From Desulforamulus ruminis DSM 2154 (GTDB lineage Bacteria; Bacillota; Desulfotomaculia; Desulfotomaculales; Desulfotomaculaceae): a stretch of DNA of 64,000 bases. Both the position numbers and the translations under genes were made by a program. The stretch spans positions 2,046,001 to 2,110,000 of the forward strand of contig NC_015589.1 of assembly GCF_000215085.1 (NCBI RefSeq), read 5' to 3'. The notes below the pieces were generated by a model. That model was not told the DNA's origin. It searched no databases and was given only the letters and a program-made list of their open reading frames with translations. Positions 1 through 64,000 of the stretch are shown piece by piece; the stretch's first letter is position 1; every line of letters starts with the position of its first letter.

Positions 1-950
1 TTTATATCGCCTTTAAAACGAATATTCCCTGTTTTTACATTCACATCTCCGGGAATGTTTAAAACCGGTTCAACAGACAAATACCAGTTGCCGGAGGTCT
101 TTTGAAGCTTAGGCAGGCCCTCAATGGCAGCCACTGCCCTTAAGCCGTCCTCAACAATATCTACCCCGGACCCCGAAAGGAGATGAATGGTTTTAGGCTC
201 CCTGGATTCAGCCACCTCATTGGTCACGGTTTTTCCTGGAGCTCCTTTTTGACCCACAACTCTTTTAGCCAGTGTTTCTCCCGCAGAAACGGAAGGAATA
301 GAGCGTTGTTCTTTAAAGTCTATGATACCGGATACATTTTCCTCAAAAGAGCTGTCTTTATTTTCTTTAAAGAAAACCTCAATATAATCATCGATTGAAT
401 CGCCCGGCGGGGTTCCTTTGGCAACAGGAATTAAACCCTCTTTGAGTGACTTCACCAAATCGGCAATAGCATCTGTATCAACACCATAAATTACATTGCT
501 TTGATTTAGCAAATTAGTCAAAGACTGAACCGTTCCGGGAGGAATAATCTCTTTGATGGCTTCAGCTTTTAGCCGTAAGTTAGAGGAAGGTTGGCAGCTT
601 TCCAGCCGATAGGTATTGATACACTCTAATTTAACTTCTAAAAAGGCAGACATTTTGTCAGGAGAAATAATGACTCTGGTAGAGCCGGGATCCGTATGAG
701 ACAGTGGAACGATTTCAATGACATCCTCCTGGGAGATTTCTGTTGTTTCGTTAATGGGATTCCCGTTAACCAGTACCTGAGCCTCCGGACAGCCCGTAAT
801 GGTGGCTTTGGGCTCATTTCCTTGAGGATTTTTGACATAAATCTGACCGTCCGACACCCAAGCTGCCCCTCTGGTTGAACCCTTCGACTCATCGATATTG
901 GGGGGTGAGGCTAAATTCATGTTATTAACTTCGTTTTCGCTTTGGCCCAC
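1..950 (-). CDS. FapA/DUF342 family protein, N-terminal part (cut by window edge)
   Basis: The minus-strand frame is open from about 950 to the left edge, about 316 residues seen. An N-terminal beta-rich part is followed by the FapA N-domain, with the segments NVIYGVDTDAIADLV and PVAKGTPPGDSIDDYIEVFF; the gene leaves the window at the start of the glycine/valine-rich beta-helix (GDVNVKTGNIRFKGDI). FapA (flagellar assembly protein A) proteins are cytosolic polymers whose role is poorly defined. The start is unclear: AGGGGG lies just upstream of two TTG codons and GTG at 950, with ATG at 920 as the alternative. GTG was chosen for its 8-base spacing. Family assignment is firm; function is not. 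Confidence 0.8.
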   Translation of the reverse strand, partial: MGQSENEVNNMNLASPPNIDESKGSTRGAAWVSDGQIYVKNPQGNEPKATITGCPEAQVLVNGNPINETTEISQEDVIEIVPLSHTDPGSTRVIISPDKMSAFLEVKLECINTYRLESCQPSSNLRLKAEAIKEIIPPGTVQSLTNLLNQSNVIYGVDTDAIADLVKSLKEGLIPVAKGTPPGDSIDDYIEVFFKENKDSSFEENVSGIIDFKEQRSIPSVSAGETLAKRVVGQKGAPGKTVTNEVAESREPKTIHLLSGSGVDIVEDGLRAVAAIEGLPKLQKTSGNWYLSVEPVLNIPGDVNVKTGNIRFKGDI

Positions 951-1062
951 CAACAATACCCCCTATCTTTTAATATTAAAATATTCTTAACATTCTTTAT
1001 AATAAGATTAAACCTGAAAATACGTTTCACTTCTAGTTTACGTTAGGTATACCAAGAATTAA

Positions 1063-1097
1063 ATAGGAATAAAGTCTTGGAGTATAGGAATAAAGTC
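1063..1097. repeat. 14-bp direct repeat with 21-bp period
   Basis: ATAGGAATAAAGTC occurs at 1063-1076 and again at 1084-1097. The 21-bp period is two helical turns, so two protein monomers could bind on one DNA face. It lies about 115 bp upstream of the fapA-like start, so it may be an operator. No regulator is assigned. Confidence 0.45.
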
Positions 1098-1199
1098 CTA
1101 TTTCGACATTCTTTATCAATGATCGCCTGTTAATTATAATTCGGTTTTCTATGAAAAAAATTGACCCTTTGTATACTAAGAAAAAGTTTATATACAAAG

Positions 1200-1230
1200 A
1201 AAAAACCCCGGATATTTTCCAGGGTTTTTT
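1200..1230 (-). terminator. Rho-independent terminator of the HTH/PBP regulator
   Basis: Stem AAAAAACCC (1200-1208) pairs with GGGTTTTTT (1222-1230), with an inner GGA/TCC pairing. It lies about 45 bp after the stop of the minus-strand regulator gene. T-runs on both strands mean it could work either way. Apart from this and the repeat at 1063, the gap 951-1276 shows nothing else. Confidence 0.7.
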
Positions 1231-1276
1231 CTCTATTGAACCGGACGCCGGATTTTTATTTCTGTTCATTCCATCG

Positions 1277-2224
1277 TCATACCTCAGCGACCACTTTACC
1301 CGTTTCGGACACGTCGTAATCTCCCAATCCATGCAGTTCCTTTTTAAATTCCTCTGATTGTAAGATCTCCATGGTTGCTTGAATATAGGGTTTGTAAAGA
1401 TCTTCCTTCTTGATGACCAGTTCATAACGTTCCTTTTGCAGAGGAACAAAAGAGACCTCCCGGACCTGCATGGATACTTTTTCATTTCCCATGCCCACAT
1501 CTGCCTCTCCCCGGGCCACGGTACTGGCGATGGCGAGATGGGATAGTTCTTCCATCTCATAACCTCTGATGGAATGTCTAGCAATGTCTAGTAGTCGGAG
1601 TTTTTCATCAAGAAGAACCCTGGTTCCACTGCCTTTTTCACGATTAATGAATGTAATATCCGGCCGGGTTAAGTCCTGCCAGGCAAGAATATTTTTGGGG
1701 TTGCCCTTGGCCACATAGAATCCCTGCATCCGGCAGGCCAGATGGATAATGATTGATTGAATGCCGGGCAGCATGTGACGAACATAAGGGATATTATAAA
1801 CATTGGTATCCCCGTCCCACAAATGAATGGCCGCCAGGTCTGCCTTCTCCTGGTAAAGGGCCAGTAGACCGGGAAAACTCCCGACATTGTGCCTTAAAAC
1901 CTGTATCCCGTTGGCATGACGTTCCAAATGACGGGTTAAAATATCCAGCAGCACATCCTGGCCGCAGATAACAATCCCTCTAGGGCCTAGCGAGGGCTTA
2001 ATGGACTGCACCAGTCTGGTCAAACCGGCTATTTTTTCCTCTTCATGAAAATCTAATTTTTTACCCTGACGCTTATAATTCTCTACGTCTTTCAAATCAA
2101 GCCGTATTTTACGACCTACGCGGTATGCCGGCAGTTCTCCACGTTTTATTAACTCATAAACCGTATTTTTAGCAATCTTAAGCCTTGCCGCAACTTCTTC
2201 CGGTGTTAAAGATATTTCTTCCAT
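1277..2224 (-). CDS. Helix-turn-helix regulator with periplasmic-binding-protein-like sensor domain
   Basis: 315 residues. The N-terminus (about 1-55) is an excisionase/MerR-type helix-turn-helix of the HTH_17 kind (LTPEEVAARLKIAKNTVYELI, then GELPAYRVGRKIRL). Residues about 85-300 form a PBP-like domain (HLWDGDTNVYNIP, FINREKGSGTRVLLDE, ADVGMGNE) like those that sense molybdate, tungstate or a related ligand. It diverges from modABC, so it is probably the molybdate/tungstate-responsive regulator of that operon. This is inference from neighbourhood and fold. ATG at 2224 is preferred over the upstream in-frame codon because GGGGG sits 7 bases before it. Confidence 0.75.
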   Translation of the reverse strand: MEEISLTPEEVAARLKIAKNTVYELIKRGELPAYRVGRKIRLDLKDVENYKRQGKKLDFHEEEKIAGLTRLVQSIKPSLGPRGIVICGQDVLLDILTRHLERHANGIQVLRHNVGSFPGLLALYQEKADLAAIHLWDGDTNVYNIPYVRHMLPGIQSIIIHLACRMQGFYVAKGNPKNILAWQDLTRPDITFINREKGSGTRVLLDEKLRLLDIARHSIRGYEMEELSHLAIASTVARGEADVGMGNEKVSMQVREVSFVPLQKERYELVIKKEDLYKPYIQATMEILQSEEFKKELHGLGDYDVSETGKVVAEV

Positions 2225-2284
2225 ATTTTTACCCCCAACTCTATTGACAAGTATTATAACATAATTTACTATTACTAACATAAT

Positions 2285-2338
2285 ACGTCTTATGACGTTT
2301 CGTTTAGTTGAGTTATGTTTTAATAATGATGTTAAAAC
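2285..2338. promoter_or_regulatory. Two inverted repeats between the regulator and modABC
   Basis: ACGTC-TTAT-GACGT (2285-2298) is a perfect 5-bp-arm palindrome. GTTTTAA-TAATGATG-TTAAAAC (2317-2338) is a perfect 7-bp-arm repeat. Both lie in the divergent region and are candidate operators for the HTH/PBP regulator. Neither matches a ModE site I can recall. Confidence 0.4.
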
Positions 2339-2386
2339 ACGTAATGTTTATTCTAGTGCTACAAATAAATAGCTAGTCGCAACGAT

Positions 2387-2425
2387 GCCCTAGACCTAAT
2401 TTTTGGATTCTAGGGCTTATTTTTT
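2387..2425 (+). terminator. Leader terminator/attenuator upstream of modA
   Basis: GCCCTAGA (2387-2394) pairs perfectly with TCTAGGGC (2409-2416), followed by TTATTTTTT. No plus-strand gene ends upstream, so this probably terminates transcription in the modA leader, about 75 bp before the start, and could be an attenuator. I do not recognise a known Moco or Tuco riboswitch around it. Confidence 0.55.
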
Positions 2426-2500
2426 AATGAATAGGAGGTGTACATAAAGTATTAAGCTGAAGGGGTAGAGGATTAAAAAGCGAAGAGAAGGAGAGGTTAA

Positions 2501-3328
2501 ATGATGAAAAGATTATTTTCTTTAGCCAAATTTATCCTATTAGGAACGGTATTCATCTTCTTACTGAGTGGCTGTGGAAATAACCCGGAGAGTAAAACGG
2601 CAGGGTCCGGGACCCCGGCAGATTCACAGGATAATAAAGTAAAACCGAGTCTCTTTGCCTATGTCGGGGCCGGGTTGAAAGAACCGGTATCGGAAATCGT
2701 TCAGTTGTATGAAGAGAAGACGGGAGTTAAAGTGGAACTCACTTTTAATAATTCCGGTGCGCTTCTTAACCAACTGGAAACCAGCAACAAGGGAGATATC
2801 TACATGCCCGGGGGCATGCCTTACGTTGAAACTGCAAAACAAAAGGGCTACATAGAAGAGATGGTTGGGCCCATTGCCATTCATACCCCGGTCATTGTCG
2901 CGCCAAAGGGAAATCCTGCCCAGATTACCAAAACACAAGACCTGACCAAAGCAGGGGTAAAATTGGTTATGCCCGAGAAGGAAGCCACCGCGCTGGGAAA
3001 GGCTGCTTTTCAAACCTTTGATAAATTAGGTATTTCCGAACAGATTGAAAAAAATGTTTTAACCTATGTTGAAACGGCCCCGAAAGTAGTGACCACCCTG
3101 ACCATGGGGCAGGGAAATGCAGGAATTACCGAATATAGTAATTATGCCAAACAGCAGGACAAGCTTGACCTCATTGAAATTGACCCCGCGGTTAACGTCG
3201 TGGAGGAAATCCCCTGTGCTCTGCTTGTTTCCTCGGAGCAAAAGGAGCAGGCTAAAGATTTTCTGCAATTTATGCAGCAAGAGGGACCCGCTGTTTTTGC
3301 CAAACATGGTTTTAAAGTTAAAAACTAA
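2501..3328 (+). CDS. modA: ModA-type molybdate/tungstate-binding lipoprotein
   Basis: 275 residues. The N-terminal signal ends in a lipobox (LSGC, Cys near residue 25), so the protein is probably lipid-anchored outside the membrane. The mature part is a type II periplasmic-binding fold of the ModA family (FAYVGAGLKEPVSEI, VELTFNNSGALLNQLE, GDIYMPGG, TTLTMGQGNAGITEYSN). Length is typical of ModA/WtpA. It delivers oxyanion to ModB/ModC, encoded directly downstream with overlapping ends. Molybdate cannot be told from tungstate by eye. GGAGAGG lies just ahead of the tandem ATG ATG start. Confidence 0.85.
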   Translation: MMKRLFSLAKFILLGTVFIFLLSGCGNNPESKTAGSGTPADSQDNKVKPSLFAYVGAGLKEPVSEIVQLYEEKTGVKVELTFNNSGALLNQLETSNKGDIYMPGGMPYVETAKQKGYIEEMVGPIAIHTPVIVAPKGNPAQITKTQDLTKAGVKLVMPEKEATALGKAAFQTFDKLGISEQIEKNVLTYVETAPKVVTTLTMGQGNAGITEYSNYAKQQDKLDLIEIDPAVNVVEEIPCALLVSSEQKEQAKDFLQFMQQEGPAVFAKHGFKVKN

Positions 3329-4143
3329 TGGATCTACCATTGAACTTTGTCAGAAAAATAGGAAACGATTATTTCCAGGCAATTTTCTGGTTTATTTTAC
3401 TAAGCACAACCTTATTTATGCTGATGCTGATTGTTGGCCTGTTCCTTTTTGGGGAATGGGCTGCCTTTCTTGAAATATTAAAAAATCCCGAGTTTCATTT
3501 TGCCGTAACCTTTACCCTATGGACCTCGGTGTTAGCCACCCTACTTTCTGCCCTGACAGCAGTCCCCTGCGGCTATATCCTTTCCCGCTGCAATTTTCCG
3601 GGGAAAATAATCATGGACACCCTGCTGGACGTACCCATTGTACTGCCGCCTCTGGTCAGTGGAGTAGCTCTATTAATCTTTTTCGGTCCTTTGTTTGGCG
3701 AATCTTTGGCCAGATGGGGTTTAGACATCGTTTTTTCCACCCGGGGGGTTGTGGTGGCCCAGTGGTTTATCGCCGCTCCTTTCGCCATTAAAACCTTTAA
3801 ACAAGCCTTTGATTCCATTGATATTCGTCTGGAAAAGGTTGCCCGTACCCTTGGCTATACACCCTGCAGAGTGTTTATAAAGGTAACCCTGCCCCTGGCC
3901 AAGCATGGCTTGCTGGGAGGAATCACCATGACCTGGGCCAGGGCCTTGGGGGAGTTCGGTGCCACAGCCATGCTGGCAGGGGTTACCCGATTAAAGACGG
4001 AAACCTTATCCGTAGCCATATTTTTAAACATGTCTATTGGGGACACTCAATTTGCGCTGGTTACAGCCATTATTATGTTAATGACCGCCCTTTTCCTATT
4101 GATCCTATTTAAATTTTTTACAGGAGCAGAAGTCCGCTTATGA
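3328..4143 (+). CDS. modB: ModB-type ABC permease
   Basis: 271 residues with about six hydrophobic segments. The EAA loop that contacts the ATPase is clear (ARTLGYTPCRVFIKVTLPLA ending in GALGEFGATAML-like sequence: WARALGEFGATAMLAG), as in molybdate permeases of the CysTWA family. The start ATG shares its A with the modA stop codon, and the end overlaps modC by 4 bp, so the three genes are translationally coupled. It forms the membrane channel of the oxyanion importer. Confidence 0.88.
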   Translation: MDLPLNFVRKIGNDYFQAIFWFILLSTTLFMLMLIVGLFLFGEWAAFLEILKNPEFHFAVTFTLWTSVLATLLSALTAVPCGYILSRCNFPGKIIMDTLLDVPIVLPPLVSGVALLIFFGPLFGESLARWGLDIVFSTRGVVVAQWFIAAPFAIKTFKQAFDSIDIRLEKVARTLGYTPCRVFIKVTLPLAKHGLLGGITMTWARALGEFGATAMLAGVTRLKTETLSVAIFLNMSIGDTQFALVTAIIMLMTALFLLILFKFFTGAEVRL

Positions 4144-5237
4144 AAGAACGGCTACTGGAAGTAAAAAACCTGGAGCTGAGGGTGGGCAAATTTTCCTTAA
4201 GCAATTTATCTTTTTCATTGAACGCCGGTGAGTATGTGATGATATTAGGGCCTACGGGTGCCGGAAAAACCATTTTATTAGAATGCATTGCCGGCCTGCA
4301 AACGCCGCACAGAGGCGAAATTTTTCTCCACGGCAGGAAAGTTACGGATTTTCCGCCGGAGCAAAGACATTTGGGCTTTGCCTATCAGGATAGCTTGCTT
4401 TATCCCTTTCTAACCGTAAGGGAGAATATTCTTTTTGGCGCCAGGGCCAGAGGTCTGGCAACCGAAGCCGGGGTAATAAAACGGATGAACGAACTGATAG
4501 AGATCATGGGCATTTCCCACCTTCTGGAACGTTACCCGGCAAATTTAAGTGGTGGTGAAAAACAAAGGGTTTCTTTGGCCAGGGCCATTCTAACCCAACC
4601 CTCTTTATTATTGCTGGATGAACCGCTTTCCGCACTGGATCCCGGCACTCGCCGGTCCATGCAAAACCTGCTGCGGGAAATTCATACTACAGAAAATCTG
4701 GGAATTCTTCACGTAACCCATGATTTTTCAGAGGCTTTACAGTTGGGTACACAAATGATGGTGCTGAATAACGGCTGCCTTGAACAGTCCGGTCTCCCGT
4801 TAGAAGTTTTCTTTAAACCGTCTTCACTGGAGGTAGCCAAGTTTTTGCAAGGGGAGAATCTAATACCCGGCTATTTAATTTTCGCCAATCATGCTGCTTG
4901 GTTTAAACCGGAGCTTGGCAAACCTTTAATTGGGCCTTTACCGAAAAATCTTGCTCCTGATTCGGCCTGCAATACGGAGAATCCGGTTGTATTGATGATC
5001 CGTTCCAGCAACCTTAGCTTGCATCAGCCCGGCGAAACACCGGGCGAATGCATTAGCTGGCCGGCGCAAATCCAGTATCTTTCCTTTAACAGAACCCATG
5101 TTGACGTACACTGCCGGGGATATGGATTATGGGAGACCAGCTTGTCCCTTTCGCAATGGCACAAACTGGCGCTGTCTGAAGGAGACCCGGTCTTATTGGC
5201 TGTTAAGCCGGAGCACTGCCATTTCATTGCGGTCTAG
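4140..5237 (+). CDS. modC: ModC-type ABC transporter ATPase
   Basis: 365 residues. Walker A GPTGAGKT (near 37), the Q-loop in GFAYQDSLLYPF, signature LSGGEKQRVSLARAI, Walker B LLLLDEPLSALD and the switch His in HVTHDFSEA are all intact. Residues about 235-365 form an OB/TOBE-like C-terminal domain, the usual site of oxyanion or regulatory binding in ModC and related CUT1-type ATPases. It powers molybdate/tungstate import with ModB and ModA. The gene overlaps modB by 4 bp (ATGA). Confidence 0.88.
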   Translation: MKERLLEVKNLELRVGKFSLSNLSFSLNAGEYVMILGPTGAGKTILLECIAGLQTPHRGEIFLHGRKVTDFPPEQRHLGFAYQDSLLYPFLTVRENILFGARARGLATEAGVIKRMNELIEIMGISHLLERYPANLSGGEKQRVSLARAILTQPSLLLLDEPLSALDPGTRRSMQNLLREIHTTENLGILHVTHDFSEALQLGTQMMVLNNGCLEQSGLPLEVFFKPSSLEVAKFLQGENLIPGYLIFANHAAWFKPELGKPLIGPLPKNLAPDSACNTENPVVLMIRSSNLSLHQPGETPGECISWPAQIQYLSFNRTHVDVHCRGYGLWETSLSLSQWHKLALSEGDPVLLAVKPEHCHFIAV

Positions 5238-5264
5238 AATAAAGAATACCGGGGAGGTAGAAGC

Positions 5265-6020
5265 ATGCAAAAAAAGGAAAAACCTTTTTTCCAACAACTT
5301 CAGGAGATTTTTGATCAAATAATTGAAAGCAATCATTTAAAAAAGGTTCAAGTTCAGGTCAAGGCATGGCCGTTGAAACCGGAAGAAGCCATTGGATGTC
5401 CCCAAAGAAAGGATTACGTACTGCTTAAAGGAAAGGAACGCTTAGTCCAGGCGGAGATAATGGGGCATAAGGGACAGGCCTTTACCAGTTCGCTGGGGGA
5501 CTACGCCGGAACCCTGGAAGAAGTGATGAATCTGCCGCTGGACAACGATTTCCACAGGGCGGTCTATATAGCAACCTTTAACGCTGTAGCCAGTTACACC
5601 GGCAATACAGGCAAAACCCTGCACTGCCGCAATGAGGGACCGGGAAAATGCAGTATGAAAGTGGCGGACTTTTTTCGCCAAACCTTCGGCAATCCTAAAA
5701 TCTTAATGCTTGGCTATCAACCAACCCTTGCGGAGCCGTTAGTTAAAGAATTTGAAGTAAAGGTTTTAGATCTGGACCCAGACCATATTGGGAAAACCAT
5801 AAATCAAGTGCATATACTGGACGGGTCGGGGAATACCGAGCCCTACATTAAAAACGCCGACGTAATTTTTGCCACCGGCAGTATTATATGCAATCAAACC
5901 ATAGAGCATTATTACAATAAGGGAATACCTTTAGTATTATACGGAACCACCGGGGCCGGGGCTGCAGCATTATTGAATCTACCCAGGTTTTGTCCTGAAT
6001 CCACTGAAGGAGCAATATAA
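5265..6020 (+). CDS. DUF4213/DUF364 protein (heavy-metal chelation-like)
   Basis: 251 residues in two parts: an N-terminal DUF4213-like enolase-N-like domain (about 1-125) and a C-terminal Rossmann-like DUF364 domain (ILMLGYQPTLAEPLVKEFEVKVLDLD, then DVIFATGSIICNQTIEHYY). The family is often linked to metal or cofactor handling but has no firm function. It sits 27 bp after modC with its own GGGGAGG ribosome site, so it is probably co-transcribed. A role in holding or routing molybdenum or tungsten is inferred from context only. Confidence 0.75.
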   Translation: MQKKEKPFFQQLQEIFDQIIESNHLKKVQVQVKAWPLKPEEAIGCPQRKDYVLLKGKERLVQAEIMGHKGQAFTSSLGDYAGTLEEVMNLPLDNDFHRAVYIATFNAVASYTGNTGKTLHCRNEGPGKCSMKVADFFRQTFGNPKILMLGYQPTLAEPLVKEFEVKVLDLDPDHIGKTINQVHILDGSGNTEPYIKNADVIFATGSIICNQTIEHYYNKGIPLVLYGTTGAGAAALLNLPRFCPESTEGAI

Positions 6021-6467
6021 ATTAATTACTTGCAACGTTGATAGGATTTTATGTAAAATTATAAAAGGACAAAAAAGTCTAAACTAATTTTATATTGTTT
6101 AATGTTGATTTTCCGGTGCATACGAATATTTTTGTATGTACTTTTTTGTTCTTATAAATAGAAGTCTGTAATTTCCATTTGCAAACATCTCCATTAATAA
6201 TGCTTGTTCACAAAACTTTATGGGATTAACCAGTATCCTAAATAGTTAAATAAAAAATATCATGTTTTAACTTGGAGCTATATTCTTGTCTCTATTAGGT
6301 AGTTTAAACTTTTTTATCCATTTATAAGGACAAAATATGTGGGTAAAATACCATAATGGAAAAGAAGAGTTTCTAGAAATCAAGTATTCTTTTTTGTATT
6401 AGTTATAAATGAATATAATGGCAGGGGAGGGAGTAGGCAATTGATTCCGCTGTCTGTTTTTAACTGA
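6021..6467. other. AT-rich intergenic region, no gene found
   Basis: About 450 bp of low-GC sequence between the mod operon and the SMR pair. I find no open frame with a ribosome site, no tRNA and no recognisable guanidine riboswitch of class I, II or III, although SMR genes often carry one. The SMR promoter is presumably here. Confidence 0.5.
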
Positions 6468-6495
6468 GAAAGGACTGTATATCTACAGTCCTTTC
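6468..6495 (+). promoter_or_regulatory. Perfect 12-bp hairpin just before the SMR ribosome site
   Basis: GAAAGGACTGTA (6468-6479), loop TATC, TACAGTCCTTTC (6484-6495): a perfect 12-bp inverted repeat ending only 3-4 bases before the AAGGGGG ribosome site. There is no T-run, so it is not an ordinary terminator. It could be a repressor operator or an RNA element controlling translation of the SMR pair. Confidence 0.6.
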
Positions 6496-6509
6496 ATAAG
6501 GGGGTGTTC

Positions 6510-6875
6510 GTGTTGACGGACGGCAACAAAACGATAAGTCAAAACAAAGCCTGGACATTCGTCCTGCTGGGCGGGGCGCTTGAGATTGTCTGGGCCTCGG
6601 GTTTTAAATATGAGCAAATTCCCTGGCTCGCCGTAATTGGATCGCTCCTGTTCAGTTTCGACTTGATCATTCGCGCCACCAAGGTGCTGCCCGTCGGAAC
6701 CGTTTACGCGGTGTTTGCCGGTATTGGTACGATCGGCACTACCGTCGTCGAAGCGGTGATTACGCCGGAGACGTTCCAGTGGATCAAGATACCCGTTATT
6801 CTCGTTCTTCTCTTTTGCATTATCGGATTGAAACTGACGGCAGAAGGCACGATAAAAGGGGGCGGAGTACAATGA
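6510..6875 (+). CDS. Small multidrug resistance (SMR) subunit A
   Basis: 121 residues with four hydrophobic segments. The SMR membrane-embedded glutamate is present near the N-terminus (LLGGALEIVWASGFK), with the typical helix-3 motif (GTVYAVFAGIGTIGTTVVE). It forms one half of a heterodimer with the next gene, like YkkC/YkkD or EbrA/EbrB, exporting guanidinium or quaternary cations for protons. The start is uncertain: GTG at 6510 has 6-base spacing from AAGGGGG; GTG at 6504 is too close. GC and codon use look higher than in neighbouring genes, hinting at acquisition by transfer. Confidence 0.85.
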   Translation: MLTDGNKTISQNKAWTFVLLGGALEIVWASGFKYEQIPWLAVIGSLLFSFDLIIRATKVLPVGTVYAVFAGIGTIGTTVVEAVITPETFQWIKIPVILVLLFCIIGLKLTAEGTIKGGGVQ

Positions 6876-7192
6876 CAGCGGCTTGGATCACTCTTATTAT
6901 GGCGGGATTGCTGGAAGTTGTAGGCGTTATCGGCATCAAGCGAGTCGCAGAAAAAAACAACGTCCTAAACAATGTAATCATGATCGCCGGCTTCATCATA
7001 AGCTTCCAATTGCTCGTACAGGCGATGGCGTACATCACTCTTTCGACCGCATACGCCGTCTGGACGGGCATCGGCACGGTCGGTGCTGCTGTTGTCGGCA
7101 TGTTGTTTTTCGGTGAGTCTAAAAACGTCCTTCGCCTGGTTTGCATTTTTGGCGTTATCGCATGCGTTATTGCATTAAAATGGATCGGGTAA
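6872..7192 (+). CDS. Small multidrug resistance (SMR) subunit B
   Basis: 106 residues with four membrane segments and the SMR glutamate (MAGLLEVVGVIGIKR), plus STAYAVWTGIGTVGAAVVG in helix 3. It overlaps its partner by 4 bp (ATGA), as expected for a paired SMR system needing equal amounts of both chains. Upstream in-frame codons lie inside the partner gene and lack a ribosome site. The substrate is not readable; guanidinium, quaternary ammonium or TMA-like cations are all possible. Confidence 0.87.
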   Translation: MTAAWITLIMAGLLEVVGVIGIKRVAEKNNVLNNVIMIAGFIISFQLLVQAMAYITLSTAYAVWTGIGTVGAAVVGMLFFGESKNVLRLVCIFGVIACVIALKWIG

Positions 7193-7224
7193 CAAGTAAG
7201 TGACTCTTCCTTGCTAATCATATT

Positions 7225-7252
7225 GGTTCCGATAATATATATTATGTTAACT
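7225..7252 (+). other. dif: XerCD dif-like recombination site (site 1)
   Basis: The 28 bp read as left arm GGTTCCGATAA, central TATATA and right arm TTATGTTAACT. Compared from memory, this matches about 23 of 28 positions of both the E. coli and B. subtilis dif sites. It lies in a non-coding gap (7193-7507) exactly where gene direction flips, so it may be the chromosome-dimer resolution site at the terminus. Confidence 0.75.
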
Positions 7253-7507
7253 AAAATCAAAACAGACTTTTTTGGACATTTTTACACCCAGAATGGCCAC
7301 CTATTATTGGCTAGGTTGTAGTGTATCTTGATTAAAGGATTTCCTTGCAGCGGAGCTTATCTCTATTGGTCTGTGTAAAAATTAGTTATTCTGCGGTTTT
7401 TTTGTAATTATAGAAGGTTTCTATACTTTTACGTCGAAAGCAAGTTTAATTTTCAATATCTGATCGCTGTGCCAGCTTGTTGGCTAGAGATAGGAGGTTC
7501 AATCACC

Positions 7508-8620
7508 TTGCAAATTATCTTGGCTCCTTTGGTGGCTCTTGTTGCAGTACTGGTATTAACGCCACACGTTCGCCGTCTGGCCTTTCGGGTCGGTGCCCTA
7601 GACAGCCCAGATCACCGCAAGGTACATCAAGGGGTAATGCCGCGCCTGGGCGGTCTAGCTATATACGCTAGTTTCATAATTGCAGTGCTAGTATGCGTGC
7701 CGCTTAGCAAGCAGTTATGGGGTCTTTTGGCTGGTGCCACATTAATCACCGCATTGGGCATATTGGACGACATTTACCGACTTTCCGCCAGAACAAAGCT
7801 AGTAGGGCAAGTGCTAGCGTCTATTGTGGTCATTTTTTTCGGGATAAAAATCACTTTTGTTAGTAACCCTTTTGTGCCAGGTGTGATAGTATCATTGGGC
7901 ATTCTTGCTGCACCACTTACCGTGGTCTGGCTGGTGGTCGTCATTAATGCCGTCAATCTGATCGACGGCTTAGACGGCTTGGCAAGTGGAACATCTTTCA
8001 TTGCAGCGCTGACTATGACCGCACTAATTGCCCTAGACACATACCATGTTATCGGATCAATAGATTTAGTGATGGTGAGCTTACCCCTTATAGTAGCGGC
8101 AGCCACGGCTGGTTTCCTGAAGTTCAATTTTCATCCTGCGAGTATTTTCTTGGGCGACGGTGGATCAATGTTACTTGGTTTTTTGCTTGCTAATATGGCG
8201 ATAATGGGTCTTACCAAGAGCGCGACGGTCGTATCGGTTGTCATTCCTGTAGTGATTTTGGGGGTTCCGCTGATGGATACCGTATTTGCTGTTATAAGAC
8301 GCTTCAACCGGAACATGCCCATTATGCAGCCCGACCGTGAACACCTACACCATCGATTGCTAGAGTTAGGTTTGAATCATCGTCAGGCTGTATTGGCTAT
8401 CTATGGGGTGAATACTGTGCTCGGAGGGATTGCGATCTTACTAACGATGCTTGCACAGGGTCCTGCCTTGATACTGGTTGAAGGGGTACTCCTCGCTGCT
8501 ATAGTTGTTGCCAACCAGTTAGGTATTATTGGTAAACGTCTACGAACTAACTATTTGATTTCATTGTTTGTTATACTATATGGTTTGAGTATTTTCATAT
8601 TCTTTTTTCCTAAGTTTTGA
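7508..8620 (+). CDS. MraY/WecA-family glycosyl-1-phosphate transferase (TagO/WecA-like)
   Basis: 370 residues with about 10-11 membrane helices. Family motifs are intact: DDIYRLSARTKL (Mg-binding Asp pair), NAVNLIDGLDGLASG, FLGDGGSMLLGFLLA, and the HLHHRLL loop. It transfers a sugar-1-phosphate, usually GlcNAc-1-P, from UDP-sugar to undecaprenyl phosphate, the first step of teichoic acid or surface polysaccharide synthesis. TTG at 7508 is chosen because AGGAGG lies 10 bases upstream; a GTG at 7469 extends it by 13 residues without a ribosome site. It is a single gene bracketed by two dif-like sites. Confidence 0.88.
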   Translation: MQIILAPLVALVAVLVLTPHVRRLAFRVGALDSPDHRKVHQGVMPRLGGLAIYASFIIAVLVCVPLSKQLWGLLAGATLITALGILDDIYRLSARTKLVGQVLASIVVIFFGIKITFVSNPFVPGVIVSLGILAAPLTVVWLVVVINAVNLIDGLDGLASGTSFIAALTMTALIALDTYHVIGSIDLVMVSLPLIVAAATAGFLKFNFHPASIFLGDGGSMLLGFLLANMAIMGLTKSATVVSVVIPVVILGVPLMDTVFAVIRRFNRNMPIMQPDREHLHHRLLELGLNHRQAVLAIYGVNTVLGGIAILLTMLAQGPALILVEGVLLAAIVVANQLGIIGKRLRTNYLISLFVILYGLSIFIFFFPKF

Positions 8621-8754
8621 ATCATTCTTGATACATATCTCCTCATTGCCTCAGCTTAAAATAACCCCATTAACCCTAACACTAACAATCTTATTCCATT
8701 TATTGAGTTAATCCTATATTTAAAGGGCTTATACCTCTTTCTTAATAATAAGTA

Positions 8755-8782
8755 CTTGCTTATTCGATATATTATGTTAACT
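8755..8782 (+). other. XerCD dif-like site 2 (right half conserved)
   Basis: The last 16 bases, ATATATTATGTTAACT (8767-8782), are identical to site 1 and in the same orientation. The left arm (CTTGCTTATTCG) is mostly different. A conserved central region and XerD arm with a diverged XerC arm is the pattern expected at the far end of an element integrated at dif. Confidence 0.6.
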
Positions 8783-8788
8783 AGATAG

Positions 8789-8832
8789 AATCTCCTAGGA
8801 TCCCTTATTATTAGGGTTTCAAGGAGATTTTT
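8789..8832 (+). terminator. Terminator after site 2
   Basis: AATCTCCT (8789-8796) pairs with AGGAGATT (8822-8829), with an inner CCCT/AGGG pairing, followed by TTTTT. It points rightwards and would end transcription coming from the glycosyltransferase side. Confidence 0.65.
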
Positions 8833-8860
8833 CCTAATCATTTAGAATCAGATATTAATC

Positions 8861-9060
8861 AAATTTATGCTGCTAATATTTGTGTCGCTTGGACAAGGCT
8901 ACCGGGCTTCTCCTTTGGCATCGCCAATAATGGTGACGCTTTCTTGTTTTACGTACCCTAACAGCCTTTCCTTCGGGCAGCCAACTCAAGGGTTCGCTTC
9001 ACCAGGCCTGCCGGTATAATTTTCTATGTAACAAGAAACGGTCAAAGCGGCGGGCTATCC
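8861..9060. ncRNA. GC-rich block with long-range stem; candidate structured RNA or element remnant
   Basis: The block is more GC-rich than its surroundings and lies between two genes. TGAC-gc-TTTCTTGTT (8934-8948) faces AACAAGAAA-cg-GTCA (9030-9044), 13 of 15 positions pairing. Inside are ACCCT/AGGGT and GC-rich short stems. Frames on both strands are broken by stops. I could not match it to a riboswitch, SRP RNA, tmRNA or 6S RNA. Strand is unknown. A worn transposon piece is the alternative. The rest of 8621-9203 shows nothing. Confidence 0.35.
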
Positions 9061-9203
9061 ACGAAGTTGTACATAATACTTGAGGGACTAATAATGAATA
9101 AACCGGGTATTCCTCACAGGTTTTTTTGCGCATTTCATCCGGTCACCCGATTATCTGCGCCAGAAGGGACAAATACTCCCTCCAGCTTGATTAATATTTC
9201 AGG

Positions 9204-10772
9204 TTATGAGATGGGAAATTTTATGTTAAAAGTCGTTCCCTTCCCCAATTGACTCGTAACATCTATGCTGCCGCCTTGTAACTGAACCAGCTTTTTCACA
9301 ATCACCAACCCCAGGCCGCTCCCTTTTTCCTGCAGGTAAGCGCCGCGCTGGTTCTTCACCTGGTAAAACCTGTCCCAAATGTGCGGCAGGTCTTCGGGGG
9401 CTATACCAATACCATCGTCCTCAATGGTCAGTACCACTTCACCCTGCCGGACCTCCACCCCAACCCTGACGGTACCATTCTCGGTGGCCCGGACAGCATT
9501 CTTCAGCAAGTTCCTAATAATCTGTTCCATTCGGTCAACATCACCAAGCACGACTGCGTTTTCTATTTTCTTCTCGAACAGAATCGAGGTATTCTTGCTG
9601 TTGGCCATTGCCTCCATGGATATGACCACACCTTGGGTCAGGGTGATCAAGTCCATCGGCAGTTTTTCCACGGTGACATTGCCGCTTTCCAGGCGGCTTA
9701 ACGCCAATATGTCATCTACCAGCCTGGTGATATGAATCGTTTGAGTGTGAATCGTATCCAAGTACCTGTTCAGCAATGCTTCATCCCGCACCATACCGTC
9801 GCGGATAGCCTCAACAAATCCCTGAACAGCAGTCAGAGGAGTACGTAACTCATGGGATATCTCCGCAAACAACTGAGCTCTTTCTTCTTCCATCCTGTGG
9901 CTTTCGGCATGCATCTCCTGCAGTCTCATGGCCAATTGGCTGAGCTGGCCGGCAAGGGCTTTAACTTCCTCCAGAGGCCGCTCCCCGGCGCTCAAAACAT
10001 AATTCCCCCGGTTAAGCTCCGCCACGGTGTTAGTCAAATGGGAAATCGGCCTGGATATTGATTGGGCCAGATAAGCGGAAATAAACACAAAAATCACCAG
10101 TATGGCCATTCCTCCGATAACCAGATACAAGCGCATTTTGTTTAAAGCATGATCGAGATTAACCGGATTCGTTTCCAGCAGGATGCCGTTTTTAATGACG
10201 TCTTTGTTGTCGTTGTTACCCATGGGGACAACGGCGGCAAAAATGAGCTGACCCGTTTCCTGATCAACCGCACGGGCAATCTCGGTCCCACCCTTGTTGA
10301 GCAATTTGACAAATTTTGCATCTACCTGGTTACCGGGCACCACTTCCTGCTGCGCTGAGGTATCCATAATATTTCCTTGCCGGTCAAAGACCGTAATCCT
10401 GGCATCAAAGATATCGGCCAAAAATTTCAACATTTCCTGTCTACCCTGAGACTGATCATTTGTTTGCCCGGCAGGTGGCGCCCCCCATGCCTGGTCCTTT
10501 TGCTGGAGCAAGGCAAAGTTTACCCGCTTGGCCTCGCGTAACATCTGTTGTTGGACCTGATCATAGGCTATTTGTTTTACTACATAACCGGAAAACATCG
10601 TCAGGGCAATCAGACCGAAAACAAAGATGATCATATTGGTAAACAGTATCCTGGTGTAAATATTTTTGTTGAATTGCTCCCGTATCAAGCGCTTGAGCAC
10701 AAGGAAGATCCTGCCTGCACCACGGATTACTAAATGAAGCCTTTCTCTGCCCTGTTGGAGATAAGAATTCAC
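9204..10772 (-). CDS. Membrane sensor histidine kinase (OmpR/PhoB partner type)
   Basis: 522 residues. Two membrane segments (about 42-62 and 216-238) frame a roughly 150-residue extracytoplasmic sensor. A HAMP linker follows, then HisKA with the phospho-accepting His in SHELRTP (near 305), and HATPase_c with N box (IIRNLLKNAVRAT), DDGIGI and GSGLGL. It phosphorylates the response regulator encoded immediately upstream. The GTG start overlaps that gene's stop (GTGA), so the pair is coupled. Architecture resembles PhoR/ResE/WalK-type kinases, but the stimulus cannot be read. Confidence 0.9.
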   Translation of the reverse strand: MNSYLQQGRERLHLVIRGAGRIFLVLKRLIREQFNKNIYTRILFTNMIIFVFGLIALTMFSGYVVKQIAYDQVQQQMLREAKRVNFALLQQKDQAWGAPPAGQTNDQSQGRQEMLKFLADIFDARITVFDRQGNIMDTSAQQEVVPGNQVDAKFVKLLNKGGTEIARAVDQETGQLIFAAVVPMGNNDNKDVIKNGILLETNPVNLDHALNKMRLYLVIGGMAILVIFVFISAYLAQSISRPISHLTNTVAELNRGNYVLSAGERPLEEVKALAGQLSQLAMRLQEMHAESHRMEEERAQLFAEISHELRTPLTAVQGFVEAIRDGMVRDEALLNRYLDTIHTQTIHITRLVDDILALSRLESGNVTVEKLPMDLITLTQGVVISMEAMANSKNTSILFEKKIENAVVLGDVDRMEQIIRNLLKNAVRATENGTVRVGVEVRQGEVVLTIEDDGIGIAPEDLPHIWDRFYQVKNQRGAYLQEKGSGLGLVIVKKLVQLQGGSIDVTSQLGKGTTFNIKFPIS

Positions 10773-11479
10773 AATGTGGTCTCTCCCTCCTTAACAGGAG
10801 GTGTAAACTGGTATCCCACACCCCAGACAGTTGTCAGGTATTCGTGGGTCAAGGGAGCCAGCTTTGTCCTCAGCCTGCGAATATGTACATCCACCGTACG
10901 CTGGTCACCGAAGTAATCATATCCCCAGACAGCCGTTAACAGTTCTTGCCTGGTGAAAACCCGCCGGGGACTCTGAGCCAGGTAATAGAGCAAATCAAAT
11001 TCTCTAGGAGTAACTTCTGTTTCTTTACCGTCAACCAAAACACTCCTGATATCGGCCTGAATTTCCAGCCCCGGGTATTTCATTTTCCAGTTCGTTAAGG
11101 TATCAACCGGTTGGGTACGGCGCAATACCGCTTTTATTCTGGCTACCAGTTCCCTGGGGCTGAAAGGCTTGGCAACATAGTCATCAGCTCCCATTTCCAG
11201 TCCCAGAACACGGTCCGCTTCTTCTCCTTTGGCTGTAAGCATAATGATGGGAATCATGCGGATCTCCCTTAAATTGCGACATAGCGTAAGCCCGTCCTTA
11301 TCCGGAAGCATGATATCCAATATTACCGCATCAGGATTCTCCTGGTGGAATGCGGGCAGGACCAGATCACCGTTGTTTATCCCGATGGTTTCAAAACCTT
11401 CCCTTTCAGCGTACAACTTGATAAGTTCCAGTACCGTTTGGTCGTCATCAACTACCAAAACCTTGCCCAAATACGGCAT
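10769..11479 (-). CDS. OmpR/PhoB-family response regulator
   Basis: 236 residues. The receiver domain (1-120) has the acidic pocket (VVDDD), phospho-acceptor Asp in AVILDIMLPDKDG, the Thr in PIIMLTAKGEE and the Lys in YVAKPFSPRELVAR. The winged-helix domain (about 140-230) carries EVTPREFDLLYYLA and RTVDVHIRRLRTKL. It is a DNA-binding transcription factor paired with the following kinase. The ATG is preceded by GGGGGG. Confidence 0.92.
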   Translation of the reverse strand: MPYLGKVLVVDDDQTVLELIKLYAEREGFETIGINNGDLVLPAFHQENPDAVILDIMLPDKDGLTLCRNLREIRMIPIIMLTAKGEEADRVLGLEMGADDYVAKPFSPRELVARIKAVLRRTQPVDTLTNWKMKYPGLEIQADIRSVLVDGKETEVTPREFDLLYYLAQSPRRVFTRQELLTAVWGYDYFGDQRTVDVHIRRLRTKLAPLTHEYLTTVWGVGYQFTPPVKEGETTL

Positions 11480-11515
11480 TATTTCCCCCCTCAGCGATCT
11501 TTCAATTTATTATTC

Positions 11516-11554
11516 GACGCCGGGTGAACAAGCTCACATTGCTCACCCGGCGTC
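11516..11554 (+). terminator. Strong 12-bp hairpin upstream of the response regulator
   Basis: GACGCCGGGTGA (11516-11527) pairs perfectly with TCACCCGGCGTC (11543-11554), followed on the plus strand by TTCTTGATTT. No plus-strand gene ends nearby. On the minus strand it lies in the leader of the two-component operon without a T-run, so it could instead be a leader or operator structure. The rest of 11555-12147 has no gene I can support. Confidence 0.45.
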
Positions 11555-12147
11555 TTCTTGATTTCCCGTACCTATGCCAAGCTGCCCGGCCCCACCGGAA
11601 GCTGAATAAGCTAAACAATAAACAACCCGCCAGAGAAACGGGTAACTGGTTTTTAACAAACCTTTACAATATATTACGAAAATATTATTAAGTATGAATG
11701 GGTACTTCGGGAAATTAACTCTTGTAACATTTATTAATACTCTCGAAAATATTTAAATGTCTCGCAAAAGTTGGCTGATATTACACTGGCATAATTATCT
11801 GCGAAGTAAACTTCCATAGACCCGTAGGATAATCCCGGAACTTGCAATAAGTTGATTATCAAGGAGATGAGTTCCTCTGAATAAGCGGATTTTAATTGCC
11901 AACGATTAACAGATACAAGCAGCGCTCAAAGATATATTAACAAAAAATAGTTGTGAAGTTATTGGTGGAGCTGCTAAACGGTTTATATTCAGGACTTGTA
12001 ACAATTGTTCATAATTTCGTAAAGCATGTTCATTTTCCAGCAAACATTGGTTCATATTCTTTCAGTATAATTAACCTGCAAGGGGGTGCATAGGTTAGAC
12101 ATATTTCATTATACGAAAGTGAACAAGCCTTTCTCTTTAAATTTCAT

Positions 12148-12222
12148 ATTCGGCAAACTGCCCGAAAGGCAAGGGCGTAAAGCATGGAGACTTAATTCTA
12201 TTAAAGAAAGGATAGGATAAAT
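12148..12222 (+). promoter_or_regulatory. Cyclic-di-GMP-I (GEMM) riboswitch-like leader, 3' half degenerate
   Basis: The core reads GGCAAAC (12152-12158), a stem closed by a CGAAAG tetraloop, then GGGCGTAAAGC and GGAGACTTAA. These are the conserved blocks of the GEMM-I aptamer in order. The usual closing strand (GGGTTGCC-like) is missing; instead the sequence runs into the start of the truncated pgsB. GCAAACTGC (12153-12161) can pair with GCAGTTTGC (12224-12232), bridging the start codon. It may be a damaged riboswitch. Confidence 0.55.
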
Positions 12223-12684
12223 GTGCAGTTTGCTATAGCGCTTATTATTTTTGTTTTTATCTTAGGGGTTTATGAACAAATACACCATCATAAAAACTTA
12301 AACCAGATCAATCTTAGAATCAATATAAACGGTACAAGAGGTAAATCAACTGCAACAAGATTAATTACCGGTATTTTAAAGGAAGCAGGAGCTAAGGTTG
12401 TCGGAAAAACGACGGGAACCAGTGCGAGAATTATTTATTGGAACAAGGAAGAAGAAGAACCAATCAAACGAGGCCGTCTAGGTCCAAATATTATAGAACA
12501 AAAAGCTGTCGTTAAAAAAGCAGTCAAGCTTGGCGCATCTGCATTTGTAACAGAATGTATGGCCGTAAATCCCAATTACCAGATTATTTTTCAGGAAAAG
12601 CTTGTTAAAGCAAATATAGGCGTTATTGTTAATGTTCGTGAAGACCATATATTGGCGGTCAGAATAAGTTGCTGGCAGAATTGA
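12223..12684 (+). pseudogene. pgsB: pgsB/capB (poly-gamma-glutamate synthase) N-terminal fragment
   Basis: Residues 1 to about 141 match PgsB: an N-terminal membrane anchor, a basic HHHKNLNQI segment, and the ATP-binding motif [14 protein letters not shown]. Full PgsB is about 390 residues; this stops after NVREDH and then reads 12 unrelated residues. The DNA after about 12647 belongs to a poly-gamma-glutamate hydrolase in another frame. The gene is therefore broken by deletion and cannot make working ligase. No pgsC, pgsA or pgsE is seen nearby. Confidence 0.8.
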
Positions 12685-13094
12685 TCAGATTACATCTTAC
12701 TGCCAAAGGATATAATGTAAAAACTTTAAATATTCAGGATCGCATTGCCGGGGTTATGGACAGCAATATCGTGAATAAGAATAAATTGTTTAATAACAGT
12801 TATCAGCTTGGCGGCGTTCAGATCGCTATTTCCAAAGGTTTAAGAGATAAACTTGCAACTGATTCCGGTACCTTAAACGATTATTCAGGCACCATCAATA
12901 ACGCGCTAAGCGAAAGCTGGCCAACAATAGTTGAGCTCATGAAGAAGATTAATAATAATAAATCTGAAGGGTTTTTAAATCGGTTTAACCCTGAAAAGCG
13001 CAACTTCGATAAGAAAATCCAGAAAGTATTAGAAAAAGGCGCAAAGAATCCCAAGGAATTAATTCAAGATCTTAAAACAGTATCAGAAGAATAA
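12648..13094 (+). pseudogene. Poly-gamma-glutamate hydrolase family, C-terminal fragment
   Basis: From 12648 the plus-strand frame reads [17 protein letters not shown], then DRIAGVMDSNIVNKN and GGVQIAISKGLRDKLA. These align with the intact paralog at 13173-13904 (YIGGRDTELANRIKESL, DLAGISSDNIVNRN, GVQLEISEGLRTKF). Only the last half of the domain remains, plus about 50 extra residues rich in Lys and Asn. An ATG at 12669 may allow translation, but the catalytic N-terminal half is gone. Confidence 0.75.
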
Positions 13095-13118
13095 CCTGAA
13101 AAAATACTGTTTATCAAA

Positions 13119-13159
13119 ATAAGGCTGACAAGCTACCTTGGTAGCTTGTCAGCCTTATT
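13119..13159. terminator. Bidirectional terminator, 19-bp perfect stem
   Basis: AATAAGGCTGACAAGCTAC (13119-13137) pairs perfectly with 13141-13159 across a 3-base loop, with A/T ends on both sides. It separates the convergent hydrolase fragment and intact hydrolase gene and likely serves both. Confidence 0.85.
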
Positions 13160-13172
13160 TCACTATGTCATT

Positions 13173-13904
13173 TTACATATTGTTGACTGCCTCACTTATT
13201 GCGAGAACATAGCTGTTCAAGCTATGCTTATTAGTGGACAAAAATTTTGTCCTTAAGCCCTCTGATATTTCTAGCTGTACTCCCCTTTCGTCTCTATTTC
13301 TATTCACTATGTTATCTGACGATATACCGGCCAGATCCTTCGGAGTATCTTTCACAGTAAAACCATGCTTAGTCAGAGATTCTTTTATCCTGTTGGCCAA
13401 TTCAGTGTCCCGGCCTCCGATATAGGTGAATTCTTCTGAACCGCCACACCCGTGGATTGATAATGTCCTTTTAGATTTAGAAACCATTTCCAGTGCGTAT
13501 GTTTCAGCGAATTTATCTGAAGGAACATGTAGTGAAAAATTATCTGTGCTTTTTAAACCCAGAAATGAATAATAGTTATAATTATTATGGGAAGCTAGGG
13601 CATAAGCTAATTCAGTAGTACCTTTTTCAATTTTACCTCCATGAATTGCCACAACTGTAATATTAGAATCTGTTTCATTAACTTCAATTTGAAATTCAAT
13701 ATCTTTCTGAGAATCCAATAAATCATCAAGCTCATTTTTTTGTTCTTTTATTTTTTCATTTGCAATATCTAATTGTTTTTTTAGTGTTTTATTCTCGTCT
13801 TCTAATTTTGCGCCTTCGTATTTTACATAACTTGAATAACCTATCAATAAAAAGAATAATAAAGCAAATATCTTAATTTTTGTAACATGTTTTCTTATGT
13901 TCAT
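13173..13904 (-). CDS. Membrane-anchored poly-gamma-glutamate hydrolase family protein
   Basis: 243 residues. An N-terminal membrane anchor (about 10-27) is followed by a coiled coil (about 30-70) and a domain of the DUF867/PghP zinc-dependent hydrolase family (VVAIHGGKIEKGTTELA, SIHGCGGSEEFTYIGG, NRDERGVQLEISEG). The paired His-Gly motifs suit metal binding. It would cut gamma-glutamate polymer outside the cell. With the local pgsB broken, it may act on foreign polymer or be left over from a lost capsule system. AGGAGG precedes the ATG by 6 bases. Confidence 0.8.
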   Translation of the reverse strand: MNIRKHVTKIKIFALLFFLLIGYSSYVKYEGAKLEDENKTLKKQLDIANEKIKEQKNELDDLLDSQKDIEFQIEVNETDSNITVVAIHGGKIEKGTTELAYALASHNNYNYYSFLGLKSTDNFSLHVPSDKFAETYALEMVSKSKRTLSIHGCGGSEEFTYIGGRDTELANRIKESLTKHGFTVKDTPKDLAGISSDNIVNRNRDERGVQLEISEGLRTKFLSTNKHSLNSYVLAISEAVNNM

Positions 13905-14004
13905 CCCTTTCCTCCTCTGGTAGTGTTTTTAAACTCTTTTTCTTTAATTTTGCAATCAGTAACAATTTATTATAATACAAATAAATTGCTTAATCCTGAC
14001 TAAA

Positions 14005-14042
14005 AATCCCTGTCCAGTCAATATTCTAGACTGACAGGGATT
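14005..14042. terminator. Terminator downstream of the NlpC/P60 repeat gene
   Basis: AATCCCTGTC(c)AGTC pairs with GACTGACAGGGATT (14029-14042), with one bulged base. It is placed to end the minus-strand gene 14098-16101; it has no strong T-run. Confidence 0.55.
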
Positions 14043-14097
14043 CAGTTATTTTCGAGAAAATAAATATTAAAAGAGGAAGACGGGAAGCCAGTATCTG

Positions 14098-16101
14098 CTA
14101 CTCATTGATTTTTTCATATCGTTTTGCTCCAACATATCGTGGACTCCAATAACTATCTGAGATAGTAAGATCACGAATTGCTACCCCTTCAGATTCTGTT
14201 ACGATGATAAACTGCCCATTTCCAATGTATAATCCTGGTAGTAATACATTGCTGGAGCCTTCGAAGAATAGAACATCTCCAATATCTAAATCTTCTCTTT
14301 CTATTTCATTTCCTAAAGCCCATTGTTGAGATGAATATCTTGGTAGATCAATATCTAAACCTGCCTTCATCACGTATTGTATAAACCCGGAGTGATTAAA
14401 GCCTGCTTTGGTATTTCCTCCTGCTAAGTAACGGATACCCAGGGTTTTATATGCTTCTTCAACAACTTTAGAATCCAGCCTTAAACTAAGCGAGTCAAAG
14501 CGCTTTACTACTGCAAGGCGATCTAGTAAATTTTGTCCTAAATAGCTGATTGTAGTCATACCTTCGTCGCCAGAGGCATGAATTATATAATTATTTCCTA
14601 GATAAATTGCAGCATGTGATATCCCTTCCTGCCATTTTCCTTTAAAATAAATCACGTCTCCAGGACGCTTGTTTTCAAAATCGATAGTTTCGCCTACTTC
14701 ACATTGTTTATAAGTTATGCGAGGCAAATAAATATTTTTAGCGTCTCTAAAGACGGTCTGAACTAAATAAGAACAGTCAAAACCATCCATTGTTTCGCCA
14801 CCTAACAAATAAGGAGTTCCTATATATTTCATTGCTTCTTGAATAACTAAATTCTCATGTTCCTTATAATTTTCAGGCTGAGAATAATATATATCAGCCT
14901 CCGTTAGTCGTTTTGCACCTGCATATATATCTGACCAATACTCACTCTCAATATCTCTTTCCGCAACTCCTTCTGTAGTCTGAACGATAAACATACCATT
15001 TCCTTTATAAATACCGGGTATAAGACTGCTTCCCTGAAAAAATACTAAGTCTCCTGCTTGAAGCTCTTCTTTAGAAATGGATTCGCCCATTTCATAGATC
15101 CTGTCGGAGAAGACAGATAGTTGTATGTTGAGGGTATCTTTAAAAACATGACGTACAAAATTAGTCGTATTAAAGCCTTCGGTTGGTGAGTTCCCTTCTG
15201 GGTTATAGGGTGTCCCAAGCAAATCCATAGCCTTTTCTACAATTGGATTGCTTACGACGCCTTCCTCAATAATATTGTTACTAAATCGTCTTGCTCCCAG
15301 CAACTTGGATTTCCAATAATCACTTGTTTCAATATCTACTGCAGCAACTCCATTGGTTGTAACAATAACAAAAATATCATTGCCTATATAAATTCCCGGT
15401 AGTCGCACACTGCTACCTTGAAAGAATAGTACATCACCGGATTTAATATCAGCCGTATCTACTTCCATACCTACTCGCCATTGTTCGTTCGATGTTCTGG
15501 GAAAATCCAGTTTGTTTACTTCATTAAAAACGTATTGTACAAAGCCTGAATGATCAAAGCCATTTGAATCATTGCCTCCAAGTTCATAAGGAGATCCTGC
15601 TAATTCAAGGGCTTTTACGGCTACAGGATTTAATTCATTCGCTATATTTGTGTAGCGTCTTGCACCTTTATACCGATCCCGCCAATAGGAATCTTCTACT
15701 ATATTCCGTTTTACTACCCCTTCATCAGTCGCTACAACGATAATGATATTATCGCCTTTATATATTGCCGGTATTAGGTTGTCGCTTCCAGCAAAGAAAA
15801 GAACATCTCCAGGTTGGATTTCATTACGTTCTATAGATTCACCCAGTTTCCATAACTGTGAAGGCGATCCGGGGAGGACTACCTGCTCTCCCTCTTTAAA
15901 TACATACTGAATAAACCCAATGCTATTAAATCCTTCCTCCGGTGTATTTCCCCCTTGTTTAAAAGGTTTGCCTATTAAACTTTCTGCAAGCAAAACCGCT
16001 TGAATTTCTGTCTCATCATTATAACCGTAGGATGGGCTTGTAACAGTTAACAGGATCAATAGGATTAACCATATGATATTTAGTTTTTTAAATTGGTTCA
16101 T
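14098..16101 (-). CDS. Secreted protein of five tandem NlpC/P60-like repeats, one catalytic
   Basis: 667 residues after a signal peptide (residues 1-27). Five repeats of about 125 residues each show the pattern ALxLLGxPYxxGGN...GF--SxFVQYVF...GDVLFFxGSS...IYxGNxxFI. The catalytic Cys position reads NSIG in repeat 1, DHSG in 2, NTTN in 3, DCSY in 4 and NHSG in 5. The His motif (SHAAIYLGNNYIIHAS) is intact only in repeat 4. So one peptidoglycan endopeptidase unit is carried with four inactive ones that may bind wall. ATG at 16101 has AGGTGG 8 bases upstream, better than the GTG at 16113. Confidence 0.87.
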   Translation of the reverse strand: MNQFKKLNIIWLILLILLTVTSPSYGYNDETEIQAVLLAESLIGKPFKQGGNTPEEGFNSIGFIQYVFKEGEQVVLPGSPSQLWKLGESIERNEIQPGDVLFFAGSDNLIPAIYKGDNIIIVVATDEGVVKRNIVEDSYWRDRYKGARRYTNIANELNPVAVKALELAGSPYELGGNDSNGFDHSGFVQYVFNEVNKLDFPRTSNEQWRVGMEVDTADIKSGDVLFFQGSSVRLPGIYIGNDIFVIVTTNGVAAVDIETSDYWKSKLLGARRFSNNIIEEGVVSNPIVEKAMDLLGTPYNPEGNSPTEGFNTTNFVRHVFKDTLNIQLSVFSDRIYEMGESISKEELQAGDLVFFQGSSLIPGIYKGNGMFIVQTTEGVAERDIESEYWSDIYAGAKRLTEADIYYSQPENYKEHENLVIQEAMKYIGTPYLLGGETMDGFDCSYLVQTVFRDAKNIYLPRITYKQCEVGETIDFENKRPGDVIYFKGKWQEGISHAAIYLGNNYIIHASGDEGMTTISYLGQNLLDRLAVVKRFDSLSLRLDSKVVEEAYKTLGIRYLAGGNTKAGFNHSGFIQYVMKAGLDIDLPRYSSQQWALGNEIEREDLDIGDVLFFEGSSNVLLPGLYIGNGQFIIVTESEGVAIRDLTISDSYWSPRYVGAKRYEKINE

Positions 16102-16265
16102 TTTACAATCCACCTGCTTTATCTCGCTTGTGGTCTTTAAGACTCTCGCATCAAACTTTACTGAGCTGCAAAATCTTGTTGATTTTGCATTTTATTGGTG
16201 TTTTTTCATATTTAAAGCATTCGCGATTTCATTATTGAATTCCTCCTGTAAAATTTCCTGTATAA

Positions 16266-16409
16266 GCAATTTTAAACGCGAGAAAATGCATTAGACTTGA
16301 AGATGCCACCGGCGGCTATCAATCACACTGGGCTCTGAGTGACTGCCAGTTGGTTCTCCAATTAATTAAAGAGATTGCAGGAAGAAAAAAACCGGACATT
16401 ACAAGCTAG
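16266..16409 (+). pseudogene. Possible remnant of a gene C-terminus
   Basis: An open stretch of 47 codons without a start encodes a protein-like sequence (ARKCIRLEDATGGYQSHW, then DCQLVLQLIKEIAGRKKPD) ending in TAG. I do not recognise the family. It may be the tail of a lost gene. The surrounding gap 16102-16518 otherwise holds a small GCAAAATC hairpin and the terminator below. Confidence 0.3.
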
Positions 16410-16417
16410 TGTCCGGT
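16385..16417 (-). terminator. Terminator of the DUF2680-like gene
   Basis: On the minus strand ACCGGACA (16417-16410) pairs with TGTCCGGT (16398-16391), followed by TTTTTT. It lies about 100 bp after the stop of the small secreted-protein gene. Confidence 0.75.
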
Positions 16418-16518
16418 CTTCCCATTAAATGGTATTTACTTTGCGGGTGGTGACAGCTTCGCTGGTACTACCCCTACCGGGAAAGCACTTCCTGGTAATG
16501 GGTAATTTAAGAAGGTGT

Positions 16519-16944
16519 CTATCTGTTTATTCCGGCACCTGCTCCAAGGCCCATACCACACCCCTGGCCAAAGCACCCACCAGACTTTCTACCAATCCCA
16601 GCGCTGCCAGTTCCATCGCAGGTTGCCTGGTTATTTTTGATGTTATTGTAAATTTCGTCTGCCTGCTCCTGAGTGAGACTACCGTCCTTTACACGTTGGT
16701 CGAGAATTATTTTTTTCTGCTCCAACATTTGAGCTTTGAATTCTTCCAGCTTTCCTGCTTCATTAGCAATTGTGCCATAGGTCTTTCCAGTAGAACTTTC
16801 CTGATATACCTCCGTCACTGTTTTTCCTGTCAAACCGGATACAATTTGTGCAGGGCTCAACGCCGTCGCTGCAAAAGCAGCACCTGCCACTCCAAGCATA
16901 CCTACTACAGTTGCTGTTGCTAACAATTTCTTCAAGGTTTTCAT
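16519..16944 (-). CDS. Small secreted protein, DUF2680-like
   Basis: 141 residues with a clear signal peptide (KKLLATATVVGMLGVAGAAFA). The mature protein has one helix-rich DUF2680-like segment (ILDQRVKDGSLTQEQADEIYN) and a glycine-rich tail with three cysteines (CDGTGSAGIG, GGCFGQGCGMG). The family is common in Clostridia and has no known function. ATG at 16944 sits 6 bases after AAAGGAG; in-frame codons further upstream lack a site. Confidence 0.75.
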   Translation of the reverse strand: MKTLKKLLATATVVGMLGVAGAAFAATALSPAQIVSGLTGKTVTEVYQESSTGKTYGTIANEAGKLEEFKAQMLEQKKIILDQRVKDGSLTQEQADEIYNNIKNNQATCDGTGSAGIGRKSGGCFGQGCGMGLGAGAGINR

Positions 16945-17517
16945 ACACACTCCTTTCATCAGATTTGTTTTGTTATATTCTTATCATAAAGAGTAATTAA
17001 GATAAAAGTATGATAGAAGAATAAAAGAAGGGTGAAAGTGAATGACCTTATGATTCTTTCTTATAAGTAGTAGAAAGTTCGTTCTGAATTTTTTCTCGAG
17101 CCAACCTGCGGATTCTATTAATTGAATTTTTAAACCCATACTACATTTTCCCCTTCAGCCTTTTTATACTCTTTTTATAAATATATTATAAGAATAATAT
17201 TAGTTTAGTGCCACGCTTTTGTTTAAAAAGAGTATGGGAAAGCTTTAAGTGCCAACGCTGAGAGCAACTGTTGAAAGACCATTTTGCTCTCTAGCTTTGT
17301 GGCTGCATTTATAACAATATCAATTATGTATCGTGAAATCTTCTGGCAATAACACTAGTGGAACCCTTATGAGAGGAGCCTTTAAAGCTGATGGCCTGGC
17401 TCTGCGGCCAATTCCTGACAACCCCTAATAAAGTCTTCTTTTTGCATAAATCTACTCCTAAAATATTTGAATTCTTATATATATGTATTATGAAGAACAT
17501 CCAAAAGAACATAACTT
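16945..17517. other. Intergenic region, nothing firm
   Basis: About 570 bp, AT-rich. A minus-strand ATG near 17440 with an AGGAG site could encode a 21-residue peptide (MQKEDFIRGCQELAAEPGHQL) that then stops. It may be a gene remnant; support is too weak to call. Confidence 0.3.
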
Positions 17518-17955
17518 ATGAAATCCTTATACTTGGGCTGGGGTAACCCACTTTTAGGTGATGACGGAATTGGTGTATTAATTGCAGAGGAATTAGGAAA
17601 ATTGGAGTGGCCTCACGAGGTACGGATAATTGAGGTGGGAACTTCAATCTTTAATTTCCTTCAGGAGGTTAGTCCAGTCAGACAGGTTATAGTCATTGAT
17701 GCCTTTCGGGCAGAGAGTCCTCCGGGGTGTGTTTACCGACTGGATACGGAAGATGTTATGGATTACCTTGAACAAAACGCTCACGACATGTCGCTGCCAA
17801 CCATTATTAAATGGGCCAGAGGTATTACCGGGTTACCAGAAGGTTTAATCATTTACGGAGTAGAACCCCAACAGTTAGATTTTGGTAAAGGGTTATCAGT
17901 GGGGTTAAAAGCCATAGTGTCAAAAATTATTACTGAAATTAAAACTGAGGTTTAA
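17518..17955 (+). CDS. Hydrogenase maturation protease (HycI/HyaD family)
   Basis: 145 residues, normal family length. The N-terminal GWGNPLLGDDGIGVLIAEEL motif contains the conserved Glu/Asp-type nickel ligands (GDDGIG), and the second region VIDAFR and YGVEPQ are typical. Such proteases remove the C-terminal tail of a [NiFe]-hydrogenase large subunit after nickel is loaded. No hydrogenase subunit lies nearby, so its substrate is elsewhere in the genome. The ribosome site is weak. Confidence 0.85.
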   Translation: MKSLYLGWGNPLLGDDGIGVLIAEELGKLEWPHEVRIIEVGTSIFNFLQEVSPVRQVIVIDAFRAESPPGCVYRLDTEDVMDYLEQNAHDMSLPTIIKWARGITGLPEGLIIYGVEPQQLDFGKGLSVGLKAIVSKIITEIKTEV

Positions 17956-18031
17956 AATCTTATAAAAACTTAGGTTAATTTCCACTGCTGCTAATCACTG
18001 AAAAAATTCATAATGAAAGGAACGAGCAAAA

Positions 18032-18412
18032 ATGGGTGGAGAGTTAATTGAATTTACAGGTTGGCTTGGATTCATATTATTAAGTCTTAGTTTGGCAAAG
18101 TTGTCTAATAAGCAAAAAATAGACAATCAAATTATGTTGTATATCAAGAAAAACCATAAATACTTTGGCTGGTCAGCATTAACAGCATTATTCATACATG
18201 GTACCATAGTCACTACAAACCTAGTACTCCCGGCTATGGGACAGGGTAAACGTTTTGCAATTTTAGAAGAAACTGGTTGGGGTTATTTACTTTGGTTGAT
18301 GTTATTTGCGATTTGTGTTGCATCAGCTATGCTGCCCTATAAAGTATTTCGACAGAGACATCTGCAAATGGTACTTGTCTTAGGTGTATTGTTAATAATT
18401 CATATTGAGTAA
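18032..18412 (+). CDS. Small four-helix membrane protein
   Basis: 126 residues with four hydrophobic segments (about 8-25, 45-65, 85-105, 110-125). Histidines lie near the second helix (KNHKYFGW, FIHGT) and in the last helices (RQRHLQM, IIHIE), the layout of small b-type cytochrome or ferric-reductase-like membrane domains. Haem binding is only a suggestion. GAAAGGAACG lies ahead of the ATG. It follows the hydrogenase protease by 76 bp; a functional link is not shown. Confidence 0.6.
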   Translation: MGGELIEFTGWLGFILLSLSLAKLSNKQKIDNQIMLYIKKNHKYFGWSALTALFIHGTIVTTNLVLPAMGQGKRFAILEETGWGYLLWLMLFAICVASAMLPYKVFRQRHLQMVLVLGVLLIIHIE

Positions 18413-18462
18413 GGCTAACAACTTAAAAGCCAGCTCTAGCGCCCAAAGATTAATATCGGAAA

Positions 18463-19731
18463 TTACTGGGTACTCACAACCCTATTGTTCTTTAAAAAAA
18501 CAATTGAAATCAACATTATCAATAAGGTCGCCGACATTACAGTCCAATGCACCTCAATCCTGTTAAGGATGATTCCGTATACCAATGCACCGAACGGCAT
18601 GCCTCCCTTGCTAATCATGCCCACGATTGAAAACATCCGGGACATATATTCGTTGGGCGTTGCTTTTTGGATATAGGTTTGCACCGGAACATGGATGAAC
18701 ATAATAGCGGTACTTAGCAGACAAAGAACTCCTCCCAGCAAGGCAAAGTATAAAAGCGTGTCCTTCCCTATGACCGATAAGCTGTGCGGGAATGTCAAAC
18801 CCGAAAACATTAGCATGGTAACCATAAGCATACTGCAGCCAATTATGAGGGGTTTGTTCACTTCATCCTTTTTGCCGAACAGCACGCCTACCAGAATGCT
18901 TCCCACCAGTGCTCCCAATATGATTACCATTTGCAGATAGCCATACTGTGTATCTGTGAATTCCAACCGGATTCTGAAAAACAAAGGCAATACTACTGTA
19001 AACATAGGTTGGATTAAGGCGTATATTACCAGAAAAAAAACACATAACTTGCGGATTACTTTATTGGCCAGAATAAATCGGATCCCCTCGGATAAATCCG
19101 TTATGAATCCTGGCATGCCGACCGCTGACTCTCGTTTGATATGCTTATATCTGATCAGCATCGAGCAGCTTCCCGATAACAAAAATGAGATCCCGTTAAT
19201 AAAGAACAGCACTGCAATACCCAGACTTGCATACAGCGCAGCCCCAATGACAGGGCTCAGCAGACCGGATAATGTCCGCAGCGACGCAACAGTGGAGTTG
19301 GCCCGGGTCAGTTCGTCCTCAGCCACCAATTGGGGCAGCATGCCTTTGGTGGCCGGATCAAACAAACCGTTCAGAAGAGATACCATTACCTGCACAGACA
19401 GGAGCAATGTCAGGCTCATTTTGTTGGAATGTGCACTTAAAGCCAAACCCAAAATTACCACGGCGCTGGCTAAGTCGGTGGCCACCATGATCGTCTTTCG
19501 GTTCAACCGGTCTCCGATCACTCCGGCAAAGGGGTAGGCAATAAGAACCGGCACCAAAGACAGGAAGGAGAACACCCCCACGGTAGCCGCCGAGCCGCCC
19601 GCATCGATGATATACAGGGGCATAATCACCATTTGGATACCCGTTCCCATATCGGATATCACCCTACCGAGCAATAACAATATGAGATTTGTATTTACCG
19701 TTTGCTTATCTTTTTTCCACAAGGGCAGCAC
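18463..19731 (-). CDS. MFS transporter, multidrug-exporter type
   Basis: 422 residues with about 12 membrane segments and the MFS loop motif GVIGDRLNRKTIMVATD between helices 2 and 3. The family resembles MdtG/MFS_3-type exporters of drugs or siderophores. It lies after the rifampin phosphotransferase gene on the same strand but is split from it by a terminator hairpin. The start may be GTG at 19731 or TTG at 19722, which has AAGG 8 bases upstream. Substrate unknown. Confidence 0.85.
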   Translation of the reverse strand: MLPLWKKDKQTVNTNLILLLLGRVISDMGTGIQMVIMPLYIIDAGGSAATVGVFSFLSLVPVLIAYPFAGVIGDRLNRKTIMVATDLASAVVILGLALSAHSNKMSLTLLLSVQVMVSLLNGLFDPATKGMLPQLVAEDELTRANSTVASLRTLSGLLSPVIGAALYASLGIAVLFFINGISFLLSGSCSMLIRYKHIKRESAVGMPGFITDLSEGIRFILANKVIRKLCVFFLVIYALIQPMFTVVLPLFFRIRLEFTDTQYGYLQMVIILGALVGSILVGVLFGKKDEVNKPLIIGCSMLMVTMLMFSGLTFPHSLSVIGKDTLLYFALLGGVLCLLSTAIMFIHVPVQTYIQKATPNEYMSRMFSIVGMISKGGMPFGALVYGIILNRIEVHWTVMSATLLIMLISIVFLKNNRVVSTQ

Positions 19732-19747
19732 CTTCTTTTCTGTCTGA

Positions 19748-19775
19748 AAAAGCGACCCGGTCAGGGGTCGCTTTT
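19748..19775. terminator. Bidirectional terminator between rph and the MFS gene
   Basis: AAAAGCGACCC (19748-19758) pairs with GGGTCGCTTTT (19765-19775). On the minus strand it ends rph transcription before the MFS gene. Confidence 0.75.
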
Positions 19776-19828
19776 ATCGCTTCAAACTCATTTATCCCTT
19801 CTGCAGCAGGCAAATACCGTTTTCCCTG

Positions 19829-22450
19829 CTACAGGATTTCTACATACCCTTCGGTTCCGTTGACCCGGATACGCTGCCCATCCTTAATCAGCTTGGTAGC
19901 GTTCTCCACGCTGACGACTGCCGGAAGCCCGTACTCCCTTGCCACAACGGCGCCATGGGTCATCATGCCCCCCACCTCGGTCACCAGACCCTTAATGGAT
20001 ACAAACACCGGTGTCCAACTGGGGTCAGTGAAGGTTGTGACCAAAATATCCCCTTCTTCGATATTGGCCTCCTCCATTTTTAAAATAACCCGTGCCCGGC
20101 CCTCAATGATGCCGGATGAAACTGCTACGCCGGCCAAAGCGCCTTTGGGTATGTTGTCGGTGTCGTATGCACTGGAGATAATCTCACCTTCAGAGGTGAT
20201 GACACGGGGAGGGGTCAGCTTCTCAAAAACCTCATAGTCTTCTTTTCTCTTTGCGATGAGGTTGGCATCCACCCGATTTGTTCTAACGGTTTCCCTCAAT
20301 TCCGCAAAGGTTAAATAGTATATATCCTCCCTATCTCTTATCACACCCTGTTGCACCAGGTTATCGGCTTCCTTCATCAATGCTTGCTTAAGAATCCAGA
20401 GATAGTAGACCAGCAGATACTTGTTATATTCCCTGAAACCGGCGAAATTGCGCAAAACGCTGATCATCTTCTTGGTCTTTTTGGCCTTACTCTTGCCACC
20501 GGGCAGTTGTTCCAGACGTTTCAGAATGTCCTGCTCCTTCTGTCTAGCTTCCTGCAGGCCTTGTTCAAATTTCATACGGTGGGCACCGGGTCCAAAGGTC
20601 TTGATATTGCTGAGAATCATTGGAATGAGTATGGTCGGGTTCTCATTCCACCGCGTCCTGGTTATATCAATTTCCGCCGAACAACGCATGCCATATTTCT
20701 TAAGATAGGCCCGAATTGAATCACTGACATCTTTCCCGCCTTCCAATTTGGCTAAATCCTCAAAAAAAGTCTCCTGGTTGGCCTGTTGAAAATATTCAAT
20801 CACTGCCGGATACTTTCTTACGACATCCGCTACGTCCAAAAGTTCCAGTCCCATTTCGGAGGTAACATTATCGGGTACCGATTGAGCAAGGGTATCGGCT
20901 GCATTCTTTTCACCCAGCCATTTCTGCATGTTTTTGTTGATCCAGGAGGTAGCGTAGGCTCCTGCAAAAACCGCACCGTAGCCGGCAAAAACAGTATCCT
21001 TGATTTCTTCAAAGCTATGAAAGATAAAATCAAACAGTTCATTTCCCGATACTTTGGCAATCCTTTGCTCCAGATTATGCATTACCGTCTCATCACGAGC
21101 CATAAGGTTTGTAACAACAGCATGATCGTTTTTAAGATAGGTTTTTAAAGTGTCGATTCCAAACCGCAATAATACTGAAGCCCCTATCATCGATGACTTT
21201 TCCCTGGACAACCCCTTGATAAAATCCTTCCGTTGCAGAATATTATAAACAGCCTTCTGCATCAAAACATCAACCGTGTCAATACTTTTGACAAAAGTCT
21301 TGCTTATGATCGGTGTGCTGAGTTCACGAGATGCATCGATATATAACCTTCCTCCGATCTCAATCATGGCCGAACCGGAAATTAATTTGAAGAATTCCTG
21401 AAAGAAGCTGTAGCCCAATGGTCTCATTGCTTCCGTCATCATCTGCCGATGAGCGAAGGAAAAATAAACATGGTTTTTCCCATCCTCCACCTCCGGCGCA
21501 GGGTATAAGGTGGTAATGGGACGGCTCTGGACGATATAGACTTTATCTTCATAAAGGCACCATTCGATGTCCTGGGGGCGGCCAAAATACGTCTCAATCT
21601 TTCTGCCCATTCGTTCAAGCTGCAAAATCTGCTCATCCGTTAATGTCTGCGTATTTTGTCTTTCAGGCTCTATCTCCTTTTCCTCTGTGCCGCCTTTTTC
21701 TAAGGCGTAAATGGCCAGTTTCTTGGTGGATATTTTCTTATCGACAATGCGTCCTTCCCTCACCTTATAAATATCGGCATTTACCAGGCCGGATACCAGG
21801 GCCTCGCCAAGCCCAAAGCTGGCGTCGATAGACAGCACTTTCCGGTTGGAGGTAACGGGATCGGCAGTAAACATAATCCCTGCCGCCTGAGGAAAAACCA
21901 TCCGCTGGACCACTACAGATAAATGGACTTTGCGGTGGTCGAAGCCGTTTTGAATGCGGTAGGTTACGGCGCGGTCGGTAAACAACGACGCCCAACACTT
22001 GCTGATATGCTTCAGGATGGCGTCTTTTCCCATAATGTTCAAATAGGTGTCCTGCTGTCCTGCAAAGGATGCCGTTGGCAAATCTTCCGCTGTGGCACTG
22101 GAACGTACGGCGTAGGCATCTTTTTCACCAAGCTTCGAAAGATAACCGGTGATCTCTTCATCGATCTCCTTTGGAATGGTTATCCCTTCAATAACCTTGC
22201 GAATCTTGCCGCTGATTTCAGCGATTCTTTCCCTGTCTTCCACCTTAAGGGGCGATAGCTGCTCCAGCAAAGCGTTAAACTCATGATTAGGCTCAATGAT
22301 TCTTTTATAAGCTTCGGTGGTAACACAAAAGCCATCAGGCACTGGTATCCCAGCAATCCCGGATAATTCCCCCAGGTTAGCGCCTTTGCCCCCGACCACC
22401 ATGAGCTTTGTTTTATCAATCTCCGGAAAGCCAAGCACGTATGAGCTCAT
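19829..22450 (-). CDS. rph: Rifampin phosphotransferase (RPH)
   Basis: 873 residues, the usual RPH length. Domain order is an ATP-grasp-like PPDK N-domain (GGKGANLGELS, YAVRSSATAEDLPTASFAGQ, RPQDIEWCLYEDKVYIVQSR), a middle rifampin-binding domain (about 330-760), and a C-terminal swivelling His domain (GGMMTHGAVVAREYGLPAVV, then IRVNGTEGYVEIL) whose His carries the phosphate. It inactivates rifamycins by phosphorylating the ansa-chain hydroxyl with ATP. PEP synthase is the main alternative, but the C-terminal sequence is RPH-like. ATG at 22450 follows AAAGGGG. Confidence 0.8.
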   Translation of the reverse strand: MSSYVLGFPEIDKTKLMVVGGKGANLGELSGIAGIPVPDGFCVTTEAYKRIIEPNHEFNALLEQLSPLKVEDRERIAEISGKIRKVIEGITIPKEIDEEITGYLSKLGEKDAYAVRSSATAEDLPTASFAGQQDTYLNIMGKDAILKHISKCWASLFTDRAVTYRIQNGFDHRKVHLSVVVQRMVFPQAAGIMFTADPVTSNRKVLSIDASFGLGEALVSGLVNADIYKVREGRIVDKKISTKKLAIYALEKGGTEEKEIEPERQNTQTLTDEQILQLERMGRKIETYFGRPQDIEWCLYEDKVYIVQSRPITTLYPAPEVEDGKNHVYFSFAHRQMMTEAMRPLGYSFFQEFFKLISGSAMIEIGGRLYIDASRELSTPIISKTFVKSIDTVDVLMQKAVYNILQRKDFIKGLSREKSSMIGASVLLRFGIDTLKTYLKNDHAVVTNLMARDETVMHNLEQRIAKVSGNELFDFIFHSFEEIKDTVFAGYGAVFAGAYATSWINKNMQKWLGEKNAADTLAQSVPDNVTSEMGLELLDVADVVRKYPAVIEYFQQANQETFFEDLAKLEGGKDVSDSIRAYLKKYGMRCSAEIDITRTRWNENPTILIPMILSNIKTFGPGAHRMKFEQGLQEARQKEQDILKRLEQLPGGKSKAKKTKKMISVLRNFAGFREYNKYLLVYYLWILKQALMKEADNLVQQGVIRDREDIYYLTFAELRETVRTNRVDANLIAKRKEDYEVFEKLTPPRVITSEGEIISSAYDTDNIPKGALAGVAVSSGIIEGRARVILKMEEANIEEGDILVTTFTDPSWTPVFVSIKGLVTEVGGMMTHGAVVAREYGLPAVVSVENATKLIKDGQRIRVNGTEGYVEIL

Positions 22451-22504
22451 ACATATTCCCCTTTCGATTATCTGATGGCCAAAGCCATCAGGTAACATAT
22501 TCTA

Positions 22505-23101
22505 TCAATCTTTAAGCACGGCAATTCCTTCTTTGATTATTTTGATCGCATCGATGAGTTTCTTTAAATACCTTTCCTCGTCTAATCCGTTCCTGTAATA
22601 CTCATTTAAACTAAATGTGAAAATCATATTTATAACCAGTTCGGAATCAACTTCCGGTTTGATGAGACCTCGTTCTTTATCACGCTCAATCATTTTCATA
22701 TACTTTTCGGCAGATACTGCACGGAGCTTCGTAATGAATTCATTGTTATCTATCTCCATCAGCATGCCTATCTTGGTATATTCCGGTTTTATTCTGCCCA
22801 GTTCCAAGGATTCTTTGGTTCTTTGTATAATGGTTTCAAAAACGTCCATATCCGAATCCAAGTTTTTGGTGTAGGGGGCAATTTTATGCTTTTCTTTCCC
22901 GATTTTTTCTAACATATAAAGATAGAGATCCTCTTTATCATTAAAATACTGATAGAAGCTTCCCCAGGGTATTTTTGCAGACTTCACAATCTTATTAAGA
23001 GATGCTTCGCTGAAAGGCCGGGTTGAAAATTCCTGCACGGCAGCATCAAATATTCTCTTCTTCTTCTCGTCACTCAAATTATAAAAAGTGTCTTTAGGCA
23101 C
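22505..23101 (-). CDS. TetR-family regulator of rph
   Basis: 198 residues. The N-terminal TetR helix-turn-helix (RIFDAAVQEFSTRPFSEASL, IVKSAKIPWGSFYQYFNDKEDLY) precedes a ligand-binding all-helical domain. It lies 54 bp upstream of rph on the same strand and probably represses it and itself. GTG at 23101 is chosen: GGAGGTGG lies 4-5 bases before it. The palindrome at 23143-23176 is a likely operator. Confidence 0.87.
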   Translation of the reverse strand: MPKDTFYNLSDEKKKRIFDAAVQEFSTRPFSEASLNKIVKSAKIPWGSFYQYFNDKEDLYLYMLEKIGKEKHKIAPYTKNLDSDMDVFETIIQRTKESLELGRIKPEYTKIGMLMEIDNNEFITKLRAVSAEKYMKMIERDKERGLIKPEVDSELVINMIFTFSLNEYYRNGLDEERYLKKLIDAIKIIKEGIAVLKD

Positions 23102-23142
23102 GCAACCACCTCCTGCCAAACAATATAACATAAATTGTTTTG

Positions 23143-23176
23143 TATGAGAAGTATCTCACATGAGAAACTTCTCATA
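23143..23176. promoter_or_regulatory. 34-bp palindrome, likely TetR operator
   Basis: TATGAGAAG (23143-23151) and CTTCTCATA (23168-23176) are perfect arms, with inner TCTCA/TGAGA arms in the same symmetry. It lies 42-75 bp upstream of the TetR start, where a repressor would block the promoter. Confidence 0.65.
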
Positions 23177-23248
23177 TTATTTTGTGGAAATTCATGAAGA
23201 ATATACAGTAATGTGACTATATTGAAGTTCGGCTGTATTCTTAAACAA

Positions 23249-23285
23249 GAAAGACCGGTCAAGGTGGCTTTCCACCCCGACCGGC
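23249..23285 (-). terminator. Hairpin upstream of tetR-rph, possible attenuator
   Basis: CCGGTC-AA-GGTGG-cttt-CCACC-CC-GACCGG folds as a bulged stem. On the minus strand it is followed by TCTTTCTTGTTT. No minus-strand gene ends just to its right, so it may be a leader attenuator for tetR-rph. The rest of 23102-23436 shows no gene. Confidence 0.45.
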
Positions 23286-23436
23286 TTATCTCCCTCTCTC
23301 CCCTCTCTATAAAATGTTGATGTACATACAGAGGTTATTGTCATTTTTTGTCTAATTATGAATTATTAACAGCATTTCATCTTGCGGAGCAAAGTGCTTC
23401 AACTAGACACAACACAAAGGAGCTTATCAGTTAACT

Positions 23437-24591
23437 ATGAACAAAAAAAACCTAGCAGCAATTCGAAAAGAGTTTAAAATGGATAACCATCGTTTTCAAA
23501 TTGACGAAATTTGCAGCGTGTATGTAAAACAGGAAAGCAAGGATATTATAAGTTCAGAAAAAACCTTGTTTGCCAGGTTGGATACAGAACACCAAGAATT
23601 GTTACTTAAGAATTTTAAAAGGATTTTAACCGGTCCCCTGGATACTAAGGTGTACGAGCTTGATTTTATCAGTGGAAATAACGAAGGACAGCACCTGTTA
23701 TTGGGTATATTGGAGTCCCATGATTTAAAGGCGGATTCAGACAAGCTTATTGAAAAAATTCTAGAACAAAATAATTACGAAACAGATGTGGTTATTAACC
23801 TTATCAGGGCTGAATATAGCAAACCCGCAAAGAAAAGAAAGGGCGAAGATGATGCAGGAATGGATGATGTGGCGTATGCGTTTAGATTCCTGATGTGCAG
23901 TGTAAATAAGGTCGATCAGCCCAAACGAGCCTTAAGGTATGATTTTGAGAAAAAAGGATTTAAAGTAAGCACCCCTATGGATGTTATAGTGAATCTGTCA
24001 GCTCCATTGGATGGTTTTATGTTCCCTTGTTTCAATGAGAACAGTGCAGATGTGAATAGAGTTATTTATTATTCTCAAGCTCCGAACTGTCCCAATACTG
24101 CTTTCGTGGAAGGTGTCATTCATTGTGAACTAAAATTGACGGCCAGTGAGGAAAAAGATAAATTTTCTCAAATTATTAAAGGGGTAGTGGGAGAAAAAAT
24201 TCAGCCCGAAATAATGAATAACATCTACTCCAAAATTAACGAACAAATTTTAGCTAGCGAAGAGGAAGAAGAAAGTGATATACCTACTCTCGGTGTTAAA
24301 AATATTGAATGGGTATTGAGAAATAGCGGAGTTGAAGATATTTCAAAATTAGAGCAGGTATTTTGCGAAATAATGGAAAAGGATAGTATTGAATTAAAAG
24401 CCACCAGCATACTTCCCCCCTATGAATCTAAGTCTATCAAAATAAACAGCAGTATAGTGGATATTGCCATTAGCCCCAAGGATTTAAAAGGGTTAAAACA
24501 AGTGGTTCGGGATGGCAGAAAGTGCTTACTTATTGAAATAGATGATGACATCATCGTTGAGGGACTTAAGTTAAATACAGAAAATTATTAA
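23437..24591 (+). CDS. DUF4317 family protein
   Basis: 384 residues, cytosolic, no signal or membrane segment. The start MNKKNLAAIRKEFKMDN and internal FKVSTPMDVIVNLSAPLDGFMFP are typical of DUF4317, a Clostridia-wide family without known function. ACAAAGGAG lies upstream of the ATG. It stands alone, with a strong terminator behind it. Confidence 0.85.
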   Translation: MNKKNLAAIRKEFKMDNHRFQIDEICSVYVKQESKDIISSEKTLFARLDTEHQELLLKNFKRILTGPLDTKVYELDFISGNNEGQHLLLGILESHDLKADSDKLIEKILEQNNYETDVVINLIRAEYSKPAKKRKGEDDAGMDDVAYAFRFLMCSVNKVDQPKRALRYDFEKKGFKVSTPMDVIVNLSAPLDGFMFPCFNENSADVNRVIYYSQAPNCPNTAFVEGVIHCELKLTASEEKDKFSQIIKGVVGEKIQPEIMNNIYSKINEQILASEEEEESDIPTLGVKNIEWVLRNSGVEDISKLEQVFCEIMEKDSIELKATSILPPYESKSIKINSSIVDIAISPKDLKGLKQVVRDGRKCLLIEIDDDIIVEGLKLNTENY

Positions 24592-24625
24592 ATATAAGTA
24601 TTATTCTATGAATCAATTGGTTGTA

Positions 24626-24660
24626 ATAGTGACCACCCGCTCATAACGGGTGGTCACTAT
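24626..24660. terminator. Terminator after the DUF4317 gene
   Basis: ATAGTGACCACCCG (24626-24639) pairs perfectly with CGGGTGGTCACTAT (24647-24660). It lies between convergent genes and may serve both. Confidence 0.75.
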
Positions 24661-24715
24661 TTAGCGATCCTATTATTTATTTCTTCTCACACTGTACATG
24701 TAAGTAGATAAGTAC

Positions 24716-25966
24716 CTAAAAAATTAAAGGAAAAGTAAATGTAACGAAAGCTGCCCAAAATCCGTAGACCGGCAAATACTTAGTAACGGCGTCTTGGATG
24801 GTAGAAGGTCCGGTTTTGTTTTGTAGAAAACGCATGTAGGAGAGCATAATCCAAATTAGATTGGCCCAGATAAGTATGTTTACGCCTAAAACAGCAAGTC
24901 TGTTGGGCGTAATCCCAAAAGAAGAAAGCCTGAACACCATGGCTGATAAAGCCACACTGTCAATGATAAGAGCAAGAATAATTAGGGCAAAATTTATATA
25001 ATCAGAAATGTTCTTTTTCTCGTCTGTGCCGCTTTCGGTAATGGAGAATATGGTGACGGCCAATACACTAAGGAGGATTCCGTTGAAGAATATGAGGAAA
25101 TTGCGGTCTAAGAATGGATTTTTTCCCACCCAAATAACCGTTATAAGATAGGCCAACAATGTGGCCAGCACAAGGGGACTAAAAATTTTAGCGATATAGG
25201 GTGCAATATTTTTAGCAAGTTTAAGGTTCCTTGATACAAGGTATGTAGCCACAATCGCCAGGGCGGCAGCACCAAATAAAACAACATTTTCAAAATAGAA
25301 TTCAGATATATCCATGCCGACAAATCGAAATAAGTGCATGGTTAATGCTGTTAGCATCATTCCGCTGATTGCCATGCTGGCGTAAAGTATGCAAAATTCC
25401 CCATTAAATTTAAGATAGGCTAATCTCTTGCTGCCAATGCCATATTCATTCCCTGTAAATGCAAGCCCTAATAATACCCATAAGAAAATGGGAAGATGCA
25501 GATAAGCCAGGATAATACTGTCTTTATGCTCTGGTGGCAGTATATTAAGATAAACTCCGGAGATTAGGAATAACGCTGCAAGGGTGTAAAGAACATTTCT
25601 TTGGGGGGTATTATTGTATACAAAATAGGCGGCTATAAAGGGAAGTATCCCAAAAACAAGGTTAATAGGGGCTATTGCCTGCTGTTCGATAAAATGCAAA
25701 ATTCCCCTGGTGCTTATCCCGGCCAGCATTGCTAAAATGCCCATGGATAAGAAATCTTTCTGAAACAAAGAAGTTTTTTCTGTATTTGCCGTCTCCTTGA
25801 AATGCAATCGTTCATACCAAACGGCAAGAACCTGCGAGTCAGGGTTTTTTCCCCAGGCGTATGAGATTGACTTTTTAAACGCTTCGGGTTCTTTTCTATA
25901 CATTCTCTCCAGTTCATGGGGGTTAGCAAGATTTTCAATAATTAGATTGCTAATGTCCATTGTCAT
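24716..25966 (-). CDS. Polytopic membrane protein, DUF4153-like
   Basis: 416 residues. A soluble N-terminal 75 residues (NLANPHELERMYRKEPEAFKK) precedes about 10 hydrophobic segments. The layout resembles DUF4153 proteins of Clostridia and Bacillus, which have no assigned function. It follows the DUF2975/XRE pair on the same strand with a 43-bp gap, so they may form one operon. AGGACT precedes the ATG. Confidence 0.6.
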   Translation of the reverse strand: MTMDISNLIIENLANPHELERMYRKEPEAFKKSISYAWGKNPDSQVLAVWYERLHFKETANTEKTSLFQKDFLSMGILAMLAGISTRGILHFIEQQAIAPINLVFGILPFIAAYFVYNNTPQRNVLYTLAALFLISGVYLNILPPEHKDSIILAYLHLPIFLWVLLGLAFTGNEYGIGSKRLAYLKFNGEFCILYASMAISGMMLTALTMHLFRFVGMDISEFYFENVVLFGAAALAIVATYLVSRNLKLAKNIAPYIAKIFSPLVLATLLAYLITVIWVGKNPFLDRNFLIFFNGILLSVLAVTIFSITESGTDEKKNISDYINFALIILALIIDSVALSAMVFRLSSFGITPNRLAVLGVNILIWANLIWIMLSYMRFLQNKTGPSTIQDAVTKYLPVYGFWAAFVTFTFPLIF

Positions 25967-26009
25967 ATTAAGTCCTACTTTCCTTCACAATGTTATTAAT
26001 CAAAATTTA

Positions 26010-26231
26010 TTATCCTTGACTGTCTTCATCACTTTTATATTCTAAAATATCTCCAGGCTGACATTCTAAAGCCTTACAAATTGCCTCTAGAGTTGATAAT
26101 CGAATGGCTTTTGCCTTTCCATTTTTCAATATAGAAAGGTTAGCCATGGTTATTCCAACCCTCTCCGAAAGTTCTGTTACGCTCATTTTTCTTTTAGCCA
26201 GCATCACGTCAATATTGATTATAATCGCCAT
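26010..26231 (-). CDS. Small XRE/Cro-type regulator (YozG-like)
   Basis: 73 residues made almost entirely of one helix-turn-helix (VTELSERVGITMANLSILKN, then STLEAICKALECQPGDILEY). Such single-domain regulators are regularly found beside DUF2975 membrane proteins, as here. GAGGTG lies 6 bases before ATG at 26231. It probably regulates its own operon. Confidence 0.88.
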   Translation of the reverse strand: MAIIINIDVMLAKRKMSVTELSERVGITMANLSILKNGKAKAIRLSTLEAICKALECQPGDILEYKSDEDSQG

Positions 26232-26241
26232 GTTATTCACC

Positions 26242-26715
26242 TCAAACCGTTAAATCATTTTCTGATTTTATGTCTATGGCATTTTTTAAAAGCTTTTGAA
26301 GAACAGCAGCAAAGACTGCAACCACCATGGAAGCAAAGATAGGGACCATTCCGATTATGATGAGACCTGGGGCATCGTCTTTCTCTGCTACAAGATAAAC
26401 AAATGGCATCATTACCACATACAAGCTGCTGATTATGATTGCACAGTATTTTATATTCTTTAAAGCCTTTACAGATAATTCCGAGAAAGCTTTGTTCTTG
26501 TCGATATAGCTTAAAAGTTTAAAAGCTTGATACAGAGCAAAGTAAAAAGGTATTGCCGTTGCATAGATACCGATTAAAGTGGGATATAGCATATGGGTAT
26601 GATCCGGATTTACCGGATGATTAGCTAACCAAGGCAATCCAAATAGGCACAAGGCAAGAACCGGAATTCCGATAAGAAAAACAACTGCCTTTAAAAACAG
26701 TGTTTCTCGTTTCAT
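26242..26715 (-). CDS. DUF2975 family membrane protein
   Basis: 157 residues with four membrane segments (about 10-28, 48-66, 90-108, 120-140). Length, the FALYQAFKLLSYIDKNKAFSE loop and pairing with a YozG-like XRE gene 10 bp downstream all fit DUF2975. Function unknown; membrane-bound partner or sensor for the regulator is possible. GAGGTG precedes ATG at 26715. Confidence 0.8.
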   Translation of the reverse strand: MKRETLFLKAVVFLIGIPVLALCLFGLPWLANHPVNPDHTHMLYPTLIGIYATAIPFYFALYQAFKLLSYIDKNKAFSELSVKALKNIKYCAIIISSLYVVMMPFVYLVAEKDDAPGLIIIGMVPIFASMVVAVFAAVLQKLLKNAIDIKSENDLTV

Positions 26716-26892
26716 AAAAAGCACCTCACTTATTTAATGTAATCTGATATTAGCACATATTTTATCGTTTTACAATATATTATTATTGAATTTAATTATA
26801 TTATTGTTGTTATTTAATTTGGGCAAAGATAAAAAGCATTCCTCCTTACAAAGAAATGCTCTAAAACTTTAAACTATTAAGGCATTACGTCT

Positions 26893-27042
26893 CTATTATG
26901 AGATTTCTGCACCCTTCCGTTCCATTCACCCGGATTACTTTGATCAGCTTGGTGGCGATTTCTACGTCTACAACTGCAGAAAGACCGTATTCCCTTGCAA
27001 TAGCAGCAGAACCTCAGTGAATTTGGTGACCAAAATATCACA
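26893..27042 (-). pseudogene. Dead fragment of a second rifampin phosphotransferase C-terminus
   Basis: Read on the minus strand with frame changes, the pieces GDILVTKFTE, AIAREYGLSAVVDVEIATKLIK and VIRVNGTEG match the C-terminal His domain of the intact rph (GDILVTTFTD, VVAREYGLPAVVSVENATKLIK, IRVNGTEG). About 24 residues including the catalytic His segment are deleted, and the frame is broken. The rest of 26716-27198 is AT-rich and empty. Confidence 0.75.
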
Positions 27043-27198
27043 AAATGATTGAAATTTACAAAAAAACATAAAAACCAAAAAGGTAATTTTTATATTTTTA
27101 TAGTATTAAATATTATAAGATTTTATTATTATAATCTTTAAAATACATTAATTCTCCTAGTATAAGTTTACTAATCAAACTTTAAGGAGGGGGTAAAA

Positions 27199-27345
27199 AT
27201 TTCATTTTGGGATGTTATTTTTTTACTCTTCATGGTTGTACTGTTTTTAATGCCCATGCTGGACCGAACAACGACATGGGCCACGGTGTTAATACTACTA
27301 GCTTTTGGTATAGCTTATAATATTATTAGCCGAGGGGAACGGTAA
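27199..27345 (+). CDS. Small two-helix membrane protein with ATT start
   Basis: 48 residues: SFWDVIFLLFMVVLFLMPML, a polar turn DRTTT, then WATVLILLAFGIAYNIIS and SRGER. AAGGAGG lies 8 bases upstream of ATT at 27199, and no ATG/GTG/TTG is in frame until ATG at 27232, which would cut the first helix in half. So ATT is the likely start. Function unknown. It stands alone between an rph remnant and a terminator. Confidence 0.6.
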   Translation: MSFWDVIFLLFMVVLFLMPMLDRTTTWATVLILLAFGIAYNIISRGER

Positions 27346-27523
27346 TGCGGTACTTAGTGACACGCATTCTTTACAGATTGTTCCTTCATCCATCTGAGAC
27401 AAAAATTAAATGTCTCGGACTTTTCAGTTAAAAACCTATATTTAGGGCAAATTGTGCAAGAATACTGTAGTAGTTATAACGCTATTGAAGTCATGGAAAG
27501 AATGAACTTTGCTTGTCCACCTT

Positions 27524-27570
27524 AAAAGTACAGGCATATTAGAGTAACACTCTAATATGCCTGTACTTTT
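27524..27570. terminator. Bidirectional terminator, 21-bp stem
   Basis: A perfect 21-bp stem (27524-27544 with 27550-27570) with AAAA/TTTT ends and a 5-base loop. It ends the minus-strand DUF362 gene and possibly rightward transcripts. Confidence 0.85.
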
Positions 27571-27623
27571 CTCGCATAATTAAAACAGTTCCTTTAATGA
27601 TTTCATATTTACCACTGAAATAA

Positions 27624-28730
27624 CTACAGGACGATTAATTCATAATCACGACTGCCCATACCAATTTCTTCACCATGCCGCATTTGGATAGTACCGTCTA
27701 TATAGGAGCGCAAACCTTGAAACTTATCCGCACCCACCTCATGATTGCAGGAAAGATGAGATTCAGAGAAGCCAATCTGTTTATTGATTAGATCGTAACT
27801 TGCCTGATCAAGAGCTACAGGATCGGTGGATGCCAAAAAACCGATATCAGGAACAATCGGTGCATCACTCCACGACGCGCAATCACAATCAGGCGTGATA
27901 TTGATTAAAAAGTTTATATAACCGATACGTTTTTCATGGGCCTTAGCAAAGCCATATCCGTATTCAGTCATTCGTTCAAGAAAGGCTGATAAGTCTGTCT
28001 GCCAGTCCATTCCGTTGGCCTTTACAGGACAAACCGTTAAACACTCACCACAGCCGATACATTTATCCAAAGCAATGTTCGCCTTATCTTCACGCACCGT
28101 AATCGCCTGTTCAGGACAAACTTCGCTGCACTCACCACAGCCAATGCACTTATCTGGATCGACTATAATCTTGGTAGCATGCTGCTCCTTTTTACCAACT
28201 GCCGGTGCTCCGCCCATAGCAAGATTTTTTATTGCTCCACCAAAGCCGGCCATCTCATGCCCTTTAAAGTGAGATAATACAATTACACTGTCAGCACTAA
28301 CAATGTCTTTAGCCAGTTTCACTTTTTTGAAGTGTTTTTTATCAATCTGTACTTCAGTAATATTATCACTGCGTAATCCGTCGGCTATAATAATGGGGGC
28401 CCCTGTAACCGTAAAATCAAAACCATGCTCCAATGCGGTCAGTAAATGGTCAACCGAGTTATGTCGACTTCCGGAATAGAGCGTATTCGTATCGGTTAGA
28501 AAAGGTTTAGCACCCTTTTCTTTTATTTTGTCCACCACCTGACGCACAAAAAGAGGATTAATAAAGCCATCACTGCCGCGTTCACCGAAATGCAATTTTA
28601 TCGCTGTAAGGTCATCCTTTTGAATAAGCTCATTAAAACCGGCCTGATCAAATAAGTTTCTTATTTTGCTAATCTTATTCCCCTTATCTGTTCTCGTTCT
28701 AAGATTTACAAAATATACTTTGCTGGACAT
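27624..28730 (-). CDS. DUF362 protein with two [4Fe-4S] ferredoxin motifs
   Basis: 368 residues. DUF362 occupies 1-190 and the C-terminal part (GERGSDGFINPLFVRQVVD, SADSVIVLSHFKGHEMAGFGG). Two CxxCxxCxxxCP clusters are at about 193-245 (CIGCGECSEVCPEQA, CIGCGECLTVCPVKA). Members are cytosolic iron-sulfur proteins of unclear electron-transfer role, common in anaerobes. A single gene, with GGAAGG ahead of ATG. Confidence 0.88.
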   Translation of the reverse strand: MSSKVYFVNLRTRTDKGNKISKIRNLFDQAGFNELIQKDDLTAIKLHFGERGSDGFINPLFVRQVVDKIKEKGAKPFLTDTNTLYSGSRHNSVDHLLTALEHGFDFTVTGAPIIIADGLRSDNITEVQIDKKHFKKVKLAKDIVSADSVIVLSHFKGHEMAGFGGAIKNLAMGGAPAVGKKEQHATKIIVDPDKCIGCGECSEVCPEQAITVREDKANIALDKCIGCGECLTVCPVKANGMDWQTDLSAFLERMTEYGYGFAKAHEKRIGYINFLINITPDCDCASWSDAPIVPDIGFLASTDPVALDQASYDLINKQIGFSESHLSCNHEVGADKFQGLRSYIDGTIQMRHGEEIGMGSRDYELIVL

Positions 28731-28852
28731 GCTTCCTTCCCCCTCTACATTAAACGTTGAAATCCACCATCTATGTTACAACTTTGAGTTAACTCAAAGT
28801 CAATAGGTTTTATAAATATTTTTAACCGAAACCCAGCCTGTACAAAAAATGT

Positions 28853-28881
28853 AGCCCAGATCACCATATTTAATGATCTGG
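28853..28881 (-). terminator. Hairpin in the DUF362 leader
   Basis: CCCAGATCA and TGATCTGGG flank a 10-base loop; on the minus strand it is followed by TACATTTTTTG. It lies upstream of the DUF362 gene. The gap 28731-29068 shows nothing else. Confidence 0.4.
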
Positions 28882-29068
28882 GGACGATTCTCTTGTAGCT
28901 ATTTTTAAGCTTTCGCTTCCGGAAATATAAGAAAGATTAATAAATAAATATGAAGGAGAAATTATATTTTATATTGAATGTGATCTCAAATGACACTGGG
29001 AACATCCAAGACCAAGAGAACAATCTACAACCACTTTTAAAGTCAATATTTTTAAGAAGGTATCCATT

Positions 29069-29398
29069 ATGAAGCATAAAAACTATTACATGTTCTTTAT
29101 AGTTAGCTTAGTAGCCTTCGCTACTTTTACTTTCCAAAAATTATTAGTCTTGTGGATTGGTTTTGTAAGATTTAGTGCTAGTGATTTCCCTCCGGGCGAT
29201 ATTCTAGTTGAAGAAAAATTAAAATTCTTAATACTTTATCCAGCTTTATTTACTATCCTGGTATATATAGCAATAATAACTCTAAACATTTTAGCCAGAA
29301 GGCTTATACATGTAAAAGTTAGTCAAAGTGTTAGTATAGGCTTAACCTTAGTTGCCTTAATTTTTCTAGAAATCAGATTAATTCTCGCCTTATTTTGA
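29069..29398 (+). CDS. Small three-helix membrane protein
   Basis: 109 residues with three hydrophobic segments (about 8-28, 48-68, 88-106) and AAGAAGG 8 bases before the ATG. I do not recognise the family. It is a plus-strand gene between two minus-strand genes, so it stands alone. Confidence 0.6.
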   Translation: MKHKNYYMFFIVSLVAFATFTFQKLLVLWIGFVRFSASDFPPGDILVEEKLKFLILYPALFTILVYIAIITLNILARRLIHVKVSQSVSIGLTLVALIFLEIRLILALF

Positions 29399-29457
29399 AA
29401 CAACTCTAATCTTTTAAATATTTAATGGAATAGGATTACCTTTCTTCCTCCCCTGCT

Positions 29458-30621
29458 TTATTCGGGCATGTGCTGGGTGATACAGTGGATGCCGCCGCCC
29501 CAACGATTTACATTTTCGACGTTAATGCCAATGATGCGGCGCCCCGGAAATACCTTCTGCAGGGTATCTTTAACCTGGTTTTCAGTGGTTTTAAGCATCT
29601 CGCTTCGGCCTGACTGCCAATAAGTCTGCATAAGGACTGCCCCATTGGTGACCGCGTAGTTTAAATAGCTGAGCACGGGTATTTTGCCGGTTTCATCAAC
29701 TTTGCCGTAAATGGTGGGCGGCATAGGAATTCTGATGATATGGAAGGGCTTGCCGTCCTGGTCGGTGGCATTCCGTAGTATTTCGTAGTTCTCCTCCATA
29801 CGTCGGTAAGATTCCTGAGTTATAGCGTTGGTATATCTGTCTCCAGGTAGAACCTGGGCTAACAGAATAGCATTGGGATTGGCAAACCGGGCTATTTCAT
29901 CAATGTGCCCGGTGGTAATAGGATCATCTTCCGCCAGCCCTTTTTTCAGCCAGATGACTTTCTTAACTCCCAGCACCCGCTTATATTCTTTTTCTATTTC
30001 TGCTTTACTCATTTTCGGATTACGGCTTAAAGCCACGGATTCGGTCACCATCATGGTACCCCGACCGTTGGATTCTATGGCGCCACCCTCGGAAATAAGG
30101 TCGGTCTTGATTACTGGCAGGTTGAGCAGCTTGGCGGCCAGTCTATCCACCTGGCTTTCCGCAGCAATGTAGTCCGGGTTGCCACTGCGGCTGTAGTTGT
30201 TAAAGCCGAAATCCACTACCTGGAGTTTATTTTGCGGACTCTTAACAAAAATCGGTCCCACATCCCGGGTCCAGATGGACATGTGATTAACAACGTAGTA
30301 GTGAACATTGTTAACGGTGTAGCCGCTATTTTTAAGCAGGTCTTTAATTTGGTTCGTTTCTTCCTGGCTTCGTACCATCAGATTAATTCTAATGTAGGGA
30401 TCCAGAGATTTAATTATATTAAGGATCACCGGGTAAACCGGGCGGTCGGTGTTATATATTTCGGAGGGCCACTGCAGCCAGACAGCCTGCTGTTTATTAA
30501 ACTCAGCGGGGAAAGGATAAACCATGGCTTTTTTAGATGGCTGTTGGTTAAAATCCCGGGCTATCATGATCACCAGTAGGCAAAGAAAAATAACTAAGAT
30601 GATTGAATAGGTTTTTTTCAT
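29458..30621 (-). CDS. Agmatine deiminase family protein, exported
   Basis: 387 residues. An N-terminal hydrophobic segment (about 4-22) suggests export or membrane anchoring. The rest is a peptidyl-arginine-deiminase-type fold with the catalytic set: IWTRDVGP, SEGGAIESNG, GHIDEIARFA and the C-terminal Cys in GGGIHCITQHMPE. Agmatine deiminases convert agmatine to N-carbamoylputrescine and are normally cytosolic, so the anchor is unusual. No putrescine carbamoyltransferase or carbamate kinase lies nearby. Confidence 0.85.
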   Translation of the reverse strand: MKKTYSIILVIFLCLLVIMIARDFNQQPSKKAMVYPFPAEFNKQQAVWLQWPSEIYNTDRPVYPVILNIIKSLDPYIRINLMVRSQEETNQIKDLLKNSGYTVNNVHYYVVNHMSIWTRDVGPIFVKSPQNKLQVVDFGFNNYSRSGNPDYIAAESQVDRLAAKLLNLPVIKTDLISEGGAIESNGRGTMMVTESVALSRNPKMSKAEIEKEYKRVLGVKKVIWLKKGLAEDDPITTGHIDEIARFANPNAILLAQVLPGDRYTNAITQESYRRMEENYEILRNATDQDGKPFHIIRIPMPPTIYGKVDETGKIPVLSYLNYAVTNGAVLMQTYWQSGRSEMLKTTENQVKDTLQKVFPGRRIIGINVENVNRWGGGIHCITQHMPE

Positions 30622-30724
30622 GGGCTATCTACCTTAAATTTTTAAAGTTAATATAACACGCGGTTATTAAAATTATTTGCCCCTGGCCCTGAGGGAAGGC
30701 TTAAGTCTATTAAATTAAAAGAAA

Positions 30725-30767
30725 GTGTCGCTAACCACTAAAAGCAGCTTTGCGACACTTCCTTTTT
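30725..30767. terminator. Terminator between methyltransferase and deiminase genes
   Basis: AAGTGTCGC and GCGACACTT flank a 20-base loop, with TTTTTT on the plus side and TTTCTTTT on the minus side. It ends the methyltransferase transcript. Confidence 0.65.
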
Positions 30768-30789
30768 TAATCAAAATCACTTGTATCCG

Positions 30790-31392
30790 CTATGCCAAAG
30801 GCCTTTTCCGCATGAGGCAAACCCAGGCTCTAGGCGGGTTTTGGCGGTTAGAGCCAAAATGGCTTGAAACCAGTGAAAGGATTTCGAAGTAGGGTTCCAC
30901 AGAGTTAACAATATCTCCGGCAGTTCGCTGCGGTGGGCCCGGGCCATCCCGTTGTTCATCCGCGTTGCCGACGATGCTCAGCCACAAGCCGTCTTTTTCT
31001 AAATGAGCGGCTACATTTTTAGCAAAGCTCTTCCGTTCTTCGTCCGAATTTAATGAATGAAAACAGCCTCTATCAAAGGCAAAGCCAAAGGGCGCTTCTT
31101 CCATTTTGTTTGTAAGGAAATCAAACACCATAAAGGTACATTTGACATTCCCTTTTGAGACTTCTTCTATAGCCTTCTGTATGGCAACATCCGAAGTATC
31201 AATACCGATTACAGCAAAGTTTTTTTGCGCAAGCCATATGGAGTTATCACCGGTTCCGCACCCAATATCCAGCGCTTTACAGGGTTTTATATCCATGGCG
31301 GTTACAGTCTGAATAAGGTTGAAATCCGGTTTCCCAATGGCCCAAGGAGTATCGCCGGCTTTATATCTTTTTTGGTAACGTTCCTCTATCAT
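30790..31392 (-). CDS. Class I SAM-dependent methyltransferase
   Basis: 200 residues. The SAM-binding motif I is KALDIGCGTGDNSIWLA; the acidic end of strand 2 (VIGIDTSDVAIQKA) and FDRGCFHSL follow. The N-terminus YKAGDTPWAIGKPDFNL resembles thiopurine/tellurite-type methyltransferases of small substrates. Target unknown. ATG at 31392 is preferred, although the AGGAGG is 13 bases upstream; an ATG at 31419 overlaps that site. Confidence 0.85.
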   Translation of the reverse strand: MIEERYQKRYKAGDTPWAIGKPDFNLIQTVTAMDIKPCKALDIGCGTGDNSIWLAQKNFAVIGIDTSDVAIQKAIEEVSKGNVKCTFMVFDFLTNKMEEAPFGFAFDRGCFHSLNSDEERKSFAKNVAAHLEKDGLWLSIVGNADEQRDGPGPPQRTAGDIVNSVEPYFEILSLVSSHFGSNRQNPPRAWVCLMRKRPLA

Positions 31393-31600
31393 TGTCTTTT
31401 TGATACCTCCTATAGACATAGAACGTTTTCTTCAACGGTGCACCACTTTCCACCCAGCCGCTGTTTTTAGACCGTTCTTTTTATCCATTATTATATATTA
31501 TTTCAAATTAAAGCAAGTCCTTTTTTCAAAACGAAGACAGTTATTTCTCCCCGTGCATTTATTAATCACAAAACTCCCGCGCTAGGGTAATTTCCTCTTC

Positions 31601-31690
31601 TTATAGAAGTTGATCTTCCCCGATATATTCATCATCGTTAATACACTCGTCCGAGAAAGGACAGTCGTAACAATCAAATGGACAAAACAT
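31601..31690 (-). CDS. 29-residue cysteine-rich microprotein
   Basis: The frame MFCPFDCYDCPFSDEC, then a very acidic tail (INDDEYIGEDQLL), follows a textbook GGAGG ribosome site 7 bases from the ATG. Four cysteines spaced C-x3-C-x2-C-x5-C suggest zinc or iron-sulfur binding. It lies between the methyltransferase and the TVP38 gene on the same strand. No known family recognised. Small size is the main doubt. Confidence 0.55.
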   Translation of the reverse strand: MFCPFDCYDCPFSDECINDDEYIGEDQLL

Positions 31691-31735
31691 TTATATTCCT
31701 CCGAATCCGGCTTTTTATTGAAACATTCCACCATT

Positions 31736-32527
31736 TTATGATCGAGGCCGACGGAAAGATGTTTTCTCCGCCGTTCGTCTGCTCGGTCTTTTGAATTGTT
31801 TTTTTGTTTTCAGCAAAACCGCCCCCTTCATCCGGGATCCTTTTTTTCTACAGAAGGCCACCAGCCTGTCTTTGTAGACGATGCCAGCAAGCCCTGCCAG
31901 CGTCGTAACCGCCAAGAAGAGCAAAGAAACATCCCATTCCCCCTGCCACAAGGTCGCCCCAATGAATGTGGAAGAAACGATGCTGGGGATGCGCGCCAGC
32001 GTGGAGATGAACAGGAAGCGGGAAAGGCGCATGGGGGTGGTGCCGACAATGTAGGTGAGCATATCCTTGGGTGTGCCCGGCAGCAGGAATAGAATAAAGA
32101 CAACGGTTTCCAACTGCCGTGAATTATTGAGAAAAGCAAACTTGGCGATCTTCTTTTGAGGGAATAATTTGGTAAGCAGGGTCACACCCCACTTTTTAGT
32201 GAGCAAAAAAATGAACGAAGAAGCCACCATACAGCCCATGAGAGAAATGAGCAAACCGCCCCAACCGCCGTACAGCACACCGGCTAAAAGCTCGACAGGT
32301 TCCCCGGGAATAAAGGCCACGATCACCTGCAGGATCTGAATTCCCAAGAAGACAAGCCCGCCCCAGAGGCCCAGAGATGTGACCCAGTCTGTAAATTCCT
32401 GTTGCGTTTCCGGTTCGGATAAAAGCCGGATGTACGGCAGCGCCAGCCAGGTCAGCGCCAGCATGGCCATAACAAAAACCACGACGGCCATGATCAATTG
32501 TTTGGTTGCTTTGTCCATTTTGTTCAT
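31736..32527 (-). CDS. TVP38/TMEM64 (DedA-like) membrane protein
   Basis: 263 residues with about five or six membrane segments. The VTT-domain signature is clear (VAFIPGEPVELLAGVLYGGWGG, FLLPGTPKDMLTYIVGTTP, LARIPSIVSSTFIGA). The family acts in membrane lipid or ion homeostasis; exact role here is unknown. ATG at 32527 with AGGTGA 4 bases upstream is chosen over a longer frame to 32575. GC is higher than in flanking genes, so transfer is possible. The C-terminus is very basic. Confidence 0.8.
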   Translation of the reverse strand: MNKMDKATKQLIMAVVVFVMAMLALTWLALPYIRLLSEPETQQEFTDWVTSLGLWGGLVFLGIQILQVIVAFIPGEPVELLAGVLYGGWGGLLISLMGCMVASSFIFLLTKKWGVTLLTKLFPQKKIAKFAFLNNSRQLETVVFILFLLPGTPKDMLTYIVGTTPMRLSRFLFISTLARIPSIVSSTFIGATLWQGEWDVSLLFLAVTTLAGLAGIVYKDRLVAFCRKKGSRMKGAVLLKTKKQFKRPSRRTAEKTSFRRPRS

Positions 32528-32531
32528 GGCG

Positions 32532-32672
32532 TCACCTGGAACCGTGGATATCGCCGTTCCGTGTTTCCAATTCAATGGCTACGGCGGAGGATGAACCGAC
32601 AACGCCGGCAGCCGTGGTGTCGGTAACGGTCGGCTGGTCGGCAAAAGAAGTTTCGATGGCGCATGGTTTCAT
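32532..32672 (-). CDS. Possible 46-residue protein upstream of the TVP38 gene
   Basis: ATG at 32672 with AAGGTGA nearby opens a 46-codon frame (MKPCAIETSFADQPTVTDTT, later AIELETRNGDIHGSR). Its stop lies 5 bases before the TVP38 start, as in coupled genes, and its base use resembles the downstream gene. No family recognised. Confidence 0.4.
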   Translation of the reverse strand: MKPCAIETSFADQPTVTDTTAAGVVGSSSAVAIELETRNGDIHGSR

Positions 32673-32898
32673 TTCGTTCACCTTCAATAATTAAGAATAG
32701 TTGAGGACTTTTATACGTTGCATATCAAATATAACCGTTGCCTTTATACGCATAGGTACAGCCTTCGCTAAAGTGGGTCACGTTGTTTGAGGTGCTCCCT
32801 GTTGTTGTAGTTAATCCAACAGAAGGAGACTGATATATTAAAATTAGCTATAATAATATAATCTATTTTATAGTAAAGAGTAACCGCTCCTCACATCT

Positions 32899-33228
32899 TT
32901 ATATCCCCAAAATCCAAAAATAATCTGCATTTGAGGAATCATTCTCCAGCCATAATTGTACCGCATGAAAAATTTGATCCGTTGTTGCAGCCTTGTTTTC
33001 CGATTTCAAATAGCCTTTCTTAATATCCTTCCATTGCTTTTTACTTACTTTTTGAGGGCCGTAATAATGATAATTTTTAATTACAGTATCTATGTACGGT
33101 GAAAGCAGGCCCAAATCTTCATCAGTAATATAAATGGATGAATCGTTCCAATGATTAGGATAGTTGTGCGAATAACAAAATTCATAAACATCATGCCCTG
33201 TTAGTTCATTCAACTTCATAATCTTCAA
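32899..33228 (-). CDS. Uncharacterised 109-residue protein
   Basis: A cytosolic protein rich in Tyr, Trp and His (HDVYEFCYSHNYPNHWNDSS, WKDIKKGYLKSENKA, YFWILGI). I do not recognise a family. TTG at 33228 is chosen because GGAGG lies 7 bases upstream; ATG at 33219 is the alternative. It lies after the response regulator gene on the same strand. Confidence 0.5.
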   Translation of the reverse strand: MKIMKLNELTGHDVYEFCYSHNYPNHWNDSSIYITDEDLGLLSPYIDTVIKNYHYYGPQKVSKKQWKDIKKGYLKSENKAATTDQIFHAVQLWLENDSSNADYFWILGI

Positions 33229-33365
33229 TTGGATTCCTCCAAACACCGATATTTTTTTGCCCATTGCCAAATTCAAGAAAGGTCGATAACCATCCGCAAA
33301 AAAACGCTGGCATCATCATCTGACCAGCGGGTTTTTGATATCATTGAAGGATAGCAGCAAGGGAA

Positions 33366-34136
33366 TCAGCCATTATCCGCATTGTCACTTAGATGTTTTC
33401 TTCGGTATGCTTTGGGGGTCATATTCATTTGCTGCACAAAAACGCGGTTAAAATAAGAAGGATCGGTAAAACCGCATTCACTGGAAATACGATAGGCGGG
33501 ATAGTTGGTGGTTTCCAATAATTTACAGGCATATTCGATCTTTAATTTATTGACGTAGTCTATGTAGGGAACCCCTACTTCCTTCTTAAAGATGCGGCTG
33601 AAATATTGGGGGTTCAAAAATACATAGGATGAAACCGCTTGCAGGGATAGTTTTTGTTTAAAGTTATCGTGAATATATTTGATTGATTTTTCAATGAGGT
33701 GTTTATTGTTGGTTTTGGTTTCCGTGACTTCTTCACCGGGGTCGACCTGACGCACAGTTACCGTGGTCGGGGTAGTCAACAGGTCATGGAATATCTGTTT
33801 GAAAACCGACGGTTTAATGGGTTTCAGCAAATATTCCTGAACGCGCAGGCGAATGGCTTTTTGGGCATAAGAAAAGTCCGAATAAGCCGATAGAATGATA
33901 ACACGGGCCTGGGGAAGGAATTTTCTGATCTCCTCCAGAGCCTTTAAGCCGTCCATTTCAGGAATGAGGATGTCCATGATGATCATGTCCGGTCGATATT
34001 GTTTGGCCAGTTTAACCGCCTGGCCGCCGCTTTGGCAGGTAAGTATTTTATCTTTAGCGAGAAGTTCTTCGGCTACAATGGATTTGAGAAATTCCAATTC
34101 GAGTAATTCATCTTCCACAATTAAAACGACGCTCAT
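33366..34136 (-). CDS. YesN/AraC-type response regulator of the BMC locus
   Basis: 256 residues. The receiver (1-120) has VEDE, the phospho-acceptor Asp in MIIMDILIPEMDG and the Lys in YLLKPIKPS. The C-terminal AraC domain (about 150-250) has two helix-turn-helices (SLQAVSSYVFLNPQYFSRIF, AYRISSECGFTDPSYFNRVF). It overlaps the start of nothing but abuts the PocR kinase gene, forming a two-component pair. Such pairs regularly accompany glycyl-radical microcompartment operons, so it likely activates the choline BMC promoter. ATG at 34136 follows AGGAGAT. Confidence 0.88.
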   Translation of the reverse strand: MSVVLIVEDELLELEFLKSIVAEELLAKDKILTCQSGGQAVKLAKQYRPDMIIMDILIPEMDGLKALEEIRKFLPQARVIILSAYSDFSYAQKAIRLRVQEYLLKPIKPSVFKQIFHDLLTTPTTVTVRQVDPGEEVTETKTNNKHLIEKSIKYIHDNFKQKLSLQAVSSYVFLNPQYFSRIFKKEVGVPYIDYVNKLKIEYACKLLETTNYPAYRISSECGFTDPSYFNRVFVQQMNMTPKAYRRKHLSDNADNG

Positions 34137-34137
34137 A

Positions 34138-35379
34138 CTATCTCCTCGCATTGGGTTTGGTAGAAATCGAAATCTTGACCGTACTTCCGCTATAGTCCGA
34201 TTTTACAACTTTTAACCCGTAATCCTCTCCAAAATACCGTTTCAACCGTTTGTCCGTACTGCGAAAACCAATTCCCAGCTTGTTTTCCGGCTGCTGCAGG
34301 CTTTGTAAGACTTCTTTGGGAAAGCCATTGCCATTATCTACGACAAAAATATGGATGTCATCTTTATATTTTTCAGCATAAATCTTTATCTTGCCCCCGT
34401 CCCTTTTGGGGGTAATGCCATGGATAAGGGCATTCTCAACCATAGGCTGTATGATCATGTTGGGTATCCGGTGAGGTTTAACGGAGTCGGCAATATCAAT
34501 TTCATATTCCAGACGGTTTCTGAATCTTTTCTTTTGAATATAAAGGTATTTATCGATATTATCAATCTCGGCTCCAATGGTGTGCAGTTCATCGTCCTGC
34601 TTTAAATTATAGCGCAGTAAATCCGATAGACAGTAAATAAGTTCTTCGGTGGTATGGGATTTTTCAAAATAGGCGATACGCGCAATGGTGTTCAAGGTGT
34701 TAAATAGGAAATGGGGATTAACCACCAGAGACATATTTTTTGCTTCCAGGTCCAGAATCTTTTTTTCCAGCATTTCTTTTTCAATAGACAATCTGGCGAT
34801 GGCCGTATCGGTATTCTGGAGGCTTTCAGAAAAATCGTAGGAAATATTTTTGGCAATATGGTTGCAGAGTTGTTCGTGAATATCAACTTTGCTTTCTTCA
34901 ATGGTTTTTATAGCTGAAATGGATTTAGCAATAAATTCCGGCTCCAGATTTTTCTCTTTGGCCAAAGCCATGATATCAATCAGATACTTCCGGTGCTCAC
35001 TTTCCGGTGAATAAACCTGCGCTCCCACCACATAGCCGACCGTTTGGTCATTAAAATCCACCGGCAAAACAATGTTGGAAAGTCCATGCCGGCAGGTAAA
35101 GCGGTCTCCCTTACCGGGTTCTAATTTGCAAATATAGTCGGAGCATACCCGCCTTTCATCCTGCTGGCAAATCAGCTTACAAAAATCAGGAGACGGATTA
35201 AACTCAAGCAGGATCTCACCTTGGGTATCCACCAGTTGTACAGAAATATTGGACAGGGATAAAAGGCCGCTATATCGAGAATATAGATTGGAATCCACGA
35301 AATCTTTTAATGTTTTGTCTGTCTTATTCATCCTTTTCGCTATGTCTCTTTCTATGATTGATTGTATTTTACGTAGCAA
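34138..35379 (-). CDS. PocR-domain sensor histidine kinase
   Basis: 413 residues, no membrane segment. Residues about 25-170 form a PocR ligand-binding domain with conserved cysteines (FCKLICQQDERRVCSDYIC, TCRHGLSNIVLPV). A coiled coil follows, then a LytS/YesM-type kinase with the His in NPHFLFNTLNTI (near 218) and HATPase_c (PMVENALIHGI, DNGNGFP, GIGFRSTDKRL). PocR domains sense small metabolites such as diols; choline or a breakdown product is the likely signal here, by context. The start is uncertain (TTG at 35379 or ATG at 35331). Confidence 0.85.
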   Translation of the reverse strand: MLRKIQSIIERDIAKRMNKTDKTLKDFVDSNLYSRYSGLLSLSNISVQLVDTQGEILLEFNPSPDFCKLICQQDERRVCSDYICKLEPGKGDRFTCRHGLSNIVLPVDFNDQTVGYVVGAQVYSPESEHRKYLIDIMALAKEKNLEPEFIAKSISAIKTIEESKVDIHEQLCNHIAKNISYDFSESLQNTDTAIARLSIEKEMLEKKILDLEAKNMSLVVNPHFLFNTLNTIARIAYFEKSHTTEELIYCLSDLLRYNLKQDDELHTIGAEIDNIDKYLYIQKKRFRNRLEYEIDIADSVKPHRIPNMIIQPMVENALIHGITPKRDGGKIKIYAEKYKDDIHIFVVDNGNGFPKEVLQSLQQPENKLGIGFRSTDKRLKRYFGEDYGLKVVKSDYSGSTVKISISTKPNARR

Positions 35380-35403
35380 GATATTGTGAATCCATCACAA
35401 AAA

Positions 35404-35488
35404 AGCATCCGAGGGCATGGGACCCAATTCTTTAAGCGGTTAAAGACAAAAAGAAAAAGTGGTCACGGATTTCGGATGCAACCCTAAT
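35404..35488 (-). promoter_or_regulatory. Leader hairpin before the PocR kinase
   Basis: GCATCCGA (35404-35411) pairs with TCGGATGC (35481-35488) across about 70 bases; on the minus strand the 3' arm is followed by TTTTTTG, 20-30 bp before the kinase. It could terminate leftward transcription entering the regulator genes. Confidence 0.4.
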
Positions 35489-35634
35489 TATGCCAAAAAA
35501 GTTGAATAAAACAAAAATTTTACATTTTTATAATACAATACCCTTATAAAAATGTAAAGGAATAAGCAAAAGCACACAATTCTGTACAGTTTAACCTACA
35601 ATTGTGTACTTTCCTCCATTGGGGTATTTAAAGA

Positions 35635-35675
35635 CCGCCTCACTAAAATGAGGCGGCCTCAGACTGTCAAAAAAC
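35635..35675. repeat. Left inverted repeat of the 35.6-39.1 kb segment
   Basis: A hairpin CCGCCTCA-ctaaaa-TGAGGCGG (35635-35656) continues as CCTCAGACTGTCAAAAAACC. The same block occurs inverted at 39098-39141. Together they bracket mobile-element genes and lie just outside host operons. Confidence 0.65.
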
Positions 35676-35813
35676 CTCGTAAGAAACGGGGTTCTTGATA
35701 ATATCCGGGTTGGAGTACCCTTGATTTTTCCGCTGGTTGTGGCGTTCCCGAATGAATACGCTTTTCTTTTGATAGGCTTCGTTGCGAACAATGCAACGGT
35801 CTGTCTGTGGCAT
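35667..35813 (-). pseudogene. MobV/Pre-type relaxase, N-terminal fragment
   Basis: 48 residues: CIVRNEAYQKKSVFIRERHN, then QRKNQGYSNPDI and IKNPVSYEVF before TGA. The RHNxRKNxxYxNPDI stretch is the N-terminal signature of Mob/Pre plasmid-mobilisation relaxases, normally 350-450 residues. The frame stops exactly where the inverted repeat begins, so the gene was cut by a rearrangement there. Confidence 0.7.
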
Positions 35814-35879
35814 GGCACACCCTCCCCTCAATTACCGTGATATTTCTGATACTTTTTGCTGGTCTGCGGGAAAAAGGAA

Positions 35880-36419
35880 CTTCGGGCCAAGTTGGCCCGA
35901 AGTGGTTGTGATTGTGAAGTTGAGGAAAATGTGCATAATAAATAAAATATAGCCTTTAAACTGCTTCAGCGCAGACTTCACCGAACTGCTGATACTTCCG
36001 TCTGTCAGTCCCTCCATTCTCGCAATCTGGCTGTACCTCGGTCAACTCACCAATGGCGGTTAAAATGATAGCTTCGGTTTCTTCGCCGATGTAGATTTCC
36101 TCCGGGGTTTCCGGTTTGGTAAGGCACTCGTTATCAATGCCATCGCCCATGTCGAGAATATAATGCGCTTTGTAACGGTAAGTACGCCGCTTACATGCGG
36201 ATTCCTGACGGTCTGCGGTTTTCATGGCTTCCAGCATTTCCTCCGTGATTTCCACGAATATATCTTCCTTGCACCAGTAGTAAAGTCTTTCAGGTTTACG
36301 GTTATCATGGTTAATCCTCCATTCGATTTTTAGGGGTTGGCGTTGCAAAATCGAATGGAGTAGGCGGGGAGCGACAGCCGGGGCAGTATGGCACTTCGGG
36401 CCAAGTTGATCCGAAGTTG
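35880..36419. repeat. Two copies of a 25-bp hairpin motif
   Basis: ACTTCGGGCCAA-GTT-GGCCCGAAGT is a near-perfect palindrome at about 35878-35902. A worn copy (ACTTCGGGCCAAGTTGATCC) is at about 36393-36412. They lie either side of the broken sigma-like gene and may be element-specific sites. A further perfect 14-bp inverted repeat lies at 36317-36360. Confidence 0.5.
35950..36315 (-). pseudogene. Mobile-element sigma-70-like protein, frameshifted
   Basis: The first frame reads HDNRKPERLYYWCKEDIFVE, TEEMLEAMKTADRQESACK and AIILTAIGELTEVQ, like the short sigma-related proteins of Tn916/CTn-type elements. After TEVQ the matching helix-turn-helix (QIARMEGLTDGSISSSVKSA) continues in another frame, so a small deletion joined the two parts. 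No proper start codon is left. It marks a decayed integrative element. Confidence 0.65.
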
Positions 36420-36568
36420 CACAAGGGTTTGTCCGAAAGGTCAGCAAATAAAAAGACACCTATTCGAGAAAAACCTCGAACGATGTCGTATAAAAATGGG
36501 CGCAGTAGCCGCCGTTTTTGGATATCGGCCGATATACTAGAAGTTTCTATCAAATAAATTGTGGAAGT

Positions 36569-37312
36569 CTATTCCCAGTTAAAAAAGCGGAGAGAAACAG
36601 TAGTACATATTACTGCAATTACAATCATCAAAACCACCGGAATAAAAACACTATCTATTGGCAGACCGAGTGAAGCAGCTTTGAGAAGTTTTATTCCTTG
36701 TGTCAATGGCAATATATCTGCTACTTTTTGTAGTGCAACGGGCATCACTTCGTAAGGCAGGGTAGCTCCCGAAAAAATAAGCATTGGAAAATACAGCAGG
36801 CTGGCAGCGGCACTTGCTATTTTAATGTTTGGCGCAATTCCTCCCACCAGTAGCCCAATGCTGAACATTGACAGCATAACCAGTAAGTATGCTCCTAAGA
36901 ATTGAAGCCATGAGCCGTATAACTGATAGCCGAAAAATATCGCCCCTGTTGCATAGACAAGAATAAGTGAAATAATTGAATAAAGTGCGTAAATGACAAC
37001 TTGTACCGCCAAGATAAGAGCAGGACTGGTAGGTGTGACTTTGAACCGCTTTAATATTTTTCTGCTTCGATAATCAGATACAACTAAGGAAAGCCCCATC
37101 ACACCTCCGGCACAAATGGCAATGGTTGATACCGCACCGAAAGATTGTTCCAAAAAGGTATATTCCGCACCGTCAAAAGCAGGCTTATTTCCAAACACCG
37201 CTCCCAAGATAATAACGACAACAATAGGCATACAGATAGCAAAAATGAACATGTCCATCCCACGGAGGGATAACCTGATTTCTGTTTTTAGTAAGGTTCT
37301 AAATGCTTTCAT
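36569..37312 (-). CDS. ABC-2 type exporter permease
   Basis: 247 residues with six membrane segments and the ABC-2 layout (FRTLLKTEIRLSLRG at the N-terminus, PMLIFSGATLPYEVMP before the last helices). It overlaps the ATPase gene by 14 bp and follows it, forming one exporter. It would move a drug or peptide outward. The pair lies inside the repeat-bounded mobile segment. Confidence 0.87.
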   Translation of the reverse strand: MKAFRTLLKTEIRLSLRGMDMFIFAICMPIVVVIILGAVFGNKPAFDGAEYTFLEQSFGAVSTIAICAGGVMGLSLVVSDYRSRKILKRFKVTPTSPALILAVQVVIYALYSIISLILVYATGAIFFGYQLYGSWLQFLGAYLLVMLSMFSIGLLVGGIAPNIKIASAAASLLYFPMLIFSGATLPYEVMPVALQKVADILPLTQGIKLLKAASLGLPIDSVFIPVVLMIVIAVICTTVSLRFFNWE

Positions 37313-38030
37313 TTTCTACCTCCTCGTCTGTGTACCAAAGATATGCGTCCTCAAATTTTTCATAAGGACTGGTAGCGATTGCTTCTTGTACTGTCCCGTA
37401 AAAAATACTTTCTCCCTTTTTCAAAATCATGATTTTGTTACAAAGAGCTTCTACCTCGTCCATGAAATGAGAGGTTAATAAAATCGTAATTCCTTTCGCT
37501 TTTAATTCGGAAAGGCTTTTCCACACATCCCGTCGTGCTTTAGCATCCAAACCGGTGGTTAGCTCGTCCAAAAATACGACCTCGGGATTTGGAATTAGTG
37601 CCAGCACGATAAAAAGTCGCTGCTTCTGACCTCCCGAAAGCTCACTGACCAGGCTTTTCAGCTTGTCAGAAAGTCCGAATTGTTTTAGAAGAGCGCCATA
37701 ATCCAGAGAAGTTTTGTAAAGCGAAGCTGTGACCTCACAAAGTTCAGCTACCTTTATTTTGTCCTGATAGTTCGCTTCCTGAAATTGAACACCAACTCTC
37801 TCAAACAACTTTTTTCGCTCTTTCTGCGGATTCATTCCTAAAATGGATACGGTTCCACGATCTTGCTTTTTTGTTCCCAAAATACATTCAATTGTTGTAC
37901 TTTTACCCGCGCCATTTGCACCCAGCAAGCCAAATACTTCTCCACGGCAAATGGAGATATTGATATGCTCCACGGCTTTGATGTGATCATAAGACTTGCA
38001 TAGGTTTTTTACTTCAATCGTTGTTTCCAT
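37299..38030 (-). CDS. ABC-2 type exporter ATPase
   Basis: 243 residues. Walker A GANGAGKST, Q-loop GVQFQEANY, signature LSGGQKQRLFIVLALI, Walker B VVFLDELTTGLDA and His in LTSHFMDEVEAL are all intact. It drives the permease encoded next. It lies downstream of a double-MerR regulator, with a matching operator-like motif in the 58-bp gap, so it is probably induced by its substrate. Confidence 0.9.
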   Translation of the reverse strand: METTIEVKNLCKSYDHIKAVEHINISICRGEVFGLLGANGAGKSTTIECILGTKKQDRGTVSILGMNPQKERKKLFERVGVQFQEANYQDKIKVAELCEVTASLYKTSLDYGALLKQFGLSDKLKSLVSELSGGQKQRLFIVLALIPNPEVVFLDELTTGLDAKARRDVWKSLSELKAKGITILLTSHFMDEVEALCNKIMILKKGESIFYGTVQEAIATSPYEKFEDAYLWYTDEEVENESI

Positions 38031-38066
38031 GCGATTAATTCCCTCCTTTTCTTTGCATAAAAGAAT

Positions 38067-38090
38067 AACACCAGAACAAAGTCTGGTGTT
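38067..38090. promoter_or_regulatory. Inverted repeat before the ABC genes, shared with the merR promoter
   Basis: AACACCAGA (38067-38075) and TCTGGTGTT (38082-38090) flank 6 bases. The string AAAGTCTGGTGTTA also occurs at 38893-38906 upstream of the MerR gene. Repetition suggests the MerR protein binds both sites. Confidence 0.5.
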
Positions 38091-38850
38091 AAAGTGTAGA
38101 GTTTTCCTGAAATTGTTTTTTCATTTTTGCAAGATGAGCAAGCATAACTTTTGCGTTTTGTTCAGCGCAATGCAATGATGTGAGTAGCTTATCGCATACG
38201 GAAATAATATCGTCATTTCTCTCTGGATTGTCAATTACCTGCCGAATGTCCGCTTCGGGATTTCGAGATAGGGTATTCAGCATTCGCAAAATTGCTGAAA
38301 GAGAGTAATTGGCACAACGCAGGGAACGTATGATTTTCAACCGCCGAATATCTTCGTCACCATAAACGCGATATCCATTTTGTTTTCTCTTTACAGTAAG
38401 TAATCCGTTCATTTCCCAATTTCTTAAAGCGTCTATTGAGATTTGTAAATAATCGGTCGCTTCTTTTCTGGTTAAAAATGTAGTGCCTGTTTCCTGGCTG
38501 TTACCTGATAACAGCTTTTCAGTAATCGCTATGGCCTCTTCGGCATTTCTTTGCTCATTTCTAATCTGTTGCAGATAATATTCCGTCAAGCAAATTGCCT
38601 TGCCAAAATTCCCAAGCGCGGAAGTTTTAATAATAGTAATTGCTTGCTTCCTCAGGCCATTTTGCAGGACTTCAACCTTTAGAGCAGTTCTCGCAAATTT
38701 AATCTGCTCCATATGAAAATCTGTAAAAACACGATAGCCATTTTCTTTACGCTCCGGTTTGGGAATCAGTTCAAGTTCTTCATAAAGCCGCACGGTATTG
38801 GGATGGATTCCAATGCTATGTGCAATTTCGGATGTCTTGTAAGTGTTCAT
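38089..38850 (-). CDS. Regulator with two MerR DNA-binding domains
   Basis: 253 residues with two MerR-type winged helices in tandem: residues 4-70 (TSEIAHSIGIHPNTVRLYEE, KENGYRVFTD) and about 125-190 (TRKEATDYLQISIDALRNWE, KQNGYRVYGDEDIRRLKII). The second is followed by a dimerising helix. Double-MerR regulators occur on clostridial elements next to ABC exporters, as here. It probably controls itself and the ABC pair through the CTGGTG sites. Confidence 0.87.
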   Translation of the reverse strand: MNTYKTSEIAHSIGIHPNTVRLYEELELIPKPERKENGYRVFTDFHMEQIKFARTALKVEVLQNGLRKQAITIIKTSALGNFGKAICLTEYYLQQIRNEQRNAEEAIAITEKLLSGNSQETGTTFLTRKEATDYLQISIDALRNWEMNGLLTVKRKQNGYRVYGDEDIRRLKIIRSLRCANYSLSAILRMLNTLSRNPEADIRQVIDNPERNDDIISVCDKLLTSLHCAEQNAKVMLAHLAKMKKQFQENSTL

Positions 38851-38882
38851 TTTATCACCACCATTCTATTGCACCATAATAT

Positions 38883-38906
38883 CACCATATAAAAGTCTGG
38901 TGTTAT
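38883..38906 (-). promoter_or_regulatory. MerR-type operator/promoter
   Basis: CACCATATAAAAGTCTGGTG (38883-38902) has 5-bp arms, and the minus strand reads CATTATAACACCAGACTTTTA. It is about 35 bp upstream of the MerR start and shares its motif with 38079-38092. Confidence 0.45.
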
Positions 38907-38983
38907 AATGGAGGGTTTTAATTGTAACCCATAAAAACGAAAGGCTCAAGCATGTGAAAACTATGTGTCACTCTATAAAATGA

Positions 38984-39023
38984 AAACAAGCGTGTCGCCC
39001 ATTTTGAACGATACGCTTGTTTT
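38984..39023. terminator. Terminator right of the mobile segment genes
   Basis: AAAACAAGCGTGTCG faces CGATACGCTTGTTTTT across an 11-base loop, with A/T runs at both ends. It isolates the merR leader from the BMC operon. No gene is seen in 38907-39170. Confidence 0.65.
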
Positions 39024-39097
39024 TAGACATCTACTTGGCAGTGCCCATAAACAGTTTAGTTTTCATACTGTCTTATGCAGGACTACCTAATGGCCGA

Positions 39098-39141
39098 CCT
39101 TTTTTAACAGTCTGAGGCCGCCTCACTAAAATGAGGCGGCC
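39098..39141. repeat. Right inverted repeat of the 35.6-39.1 kb segment
   Basis: CCTTTTTTAACAGTCTGAGG runs into the hairpin GGCCGCCTCA-ctaaaa-TGAGGCGGCC (39116-39141). It is the inverse of 35635-35675, and lies about 30 bp from the last BMC gene stop. Confidence 0.65.
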
Positions 39142-39170
39142 CTTTGTGGTATGGCCTGTTTGCTGGTCGC

Positions 39171-39461
39171 TTAGGCTTGAGTCTTAACTGCGGGAAGCAT
39201 CAGTTCCACGTCGCCATGGGGACGGGGAATAACATGAACGGAGATCAGCTCGCCAACTCGCTGAGCTGCGGCAGCACCGGCATCGGTTGCTGCTTTTACG
39301 GCGCCAACATCGCCTCTTACCATAACGGTTACCAGTCCGCCGCCGACGAATTCGCGGCCAATCAGATGAACATTGGCGGCTTTAACCATGGCGTCTGCCG
39401 CTTCAATGGCTCCTACTAAACCTTTGGTTTCAATTAATCCTAAAGCTTCCGATTTACTCAT
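39171..39461 (-). CDS. BMC-H shell protein (PduA/CutN-like), last gene of the choline BMC operon
   Basis: 96 residues, one BMC domain ([51 protein letters not shown]). Six copies form a hexagonal tile of the shell; the central pore should pass choline or small products. It ends the 17-kb operon, followed 22 bp upstream by pduL on the same strand. AGGAGG precedes the ATG. Confidence 0.93.
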
Positions 39462-39482
39462 TTTTGTTTCCTCCTAAAATTT

Positions 39483-40127
39483 TTATTTTGCAATGGTTAT
39501 CCTTGAGGTTGAGGCGAGATGCATGGCATTCGCTTCTTCCGTGTCGATATGAAATTCAAGAGCCGAGGTGTTGTTGGCTCTGATAACGACATTCGAGTAG
39601 GTTCCTCCCCGAAGTCCGTCTATCTTAATGGTCACCTGTTCCCCATCGGTTACGCCAAAATGTTTTGCATCTTCCAGGGTCATGTGAATATGACGCTGGG
39701 CGATCAAAAGGCCTTTAGCAAGAATCACGCTTCCTTTGGGACCAATGAGGGTAACTCCCGGCGTTCCCTGCAGGTCTCCGGACAACCTCACCGGGGCGGT
39801 TACGCCCAGTTTAAAGCAGTCTCCCTGGAGTATTTCCACCTGGGATTCGCTGCGCACCGGCCCGAGGATGCGAACCTTTTCAATGGCTCCTTTCGGCCCG
39901 GCAATGGTCAGGGTTTCCTTACAAGCGTACTGCATGGGCTGAGAAAGTTCCTTGACTTTTGTTAGTTGGTATCCGGCGCCAAACAAGGTTTCCAAATCTG
40001 CCTGGGAAAGATGGATATGGCGGTTCGATATCCCTACGGGTATGGAGTAATCGACCTCTTTTTCCAAATACCCCCCTTCTTTGATTGCTTCCAGCAGAAG
40101 TGCTGCTAAAGCGTCATACTTTCCCAC
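39483..40127 (-). CDS. pduL: PduL-type phosphotransacylase
   Basis: 214 residues. Both PduL repeats carry their zinc-binding His motif (PVGISNRHIHLSQADLETLF and AQRHIHMTLEDAKHFG). It converts acetyl-CoA to acetyl phosphate inside the shell, freeing CoA for the aldehyde dehydrogenase. The N-terminal KYDALAALLLEAIKEGG is an amphipathic helix like BMC encapsulation peptides. GTG start with GAGGTG 10 bases upstream. Confidence 0.92.
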   Translation of the reverse strand: MGKYDALAALLLEAIKEGGYLEKEVDYSIPVGISNRHIHLSQADLETLFGAGYQLTKVKELSQPMQYACKETLTIAGPKGAIEKVRILGPVRSESQVEILQGDCFKLGVTAPVRLSGDLQGTPGVTLIGPKGSVILAKGLLIAQRHIHMTLEDAKHFGVTDGEQVTIKIDGLRGGTYSNVVIRANNTSALEFHIDTEEANAMHLASTSRITIAK

Positions 40128-40129
40128 TT

Positions 40130-41605
40130 TTAGTGATCACCTCTTTTTTTCAGTAGCGAAATAACTTCATTGACAACATTCATAAGCTGATCTTCACTGA
40201 TGCCGCTCTCTGCGGAGCAAGCTGAATAGGAGGTGGTTGCTGCATTTTCGGCGCACTCTTTAATACCATAGGCTACACGCTTTTTATTGATCAGATGCAT
40301 GGGGGTTACATTATCGGAGGTTGCGCTTCCCCCCCAGGTACCGCATCCCAGTGTAAAGGCCGGGGCAAGTCCGGTGCTTACGCCCACGCCGCCATGGGTG
40401 GAGGGAGTGTTGACCAAGATCCTGAACACCGGTTTTTCAGCGAATTTCATGGCCATTTCAGGATTTTCCGTATGAATGGAAAGGCTGTGGCCTACGCCGC
40501 CGTTATTTAGAAGTTTAATACACAAATCACACGCTTCTTCCCAATTCTTTACGGTATAAAAGGCCAATACGGTGGTCAACTTTTCGTAAGAAAGGGGATA
40601 TCCTTCGCCCACACCCTGTTGTTCACCCAGCAGAACTTTAGTTCCCGGCGGAATGGTTATACCGGCGCTTTCTGCAATGACGGCCGGGGATCTGCCAACC
40701 AATTTGGCGTTCATGGCGTGGCCGCGGACAAACAATTTTTTAGCAACCCGGTTGGTTTCCTCGGGGGTCATGAAGTATCCGCCCTGGCGTTTGAACTCTT
40801 CCATCACCTGATCCCGCATGCATTCTTCAACAATCACCGCCTGCTCGGAGGCGCAGATGGTTCCATAGTCAAAGGTTTTGCTGGTGATAATATTCTTGAC
40901 TGCCTTGGCCACATTAGCGGTTCTCTCGATATAGGACGGAACGTTGCCCGGTCCTACGCCCAGAGCCGGTTTCCCGGCGCTGTAGGCGGCCTTTACCATG
41001 GCGGAGCCGCCGGTGGCAATAATCATGGCCACTTCATCGCATTTCATCAATTCATCCGTGGCAACCTTGGTGGGCTTGGAAATGCATCCGATAATATTGG
41101 CCGGAGCGCCGGCAGCCACTGCGGCGTCATTCATCAGTCTGGCGGCCTGCAGGGTGCATTTCAGCGCCGAAGGATGCGGTGAGAACACAATCCCGTTCCG
41201 GGTTTTCATGGCAATAATGGATTTGTAGATCACCGTAGAGGTGGGATTGGTTGAGGGAATAATCCCCATGAGCAATCCTACCGGCTCGGCAATCTCTACG
41301 ATTTTATTGACCGGATCGTCTTTGATGACGCCAATGGTTTGCATAGGTTTGATAAATTTGTACAGTTCTGTGGAAGCAAACTGATTTTTGAAAGTTTTAT
41401 CTTCCACTTTACCAAATCCCGTTTCTTCCACCGCCAGTTTGGCCAGGGAAACCGCATTTTCCTCCGCGGCTTTCACCATATTGCAGATGATTTTATCAAT
41501 CTGCTCGGAATTAAATTTGGCCAGTTCAGTTTGTGCCAGTTTGGCCTGACGGGCAAGATTTCTGGTTTCCTGCAGGGATTGTAAATCATAATCAAAGTTT
41601 TGCAA
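40130..41605 (-). CDS. CoA-acylating acetaldehyde dehydrogenase of the BMC
   Basis: 491 residues of the EutE/AdhE-N family. The catalytic Cys251 is present in TFDYGTICASEQAVIVEE; the nucleotide-binding region has STNPTSTVIYKSIIAMKTRN. It oxidises the acetaldehyde made by CutC to acetyl-CoA with NAD+. A C-terminal helix after a linker (ISEDQLMNVVNEVISLLKK) is a typical encapsulation peptide. It is paralogous to the 54175 gene, which lacks the Cys. TTG start after GAGAGGAAG. Confidence 0.92.
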   Translation of the reverse strand: MQNFDYDLQSLQETRNLARQAKLAQTELAKFNSEQIDKIICNMVKAAEENAVSLAKLAVEETGFGKVEDKTFKNQFASTELYKFIKPMQTIGVIKDDPVNKIVEIAEPVGLLMGIIPSTNPTSTVIYKSIIAMKTRNGIVFSPHPSALKCTLQAARLMNDAAVAAGAPANIIGCISKPTKVATDELMKCDEVAMIIATGGSAMVKAAYSAGKPALGVGPGNVPSYIERTANVAKAVKNIITSKTFDYGTICASEQAVIVEECMRDQVMEEFKRQGGYFMTPEETNRVAKKLFVRGHAMNAKLVGRSPAVIAESAGITIPPGTKVLLGEQQGVGEGYPLSYEKLTTVLAFYTVKNWEEACDLCIKLLNNGGVGHSLSIHTENPEMAMKFAEKPVFRILVNTPSTHGGVGVSTGLAPAFTLGCGTWGGSATSDNVTPMHLINKKRVAYGIKECAENAATTSYSACSAESGISEDQLMNVVNEVISLLKKRGDH

Positions 41606-41675
41606 TTGACTCTTCCTCTCTACAACGTCTTCTACCTGTTTAGAGGCATTCAGTATTTAGCGTCTTGTATAAAGG

Positions 41676-42284
41676 TTACTTGTTCGTTTCCCTCCGGTAA
41701 TACTCCGTCAGTTTTTCAATCAGTAAGTCTTTATTGGCCTTGGATATGGCTCTGCCTGCCAGGTTAAGTTTTTTGTATTCTCTTGCCAATTGGCGAAGTT
41801 TTACTACAGGGAGTAATTTTAAGGCGTTAACACTTTTTTCAAGTCCATAGGTCTGTACGAAAGCATCAACCTCCTCTTTATGGTAGTGCTTCAGCGTCAT
41901 TGGCTCAGAGGGAGCATTTTCTGTTGTAATGGCTGCTTCCGGTTCTCTCGATGCCGCTGTCCTATCCTGCTCCGGCGCCACGGAACTTGGCGGAGGGCCG
42001 ACGGGATTTGCGCTTACAGTTACCAGGCTTTCCATATCTGGATGCGGTCTGGGAATGACGTGTTGAGAAACCAGGGAGGAAGGATCAATCTTTTCAACCG
42101 CTGCCACGCCGGCTTCCACCGCGGCTTTAACCGCTCCCACGTCACCGGTTACGATAATGGTTACCAAGCCGCCGCCCACCAGGGTTCTCTCCACCAGCTC
42201 CACCTGGGCCGTTTTGACCATGACGTCGGCACATTCAATGGCCGGAAGGAGTCCTCGTGTTTCAATTAAGCCAAGAGCCTGCAT
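41676..42284 (-). CDS. BMC-H shell protein with C-terminal extension (PduK-like)
   Basis: 202 residues. Residues 1-90 are a BMC domain ([40 protein letters not shown]). A Pro/Ala-rich linker (about 105-140) leads to a basic helical C-terminal domain (VVKLRQLAREYKKLNLAGRA, KDLLIEKLTEYYRR), resembling small SAP/Rho-N-like nucleic-acid or protein-binding folds. It may tether cargo or place the compartment. Pduk-type extensions usually bind metal; no Cys cluster is seen here. Confidence 0.85.
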   Translation of the reverse strand: MQALGLIETRGLLPAIECADVMVKTAQVELVERTLVGGGLVTIIVTGDVGAVKAAVEAGVAAVEKIDPSSLVSQHVIPRPHPDMESLVTVSANPVGPPPSSVAPEQDRTAASREPEAAITTENAPSEPMTLKHYHKEEVDAFVQTYGLEKSVNALKLLPVVKLRQLAREYKKLNLAGRAISKANKDLLIEKLTEYYRRETNK

Positions 42285-42295
42285 CGCTTACCCTC

Positions 42296-42970
42296 CTATT
42301 GTTGTGCCATAAGATCAGCCCAGTTTGCCGGATAAGTTACGTAAAAAAGTTTGACATACTCAGGGGAACTCCAGGTTACTTTGGAACCCTTGGGTACAAA
42401 GAGGACATCTCCCTGGTGAGCTTGATAGGTCTCACCATTGATGGTGATAGACAGGCTTCCCTCGAGAACAATATCAATCTCCTCATAGCACAGTTCCCAC
42501 TCAAAGCTGGATTTTTCAATGGTCAAAAAGCCTGCGCTCATGCGGGAATCCTCTTTGCCCACCACTTCGCAATAAGCCACCTGGGTGCTGGAATCACCCG
42601 TGTCAAAGGGTTCATAGTTCGCAGTCCTGCCGCGCACAATTTTCAATCCGCTTTTGGGATCATAATCTGCACGGAAGGGCTTTCCGGATGACGGGGCGGC
42701 AGCACCGGCCAGGAGTTTGCTGGCCAATACCGCTTTGACAACCTGATAGATCATCTCCGGGTCAATGTCCTTTTGGCCTCTCTTCGGCAGGCCGCAATCT
42801 TTACCGGCGGAAGTTCCTGCAGCAGATGAACCTGCTGCAAATTCCACACCCAGTTCTCTGGCTAAATCCCTGGCTGACGGTGTAATCAAGGTATGGCAGT
42901 CTACGCAGAATGTTTTTTGACCTTTTTCTGCCGCTGCTTTTACCTCCTCTGCACAAACAAGTTTTTTCAA
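42296..42970 (-). CDS. eutQ: EutQ-like cupin protein
   Basis: 224 residues. The N-terminus (KLVCAEEVKAAAEKGQKTFC, TLITPSARDLARELG) and the C-terminal cupin barrel (about 110-220; CYEEIDIVLEGSLSITINGE, GDVLFVPKGSKVTW) follow EutQ. EutQ proteins have acetate kinase activity or structural roles in ethanolamine BMCs; here acetate kinase-like use of acetyl phosphate is possible. TTG start with AGGAGG 7 bases upstream. Confidence 0.87.
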   Translation of the reverse strand: MKKLVCAEEVKAAAEKGQKTFCVDCHTLITPSARDLARELGVEFAAGSSAAGTSAGKDCGLPKRGQKDIDPEMIYQVVKAVLASKLLAGAAAPSSGKPFRADYDPKSGLKIVRGRTANYEPFDTGDSSTQVAYCEVVGKEDSRMSAGFLTIEKSSFEWELCYEEIDIVLEGSLSITINGETYQAHQGDVLFVPKGSKVTWSSPEYVKLFYVTYPANWADLMAQQ

Positions 42971-43013
42971 AATAGCACCTCCTTTGGCTAGAGTGTTCTA
43001 TGTGAAGGTAAGA

Positions 43014-43562
43014 TTAGAACAAGGTTGTCCACAATTTGCTGGCCGGAGAGGCAATGACCTCCAGATCAACCAGCAGTCCTTTTTCCGCCACCAGGGCTTT
43101 CCCGGCTTCAATCCCTGCTTCCACGGCGGCAACATCCCCGGTAAAGGTGAAGTAGGCTTTGCCCCCCACCCCACTGCCCAGACGCAGTTCCAGAGCTTGT
43201 ACGTCCGCTGCTTTGAGGGCCGCATCGGCTGCAATAATCATGGAGGCCAGGGAAAAGGATTCCATGATCCCCAGGGCTCCGGTTCCATCGGGCATGGTGG
43301 TGGCCGTAATGGCCGGGAAAACCGCCGGGTGGACATTGGGAAGGATAAAACTGTCTACCAGGTATTCTCCCGCTGTTGCTACGCCCACGTTGATGGAGCT
43401 TTCCACGGCGGCAACGTCTCCCTGGACGATGGCGATATATTTTCCCGGACAGACAGGCGTTGCGCTGACCACTTCCACGTAGGCGGTTTTCAGCATCAAG
43501 TCTGTGGCATAAATTCCTTTGGCAATACTCGTAAGTTCAATCATACCAATCGCGTTATACAT
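43014..43562 (-). CDS. BMC-T tandem-domain shell protein (PduT-like)
   Basis: 182 residues, two fused BMC domains. The first carries Cys in ATPVCPGKYIAIVQ, the residue that in PduT trimers binds a [4Fe-4S] cluster at the pore. The second has GALGIMESFSLASMIIAADA and TGDVAAVEAGIEAG. It overlaps the PduS-like gene by 8 bp, as expected for an electron relay made of both proteins across the shell. Confidence 0.9.
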   Translation of the reverse strand: MYNAIGMIELTSIAKGIYATDLMLKTAYVEVVSATPVCPGKYIAIVQGDVAAVESSINVGVATAGEYLVDSFILPNVHPAVFPAITATTMPDGTGALGIMESFSLASMIIAADAALKAADVQALELRLGSGVGGKAYFTFTGDVAAVEAGIEAGKALVAEKGLLVDLEVIASPASKLWTTLF

Positions 43563-44889
43563 ATGAACCCACCTTTATCACAATAGAATGATCCGTGTTT
43601 TCGATAACCGTCCCATCGCAGCTGGCGTGAACCGCCGCGCCGAGACTGTTGTCCGGAATTTTTCCAATCAGTTGTCCGGCTTTTACCTGTTCGCCCGGAG
43701 CCACAACCGGTACTGCCGGGGCCCCGATGTGCTGCCGCAAAGCAATACGAAGGATTTGCGGCCGGAATTCAACCTCGGTCATGGGCGCCGGCTGATCGAA
43801 ATCCGTTAAGCCGATTTTGGCGATCAGGCGTTTGCTGGGAATCAGGCGATATTCTCTGGCTGTCCGCGGCTGGAACTCCATCTGTGTGGGCTGATAGCGC
43901 AGCCCTTGTTCCGCTAACTTTTGCTTATAAAGAATATTGACCGATTTAGGATGGAGGTTCGCCGGACAGGCGAATAATTCACAGGCATTGCATTCACAGC
44001 ATAATTGGGCGAACTGTATTCCCTCCAGGTCCAAATTATAGCTTAAAGCACGCATCACCTTATGGGGCTGCATATTGTGCCCCAGGAGATAACGGGGACA
44101 CAGGTCGGTGCACATGCGGCATTGCTCACAGGCGGTTCTGCCGATGACTCTGGCCCGGTGGATGCTGACGGATTTCTTGCGAATGAGAAAGTGATCTTTT
44201 TTCAACAACAGGTAGCCCTTGCTTTTTTTGGTGACATGCCCGTCCAGATTGTTCATGAGCGAGCCCATCATGGGGCCGCCGTCGATCACGGCATAATCAT
44301 CTACATTCTCTACTCCGCATTGTTCGATGACATCCCGGATGGCTACGCCTACCGGTACTTTAACCGTCAGGCGGCGGGGAATATCTCCGGCAAGGGTGAT
44401 ATAGGTCTCGGTGACCGGCTTCCCGGCCATGGCCCGGGCGATATTCAATGCCGTTTCCGCATTGATCACCACACAGCCCACTTTCAAGGGGATGGATGCC
44501 TCCGGAACAATTCTTTGGGTCAGTTCATGGACCAGAACCTGTTCGTCACCGGCGGGATAGATATCCCGGAGTTCCATGACTTCCATATAATCTGCCAGCC
44601 CTAAAGCCGTAATTCTTTCCCGCAGCAGGACAATCACTTCTTTGTGTTTCCCTTTGATCCCAATGATGGCTTTGCGGGCTTCAATGGTTCTTCCCGCCGC
44701 TTCCAGCCCCCGGATGATTTCATCCGGAAACAGCTCCATTAATTGCTGATCCACTCTCAGCAGGGGCTCGCATTCAGCTCCGTTTAACAATATATACTCG
44801 GCTTTGGAAGTTAGCTTGGCGTGGGTTGGAAATCCAGCGCCTCCCGCCCCGATAATCCCTGCCTCTTTGATCATGTTCAGCAGATCCAA
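43555..44889 (-). CDS. PduS-like RnfC-family flavo-iron-sulfur protein
   Basis: 444 residues. An N-terminal FMN/NADH-binding region (IKEAGIIGAGGAGFPTHAKL), a soluble-ligand-binding SLBB domain (PVGVAIRDVIEQCGVENVDD), and two [4Fe-4S] motifs (CEQCRMCTDLCPRY, CCECNACELFACP) match PduS, followed by a biotinyl-lipoyl-like C-terminal hammerhead. In Pdu it reduces cobalamin; here no B12 enzyme is present, so it more likely re-oxidises NADH or passes electrons through the PduT-like pore. TTG start after GGAGGTGGG. Confidence 0.9.
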   Translation of the reverse strand: MDLLNMIKEAGIIGAGGAGFPTHAKLTSKAEYILLNGAECEPLLRVDQQLMELFPDEIIRGLEAAGRTIEARKAIIGIKGKHKEVIVLLRERITALGLADYMEVMELRDIYPAGDEQVLVHELTQRIVPEASIPLKVGCVVINAETALNIARAMAGKPVTETYITLAGDIPRRLTVKVPVGVAIRDVIEQCGVENVDDYAVIDGGPMMGSLMNNLDGHVTKKSKGYLLLKKDHFLIRKKSVSIHRARVIGRTACEQCRMCTDLCPRYLLGHNMQPHKVMRALSYNLDLEGIQFAQLCCECNACELFACPANLHPKSVNILYKQKLAEQGLRYQPTQMEFQPRTAREYRLIPSKRLIAKIGLTDFDQPAPMTEVEFRPQILRIALRQHIGAPAVPVVAPGEQVKAGQLIGKIPDNSLGAAVHASCDGTVIENTDHSIVIKVGSYV

Positions 44890-44910
44890 AATTTCCCACC
44901 TCCGGATTTC

Positions 44911-45171
44911 TTAAAAGGTACAGTCTTCATCAATGATTCCCACAATGGCGGCATCAATGGGCACATCGTCCTGGTTCATCATTTTACGGGCCGAGCTGCC
45001 GGTACAGACAACCACCCGTTCACCAATGCCGGCGCCGATGGTATCGGCGGCAATCATAAGGCGGCCGGCGTCAATGCCGCCGAGGACTTCCACCAGCATG
45101 AATTTCAGCCCTATCAGTGACTCGGCTTTTCTGGTGGCCCAGATATTATCAATCACTTTGGCGGCGATCAT
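44911..45171 (-). CDS. BMC vertex pentamer protein (EutN/CcmL family)
   Basis: 86 residues of the EutN/CcmL/PduN fold (IAAKVIDNIWATRKAESLIG, AGIGERVVVCTGSSARKM, DAAIVGIIDE). Five copies close each vertex of the shell. It overlaps the upstream gene by 4 bp (ATGA). Confidence 0.93.
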   Translation of the reverse strand: MIAAKVIDNIWATRKAESLIGLKFMLVEVLGGIDAGRLMIAADTIGAGIGERVVVCTGSSARKMMNQDDVPIDAAIVGIIDEDCTF

Positions 45172-45479
45172 GAGCCTTCCCCCTTTTTAACTGCTTTTAA
45201 CTTATCCTGTATTTCTTGCATGGCCGCTTCCACCGACGCGGTATCGCCAAAGATGGCGATCATAATCAGATTCTGGGGGCAATGGCCTTTAATGTCTTCC
45301 ACAACCACTCCGGCCGCCTTTTCTGCGATATCCGCCGCAAAAACCATGTCAATTAACCGTCCCTGGACCAAACCCACCGCGTCATAATTCCCGATGGAGG
45401 TGGTTGCGGCAGAGCCCTTTCGCCGAAAAAGAATATCCAAGGTCCCCTGGGAAGGGGATTTGATCATGCGATACTCCAT
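45168..45479 (-). CDS. Divergent BMC-H protein (GrpU/CutR-like)
   Basis: 103 residues. The BMC fold is recognisable but diverged: SPSQGTLDILFRRKG, AVGLVQGRLIDMVFAADIAE, and a pore-side GHCPQN. GrpU proteins of glycyl-radical BMCs bind an iron-sulfur cluster through such a cysteine at the pore. This may be a second redox-active tile beside the PduT-like trimer. CutR of streptococcal choline loci is the closest relative I recall. Confidence 0.8.
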   Translation of the reverse strand: MEYRMIKSPSQGTLDILFRRKGSAATTSIGNYDAVGLVQGRLIDMVFAADIAEKAAGVVVEDIKGHCPQNLIMIAIFGDTASVEAAMQEIQDKLKAVKKGEGS

Positions 45480-45499
45480 GGGTAAAAGTCACTCCAATC

Positions 45500-46342
45500 T
45501 CAAAGGATTTCCTGGGTGCAGTTCAGCGCAATCCCCAAAGGGGTTACAAACATGGGGTTTTGCGGTTTATAAGTGGGAAGGCTGGTTTGTTTGGCGATCA
45601 TCTCTTCGATTCCGTCCAAACAACAGGTTCCACCCACCAGATAGATTTCTTTTACCGAGTATTGGCCGATATGGCGATTGATAATGGACGAAACCTTTTC
45701 AATCACCGGTCGTAATACGGGAACCAACTCCCGATGGTTCTTAAAATCCCGCTTATATTGATCCGCCTGGTCAAAACTCATTTTGTAAGCACCGGCAATG
45801 ACCAGAGAAAAGTGCGTGCCGCCGGTGGGTTCATCGGCCACATAAATGACTTCGCCGTCTTTCAGGATGGCAATCCCGGTGGTACCGCCGCCAATATCCA
45901 CAATGGCGCCGTCTTTAATCTTTAACACGGCATTGGCCGCCGTGGGTTCATCCAACAGACCGGTAATTTCGAAGCCCGCCCCCTGTACCACATGTTTAAT
46001 GGCTCCCGAATCCAGGGTAAAGGTTCCCGGGGGAAGGGCCGCTGCGGCATAGATCAGCTCTGTGCCCAGCTTCTCTTCAAGTTCTTGCTTTAGTTCTTTG
46101 ACAATGCGAATGGCGCCGATATAATCCACCACCATGCCGTCTTTCACCACGCTGGCAAAACGATAGGCGCCGGCCACCGGCCGGTAATGCTCATCAAGGA
46201 CAGCCAGTACAATATAGGCGGTTCCCAGGTCAATGCCGGTATAATAAACGGAGGATTGATTCAATACGGGTTTTTGGATGACTTGTTCAAAATCACCAAC
46301 CAGTTGATCACAGTATAGAAAAGCCGAATTCAGGGTTTTCAT
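45500..46342 (-). CDS. eutJ: EutJ-like Hsp70-fold chaperone
   Basis: 280 residues of the actin/Hsp70 ATPase fold: phosphate 1 GIDLGTAYIVLAVLDE, phosphate 2 IVDIGGGTTGIAILKDG, adenosine region VYLVGGTCCLDGIEEM. EutJ lacks the Hsp70 substrate domain, as here. It is thought to aid folding or reactivation of BMC enzymes. ATG at 46342 follows AGGAGGGAAGAA. Confidence 0.9.
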   Translation of the reverse strand: MKTLNSAFLYCDQLVGDFEQVIQKPVLNQSSVYYTGIDLGTAYIVLAVLDEHYRPVAGAYRFASVVKDGMVVDYIGAIRIVKELKQELEEKLGTELIYAAAALPPGTFTLDSGAIKHVVQGAGFEITGLLDEPTAANAVLKIKDGAIVDIGGGTTGIAILKDGEVIYVADEPTGGTHFSLVIAGAYKMSFDQADQYKRDFKNHRELVPVLRPVIEKVSSIINRHIGQYSVKEIYLVGGTCCLDGIEEMIAKQTSLPTYKPQNPMFVTPLGIALNCTQEIL

Positions 46343-47001
46343 TTCTTCCCTCCTATACACTTCCGCATCATCATGCAGAGTAGGTTTATGATCAGACGGA
46401 CCCGATCAATCAGATCCTGCCGTGAGCAGACCTGCTTCTCCTCATCCCAATAGTTTTCCAGAAGGCCGGGTTCCACTTCCTGGAGGGAAGCGCGCAAATG
46501 ATTTAACAGAGCAAACTCTTTGTTATTTTCCAGCCCCAGGGGCATCTCACTGATGTCCATGGATTTTTCCGCATTCTCCAATTGCTTTTTAATCTCTGCT
46601 TCCGACCAGCCCCAGCATTGGATGCTGTCCGGCGCCATTTGTTCCTGTTCGGCCTTGCGCAGGTTCCGGAAGCACCGGTCCAGGGCCATGACTTCTTCGG
46701 ACAAGACAGCGTTTCCGGCCTGTAAAATTTCTGCCGCCCCAAGGAGAAATAAAGATTGTATGCAGTCCATTTTTCCACGCAATCTCAGGAGGCACCAGTT
46801 TTCCTTTTCCTGAGCCGGATGCGGTTGATGGGGAGGTGCTTTCTCGCTGTCACTGCACCGGGCTTGTACCAGGGTGACCCGCCGGTCCACAAGAAATTGG
46901 CGGGCTCCGGGCGTAATCTTTGTATCCGGTTCCAGAACGTAAGTGGCAAAGGGTTCTGTTTTATACAAATCCCGTAATTCCATTTCGGTGATGAATCTCA
47001 T
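46339..47001 (-). CDS. EutT-like cobalamin adenosyltransferase-family protein
   Basis: 220 residues. The N-terminus (FITEMELRDLYKTEPFATYV, KITPGARQFLVDRRVTLVQ) and helical C-terminus (NHLRASLQEVEPGLLENYW) follow EutT. EutT's metal-binding Cys-Cys-x-x-Cys motif is not seen; single cysteines occur at about 49, 69 and 79. Since CutC does not use B12, enzymatic adenosylation seems unneeded, and a structural or other role is likely. It overlaps eutJ slightly. Confidence 0.75.
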   Translation of the reverse strand: MRFITEMELRDLYKTEPFATYVLEPDTKITPGARQFLVDRRVTLVQARCSDSEKAPPHQPHPAQEKENWCLLRLRGKMDCIQSLFLLGAAEILQAGNAVLSEEVMALDRCFRNLRKAEQEQMAPDSIQCWGWSEAEIKKQLENAEKSMDISEMPLGLENNKEFALLNHLRASLQEVEPGLLENYWDEEKQVCSRQDLIDRVRLIINLLCMMMRKCIGGKK

Positions 47002-47097
47002 TGCCTCACCTACCCTTCCTTAACTTCCCTGTTACCCAATTTCCTTCGATTGATTGCTGAAAGCGAAAAACACAGCGAATATATATAATGAAGAAAC

Positions 47098-47553
47098 TCA
47101 ACTCTTTTCAGATGTTTCTTGTTTTCCAAATAAATAATCTTTCAGGGCTTTTACACCCTCCTGGTCTTTTAAAGAGATCCGAAAGTAAGGTTCTGAAACT
47201 CCGGCTCTTTTCAACTGCTGCATACAAAGCCGGGCATTTTCCGGCGCCAAATCGATCTTGTTAATCACCCCGATGACAGGGCGGTTAAAGGATTTGGCAA
47301 AACCGGGCGGATAGACTTCAACGGGTCTTGATTGATCCACAAGCAAAAGCACATGGGATGCCGTTTGGGCTATTGCAATCAGATATTTATACATGAAAGG
47401 GTTTTCTATATAGGAACTGGGTGTGTCAATGGTCCTCTGGCCATAAATCACATCCTGGGTCCTTCTTAAGGGTCCGGCGCAATCATTCAATACATCGATC
47501 AGAGTGGATTTGCCCGATTGGCCGGGTCCCACTACCATGATTCGCTTTTTCAT
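47098..47553 (-). CDS. eutP: EutP/PduV-like small GTPase-fold protein
   Basis: 151 residues. P-loop [13 protein letters not shown], switch region [12 protein letters not shown] and base-recognition NKIDLAP are present. EutP/PduV proteins are associated with BMC positioning or, for EutP, acetate kinase activity. It overlaps the EutS-like shell gene by 4 bp. Confidence 0.9.
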
Positions 47554-47903
47554 GTGCGCGTAATCTTGGCCGGTGTAAATTCCAGCAGCTTTTCCAGGGT
47601 GTCGTTAATGGCAATCATGGCGGCTTCCACGCTGGCCACATCACCGGAGATTACCAGTGATCCTGTAAAGCGATCCAGAAACCCGATCTCTACGTCCGAG
47701 GCCTTGGTGGCAATGTCCGCTGCGATAATGGCTGTCTCGCAGGGAGTAAGGGTGGAAATTCCAATGGCCCCTTTTTCCTCAATGCCCAAACGGTCATAAA
47801 GGTCCGGTATTGGTGAAGCGATGATGTGAGCCAGCGTAACCTGCTTGCCCGGTACCGATTCCTGGATAATCCGTTTTTTGTCGAATTCATCGGCTGCACT
47901 CAT
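47550..47903 (-). CDS. Permuted BMC-H shell protein (EutS/PduU-like)
   Basis: 117 residues. An N-terminal strand ([20 protein letters not shown]) precedes the permuted BMC core ([35 protein letters not shown]-like). Such hexamers carry a beta-barrel cap over the pore. It follows cutD by 26 bp. Confidence 0.92.
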
Positions 47904-47929
47904 AAAATCCCTCCGTTCCAGTGGTTTCT

Positions 47930-48916
47930 TTAGTGCCGGATGACTTCCACCGGTAAGTCATCCCTTTTTATAAAAGCTTCTATTTGATCCAGTTCTGCTT
48001 CTCTGAAGCTCAAATCTTCGGTGATGGCGTATTTCAGGCCCAATTGCTTGTATTTGTTGATGCCCAATTTATGATAAGGAAGCAAGTCAATGCCCAGAAA
48101 GTTTTTGCAGCTTTTAAAGGACTGCAGGAATTCCATGGTTCGGCCAAGGGTTTCTTCATCATCATTCAATCCCCGCAGCAGGGGCATCCTGATTTTCACC
48201 GTAAAACCGCGGCGGATGAGTTCCGTTAAATTATCCAGAATGCGTTCATTGCGCACCCCGGTAAGTTCATAATGCCGGTCCGAATCAATGTGCTTCAGAT
48301 CATACAGAAACAAATCCGTAAACCGGGCCATGGTGAGCAGGGAGTCCAGCTTGGCATAGCCGCTGGTTTCAATGGCGGTATGGATTCCCAGCCGTTGGCA
48401 TTCCATCAGCAGATTGGCGGCAAATTCCGGCTGGGCTGTGACTTCCCCTCCCCCCAGAGTGACCCCTCCACCGGAATTCAGGTAGAAAAGCGCATCCTGT
48501 TGGATGATTTCCAGAATATCGGAAATGGTCTTGTCCGAGCCTACAATGGACAGTGCTTGTTTGGGACAAGCATTTTCACATTTCCGGCAGCCCACACAAT
48601 CAATGCTTCTGTTTACTTGATGCCTGGGCCCTTCCCTTCCGGTTTGCTGCTGCCCAGATTCTTCATCCGAGAAATCATGGATGTGCACGGGACAAACCGG
48701 AATGCAGTTACCGCAGTGAATGCAAAGCTCCTCTTTGTACATGACCTGATATTTTCTTTCAAGTCCTTCGGGATTTGAACACCATTTGCATCTCAGGGGA
48801 CACCCTTTGAAGAAAATTAACGTTCTAACGCCCGGCCCATCATAAATGGAATATTTCTGGACATTGAAGATTCTCGCTTTTCTTTCCAAGATGCAGCCTG
48901 TCTTTGTACTCATCAT
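47930..48916 (-). CDS. cutD: CutD glycyl-radical activating enzyme
   Basis: 328 residues. The radical-SAM CxxxCxxC motif is [14 protein letters not shown], followed by two ferredoxin-type clusters ([12 protein letters not shown] and [12 protein letters not shown]), typical of activases of the PflA/CutD type with an inserted domain. It makes a 5'-deoxyadenosyl radical that installs the glycyl radical in CutC. Oxygen-sensitive. Two tandem ATGs lie at 48916/48913; an in-frame extension to 49003 lacks a good ribosome site. Confidence 0.93.
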
Positions 48917-49044
48917 GTCCCCATCCCTTTTAGTAAACTTGGCTTGCGCCAAGTACCTGACGCAGTCGTAAGACAGTTTGTCCTTAGGCGGATCGGACAA
49001 CATTTTAAACTTTCCGATCTGCTAAAACCTGCCTGTTGAAAAGT

Positions 49045-49332
49045 TTATTTTGTCCATCGCTTAGGAAGATATTTTTTGAGAAGTTTTCTCCCTTCAGGAT
49101 TGATGGAGTAGTAAATTACCAGTTCTCCCTTTTCGTCCAGGGCCACATCGTTATCGTCAAGGATAAAGTTGGCTTTCATATCCAGGAGATGATTCATAAA
49201 GACTTGTTTTTTAAACTGTTTTTCCGTGCCGTATTCCGGTTTCAAGGCCTTCATAATCTCATCAACGCAGGCCTTTTCAACGGTGGAAAGATAATGAAGA
49301 ATTCTAAAGCGCAAAGGTAATAGATCCTTCAT
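49045..49332 (-). CDS. Small winged-helix-like protein in the BMC operon
   Basis: 95 residues with a predicted winged-helix pattern (RFRILHYLSTVEKACVDEIM, KQFKKQVFMNHLLDMKANFI, then a beta wing DNDVALDEKGELVIYYSI). I recognise no named family. It may be a DNA-binding regulator or antirepressor of the operon. Its start is 3 bp after the permease stop, with GGAGGG 8 bases before the ATG. Confidence 0.65.
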   Translation of the reverse strand: MKDLLPLRFRILHYLSTVEKACVDEIMKALKPEYGTEKQFKKQVFMNHLLDMKANFILDDNDVALDEKGELVIYYSINPEGRKLLKKYLPKRWTK

Positions 49333-49335
49333 AAT

Positions 49336-50346
49336 TTATACCCTCCCGCCTTTATTGAAAAATTCCTTGGGGTTAATGGCTACCAGGGTAGCGCCAATCA
49401 GCACCAGGCCGCTGCCAATGACCAGATTCTGTGTCAGGGGCTGGCTCAGTAAGATAACCGAAAAGATCACGCCCCACATGACATAGGTTCCGTTGAGAGC
49501 CATTCCTTTGGCCACGCCAATGGTGGTGTTGGCCTTATACCAGGCCAGGTAAGACACTGCGGCGGTCAGGCCGGCAATGGCAAAGGCGCCAAAGACTCCG
49601 GGCATGGTAAGGACTTTGGAAATCACGACCCAGCCGCCGACCATGGGAAGAATGAAGATCGCCATAAAAAGACCGGAAGTCAGTTCACGGATATTAATGG
49701 CAATCTTCGGATCAATCATGGACATGCCGAATACGGCTAAAACCGCCTCCGCGCCCCAGCCAAAGGCCGCTAAGGACGCAAACAAAATTCCGAGATAAAA
49801 GGCCGAGCTGTTGCCGCCTTCGGGCGGCACATAAGATATCACAATGGCGCCGATCACCGAGAGAAACATACCGACCATCACCCGGGGGACAATTTTTTGT
49901 TTAAGGAAAACGCGGGAAAGAATCGCACCAACAATGGGATAGAGTGCAGTAATGGTTAGCGCATAAGCGGGTCCTGCCAGGGAAATTCCCAAAAGGTAGC
50001 CGCCATTGGCAATGGGTCCGCCCAGCAAAGCGGCTACACAAACCATGAGGCCGGGAAAGGTTTTAAGACTGCGAAGGATTTCCTGAAAGCGTCCGGCCCC
50101 TCCGTTATAAAGGAGCAGCCACAGGCCTGCTAAGCTGTCATTCATACAGGCGGCGGCCAGTGGGATGGTAAGCAGGGCCGCTTTATCACCCATAACAGGC
50201 ACAAGACCTAAAGCCAGACCCAGGAGCACACTGTTCAAACCCCAGGCGCAGCCGCTGAAAAGACCTGTAAATACGCCTTTTCTGGCAAAATCGGCATTCA
50301 ATTTTTCCTTCATCATCATGGCTGTTTGATTTCCCGCGCTGTTCAT
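49336..50346 (-). CDS. LicB-like DMT-superfamily permease, probable choline importer
   Basis: 336 residues with ten membrane segments, two EamA halves. Stretches such as GLFSGCAWGL, ALLGGPIANGGYLLGISLAG, ALYPIVGAILSRVFLKQKI and FYLGILFASLAAFGWGAEAV align by eye with pneumococcal LicB, a choline permease. Placed right after cutC, it likely brings choline into the cell. Export of trimethylamine is the alternative. Substrate is inferred. Confidence 0.8.
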   Translation of the reverse strand: MNSAGNQTAMMMKEKLNADFARKGVFTGLFSGCAWGLNSVLLGLALGLVPVMGDKAALLTIPLAAACMNDSLAGLWLLLYNGGAGRFQEILRSLKTFPGLMVCVAALLGGPIANGGYLLGISLAGPAYALTITALYPIVGAILSRVFLKQKIVPRVMVGMFLSVIGAIVISYVPPEGGNSSAFYLGILFASLAAFGWGAEAVLAVFGMSMIDPKIAINIRELTSGLFMAIFILPMVGGWVVISKVLTMPGVFGAFAIAGLTAAVSYLAWYKANTTIGVAKGMALNGTYVMWGVIFSVILLSQPLTQNLVIGSGLVLIGATLVAINPKEFFNKGGRV

Positions 50347-50427
50347 ATAAACGATGTCTTCCCCCCTTATTTGTGGAATATCTGAAGTGCCGGCATGCTT
50401 CAGATATTCCCATAACTTAAAGTCGGT

Positions 50428-52971
50428 TTAAAAATGCTCCAAAACGGTTCGGCTGATAATTTCATCCTGTACTTCCTTGCACAGCTCTACGAAGTAAGCG
50501 CTGTACCCGGCCACACGAATGATCAGGTCCCGATATTTGTCCGGTTCAATTTGGGCTTTCTTTAAAACTTCATTGTCCACATAGCTGAACTGCATCTGAC
50601 CGTTGCCAAGAATGGAGGCGGTTCTAAGCAGGGTAATCAGGCCGTTTTCCCCTTCGGGGGTTTCCAGAATACCGCGCAGCAGCTTGAAGTTGTGCACCAT
50701 GCCGATATTCATGGCCTCATTATTCAGCTTGCTGACCGATTTAATGATGGCTGTGGGTCCCAGTTTATCGGCCCCCTGGGTGGGGCTGATGCCGTCGGAC
50801 AGAGGCGCCCAGGCCAGACGTCCGTTGGGCATAGCGCCGGTAATCTCTCCAATGGGCGTGTTGTTGGAAATGGAAAGGGTTCCATGGGTAAAGTGCGAGT
50901 ACAGCATTTTAAAGCTGTTGTGAACCCGTTCCGTCCAGGTGACGATATCCGAGGCAATTTCATCCACATAATCATTGTCATTGCCATATTTCGGTGCGTT
51001 CAGGCAGTCGGTCCGGATGGCTTCGCAGCCCTCAAAATTAGCAGCCAGGGCGTCCCGGATTTGTTTCAGCGTATATTTCTTCTCTTCAAAAACCAGTTTT
51101 TTAATGGCTGCCATGGAATCCGCATAGGTGCCCAGGCCGGAGAAGATCAGTCCGGGACCGTAATTGATCATCGCGCCGCCGTGGGTAACATCGGCGCCTT
51201 TTTCCATGCAGCCCTCTACCAGCAGGGACATCAGGGGTTTGGGAGCAATATCCCGGTGCACCCGCTGGCTGACAATGGTGCCGATGGCCGACAGGCGGAT
51301 GATATGTTCAAGTTGTTTTTTGCAGGCAGCGTCAAATTCTTCATAGGTCTTAATATGGTCAAGATCCCCCGTATCAATTCCTTCCATGGTGCCGCGCCAT
51401 TTCATAATGCCCCGGTTCAGAACAAACTCGATGGCAATGGGCCATTGGGTGTAGCCGGTGGAAGTCCACTGATAAATTCTGCCGGACTTTTGCGGTTCAA
51501 CGCAGCCCATGAGGCAATAATCCCGCGCATCTTCAATGGAGAATCCCTTGGCCAGCATCATTTTGATATGGGTATCGTCAAAGTGGCAGGCCGGGAAGCC
51601 CAAACCGGCTTTCACCACATCCACAATTTTTTTCAAATATTTTTGCGGCGATTTGTTGTGAATACGGCAAGCCAGGGACGGCTGATACATCTTGGTAAAA
51701 CGAACGGCGTCCATAATCAGATAGGTTAAATCGTTGGTGGCGTCGCCGCCGGTTCTCTTTTGTCCGCCGATGGTGCAGTTGATAAAGGGCTGATAGCCGG
51801 CGAAATATTTTGCTCCCAGTTCACTGGACAGCCACATGACTTCCGAGCATTTGATGATGAAGCAACTTAATAGTTCAAAGGCTTCCCGCTTGTTCATACG
51901 GCCGGCTTCCAGGTCGGCCTGGAACATGGGATAAATGTATTGGTCTAAGCGACCCACGGAAATGCCGGTCTGGTTTTCTTCCACCACGAACAGGGATTCC
52001 AGGGTCCAGATGGACTGGAGCGCTTCATGAAAGGTCCGGGGCGGATGGGCCGGTACATGGGTCAAAATATCGGAAATCTTGTAAAGCTCTTTCTGACGGA
52101 CAGCGTCCTGCTCCCGGCCGGCCAGTTCCCCGGCATAATCCGAAAGCCGCCGGGCATAAGCCAGGATGCCGTCGCAAGTCTCGATTTCCGCTTTATAGAA
52201 ATAGATCTTATCAATGTCCTCGGGATTTTCCATGGACAATTGGCTCAACCGGTCCACGGCTTCCTGTCTTACGCCGGCAATGCCTTTTTTAATCAAAATG
52301 ACATCATAACCCGGGCAGGTGTCTCCGCCGCCGTTAACCTGATGGTAAGAAAGATCACTGACAAAGGATTCGCCGGAAAAGGACCATACGCCGGCTTCTT
52401 CATATTGCTGCTGACAAATTTCGTCCAGACTCTTGCCTTCCCAGTAAGGGAAAACTTCCTCCCGTAAAATCCGCTTGTCCTCTTCGCTGATTTCAAAAGG
52501 ATCCTGGGGCCTGGTGGACATGGTATCCAGTTCATCCCGGATCCATCTCCAGGCAATATCCGGGGATACCGCGCCGGCCCTGGGTTTGCCGCAGGGATGT
52601 CCAACAATCAGTTCATCCTTTTGAATCAATAGGGGCGCTGTTTCGCAGGCTTTTCTAAAGCACTTGGCCCGCAGCAGAATCTTGGGCAGCCCCGCATTTT
52701 CTTTGGCTACCTGGGTGAAGGCCCGGGCACGGTAGGTACTGACACTGGGCTTCACCTTTAAATAAGCGGCCCGCAGCCGCTCCAGGCGGGGTGTCAGTCC
52801 GGTAATTTCCCCTTCAAAGGCCGGTGATTTTGCCTTGTTGGACATTGCCGGCTCCTGGGCGGAAAGCTCCTTGGAGATACCCTCAAACAGCTTCATAATG
52901 GCCGCTGTTTCTTCCGGGGACAAATCTTTGGTGGCATCCGCAAATTTATTTGAAAACTCTTTAAGATCCAA
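50428..52971 (-). CDS. cutC: Choline trimethylamine-lyase CutC (glycyl radical enzyme)
   Basis: 847 residues, one longer than the D. alaskensis CutC I recall. The active-site loop [15 protein letters not shown] puts the thiyl Cys at 490 and the base Glu at 492. The glycyl-radical loop RVAGYSAYF puts Gly at 822, 26 residues from the end. GCVEPQ is diagnostic of CutC against diol dehydratases. It splits choline to trimethylamine and acetaldehyde inside the shell. The first 36 residues ([16 protein letters not shown]) look like an encapsulation helix. TTG start, with GGGAGG 8 bases upstream. Confidence 0.95.
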
Positions 52972-53024
52972 CTTTTCTTCCTCCCTCTTACTTTATTCAG
53001 CAGGATAAGTTGCTTATGGTCCGA

Positions 53025-54161
53025 TTAAAACGATCTTTGATAGATGCCCATCAGATCTTCTCTGGACGGTTGTCTGGGATTGGTGGGGGTGCAGCGGTCA
53101 TGGAGCGCCAGTTCCGCCATAGTGCCCAGTTCATTTTCAAATTTGTTTTTATCAATTCCCAACTCCCGAATCCGGTTGGGAATACCTATGGATTTTTTCA
53201 AATCCTGGACCGCCTGCATGAAATGAATGGTTCCTTCCCGGTAGGTCCGGGCAGGTAATTGCAAAACAGCCGCCAGTCTGGCGTATTTTTCTGCGGCGTA
53301 CCGGTTGGCACTGCTGCTCAAATTGGCGTTATATTCAATCACTGCGTTCATCAGCAGCCCGTTGGACCGGCCGTGGGAAAGGTGAAAGGTTCCGCCCAGG
53401 GCGTGGGCCAGACTGTGGTTGATGCCCAGATTGGCATTGGTAAAGGCCATGCCGGCAATGCAGGATGCGTTTTGAATGCGTTCTCTGGCGCAGGAATCAT
53501 CTGTATTGTTGTATAAAGTCTTGAGATTTTCAAAAATTAATTGGACCGCCTTTTCCGCCAGGGCATCGGTACAATGGGTCGCCTCGGTGGAAACATAGGC
53601 CTCCACGGCATGGACCAAAGCATCCATCCCCGTATCTGCCACCACCGTCCGGGGAACGTGCTGGATGCAGGTGGAATCCAGTATGGCGATATCCGGAGCC
53701 ATCCACTCATCCACAATGCATACTTTCTCGCCTTCCGCCGAAATGACCGAAAAGGTTGTTACCTCGGAGCCGGTACCGCTGGTGGAAGGAATGGCAATAA
53801 ACAGCGGTTTTTTAAATTCCTCCCCGGCAGCTTTGCTGAACTGCCACAGGGAATATAAAATGCCCTTGGCCGCGTCAATGACAGAGCCGCCGCCCAAAGC
53901 AACAACGATGTCCCCATGGGTCTCCAGGTATTTCTGTACACCCGCGGCAATGACTTTTACATCGGGCTCCGGGCGCACTTCCGTAAAAACCGCCGATTTT
54001 ATCCCGGCTTGGTTAAGATAATCCATGGTCCTTTGCAGGTACCCCAGTTTCTCCATCATGGAATCGGAAACAATCAAGGCACAAGAGCCTTTGATTTCTT
54101 TCAGCAGCGCCATGGACCCTTCATTGAAATAAACCTTGGGTTTAATAACAAATTGCTTCAT
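53025..54161 (-). CDS. Iron-containing alcohol dehydrogenase (CutO-type)
   Basis: 378 residues of the type III Fe-ADH family. NAD-binding GGGSVIDAAKGILYSL and the metal-ligand helices (GMDALVHAVEAYVS, GINHSLAHALGGTFHLSHGR, DRCTPTNPRQP) are intact. It reduces acetaldehyde to ethanol, recycling NADH for the aldehyde dehydrogenase within the shell. ATG at 54161 with GAGGTG 9 bases upstream; a longer frame overlaps the previous gene. Confidence 0.93.
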   Translation of the reverse strand: MKQFVIKPKVYFNEGSMALLKEIKGSCALIVSDSMMEKLGYLQRTMDYLNQAGIKSAVFTEVRPEPDVKVIAAGVQKYLETHGDIVVALGGGSVIDAAKGILYSLWQFSKAAGEEFKKPLFIAIPSTSGTGSEVTTFSVISAEGEKVCIVDEWMAPDIAILDSTCIQHVPRTVVADTGMDALVHAVEAYVSTEATHCTDALAEKAVQLIFENLKTLYNNTDDSCARERIQNASCIAGMAFTNANLGINHSLAHALGGTFHLSHGRSNGLLMNAVIEYNANLSSSANRYAAEKYARLAAVLQLPARTYREGTIHFMQAVQDLKKSIGIPNRIRELGIDKNKFENELGTMAELALHDRCTPTNPRQPSREDLMGIYQRSF

Positions 54162-54174
54162 TCCCGCCGTCACC

Positions 54175-55638
54175 TCAAATCTTTTGCGCAAATTGTTCCA
54201 GTAATTTTGCCAGCAGTTCTTTTAAATCTTCCGTGCTGTCTTCAGCCGCATCCCCCGCCGGCATCCCCCCGGTTATATCCTCCAACCGCCGCACGTCATA
54301 GCCCACTTTGCGGATATTAATCAAATTCAGGGGTGAGACATTGTCGGAAGTAAACCCGCCGCCTGCCGCGCCGCTGCCCAGAGTGAAGGCCGGAAACAGA
54401 TTGGTGGTGGCTCCGATGCCCCCTAAGGTGGCGGGAGTATTCACCAGCACTCTGGATACCGGTTTTTTCAGGGCAAATTCCCGAATTACCTGCTCATTCC
54501 TGGAGTGAATGACCAGGGTATGTCCCCGCCCTTCGTTAATCAGCAGCTCGATGCATTTTTCGCAGGCATTCATCCAATCCTTTTCAACGAAAAAGGCCAG
54601 CACCGGGCAAAGCTTTTCTCTGGCATAGGGATTGCCGGGAGACACATATTTCTGTTCTGAAATCAATACCTTGGTATCTGCCGGAACACCTATGCCGGCG
54701 CGCCGGGCCAGCTCCACGGCCGGTTTGCCCACAATTTCCGGATTCAGGCTGCCGTCCGCACGGAAAAAAAGCTTGCCCAGCCTGTCCGATTCCTCGGCGG
54801 ACATGAAATAAGCGCCCTTTCTCCTCAGTTCCTGCTTTACTTCATCAGCGATACAGTCCTCCGCCACGATGGATTGTTCCGAAGCGGAGACAATTCCGTT
54901 ATCAAAGGTTCTGCTGGCAATAATATCGGCTACCGCCTTTTTGATGTCGGCTGAACGCTCAATAAAAGCGGGGCCGTTCCCCGGACCGCCATAAATAGTC
55001 GGTTTTCCGGAGGTGTACGCGGCCCGGACCATCTTGGGCACGCCGGTAATCAAAATAAGCGAAGTATCCTGGTGGTTCATCAAGGCCACCGTACCGTCCG
55101 CCGCCAGGGTGTGCAAGTAGCTGATGGCGCCGCAGGGCAATCCTTTTTCCTCCGCGGCCCGTATCAGGATATCAAGCACTTTGCCAATGGTCTTTTGGGC
55201 CTTCGGATGCGGGGAAAAAACAATGGCATTGCCGGATTTTATGGCAATCAGGGTTTTATAGATGGTGGTGGATACCGGGTTGGTGGAAGGGGGCAAGGCC
55301 ACAATCACTCCCACGGGCACGCCAATATCCATGGTTTGGTTTGCTTTGTCTTCACCAATAATGCCGACCACTTTCATATCCCGGATCTTTTTATAGAGAA
55401 AATCACTGGCAAAAACATTCTTGACCAACTTGTCCTGCCATTGGCCAAATCCCGTTTCTTCCTGGGACAGGACCGCCAGTTCCCTGGCCGCTTGATAAAC
55501 TTCCTCAGCCATGCGGCCGACAATTTGATCCAGTTTTTCCTGGGGAAAGGCGGCCAGTATTTTTTGCGCCTCCCGGGCGTTTTCCACCAGAATCCGAGCC
55601 TCTTGGACGGAGAGCAGATCGTGGTCTATTCGGTTCAT
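54175..55638 (-). CDS. Aldehyde dehydrogenase paralog lacking the catalytic cysteine
   Basis: 487 residues, same family and length as the 40130 gene. At the catalytic position the loop reads TFDNGIVSASEQSIVAED: Ser251 (TCC) replaces Cys. The rest of the fold looks intact (STNPVSTTIYKTLIAIKSGN, SGAAGGGFTSDNVSPLNLI). It ends in a linker and amphipathic helix (STEDLKELLAKLLEQFAQKI) typical of BMC cargo. It may be a structural or regulatory partner rather than an acylating enzyme. Good AGGGGGAG before the ATG. Confidence 0.9.
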   Translation of the reverse strand: MNRIDHDLLSVQEARILVENAREAQKILAAFPQEKLDQIVGRMAEEVYQAARELAVLSQEETGFGQWQDKLVKNVFASDFLYKKIRDMKVVGIIGEDKANQTMDIGVPVGVIVALPPSTNPVSTTIYKTLIAIKSGNAIVFSPHPKAQKTIGKVLDILIRAAEEKGLPCGAISYLHTLAADGTVALMNHQDTSLILITGVPKMVRAAYTSGKPTIYGGPGNGPAFIERSADIKKAVADIIASRTFDNGIVSASEQSIVAEDCIADEVKQELRRKGAYFMSAEESDRLGKLFFRADGSLNPEIVGKPAVELARRAGIGVPADTKVLISEQKYVSPGNPYAREKLCPVLAFFVEKDWMNACEKCIELLINEGRGHTLVIHSRNEQVIREFALKKPVSRVLVNTPATLGGIGATTNLFPAFTLGSGAAGGGFTSDNVSPLNLINIRKVGYDVRRLEDITGGMPAGDAAEDSTEDLKELLAKLLEQFAQKI

Positions 55639-55693
55639 CCTTCAATCACTCCCCCTTTTACCCCCAAATGAAAAGGTTGACCCATGCCCTTGC

Positions 55694-55993
55694 TTACCAG
55701 TTGATCACGTACCTGGCAACAATCTTTTCTACATCCTCATGGGGCCTGGCGATGACATTGGAACTATAGACCGGACCTACCTTGCCGGCTTGTTTGACGC
55801 CGGCAGCCACAGCCGTCTTTACCGCTCCCACGTCGCCGCGAACCACCACCGAAACCAAACCGGAGGCCACGTTTTCATAACCCACCAATTCCACATCCGC
55901 AGCCTTGCACATGGCGTCCGCCGCTTCCAGCACCGAAACCAGACTGTAGGTTTCTATAAATCCTAAAGCGTCATTCCTCTCCACTTTCTCCAC
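55694..55993 (-). CDS. BMC-H shell protein
   Basis: 99 residues, one BMC domain ([53 protein letters not shown]). GTG at 55993 has AAGGGGA 6 bases upstream; a TTG at 56011 would add six residues. It forms hexameric facets together with the next gene product, and lies at the promoter-near end of the operon, where major shell proteins are usual. Confidence 0.92.
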   Translation of the reverse strand: MEKVERNDALGFIETYSLVSVLEAADAMCKAADVELVGYENVASGLVSVVVRGDVGAVKTAVAAGVKQAGKVGPVYSSNVIARPHEDVEKIVARYVINW

Positions 55994-56023
55994 GCGGATT
56001 CCCCTTCCCAAGTAGTCAATTGC

Positions 56024-56323
56024 TTAGTCCGCATCAATGTCATGTCGCGAAACAATCTTTCCGACCCGGCGAATGGGGCGCGGCATGACGTGAGAGGCTG
56101 TCATCTCGCCAATGGCCGCAGCCGCTGCGGCGCCTTTTTCCACCGCCGACTTCACGGCTGCAACATCGCCCTTCACCATGACTGTGACAAGCCCGGAACC
56201 CATATTTTCAAAGGAGACGAGAACAACGTCGGCCGTTTTACACATGACATCCACCGCTTGAATCGCCGGAACCATCCCTCTTGTTTCAACAAGGCCCAAT
56301 GCTTCTTCCCCAAAGTATTCCAT
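56024..56323 (-). CDS. BMC-H shell protein, first gene of the choline BMC operon
   Basis: 99 residues, one BMC domain (ALGLVETRGMVPAIQAVDVM, GSGLVTVMVKGDVAAVKSAV, HVMPRPIRRVGKIV). As first gene it is probably an abundant facet protein. AGAGGAG lies 8 bases before the ATG. The operon promoter must lie in the 430-bp divergent gap to its right. Confidence 0.93.
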   Translation of the reverse strand: MEYFGEEALGLVETRGMVPAIQAVDVMCKTADVVLVSFENMGSGLVTVMVKGDVAAVKSAVEKGAAAAAAIGEMTASHVMPRPIRRVGKIVSRHDIDAD

Positions 56324-56756
56324 TGAAACAACTCCTCTTCCTTATCAATCTTGCTGCCAGGCTTGTCCCTTTATCTTCTTATATCAACCGCTATTTATAT
56401 AGATCATTTGCTATTTGTATCATATCGCATGGGGAAAATATTTTTTTGAAAAATCAGTATCCATAATTAGTACAATTACACCCAGAAAAAATTAGTTATG
56501 GTACTAAAGAGACTTTCTTGAATAATCAAGACAAAAATTTTAAAATTCCCGCTGCACAAGTAAAGGCGATTTATCTGCAAATGGACCATTTAACAAAATG
56601 CCCCATGATTTGACTTTTCCTTCCGGAACGAGAAATCCAAAATCATGGCTAGACCCGGATCTCCTCTTAAATGCATTGATTTTGTCGTTTTTTTCTGCTA
56701 AAGTAGATTATTAATCATTCTAAAATCAAAGTTTTATCTATCTGACGGAGTTACAT
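56324..56756. promoter_or_regulatory. Divergent control region between the BMC operon and choline kinase
   Basis: A 433-bp non-coding gap holding both promoters. CCATGATTT (56603-56611) and AAATCATGG (56640-56648) form a 9-bp inverted repeat with 28 bases between, a candidate site for the AraC-type regulator. Toward the BMC side the DNA is very AT-rich. No RNA element recognised. Confidence 0.45.
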
Positions 56757-57671
56757 ATGAGCATAGAAGAACTAGTTCAAGAAAAGCTGCGCCAGGCTTT
56801 TCACAATGAAAACCTTGTATTCGATAAATCCCGCTTTGCCGGCGGGCTTACCAACTACAACTACATCATGGACATTGCGGGCGTGGAATATGTCATCCGG
56901 CAGCCCGGCGGCATGACGGAACAGATTATTGACCGCAAAATGGAAAGGATTAATAATCAAATTGCCTCGGAGTTCGGCGTAAACTCCCATTGCATTTATT
57001 TTGATGAAAACAGCGGAATCAAGATCAGTCTCTATATAGAAAACAGCCAAAACATGGCTCAAGCCAACCCCAGCGCCCCCCAAAACCTGGAAACGGTTTC
57101 CCGGTTAATGAAAAAAATCCATTCCTTTCCCAAGCATTTTTCTAACCATTTTGATTGGCAAAGGGAATTGGACAAGTACGAACGGATTATCCAACAGCAG
57201 CGGGGCGACTTTTTCTTTGATTACACAACCCTGAAAGACCAATTGGTTGATTTTGTCCAAAAAAATATTAAAAGTACCATTTTTGTGCCCTGTCACAATG
57301 ACACGGTGCCGGAGAACTTTATCATCGACGCTGCCGGCAGAATCTATCTTATTGACTGGGAATATTCCGGAATGAACGATCCCTGCTGGGATGTGGCGGC
57401 CTATATGCTTGAATCCAAGCTGTCCGACGAAGCCATCCAGTATTTTATTCAGAGCTACTTCGGCCGTCCTCTGACCCCGATGGAAGAATTAAAAATTAAA
57501 AGCTTTATGATGGCACAGGATTTGCTCTGGACCGCCTGGGCTTTAATCAGGCATTATAACGGCGACGACTTTCTTGAATACTGCTGTGTGCGCTATGAAC
57601 GTTTCCGAAAAAATATTAAAACCATGACCAAATCGCCCCATTGTTCCATTGCCGGCATGGTCGTGAGTTAA
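56757..57671 (+). CDS. LicA-like choline kinase (aminoglycoside phosphotransferase fold)
   Basis: 304 residues. Nucleotide-binding N-lobe (FAGGLTNYNYIMDIAGVEYV), Brenner motif PCHNDTVPENFIID and metal-binding LIDWEYSGMNDPCWDVAAYM match LicA/choline kinases. It would make phosphocholine from choline and ATP. It diverges from the choline BMC operon, sharing its control region, so choline entering through the LicB-like permease could go to either path. No licC or licD partner is in view. GGAG lies upstream of the ATG. Confidence 0.85.
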   Translation: MSIEELVQEKLRQAFHNENLVFDKSRFAGGLTNYNYIMDIAGVEYVIRQPGGMTEQIIDRKMERINNQIASEFGVNSHCIYFDENSGIKISLYIENSQNMAQANPSAPQNLETVSRLMKKIHSFPKHFSNHFDWQRELDKYERIIQQQRGDFFFDYTTLKDQLVDFVQKNIKSTIFVPCHNDTVPENFIIDAAGRIYLIDWEYSGMNDPCWDVAAYMLESKLSDEAIQYFIQSYFGRPLTPMEELKIKSFMMAQDLLWTAWALIRHYNGDDFLEYCCVRYERFRKNIKTMTKSPHCSIAGMVVS

Positions 57672-57693
57672 ACCAATTAAAAAAGATCATCTC

Positions 57694-57736
57694 CAGGGAG
57701 TTTAAAATCTTGCTATGAAAGGTTTTAAACTCCCTG
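57694..57736 (+). terminator. Terminator of the choline kinase gene
   Basis: CAGGGAGTTTAAAA (57694-57707) pairs perfectly with TTTTAAACTCCCTG (57723-57736), followed by CTTTGTTTT. Confidence 0.85.
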
Positions 57737-57746
57737 CTTTGTTTTA

Positions 57747-57774
57747 GATAGCCTGTGATTATATTATGTTAACT
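57747..57774 (+). other. dif-like half site 3
   Basis: The last 15 bases, TATATTATGTTAACT, are identical to the right halves of sites 1 and 2 and in the same orientation. The left half differs. It lies right after the choline kinase terminator. Confidence 0.45.
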
Positions 57775-57792
57775 TAACCGGGCTTATAAAAA

Positions 57793-57841
57793 AGGACTGC
57801 TGCAAGAGAACTTGGAAAGGTTCCTATTGCACAATCCTTTT
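57793..57841 (-). terminator. Terminator of the thioredoxin reductase gene
   Basis: On the minus strand AAAAGGATTGTGCAA faces TTGCAGCAGTCCTTTT with few mismatches, then TTATAAG. It lies about 220 bp after the trxB-like stop. Confidence 0.55.
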
Positions 57842-57849
57842 AGATAAAA

Positions 57850-57955
57850 AGAACAGAACACGGATGAACGGATAATACGGATTTGCGCGATTTTAAATTA
57901 GGATGACTAAATCAATAAAATCAGTGGAAATTTGTAAAATCCGTGTCTATTCTAG
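57850..57955. repeat. Low-complexity intergenic segment with ACGGAT/ATCCGT units
   Basis: ACACGGATGAACGGATAATA at the left and AAATCCGTGTCTATTC at the right, with partly complementary words between. This kind of ATCCGTGT-rich spacer recurs in many bacterial intergenic regions. No gene or clear fold is seen in 57775-58063 beyond this and the terminator. Confidence 0.35.
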
Positions 57956-58063
57956 GTAACCACTTGCTCGTTGTGTTCTCTTTCTACTCTTTGCACCTAT
58001 AACAATCGTTTTGCAAAGCTTCCTTATTATAAGACTTATTTCAGGCAAAGCCTCCATGGATGA

Positions 58064-59275
58064 CTAGAATTGAGTTTTTAATTTTTCTTTATCCAAGGTG
58101 CATTCTAACCGTTTCATTTCTTTCCCCTGATCCAATACAACAACGGCAGGGGCCATTTTTACATCATATTTTTCCGCCAGCTTTTTCTTTGAGGCCATAT
58201 CCACTTTGACAATTTTATACTCATGGCCCAATTCATTGTTCAGTTCCTCCAACAAGGTACTGAATTCCAAACTTTCATTTACTAAGGCATTGAAAAACAG
58301 GAGTAAAACCTTTTTATCACTTTGCAGAACATTGGCGTTAAAGCTATTCAGCTCTTCAATATAGCGCTCAGCAGCCACCGCTGCCGTAGCCCCGTCCCCC
58401 GCGGCGGAGACAACCTGCCTTAGGTATTTTACCCGGTTGTCGCCAACGGCGTAGACCCCCTCAAGGTTGGTTTCCATAAGGTCATTTACCGGTATATATC
58501 CCCGCTTATCCATCTCTATGCCGCTGTCTTTAAGATAGTTGGTTGATGGAACCATTCCTACGAACAGGAATACACCTTGGCACGCCAGTTCTGAAGAAGT
58601 GCCGGTTTTTAAATTCTTGATTTTTACCCCTTCTACATTCTCTTCCCCGAGAACTTCCTCAATGGTGGAGTTCCATATAAACTCCATTTTTTCGTTATTA
58701 AAGGCCCTTTCAGCACTCACTTTATTGCAATCCAGGATTCCTTCGTCATGGAGAACAAGCACGGTAACTTTACGGGCAAATTTGGTGATAAACATGCCTT
58801 CTTCAATGGCCTGGTCGCCACTGCCCACAACCACCACGTCTTCTCCTTCAAAGAACTCGGCGTCACAGGTGGCGCAGTAGGCCACGCCATTTCCCCGCAG
58901 TCTTTTTTCACCGGGGATATTCAGCAGCCTCGGCTCACTGCCCGAGGCAATAATCACCGCTTTGGCGGAAAATTCCTTGCCCTTCTTGGTCTTAACGATT
59001 TTCTCTTCCTGAGAAAAATCAACGCTGACCACTTCCCCTTTATGAAACTCAACTCCAAAACTCTGGGCATGTTTATGGAAATCCTTCATTAAATCCGGTC
59101 CGCTGACTTGAATATAGCCGGGATAATTCACGATCTCCCGGGTCGTATCCACCAAGCCGCCAATGGTTCCTTTATTGACAACCAAGGTCTTAAGCTTCGC
59201 CCGGCCGCCATAAATCGAAGCAGCCAGCCCGGCGGGGCCGCCTCCAATAATGATTAAATCGTAAGTTTCAGCCAT
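58064..59275 (-). CDS. trxB: Thioredoxin reductase with extra C-terminal thioredoxin-like domain
   Basis: 403 residues. Residues 1-305 are a TrxB-type reductase: FAD motif GGGPAGLAASIYGG, redox pair CATC in AYCATCDAEFFEG, NAD region VVGSGDQAIEEGMF and YAVGDNR. Residues about 315-403 form a thioredoxin-like domain (KVLLLFFNALVNESLEFSTL, KIVKVDMASKKKLAEKYDV, MAPAVVVLD) with no CxxC, unlike the active fusions known elsewhere. It lies 25 bp after the thioredoxin gene. ATG at 59275. Confidence 0.88.
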   Translation of the reverse strand: MAETYDLIIIGGGPAGLAASIYGGRAKLKTLVVNKGTIGGLVDTTREIVNYPGYIQVSGPDLMKDFHKHAQSFGVEFHKGEVVSVDFSQEEKIVKTKKGKEFSAKAVIIASGSEPRLLNIPGEKRLRGNGVAYCATCDAEFFEGEDVVVVGSGDQAIEEGMFITKFARKVTVLVLHDEGILDCNKVSAERAFNNEKMEFIWNSTIEEVLGEENVEGVKIKNLKTGTSSELACQGVFLFVGMVPSTNYLKDSGIEMDKRGYIPVNDLMETNLEGVYAVGDNRVKYLRQVVSAAGDGATAAVAAERYIEELNSFNANVLQSDKKVLLLFFNALVNESLEFSTLLEELNNELGHEYKIVKVDMASKKKLAEKYDVKMAPAVVVLDQGKEMKRLECTLDKEKLKTQF

Positions 59276-59300
59276 GCCTTTCACATCCCTTTTGATTTAA

Positions 59301-59627
59301 TTATGCGCCAAGAACTTCTGCAATCTTATCTTCGACTTTCTCATCATCGACGTTCCCCGCCAGTTTTCCTTGATACTCGCCTTCATTGAAAAAAAGGATT
59401 TGCGGCACTCCTTTTAAGGAAAACCTCTGATACAGATCCTTATCCTCTTCCACATCAGCATAGTAGAAACCAAACTTACCCTCATATTCCGGTTTCAATT
59501 CTTCCAACATGGGAACTACTTCTTTACACACATGGCAGTTTTTTCTTGAAAAGATCACCAGGCAAGGCTCGCAGTTATCATAAATAATTTCTTCAAAACG
59601 CTCTGCATCTAATTTTTGCAACGACAT
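59301..59627 (-). CDS. Thioredoxin-like protein with CHVC motif
   Basis: 108 residues of the thioredoxin fold. The redox motif is SRKNCHVCKEVVPML, so CHVC in place of the classical CGPC, and the cis-Pro is in LKGVPQILFF. The changed motif should shift redox potential or partner choice. It lies directly upstream of the reductase, forming a pair. ATG at 59627 follows GGGTGGAG. Confidence 0.88.
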   Translation of the reverse strand: MSLQKLDAERFEEIIYDNCEPCLVIFSRKNCHVCKEVVPMLEELKPEYEGKFGFYYADVEEDKDLYQRFSLKGVPQILFFNEGEYQGKLAGNVDDEKVEDKIAEVLGA

Positions 59628-59888
59628 AATCTCCACCCCTTGAAATATAGAATAAGATTTATATCAAATACATGGAATAAAACCGTAGGCTTCGGTATAA
59701 TTGCACAAACAGCGATGACATAGCCGTAGGATTAGAAACAATGCTGCAGCGATTAAATAGAATATTAGAATAGCAAGTGGAGTAGGATTGTCTGGGAGTC
59801 ACTTTGCCGAGACAAAAGCGGCACCTCGTGTTAACAAATATCATCCTAAGTCTGCAGTTCGTTTCATCGCTTTTCCTTTTATTAAAAA

Positions 59889-59922
59889 GCAGCTATCAGA
59901 GTGCTGCTTTTCTGATAGCTGC
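59889..59922 (-). terminator. Terminator of the AlkP-superfamily gene
   Basis: GCAGCTATCAG (59889-59899) pairs with CTGATAGCTGC (59912-59922), with TTTTTAAT behind it on the minus strand. An overlapping alternative stem AAAAGCAGC/GCTGCTTTT also exists. Nothing else is seen in 59628-59937. Confidence 0.75.
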
Positions 59923-59937
59923 GCATTTAACCATTTA

Positions 59938-61986
59938 TCAGATTTCTTCTGAGAAAATCTGATAAATTGGAGCTCCTTCGCATTGCGCAGGGTAACGCAA
60001 ACCGAGTAATGCCGAGACTGAGGGGGCAACGTCAACTTGGCGGATGATACGATCCGTTTTAAAGCCAGGTTTAATACCAGGGCCTGCAGCCACAAAGATG
60101 GGCGAAACGGATGTTTCAAAATAGCCTTCGGAAGTTGAAATGCTATCGCCATGCAGGCGGTTATGCCCTTCTTCAATGGAGAAGAAAATATCGCCGCATT
60201 CCGGTCCATGCGTACCAATTAGCACGGCATCTTTATTTCTAAGGCAGATGCCCACAACCCGTCTGCCGGTTCTGGCATCTCTGTAATTGTACAAATCGTT
60301 GATAATTTGTTCTTCCAATTCATACTTATCTTTGGGATCCACAATACCGTATTTGTCACGGCCTTTGAGATTGATATAAATATAGTTGCTGCGGATCTGA
60401 ACAGCTCTTGTTTTCTCCCAATCCACTTCTCTTAGGGTATTGCCGTTTTCATCTTTCTTCAGAACGGTATAGCCCAGTTCTTCCATGACCTTTGTATTGA
60501 GGCCGCCATATTCTCCTAAAATAGGAGGTACGTTTTCCCCGACAATGAGGCCGTGGTCACTTACCAGCAGAACGGTCCAGCCTTCATCCAACAGATGCAG
60601 GAATTCACCAATATAATCATCGGTCTGCACATAGAACTTTTCAATAAACCCTTGATAGGTTATCTCGTCGGTGTGATCCCAGTCGGGCAGTGTCTTGGCT
60701 AAGTGCCATAACTGGTGGCCGGCGCAGTCAATATTGTGCAGGTGTGAGAATATCACTTCATATCCTTTTTCTTTGATGCAGTAATTCAGGCAATCCGCCT
60801 GCCATTTGTTGTACTGCACCCAAGAGGGTTCAAAAATTTCGCGGACTAATTCGGCATCTTCCCCGCCGATTAAGCTAACAGGCGGAACCTCGCCAACATT
60901 GGCAACGATTTCTTTATAGAGAGATTTGGGATGCCATAATTGGTCATTGGAAATATCCAAAGCGTTGCTGATCCAAAGACGAACGCTATTGCCTGCGGGA
61001 TCCAATTCTAAAATCTTCATGGAACGGCAAGCCGGCTTGGTAACTTCTTTTTTGGTAACATCATCAATGATGCCGGATACCATTTTCCCTTTTTCTAAAA
61101 CAACAATGGGTTTTTCTGCTTTCTTATTCTTATAAACAGCCACCCGGTCATATTCGCCGGCTTCGTTTTTAAGAATTAAAGCAGGACGTCTCATAACCCC
61201 GCCGGAGGTCAGGATGGTAAATTCCTTGGCTCCTTCCGGAGCATTGGCCCAACCGGTAGCCTCTTTAAGGGGAGAGTTAACGATATCATAAGCAACCTTA
61301 CTGCCAATGACCACTTCGGTATCTTCATCGTCCATCACATAGGTGCGGATTTCGCCGCCTTGACGGGCGGTATCGCCCCACCAGAGTTCCATCATTTCAT
61401 CATCAACATCATTGTCCAAGGTGTCTTCCAGATCGGAGATAATGCAGCCAACACCTGCGGGTTTATCTACCCTGGGGGCATAACGCACGCCTTTAATATC
61501 CGGGTTGGCCACGATCACTTTTTCCCAGTCAAGCTGTGCAACACCCATATTGACAGAACCGGGCTGGGTGCCATCCACAACACTCAGATTCTCGCTGTGA
61601 GAGGTCGGAGGCCAAGAACTCCCGGGCCAGTGCCAAACCATCGTCTTCATACCGGCTTCCGAGGTGATGTTCCATACTTGTTCTGCGGTGCAGTTACGGG
61701 AATCCATATTATAAACAACTGCGTCCAGGCTTTCCGGAGACTGTCTCCAATAACAAGTGATGCCGTGGGTTCCCGGGTAAGCACCTGTAGCAAGTGTTGT
61801 CCAACAAGGAGGTGTAATGGTTGGAATGGCACCGAGCAGAGTTAAATCTTCTCTGGCGGCTCCACGGTCGATTAATTTCTGTAGGTTGGGCATTTTCCCT
61901 TGGGCTAAATATTTGCGGCTGATTCTGGGGTCCATGCCATCGACGCCCAATACCAACAACTTATTGGTAAGCGGTTTTCTCTTCAT
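59938..61986 (-). CDS. Alkaline-phosphatase-superfamily phosphodiesterase/hydrolase
   Basis: 682 residues, no signal peptide. Metal and nucleophile motifs of the type I phosphodiesterase group are visible: LVLGVDGMDPRI, TPPCWTTLATGAYPGTHGIT (Thr nucleophile), LHNIDCAGHQLWH, LLVSDHGLIVG and THGPECGDIF. Substrates in this family include nucleotides, glycerophosphodiesters and phosphonates; which applies here cannot be read. Being next to a choline locus, a choline-releasing activity is conceivable but unproven. ATG at 61986 with AAAGGAG 9 bases upstream. Confidence 0.82.
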   Translation of the reverse strand: MKRKPLTNKLLVLGVDGMDPRISRKYLAQGKMPNLQKLIDRGAAREDLTLLGAIPTITPPCWTTLATGAYPGTHGITCYWRQSPESLDAVVYNMDSRNCTAEQVWNITSEAGMKTMVWHWPGSSWPPTSHSENLSVVDGTQPGSVNMGVAQLDWEKVIVANPDIKGVRYAPRVDKPAGVGCIISDLEDTLDNDVDDEMMELWWGDTARQGGEIRTYVMDDEDTEVVIGSKVAYDIVNSPLKEATGWANAPEGAKEFTILTSGGVMRRPALILKNEAGEYDRVAVYKNKKAEKPIVVLEKGKMVSGIIDDVTKKEVTKPACRSMKILELDPAGNSVRLWISNALDISNDQLWHPKSLYKEIVANVGEVPPVSLIGGEDAELVREIFEPSWVQYNKWQADCLNYCIKEKGYEVIFSHLHNIDCAGHQLWHLAKTLPDWDHTDEITYQGFIEKFYVQTDDYIGEFLHLLDEGWTVLLVSDHGLIVGENVPPILGEYGGLNTKVMEELGYTVLKKDENGNTLREVDWEKTRAVQIRSNYIYINLKGRDKYGIVDPKDKYELEEQIINDLYNYRDARTGRRVVGICLRNKDAVLIGTHGPECGDIFFSIEEGHNRLHGDSISTSEGYFETSVSPIFVAAGPGIKPGFKTDRIIRQVDVAPSVSALLGLRYPAQCEGAPIYQIFSEEI

Positions 61987-62207
61987 GGGATTTATCTCCT
62001 TTCTTTTTAACATCTATCATGGGATTTTTTTAAAACTCTTATGCTTATTGTGTAAGTTCTTACCTTCACTAACTATATTCATTATAGGAATTTTTTCGTT
62101 TCCTGTACAATACTCGCTAATTATACCTGGTATAAGTGCAGCATATATGAAACCTAAGGTTCAAACCGAATTTTTCCAGGGAACCAATTGGTTGTCAAGT
62201 AATGCCA

Positions 62208-62241
62208 AAAACCCGCCAAATTTTTACCATTGGCGGGTTTT
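62208..62241. terminator. Bidirectional terminator
   Basis: AAAACCCGCCAA (62208-62219) pairs with TTGGCGGGTTTT (62230-62241), T-run following on the plus side, A/T on the other. It ends the minus-strand gene 62312-62806. The rest of 61987-62311 is empty. Confidence 0.8.
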
Positions 62242-62311
62242 TTTCTCATTTTTTCTTCATATCAAGTACAAAGTACTCACCGGTCTTACACTCTATTTTG
62301 AACCGATGAAA

Positions 62312-62806
62312 TTAAGTTTTTGATTCTTTAAGTCTTCTATAAAAAATAGCCATCATACAAACAGCGAAAGTAAAAAGACTAAAAATCATTCTTTCCTGCC
62401 AGCGAACTTCTTTTGCTTTAACCTCAATAGAGACATCCCCAGGCTCATTCGGTTTTAGCGTGAGTATGTAGACATGTACAGGATCAGTGACTGCCGTGTG
62501 GAATTCTTGTTTATCGTTAATTTTGAAAGCAGCCTTTTCGATTCGGTAATATCCATAAATCCTACTTCGGCTATAGACAATAAAGCCGTATTCCCCCTGC
62601 CCTTTTAAAACCGTAATCAATGAAGATGGCTGCTCCTCCGTTTTTACGATGGTGGCGTTACTCATTCCGTTCTCAAGAGCAAGCTTTAAGGAATGGTTTT
62701 GAATATTACTCTTTTTGACTGTGTAAACAGCATAGTCATCAATAACAAACAAAATCATCAAGGCCAATATGAAAAATCCACATAAGTTTACAACGAACTT
62801 TTTCAT
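62312..62806 (-). CDS. Uncharacterised membrane-anchored protein
   Basis: 164 residues: an N-terminal hydrophobic helix (about 6-24), an extracytoplasmic middle of about 110 residues (YGFIVYSRSRIYGYYRIEKA), a C-terminal helix (about 140-157) and a short basic tail. No family recognised. It follows the stalk-domain protein gene on the same strand and may be its partner. Confidence 0.6.
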   Translation of the reverse strand: MKKFVVNLCGFFILALMILFVIDDYAVYTVKKSNIQNHSLKLALENGMSNATIVKTEEQPSSLITVLKGQGEYGFIVYSRSRIYGYYRIEKAAFKINDKQEFHTAVTDPVHVYILTLKPNEPGDVSIEVKAKEVRWQERMIFSLFTFAVCMMAIFYRRLKESKT

Positions 62807-62923
62807 TTCTATCTGCTTATCTCTTCATATCCCCTACTCTGAAACGCTCCCAAAATACAGTGGTTCTTGGTGAACCAAAAGGGATATAAATTCTCTCCTG
62901 TTTATCGGTTTTAGCGTCACCTT

Positions 62924-64000
62924 TTAATACAAATCTTTTTCACTTAAGATATTGGAAGGTTCAATGACAACATTTACATTTTGAATTCCCGGCTTACCCA
63001 CCATGAGAATATCCCCTTGACTTTTTTCCGGAACAAAGCCTTTAGAGGAGTAATAACCGGAGAAAAGCAGCGGAGGAGCCGGTCCCGCCCATAGCTCATA
63101 TTGGCTGAGAATCCTGGCATAACGGGTTGCATAAAACTTCAAGTTATATCCCTTATCCGCTATGACCGGCATGCTATAGCTAATTTCCGTTTGCTCTGTG
63201 GGAACCGTTATGGCTTCCAGTATTTCCCCACTGCCGCTTATTTCCTCAGCCAGAATATAAATGGTTCTGATTTGTCCGGGATATTCATTCGTTAGATAAT
63301 TTATCGTCAGTTTACCACTTAATTGCGCCGTCTTAAAAATATAAATATTAAAATCATCATAATTAACCCGATAATCATTCATGGTGGTGGTATAAATTTT
63401 GTAATGTTCCAGTGGCTTCTCGCTTTCTTCAAAAAGGGAGCCATTGTAATAACCATATTGATCATCAAGCTCATATCCCAGGAATTGGAACGGCGTTATC
63501 GTGGTTGTATAGTCACAATAATTCTTATTTTCCGGGATATAAAAAGAAATTTCCGAGACCTTTTCCGGGCTTCCTTTATAACCATAGTCATATTTTATTA
63601 TCTTCCCATTTAAGCCGGCTTTAGGAGCCACATCCCCTTGGGGAAGCAAAATTTTTCCCTTTACTTGAAAGTACTCTTGCTCTCCATAATCCCTCCAGAA
63701 GTATAAGTCGGGTATTGTTTGTAAGTCGCAAATTTTGACCAGGGTATAACCCCCAATATTGTAGCCATTGACCTCAATCCCATCGATAAATACTTTAATA
63801 TCACTATATAAAATATTTCCCCTGCTCTTAACAAAGTGAGTGGTTCCGGTTCTTTGCCGGTCGGAAAAGGTGAGGCTGGTTGTTCTGCTTTTCTGATCCC
63901 AGGTCATTTCATAGCCATAGTATTGCAGGTCTTCCACACAAATGCACAATTCATCGTTTACTTCATATACGGGAATGGTCCTTCGTTCGTAATCTTTTAA
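62924..64000 (-). CDS. Exported protein with copper-amine-oxidase-N-like stalk domain (5' end cut)
   Basis: The frame is open to the right edge; about 358 residues are seen. The first part (RRTIPVYEVNDELCICVEDL, YYGYEMTWDQKSRTTSLTFS) is a copper-amine-oxidase N-terminal-like stalk repeat, common in surface proteins of Clostridia. The rest is beta-rich (TINYLTNEYPGQIRTIYILA, VIADKGYNLKFYATRYARI) without a known catalytic motif. An internal ATG at 63949 is not the true start because coding sequence continues upstream of it. Confidence 0.75.
   Translation of the reverse strand, partial: LKDYERRTIPVYEVNDELCICVEDLQYYGYEMTWDQKSRTTSLTFSDRQRTGTTHFVKSRGNILYSDIKVFIDGIEVNGYNIGGYTLVKICDLQTIPDLYFWRDYGEQEYFQVKGKILLPQGDVAPKAGLNGKIIKYDYGYKGSPEKVSEISFYIPENKNYCDYTTTITPFQFLGYELDDQYGYYNGSLFEESEKPLEHYKIYTTTMNDYRVNYDDFNIYIFKTAQLSGKLTINYLTNEYPGQIRTIYILAEEISGSGEILEAITVPTEQTEISYSMPVIADKGYNLKFYATRYARILSQYELWAGPAPPLLFSGYYSSKGFVPEKSQGDILMVGKPGIQNVNVVIEPSNILSEKDLY

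Follow-up and report, generated by a model that had tools for sequence, protein, structure and literature searches.

A candidate IMEX-like element on the XerD side of the chromosomal dif site of Desulforamulus ruminis

We propose that a 1.53-kb block directly adjoining the chromosomal dif site of D. ruminis (positions 7253-8782 of the window, that is, of the whole 64-kb stretch of DNA analyzed) is most likely a small, non-autonomous IMEX-like element, predicted from sequence to have been inserted at dif via an XerD half-site by the host Xer recombinases. The observed basis for this proposal is a polarized pattern, insertion points in relatives, an intact dif at one end of the block, and the presence of host Xer genes. 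Comparison with relatives argues for insertion at dif, and the reading of a Xer-integrated module offered in a first-pass annotation of this DNA is supported by insertions at the same point in relatives and by shared end sequences.

The chromosomal dif (site 1) occupies 7225-7252 on the + strand and reads GGTTCCGATAA TATATA TTATGTTAACT, with an XerC arm at 7225-7235, a centre at 7236-7241, and an XerD arm at 7242-7252. We take the left arm to be XerC and the right arm to be XerD from their likeness to E. coli dif; by the same orientation, the dif repeats of UPphi inoviruses, considered below, presumably represent the XerC side. Site 1 is the sole full dif of the genome: a genome search recovered it with 0 mismatches over the last 26 bases of dif, and found no second full dif within 3 mismatches. 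Both arms are conserved in congeners, with a variable centre (TGTATA, TATATA, TACATA). Site 2 (8755-8782, + strand; CTTGCTTATTC GATATA TTATGTTAACT) is a hybrid, or secondary, site with the XerC arm lost, the centre GATATA, and the XerD arm matching at 11/11 positions. Its last 16 bases are identical to those of site 1, and its XerC arm agrees with that of dif at only 4/11 positions, about chance level. These results confirm the description by the first-pass annotation of two dif-like sites in the same orientation that share their last 16 bases, the second with a diverged left arm. Its count of two sites was wrong, as a further XerD half-site (site 3; centre ATTATA) is present at 57747-57774 on the + strand, oriented as dif. 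Immediately left of site 3 is a strong, terminator-like hairpin (57694-57736, + strand) that 0 of 300 dinucleotide shuffles equaled in folding under RNA parameters.

The exact 15-mer TATATTATGTTAACT has three copies in the 3,969,014-bp chromosome, corresponding to sites 1, 2, and 3; all are on the + strand and all fall inside the window. A common chance match, the fate foreseen for site 2 if the module reading were wrong, is thus not what the genome-wide search revealed. At two or fewer mismatches the same word is not in excess across the whole genome (17 matches versus 22 for the reversed word), so exact matches alone are informative. Within the window, the 16-mer at three or fewer mismatches gave 5 matches against a shuffle mean of 0.98, a number reached in 1 of 100 shuffles.

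Sites 1 and 2 enclose one gene (7469-8620, + strand), encoding a 383-aa glycosyltransferase of the WecA/TagO/MraY type, a polyprenyl-phosphate sugar-1-phosphate transferase (Pfam PF00953, Glycos_transf_4, E 2e-38). The annotated single WecA/TagO-like gene was therefore borne out. The NCBIfam wecA model matched at 3.7e-43, yet under the model cut-off, and the product displays aspartate and histidine motifs that we take to be those usual for such transferases. Neither a replication or mobility gene (by open frames and Pfam) nor a recombinase gene was found within the 1.5-kb block. A one-gene dif module had been called unusual for a Firmicute; the single gene stands, but small inserts at dif recur in the order. 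The gene is the second copy in its genome, the other homologue (3702659-3703699, at 3.70 Mb) being 54% identical. Homologues were found in 44 of the 45 genomes searched, mostly one in each, with 46-59% identity except in G018, a member of another family that harbors the nearest relative (70% identity). The 5-kb contig encoding this relative also contains a frame that looks like fabZ by sequence; it lacks a dif-like site (best match, 17/28). In each of the eight other genomes of the genus, a homologue with 50-55% identity is encoded elsewhere (split in two in G007, which is incomplete). The gene is missing from the dif regions read in 8/8 of these genomes, which comprised 37 nt right of dif in G002 and 1.3 kb on the left only in G007, and thus is not conserved at the same place in relatives; the likely continuation contig of G002 had no glycosyltransferase among its frames. 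Searches of plasmid and phage records returned no DNA match for 7225-8900. The dif-side glycosyltransferase is an extra, foreign-looking copy, probably acquired from another lineage, and its activity as an additional sugar-phosphate transferase may alter a surface polymer. A partial second homologue (G002:C29:1-306; 47% identity over 104 residues) is found at the start of the dif contig of G002, 34 kb left of dif. Right of site 2 in D. ruminis, short frames at 12223-13094 match the Mur ligase middle domain and poly-gamma-glutamate hydrolase and are possibly gene fragments.

XerD arms cluster on one side of dif in related genomes. Arms were counted in ten genomes of the family (D. ruminis, G000, through G009) over 316,752 nt on the right of dif and 158,822 nt on its left, with right-side coverage of only 37 nt in G002 and 5.2 kb in G009. 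The exact XerD arm TTATGTTAACT occurs nine times to the right in the orientation of dif and never there in reverse; the left side has one copy in the same orientation, in G004, and none in reverse. To the right, 0.16 copies were expected per strand, and the reversed word yielded 0. The nine right-side arms are distributed among 5/10 genomes (two in D. ruminis, one each in G001 and G004, three in G005, and two in G008), with none in G003, G006, G007, or G009. A sixth genome, G002, carries an exact arm away from its dif contig, followed by 37 nt identical to the dif flank of the same genome. At one or fewer mismatches, XerD arms numbered 20 right/same, 5 right/reverse, 6 left/same, and 7 left/reverse; the corresponding XerC-arm counts of 5, 5, 1, and 2 show no excess. 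Five secondary sites with a dif-like centre, in D. ruminis, G005, and G008, combine an XerD arm conserved at 11/11 positions with an XerC arm at 3-5/11, and their centres share 4 to 6 of 6 positions with the dif of the same genome. The centres of the G001 and G002 secondary sites do not match dif. A dif-like centre is absent from 4/9 clustered arms, one each in G001, G004, G005, and G008; family flank sequence follows that of G001 (HMM E 2e-7), and those of the other three genomes may be incidental.

Empty and filled sites were distinguished in family f16, where dif loci were read in 8 of 16 genomes after exclusion of three rows that were not dif (G051, G028, and G052b). The right flank of dif is conserved over about 2 kb in this family. 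At the empty sites of G052 and G024, no more than about 12 and 22 nt, respectively, separate dif from this flank, which starts about 331 (G046), 380 (G048), 377 (G049), 835 (G043), 242 (G050), and 1,387 nt (G047) after dif in the remaining loci. Thus, 6/8 loci contain inserts of about 0.23-1.4 kb between dif and the conserved flank. An exact copy of the XerD arm ends 7, 11, and 4 nt before the flank in G046, G048, and G049, respectively, and G043 has exact copies ending 66 and 108 nt before it. Inserts of G050 and G047 contain no copy better than 3 mismatches, and blastn at E 0.01 detected no mutual similarity among the six inserts. This comparison describes the f16 inserts; the D. ruminis block itself shows weak flank similarity only. 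On the left side of dif, different f16 groups have different sequence, and gene content of the left flank varies between lineages, indicating that the terminus changes by other routes too and that not all change is Xer-made. No exact XerD copy was found in G057 or G058 of family f5.

Both ends of the D. ruminis block resemble sequences at the corresponding places in congeners. The left-end region (7253-7468, + strand) is non-coding and corresponds, in diverged form, to the sequence located after dif or after secondary sites in congeners. When 7253-7552 was compared with eight congener flanks, the summed similarity was reached by 1/300 shuffles and the best single score by 12/300; for the first 45 nt against G007, 0/1000 shuffles reached the score. 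A right-end motif (8716-8751, + strand) is common to the right ends of elements in two congeners, with the 55 nt left of site 2 resembling those of site 2 in G005 (1/1000 single-base shuffles) and G008 (0/1000); 36 pairs were compared, 5 of them at 20/1000 shuffles or fewer. A hairpin in this motif is not significant alone in D. ruminis. Beyond site 2, positions 8783-9082 (+ strand) are a diverged copy of the congeners' dif right flank, best preserved at 8934-9010. Sum and best score were each reached by 0/300 shuffles, and among 305 windows across the region, 1 reached the sum of the site 2 flank and 0 its best score. Against the G001 dif flank, blastn gave 68% identity over 81 nt (E 2e-4); the HMM gave an E value of 1.1 only, though at the expected place. 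The right flank of site 3 has no family similarity. Collectively, the similarities at left and right indicate that the block has family-type ends and that an older flank seems to continue past site 2. Flank alignments were scripted, those made by standard tools having been set aside for wrongly placed rows. Single folds of the left-end region differ and do not establish a conserved RNA structure, and Rfam gave no gathering-level match in the window or in three congener loci; sub-threshold Rfam matches in the G009 dif locus (L132) were not credited.

Integration may be envisaged as follows. A circle whose site offers a good XerD arm but lacks a good XerC arm would pair with chromosomal dif, and host XerC/XerD would recombine the two. 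Strand exchange is placed on the XerD side, where the homology lies, and the reaction could be finished by XerC or by replication, as in the accounts of TLCphi and VGJphi, respectively (PMC4246890). The expected product conforms to the pattern seen, with intact dif staying at the XerC-side end and a hybrid site (unrelated arm, centre, XerD arm) at the other end. With an intact dif kept, dimer resolution need not be lost. Later insertions would reuse the intact dif, again as the pattern suggests, so that identically oriented inserts would accumulate on its XerD side.

Several known elements exploit host Xer recombination at dif. TLCphi of Vibrio cholerae and the gonococcal genomic island (GGI) reside at dif with one degenerate attachment-site arm and employ host Xer (PMC4246890 and PMC5357621). 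In both, the XerD arm has diverged and the XerC arm and centre are retained (same sources), whereas the D. ruminis block presents the reverse, an XerD arm kept and an XerC arm lost. By reasoning, this places the intact dif at the opposite end from that in TLCphi and GGI. The IMEX reading of the first-pass annotation is supported for insertion at dif but not for the arm retained, as the one-armed IMEX that we found described keep XerC. VGJphi and CTXphi of V. cholerae reportedly require homology on only one side of the central region, with the junction resolved by host replication; in the published account (PMC4246890) this is XerC-side homology with XerC catalysis, in contrast to the XerD-side homology of D. 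ruminis. UPphi inoviruses (PMC7307601) and enterogokushoviruses (PMC7062461) are described as prophages at E. coli dif with an incomplete or variable copy of the site behind them. The UPphi repeats correspond to bases 1-15 of dif, unlike the XerD-side copy in D. ruminis, and the downstream copy of gokushoviruses varies most in spacer and XerD arm, the arm that site 2 of D. ruminis keeps (same sources). Legionella LME-1 reportedly uses a single Xer (PMC9765430). Acinetobacter dif (pdif) modules likewise place Xer sites on either side of one or two adaptive genes, but the sites are full 28-bp ones in inverted orientation and mostly on plasmids (PMC6449649), whereas here one full site and one half-site lie in direct orientation at chromosomal dif. 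Compared with these systems, the D. ruminis block most likely works like an IMEX in mirror image to TLCphi, GGI, and UPphi, a placement based on site architecture; the narrower types fail. Our literature search found neither dif-integrated elements in Desulfotomaculum nor the XerD-arm type in Firmicutes, which does not prove their absence. The Xer-integrated elements that we found described are from Proteobacteria, and the one-armed among them keep the XerC side. If true, a recurrent XerD-side version in sulfate-reducing Firmicutes would mean that the other half of the reaction is also exploitable. The block bears on how a non-mobile gene can be carried, and an empty/filled series of the f16 type offers a system to study how recombination starts and why intact dif stays at one end.

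Cargo of other dif-side inserts bears on an alternative history, possible although we hold it doubtful, in which rolling-circle phages or plasmids once integrated at dif left the half-sites behind as remnants, the glycosyltransferase gene came later by ordinary recombination between remnants, and the block was never moved by Xer. Consistent with such remnants, the G002 insert at dif (about 4.9 kb, joined by inference across two contigs that share an identical 37-nt flank) encodes a Rep protein of the rolling-circle type (L154 6424-7194; REP_ORF2-G2P, Pfam E 1e-9; PHROG replication initiation, E 1e-8), and the D. ruminis block has one gene and none for replication or mobility. The Rep gene by which inoviruses and rolling-circle elements are recognized is thus present in the G002 insert and missing from the block; no rolling-circle Rep (PF23343) was found elsewhere in the D. 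ruminis genome. The remnant history does not account well for the family-type sequence that the block carries at both ends near the sites, and the 0.3-kb inserts at dif in f16 are too short for a gene of that kind. The G002 Rep is the sole hit of its family in nine genomes of the genus. Its only matches in the plasmid collection are two records, both 846-bp Thermotoga plasmids (38% identity over 31% of the protein, E 7e-6), and no relative was found in IMG/VR or phage records. To our knowledge, these rolling-circle miniplasmids are not known to integrate. Two IMG/VR pattern hits were rejected: the 60 nt inspected lacked both a dif-like XerC arm and a flank that matched.

Our preferred reading, insertion by host Xer recombinases, is compatible with the D. 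ruminis gene complement, which includes an XerD scoring over the cut-off and a further recombinase classed only as Xer-like. That an element-encoded integrase, Xer-like only in its choice of site, performs the insertion instead of host XerC/XerD is unlikely. The first insert of G005 does end in a 165-aa tyrosine-recombinase catalytic domain beside the secondary site, and the XerD model has 10 matches in the D. ruminis genome; against these stand the absence of a recombinase gene from the 1.5-kb block and from the G002 frames scanned, and a conserved part that is exactly the host XerD arm. The same G005 insert (L120 9133-18380) contains defence-like genes, encoding a Cap4-type nuclease domain, DUF4238, a NO VEIN C-terminal domain, and a metallo-beta-lactamase fold. 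Chance, meaning an unrelated horizontally acquired gene beside AT-rich DNA of the terminus that happens to match half of dif over 11-16 bp, is highly improbable despite the abundance of such words in the genome at 2 mismatches and the half-sites left of dif in G487, G147, and G004, given 9 exact arms versus 0.16 expected, their strict orientation, and the empty and filled junctions of f16. Chance is thereby largely refuted for the group as a whole, and site 3 alone could be chance or a remnant.

Beyond the individual block, we tentatively raise the idea that dif serves across the order as a one-sided, integron-like landing platform run by the housekeeping Xer system, at which cassettes would enter and dif would be rebuilt each time. 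Many cassettes might then end in a hairpin and an XerD half-site, with cargo piling up on one side of the terminus, a notion that we hold with equal reserve. Equally speculatively, the cargo could range from 0.3-kb fragments lacking a convincing gene to a gene for a sugar transferase, arsenic-type genes, and a rolling-circle replicon. A strong hairpin (0-1/300 shuffles) is found just left of the half-site at 5/12 secondary sites (site 3 of D. ruminis, G008, G046, G048, and G049) and at 0/10 true dif sites; it is not significant at site 2 of D. ruminis. In an integron cassette, a hairpin recombination site would be expected beside the half-site. XerD-side insertion of this kind would also mark the terminus as a place for gain of metabolic and resistance genes. 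The G008 insert carries arsenic-type genes, named from sequence. An arsR-acr3-like pair or part of it, likewise named from sequence, occurs near dif in D. ruminis (73854-77495, window numbering, L128), G001, G004, G005, and G008, at varying distance and on either side of dif, and on both sides in G005 as inverted copies. We considered the ars-like operon (76443-77495, window numbering) as the native right neighbor of dif and dropped this candidate because distance and side vary in congeners. Left of dif, 582 bp with internal 119-nt repeats are 99.8% identical between G005 (L121) and G009 (L132), members of different genera, which suggests either a recent transfer or contamination of a bin.

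The 49-kb interval from site 2 to site 3 was considered as an IMEX and downgraded, as CutC occurs elsewhere in 6/8 congeners and the flank of site 3 is without family similarity; the stretch up to site 3 is probably not one element. It includes a choline utilization microcompartment cluster at 39483-57671, with CutC (1560 bits, cut-off 1050) and CutD, and a choline-kinase-like gene ends 75 bp before site 3. CutC scored above cut-off in 6/8 other genomes of the genus, where it lies far from dif in the single-contig G006 and G008 and on non-dif contigs in the rest. With the cluster located elsewhere in these congeners, site 3 may be a remnant. Outside the order, G487 and G147 carry their extra half-site left of dif, and phylum-wide counts of tandem sites are to be read as "at least." Two 6.5-Mb genomes of another family, G441 and G407 (L155-L160), each contain three half-sites on one strand, no more than 65 kb apart in all; the arms are partly palindromic.
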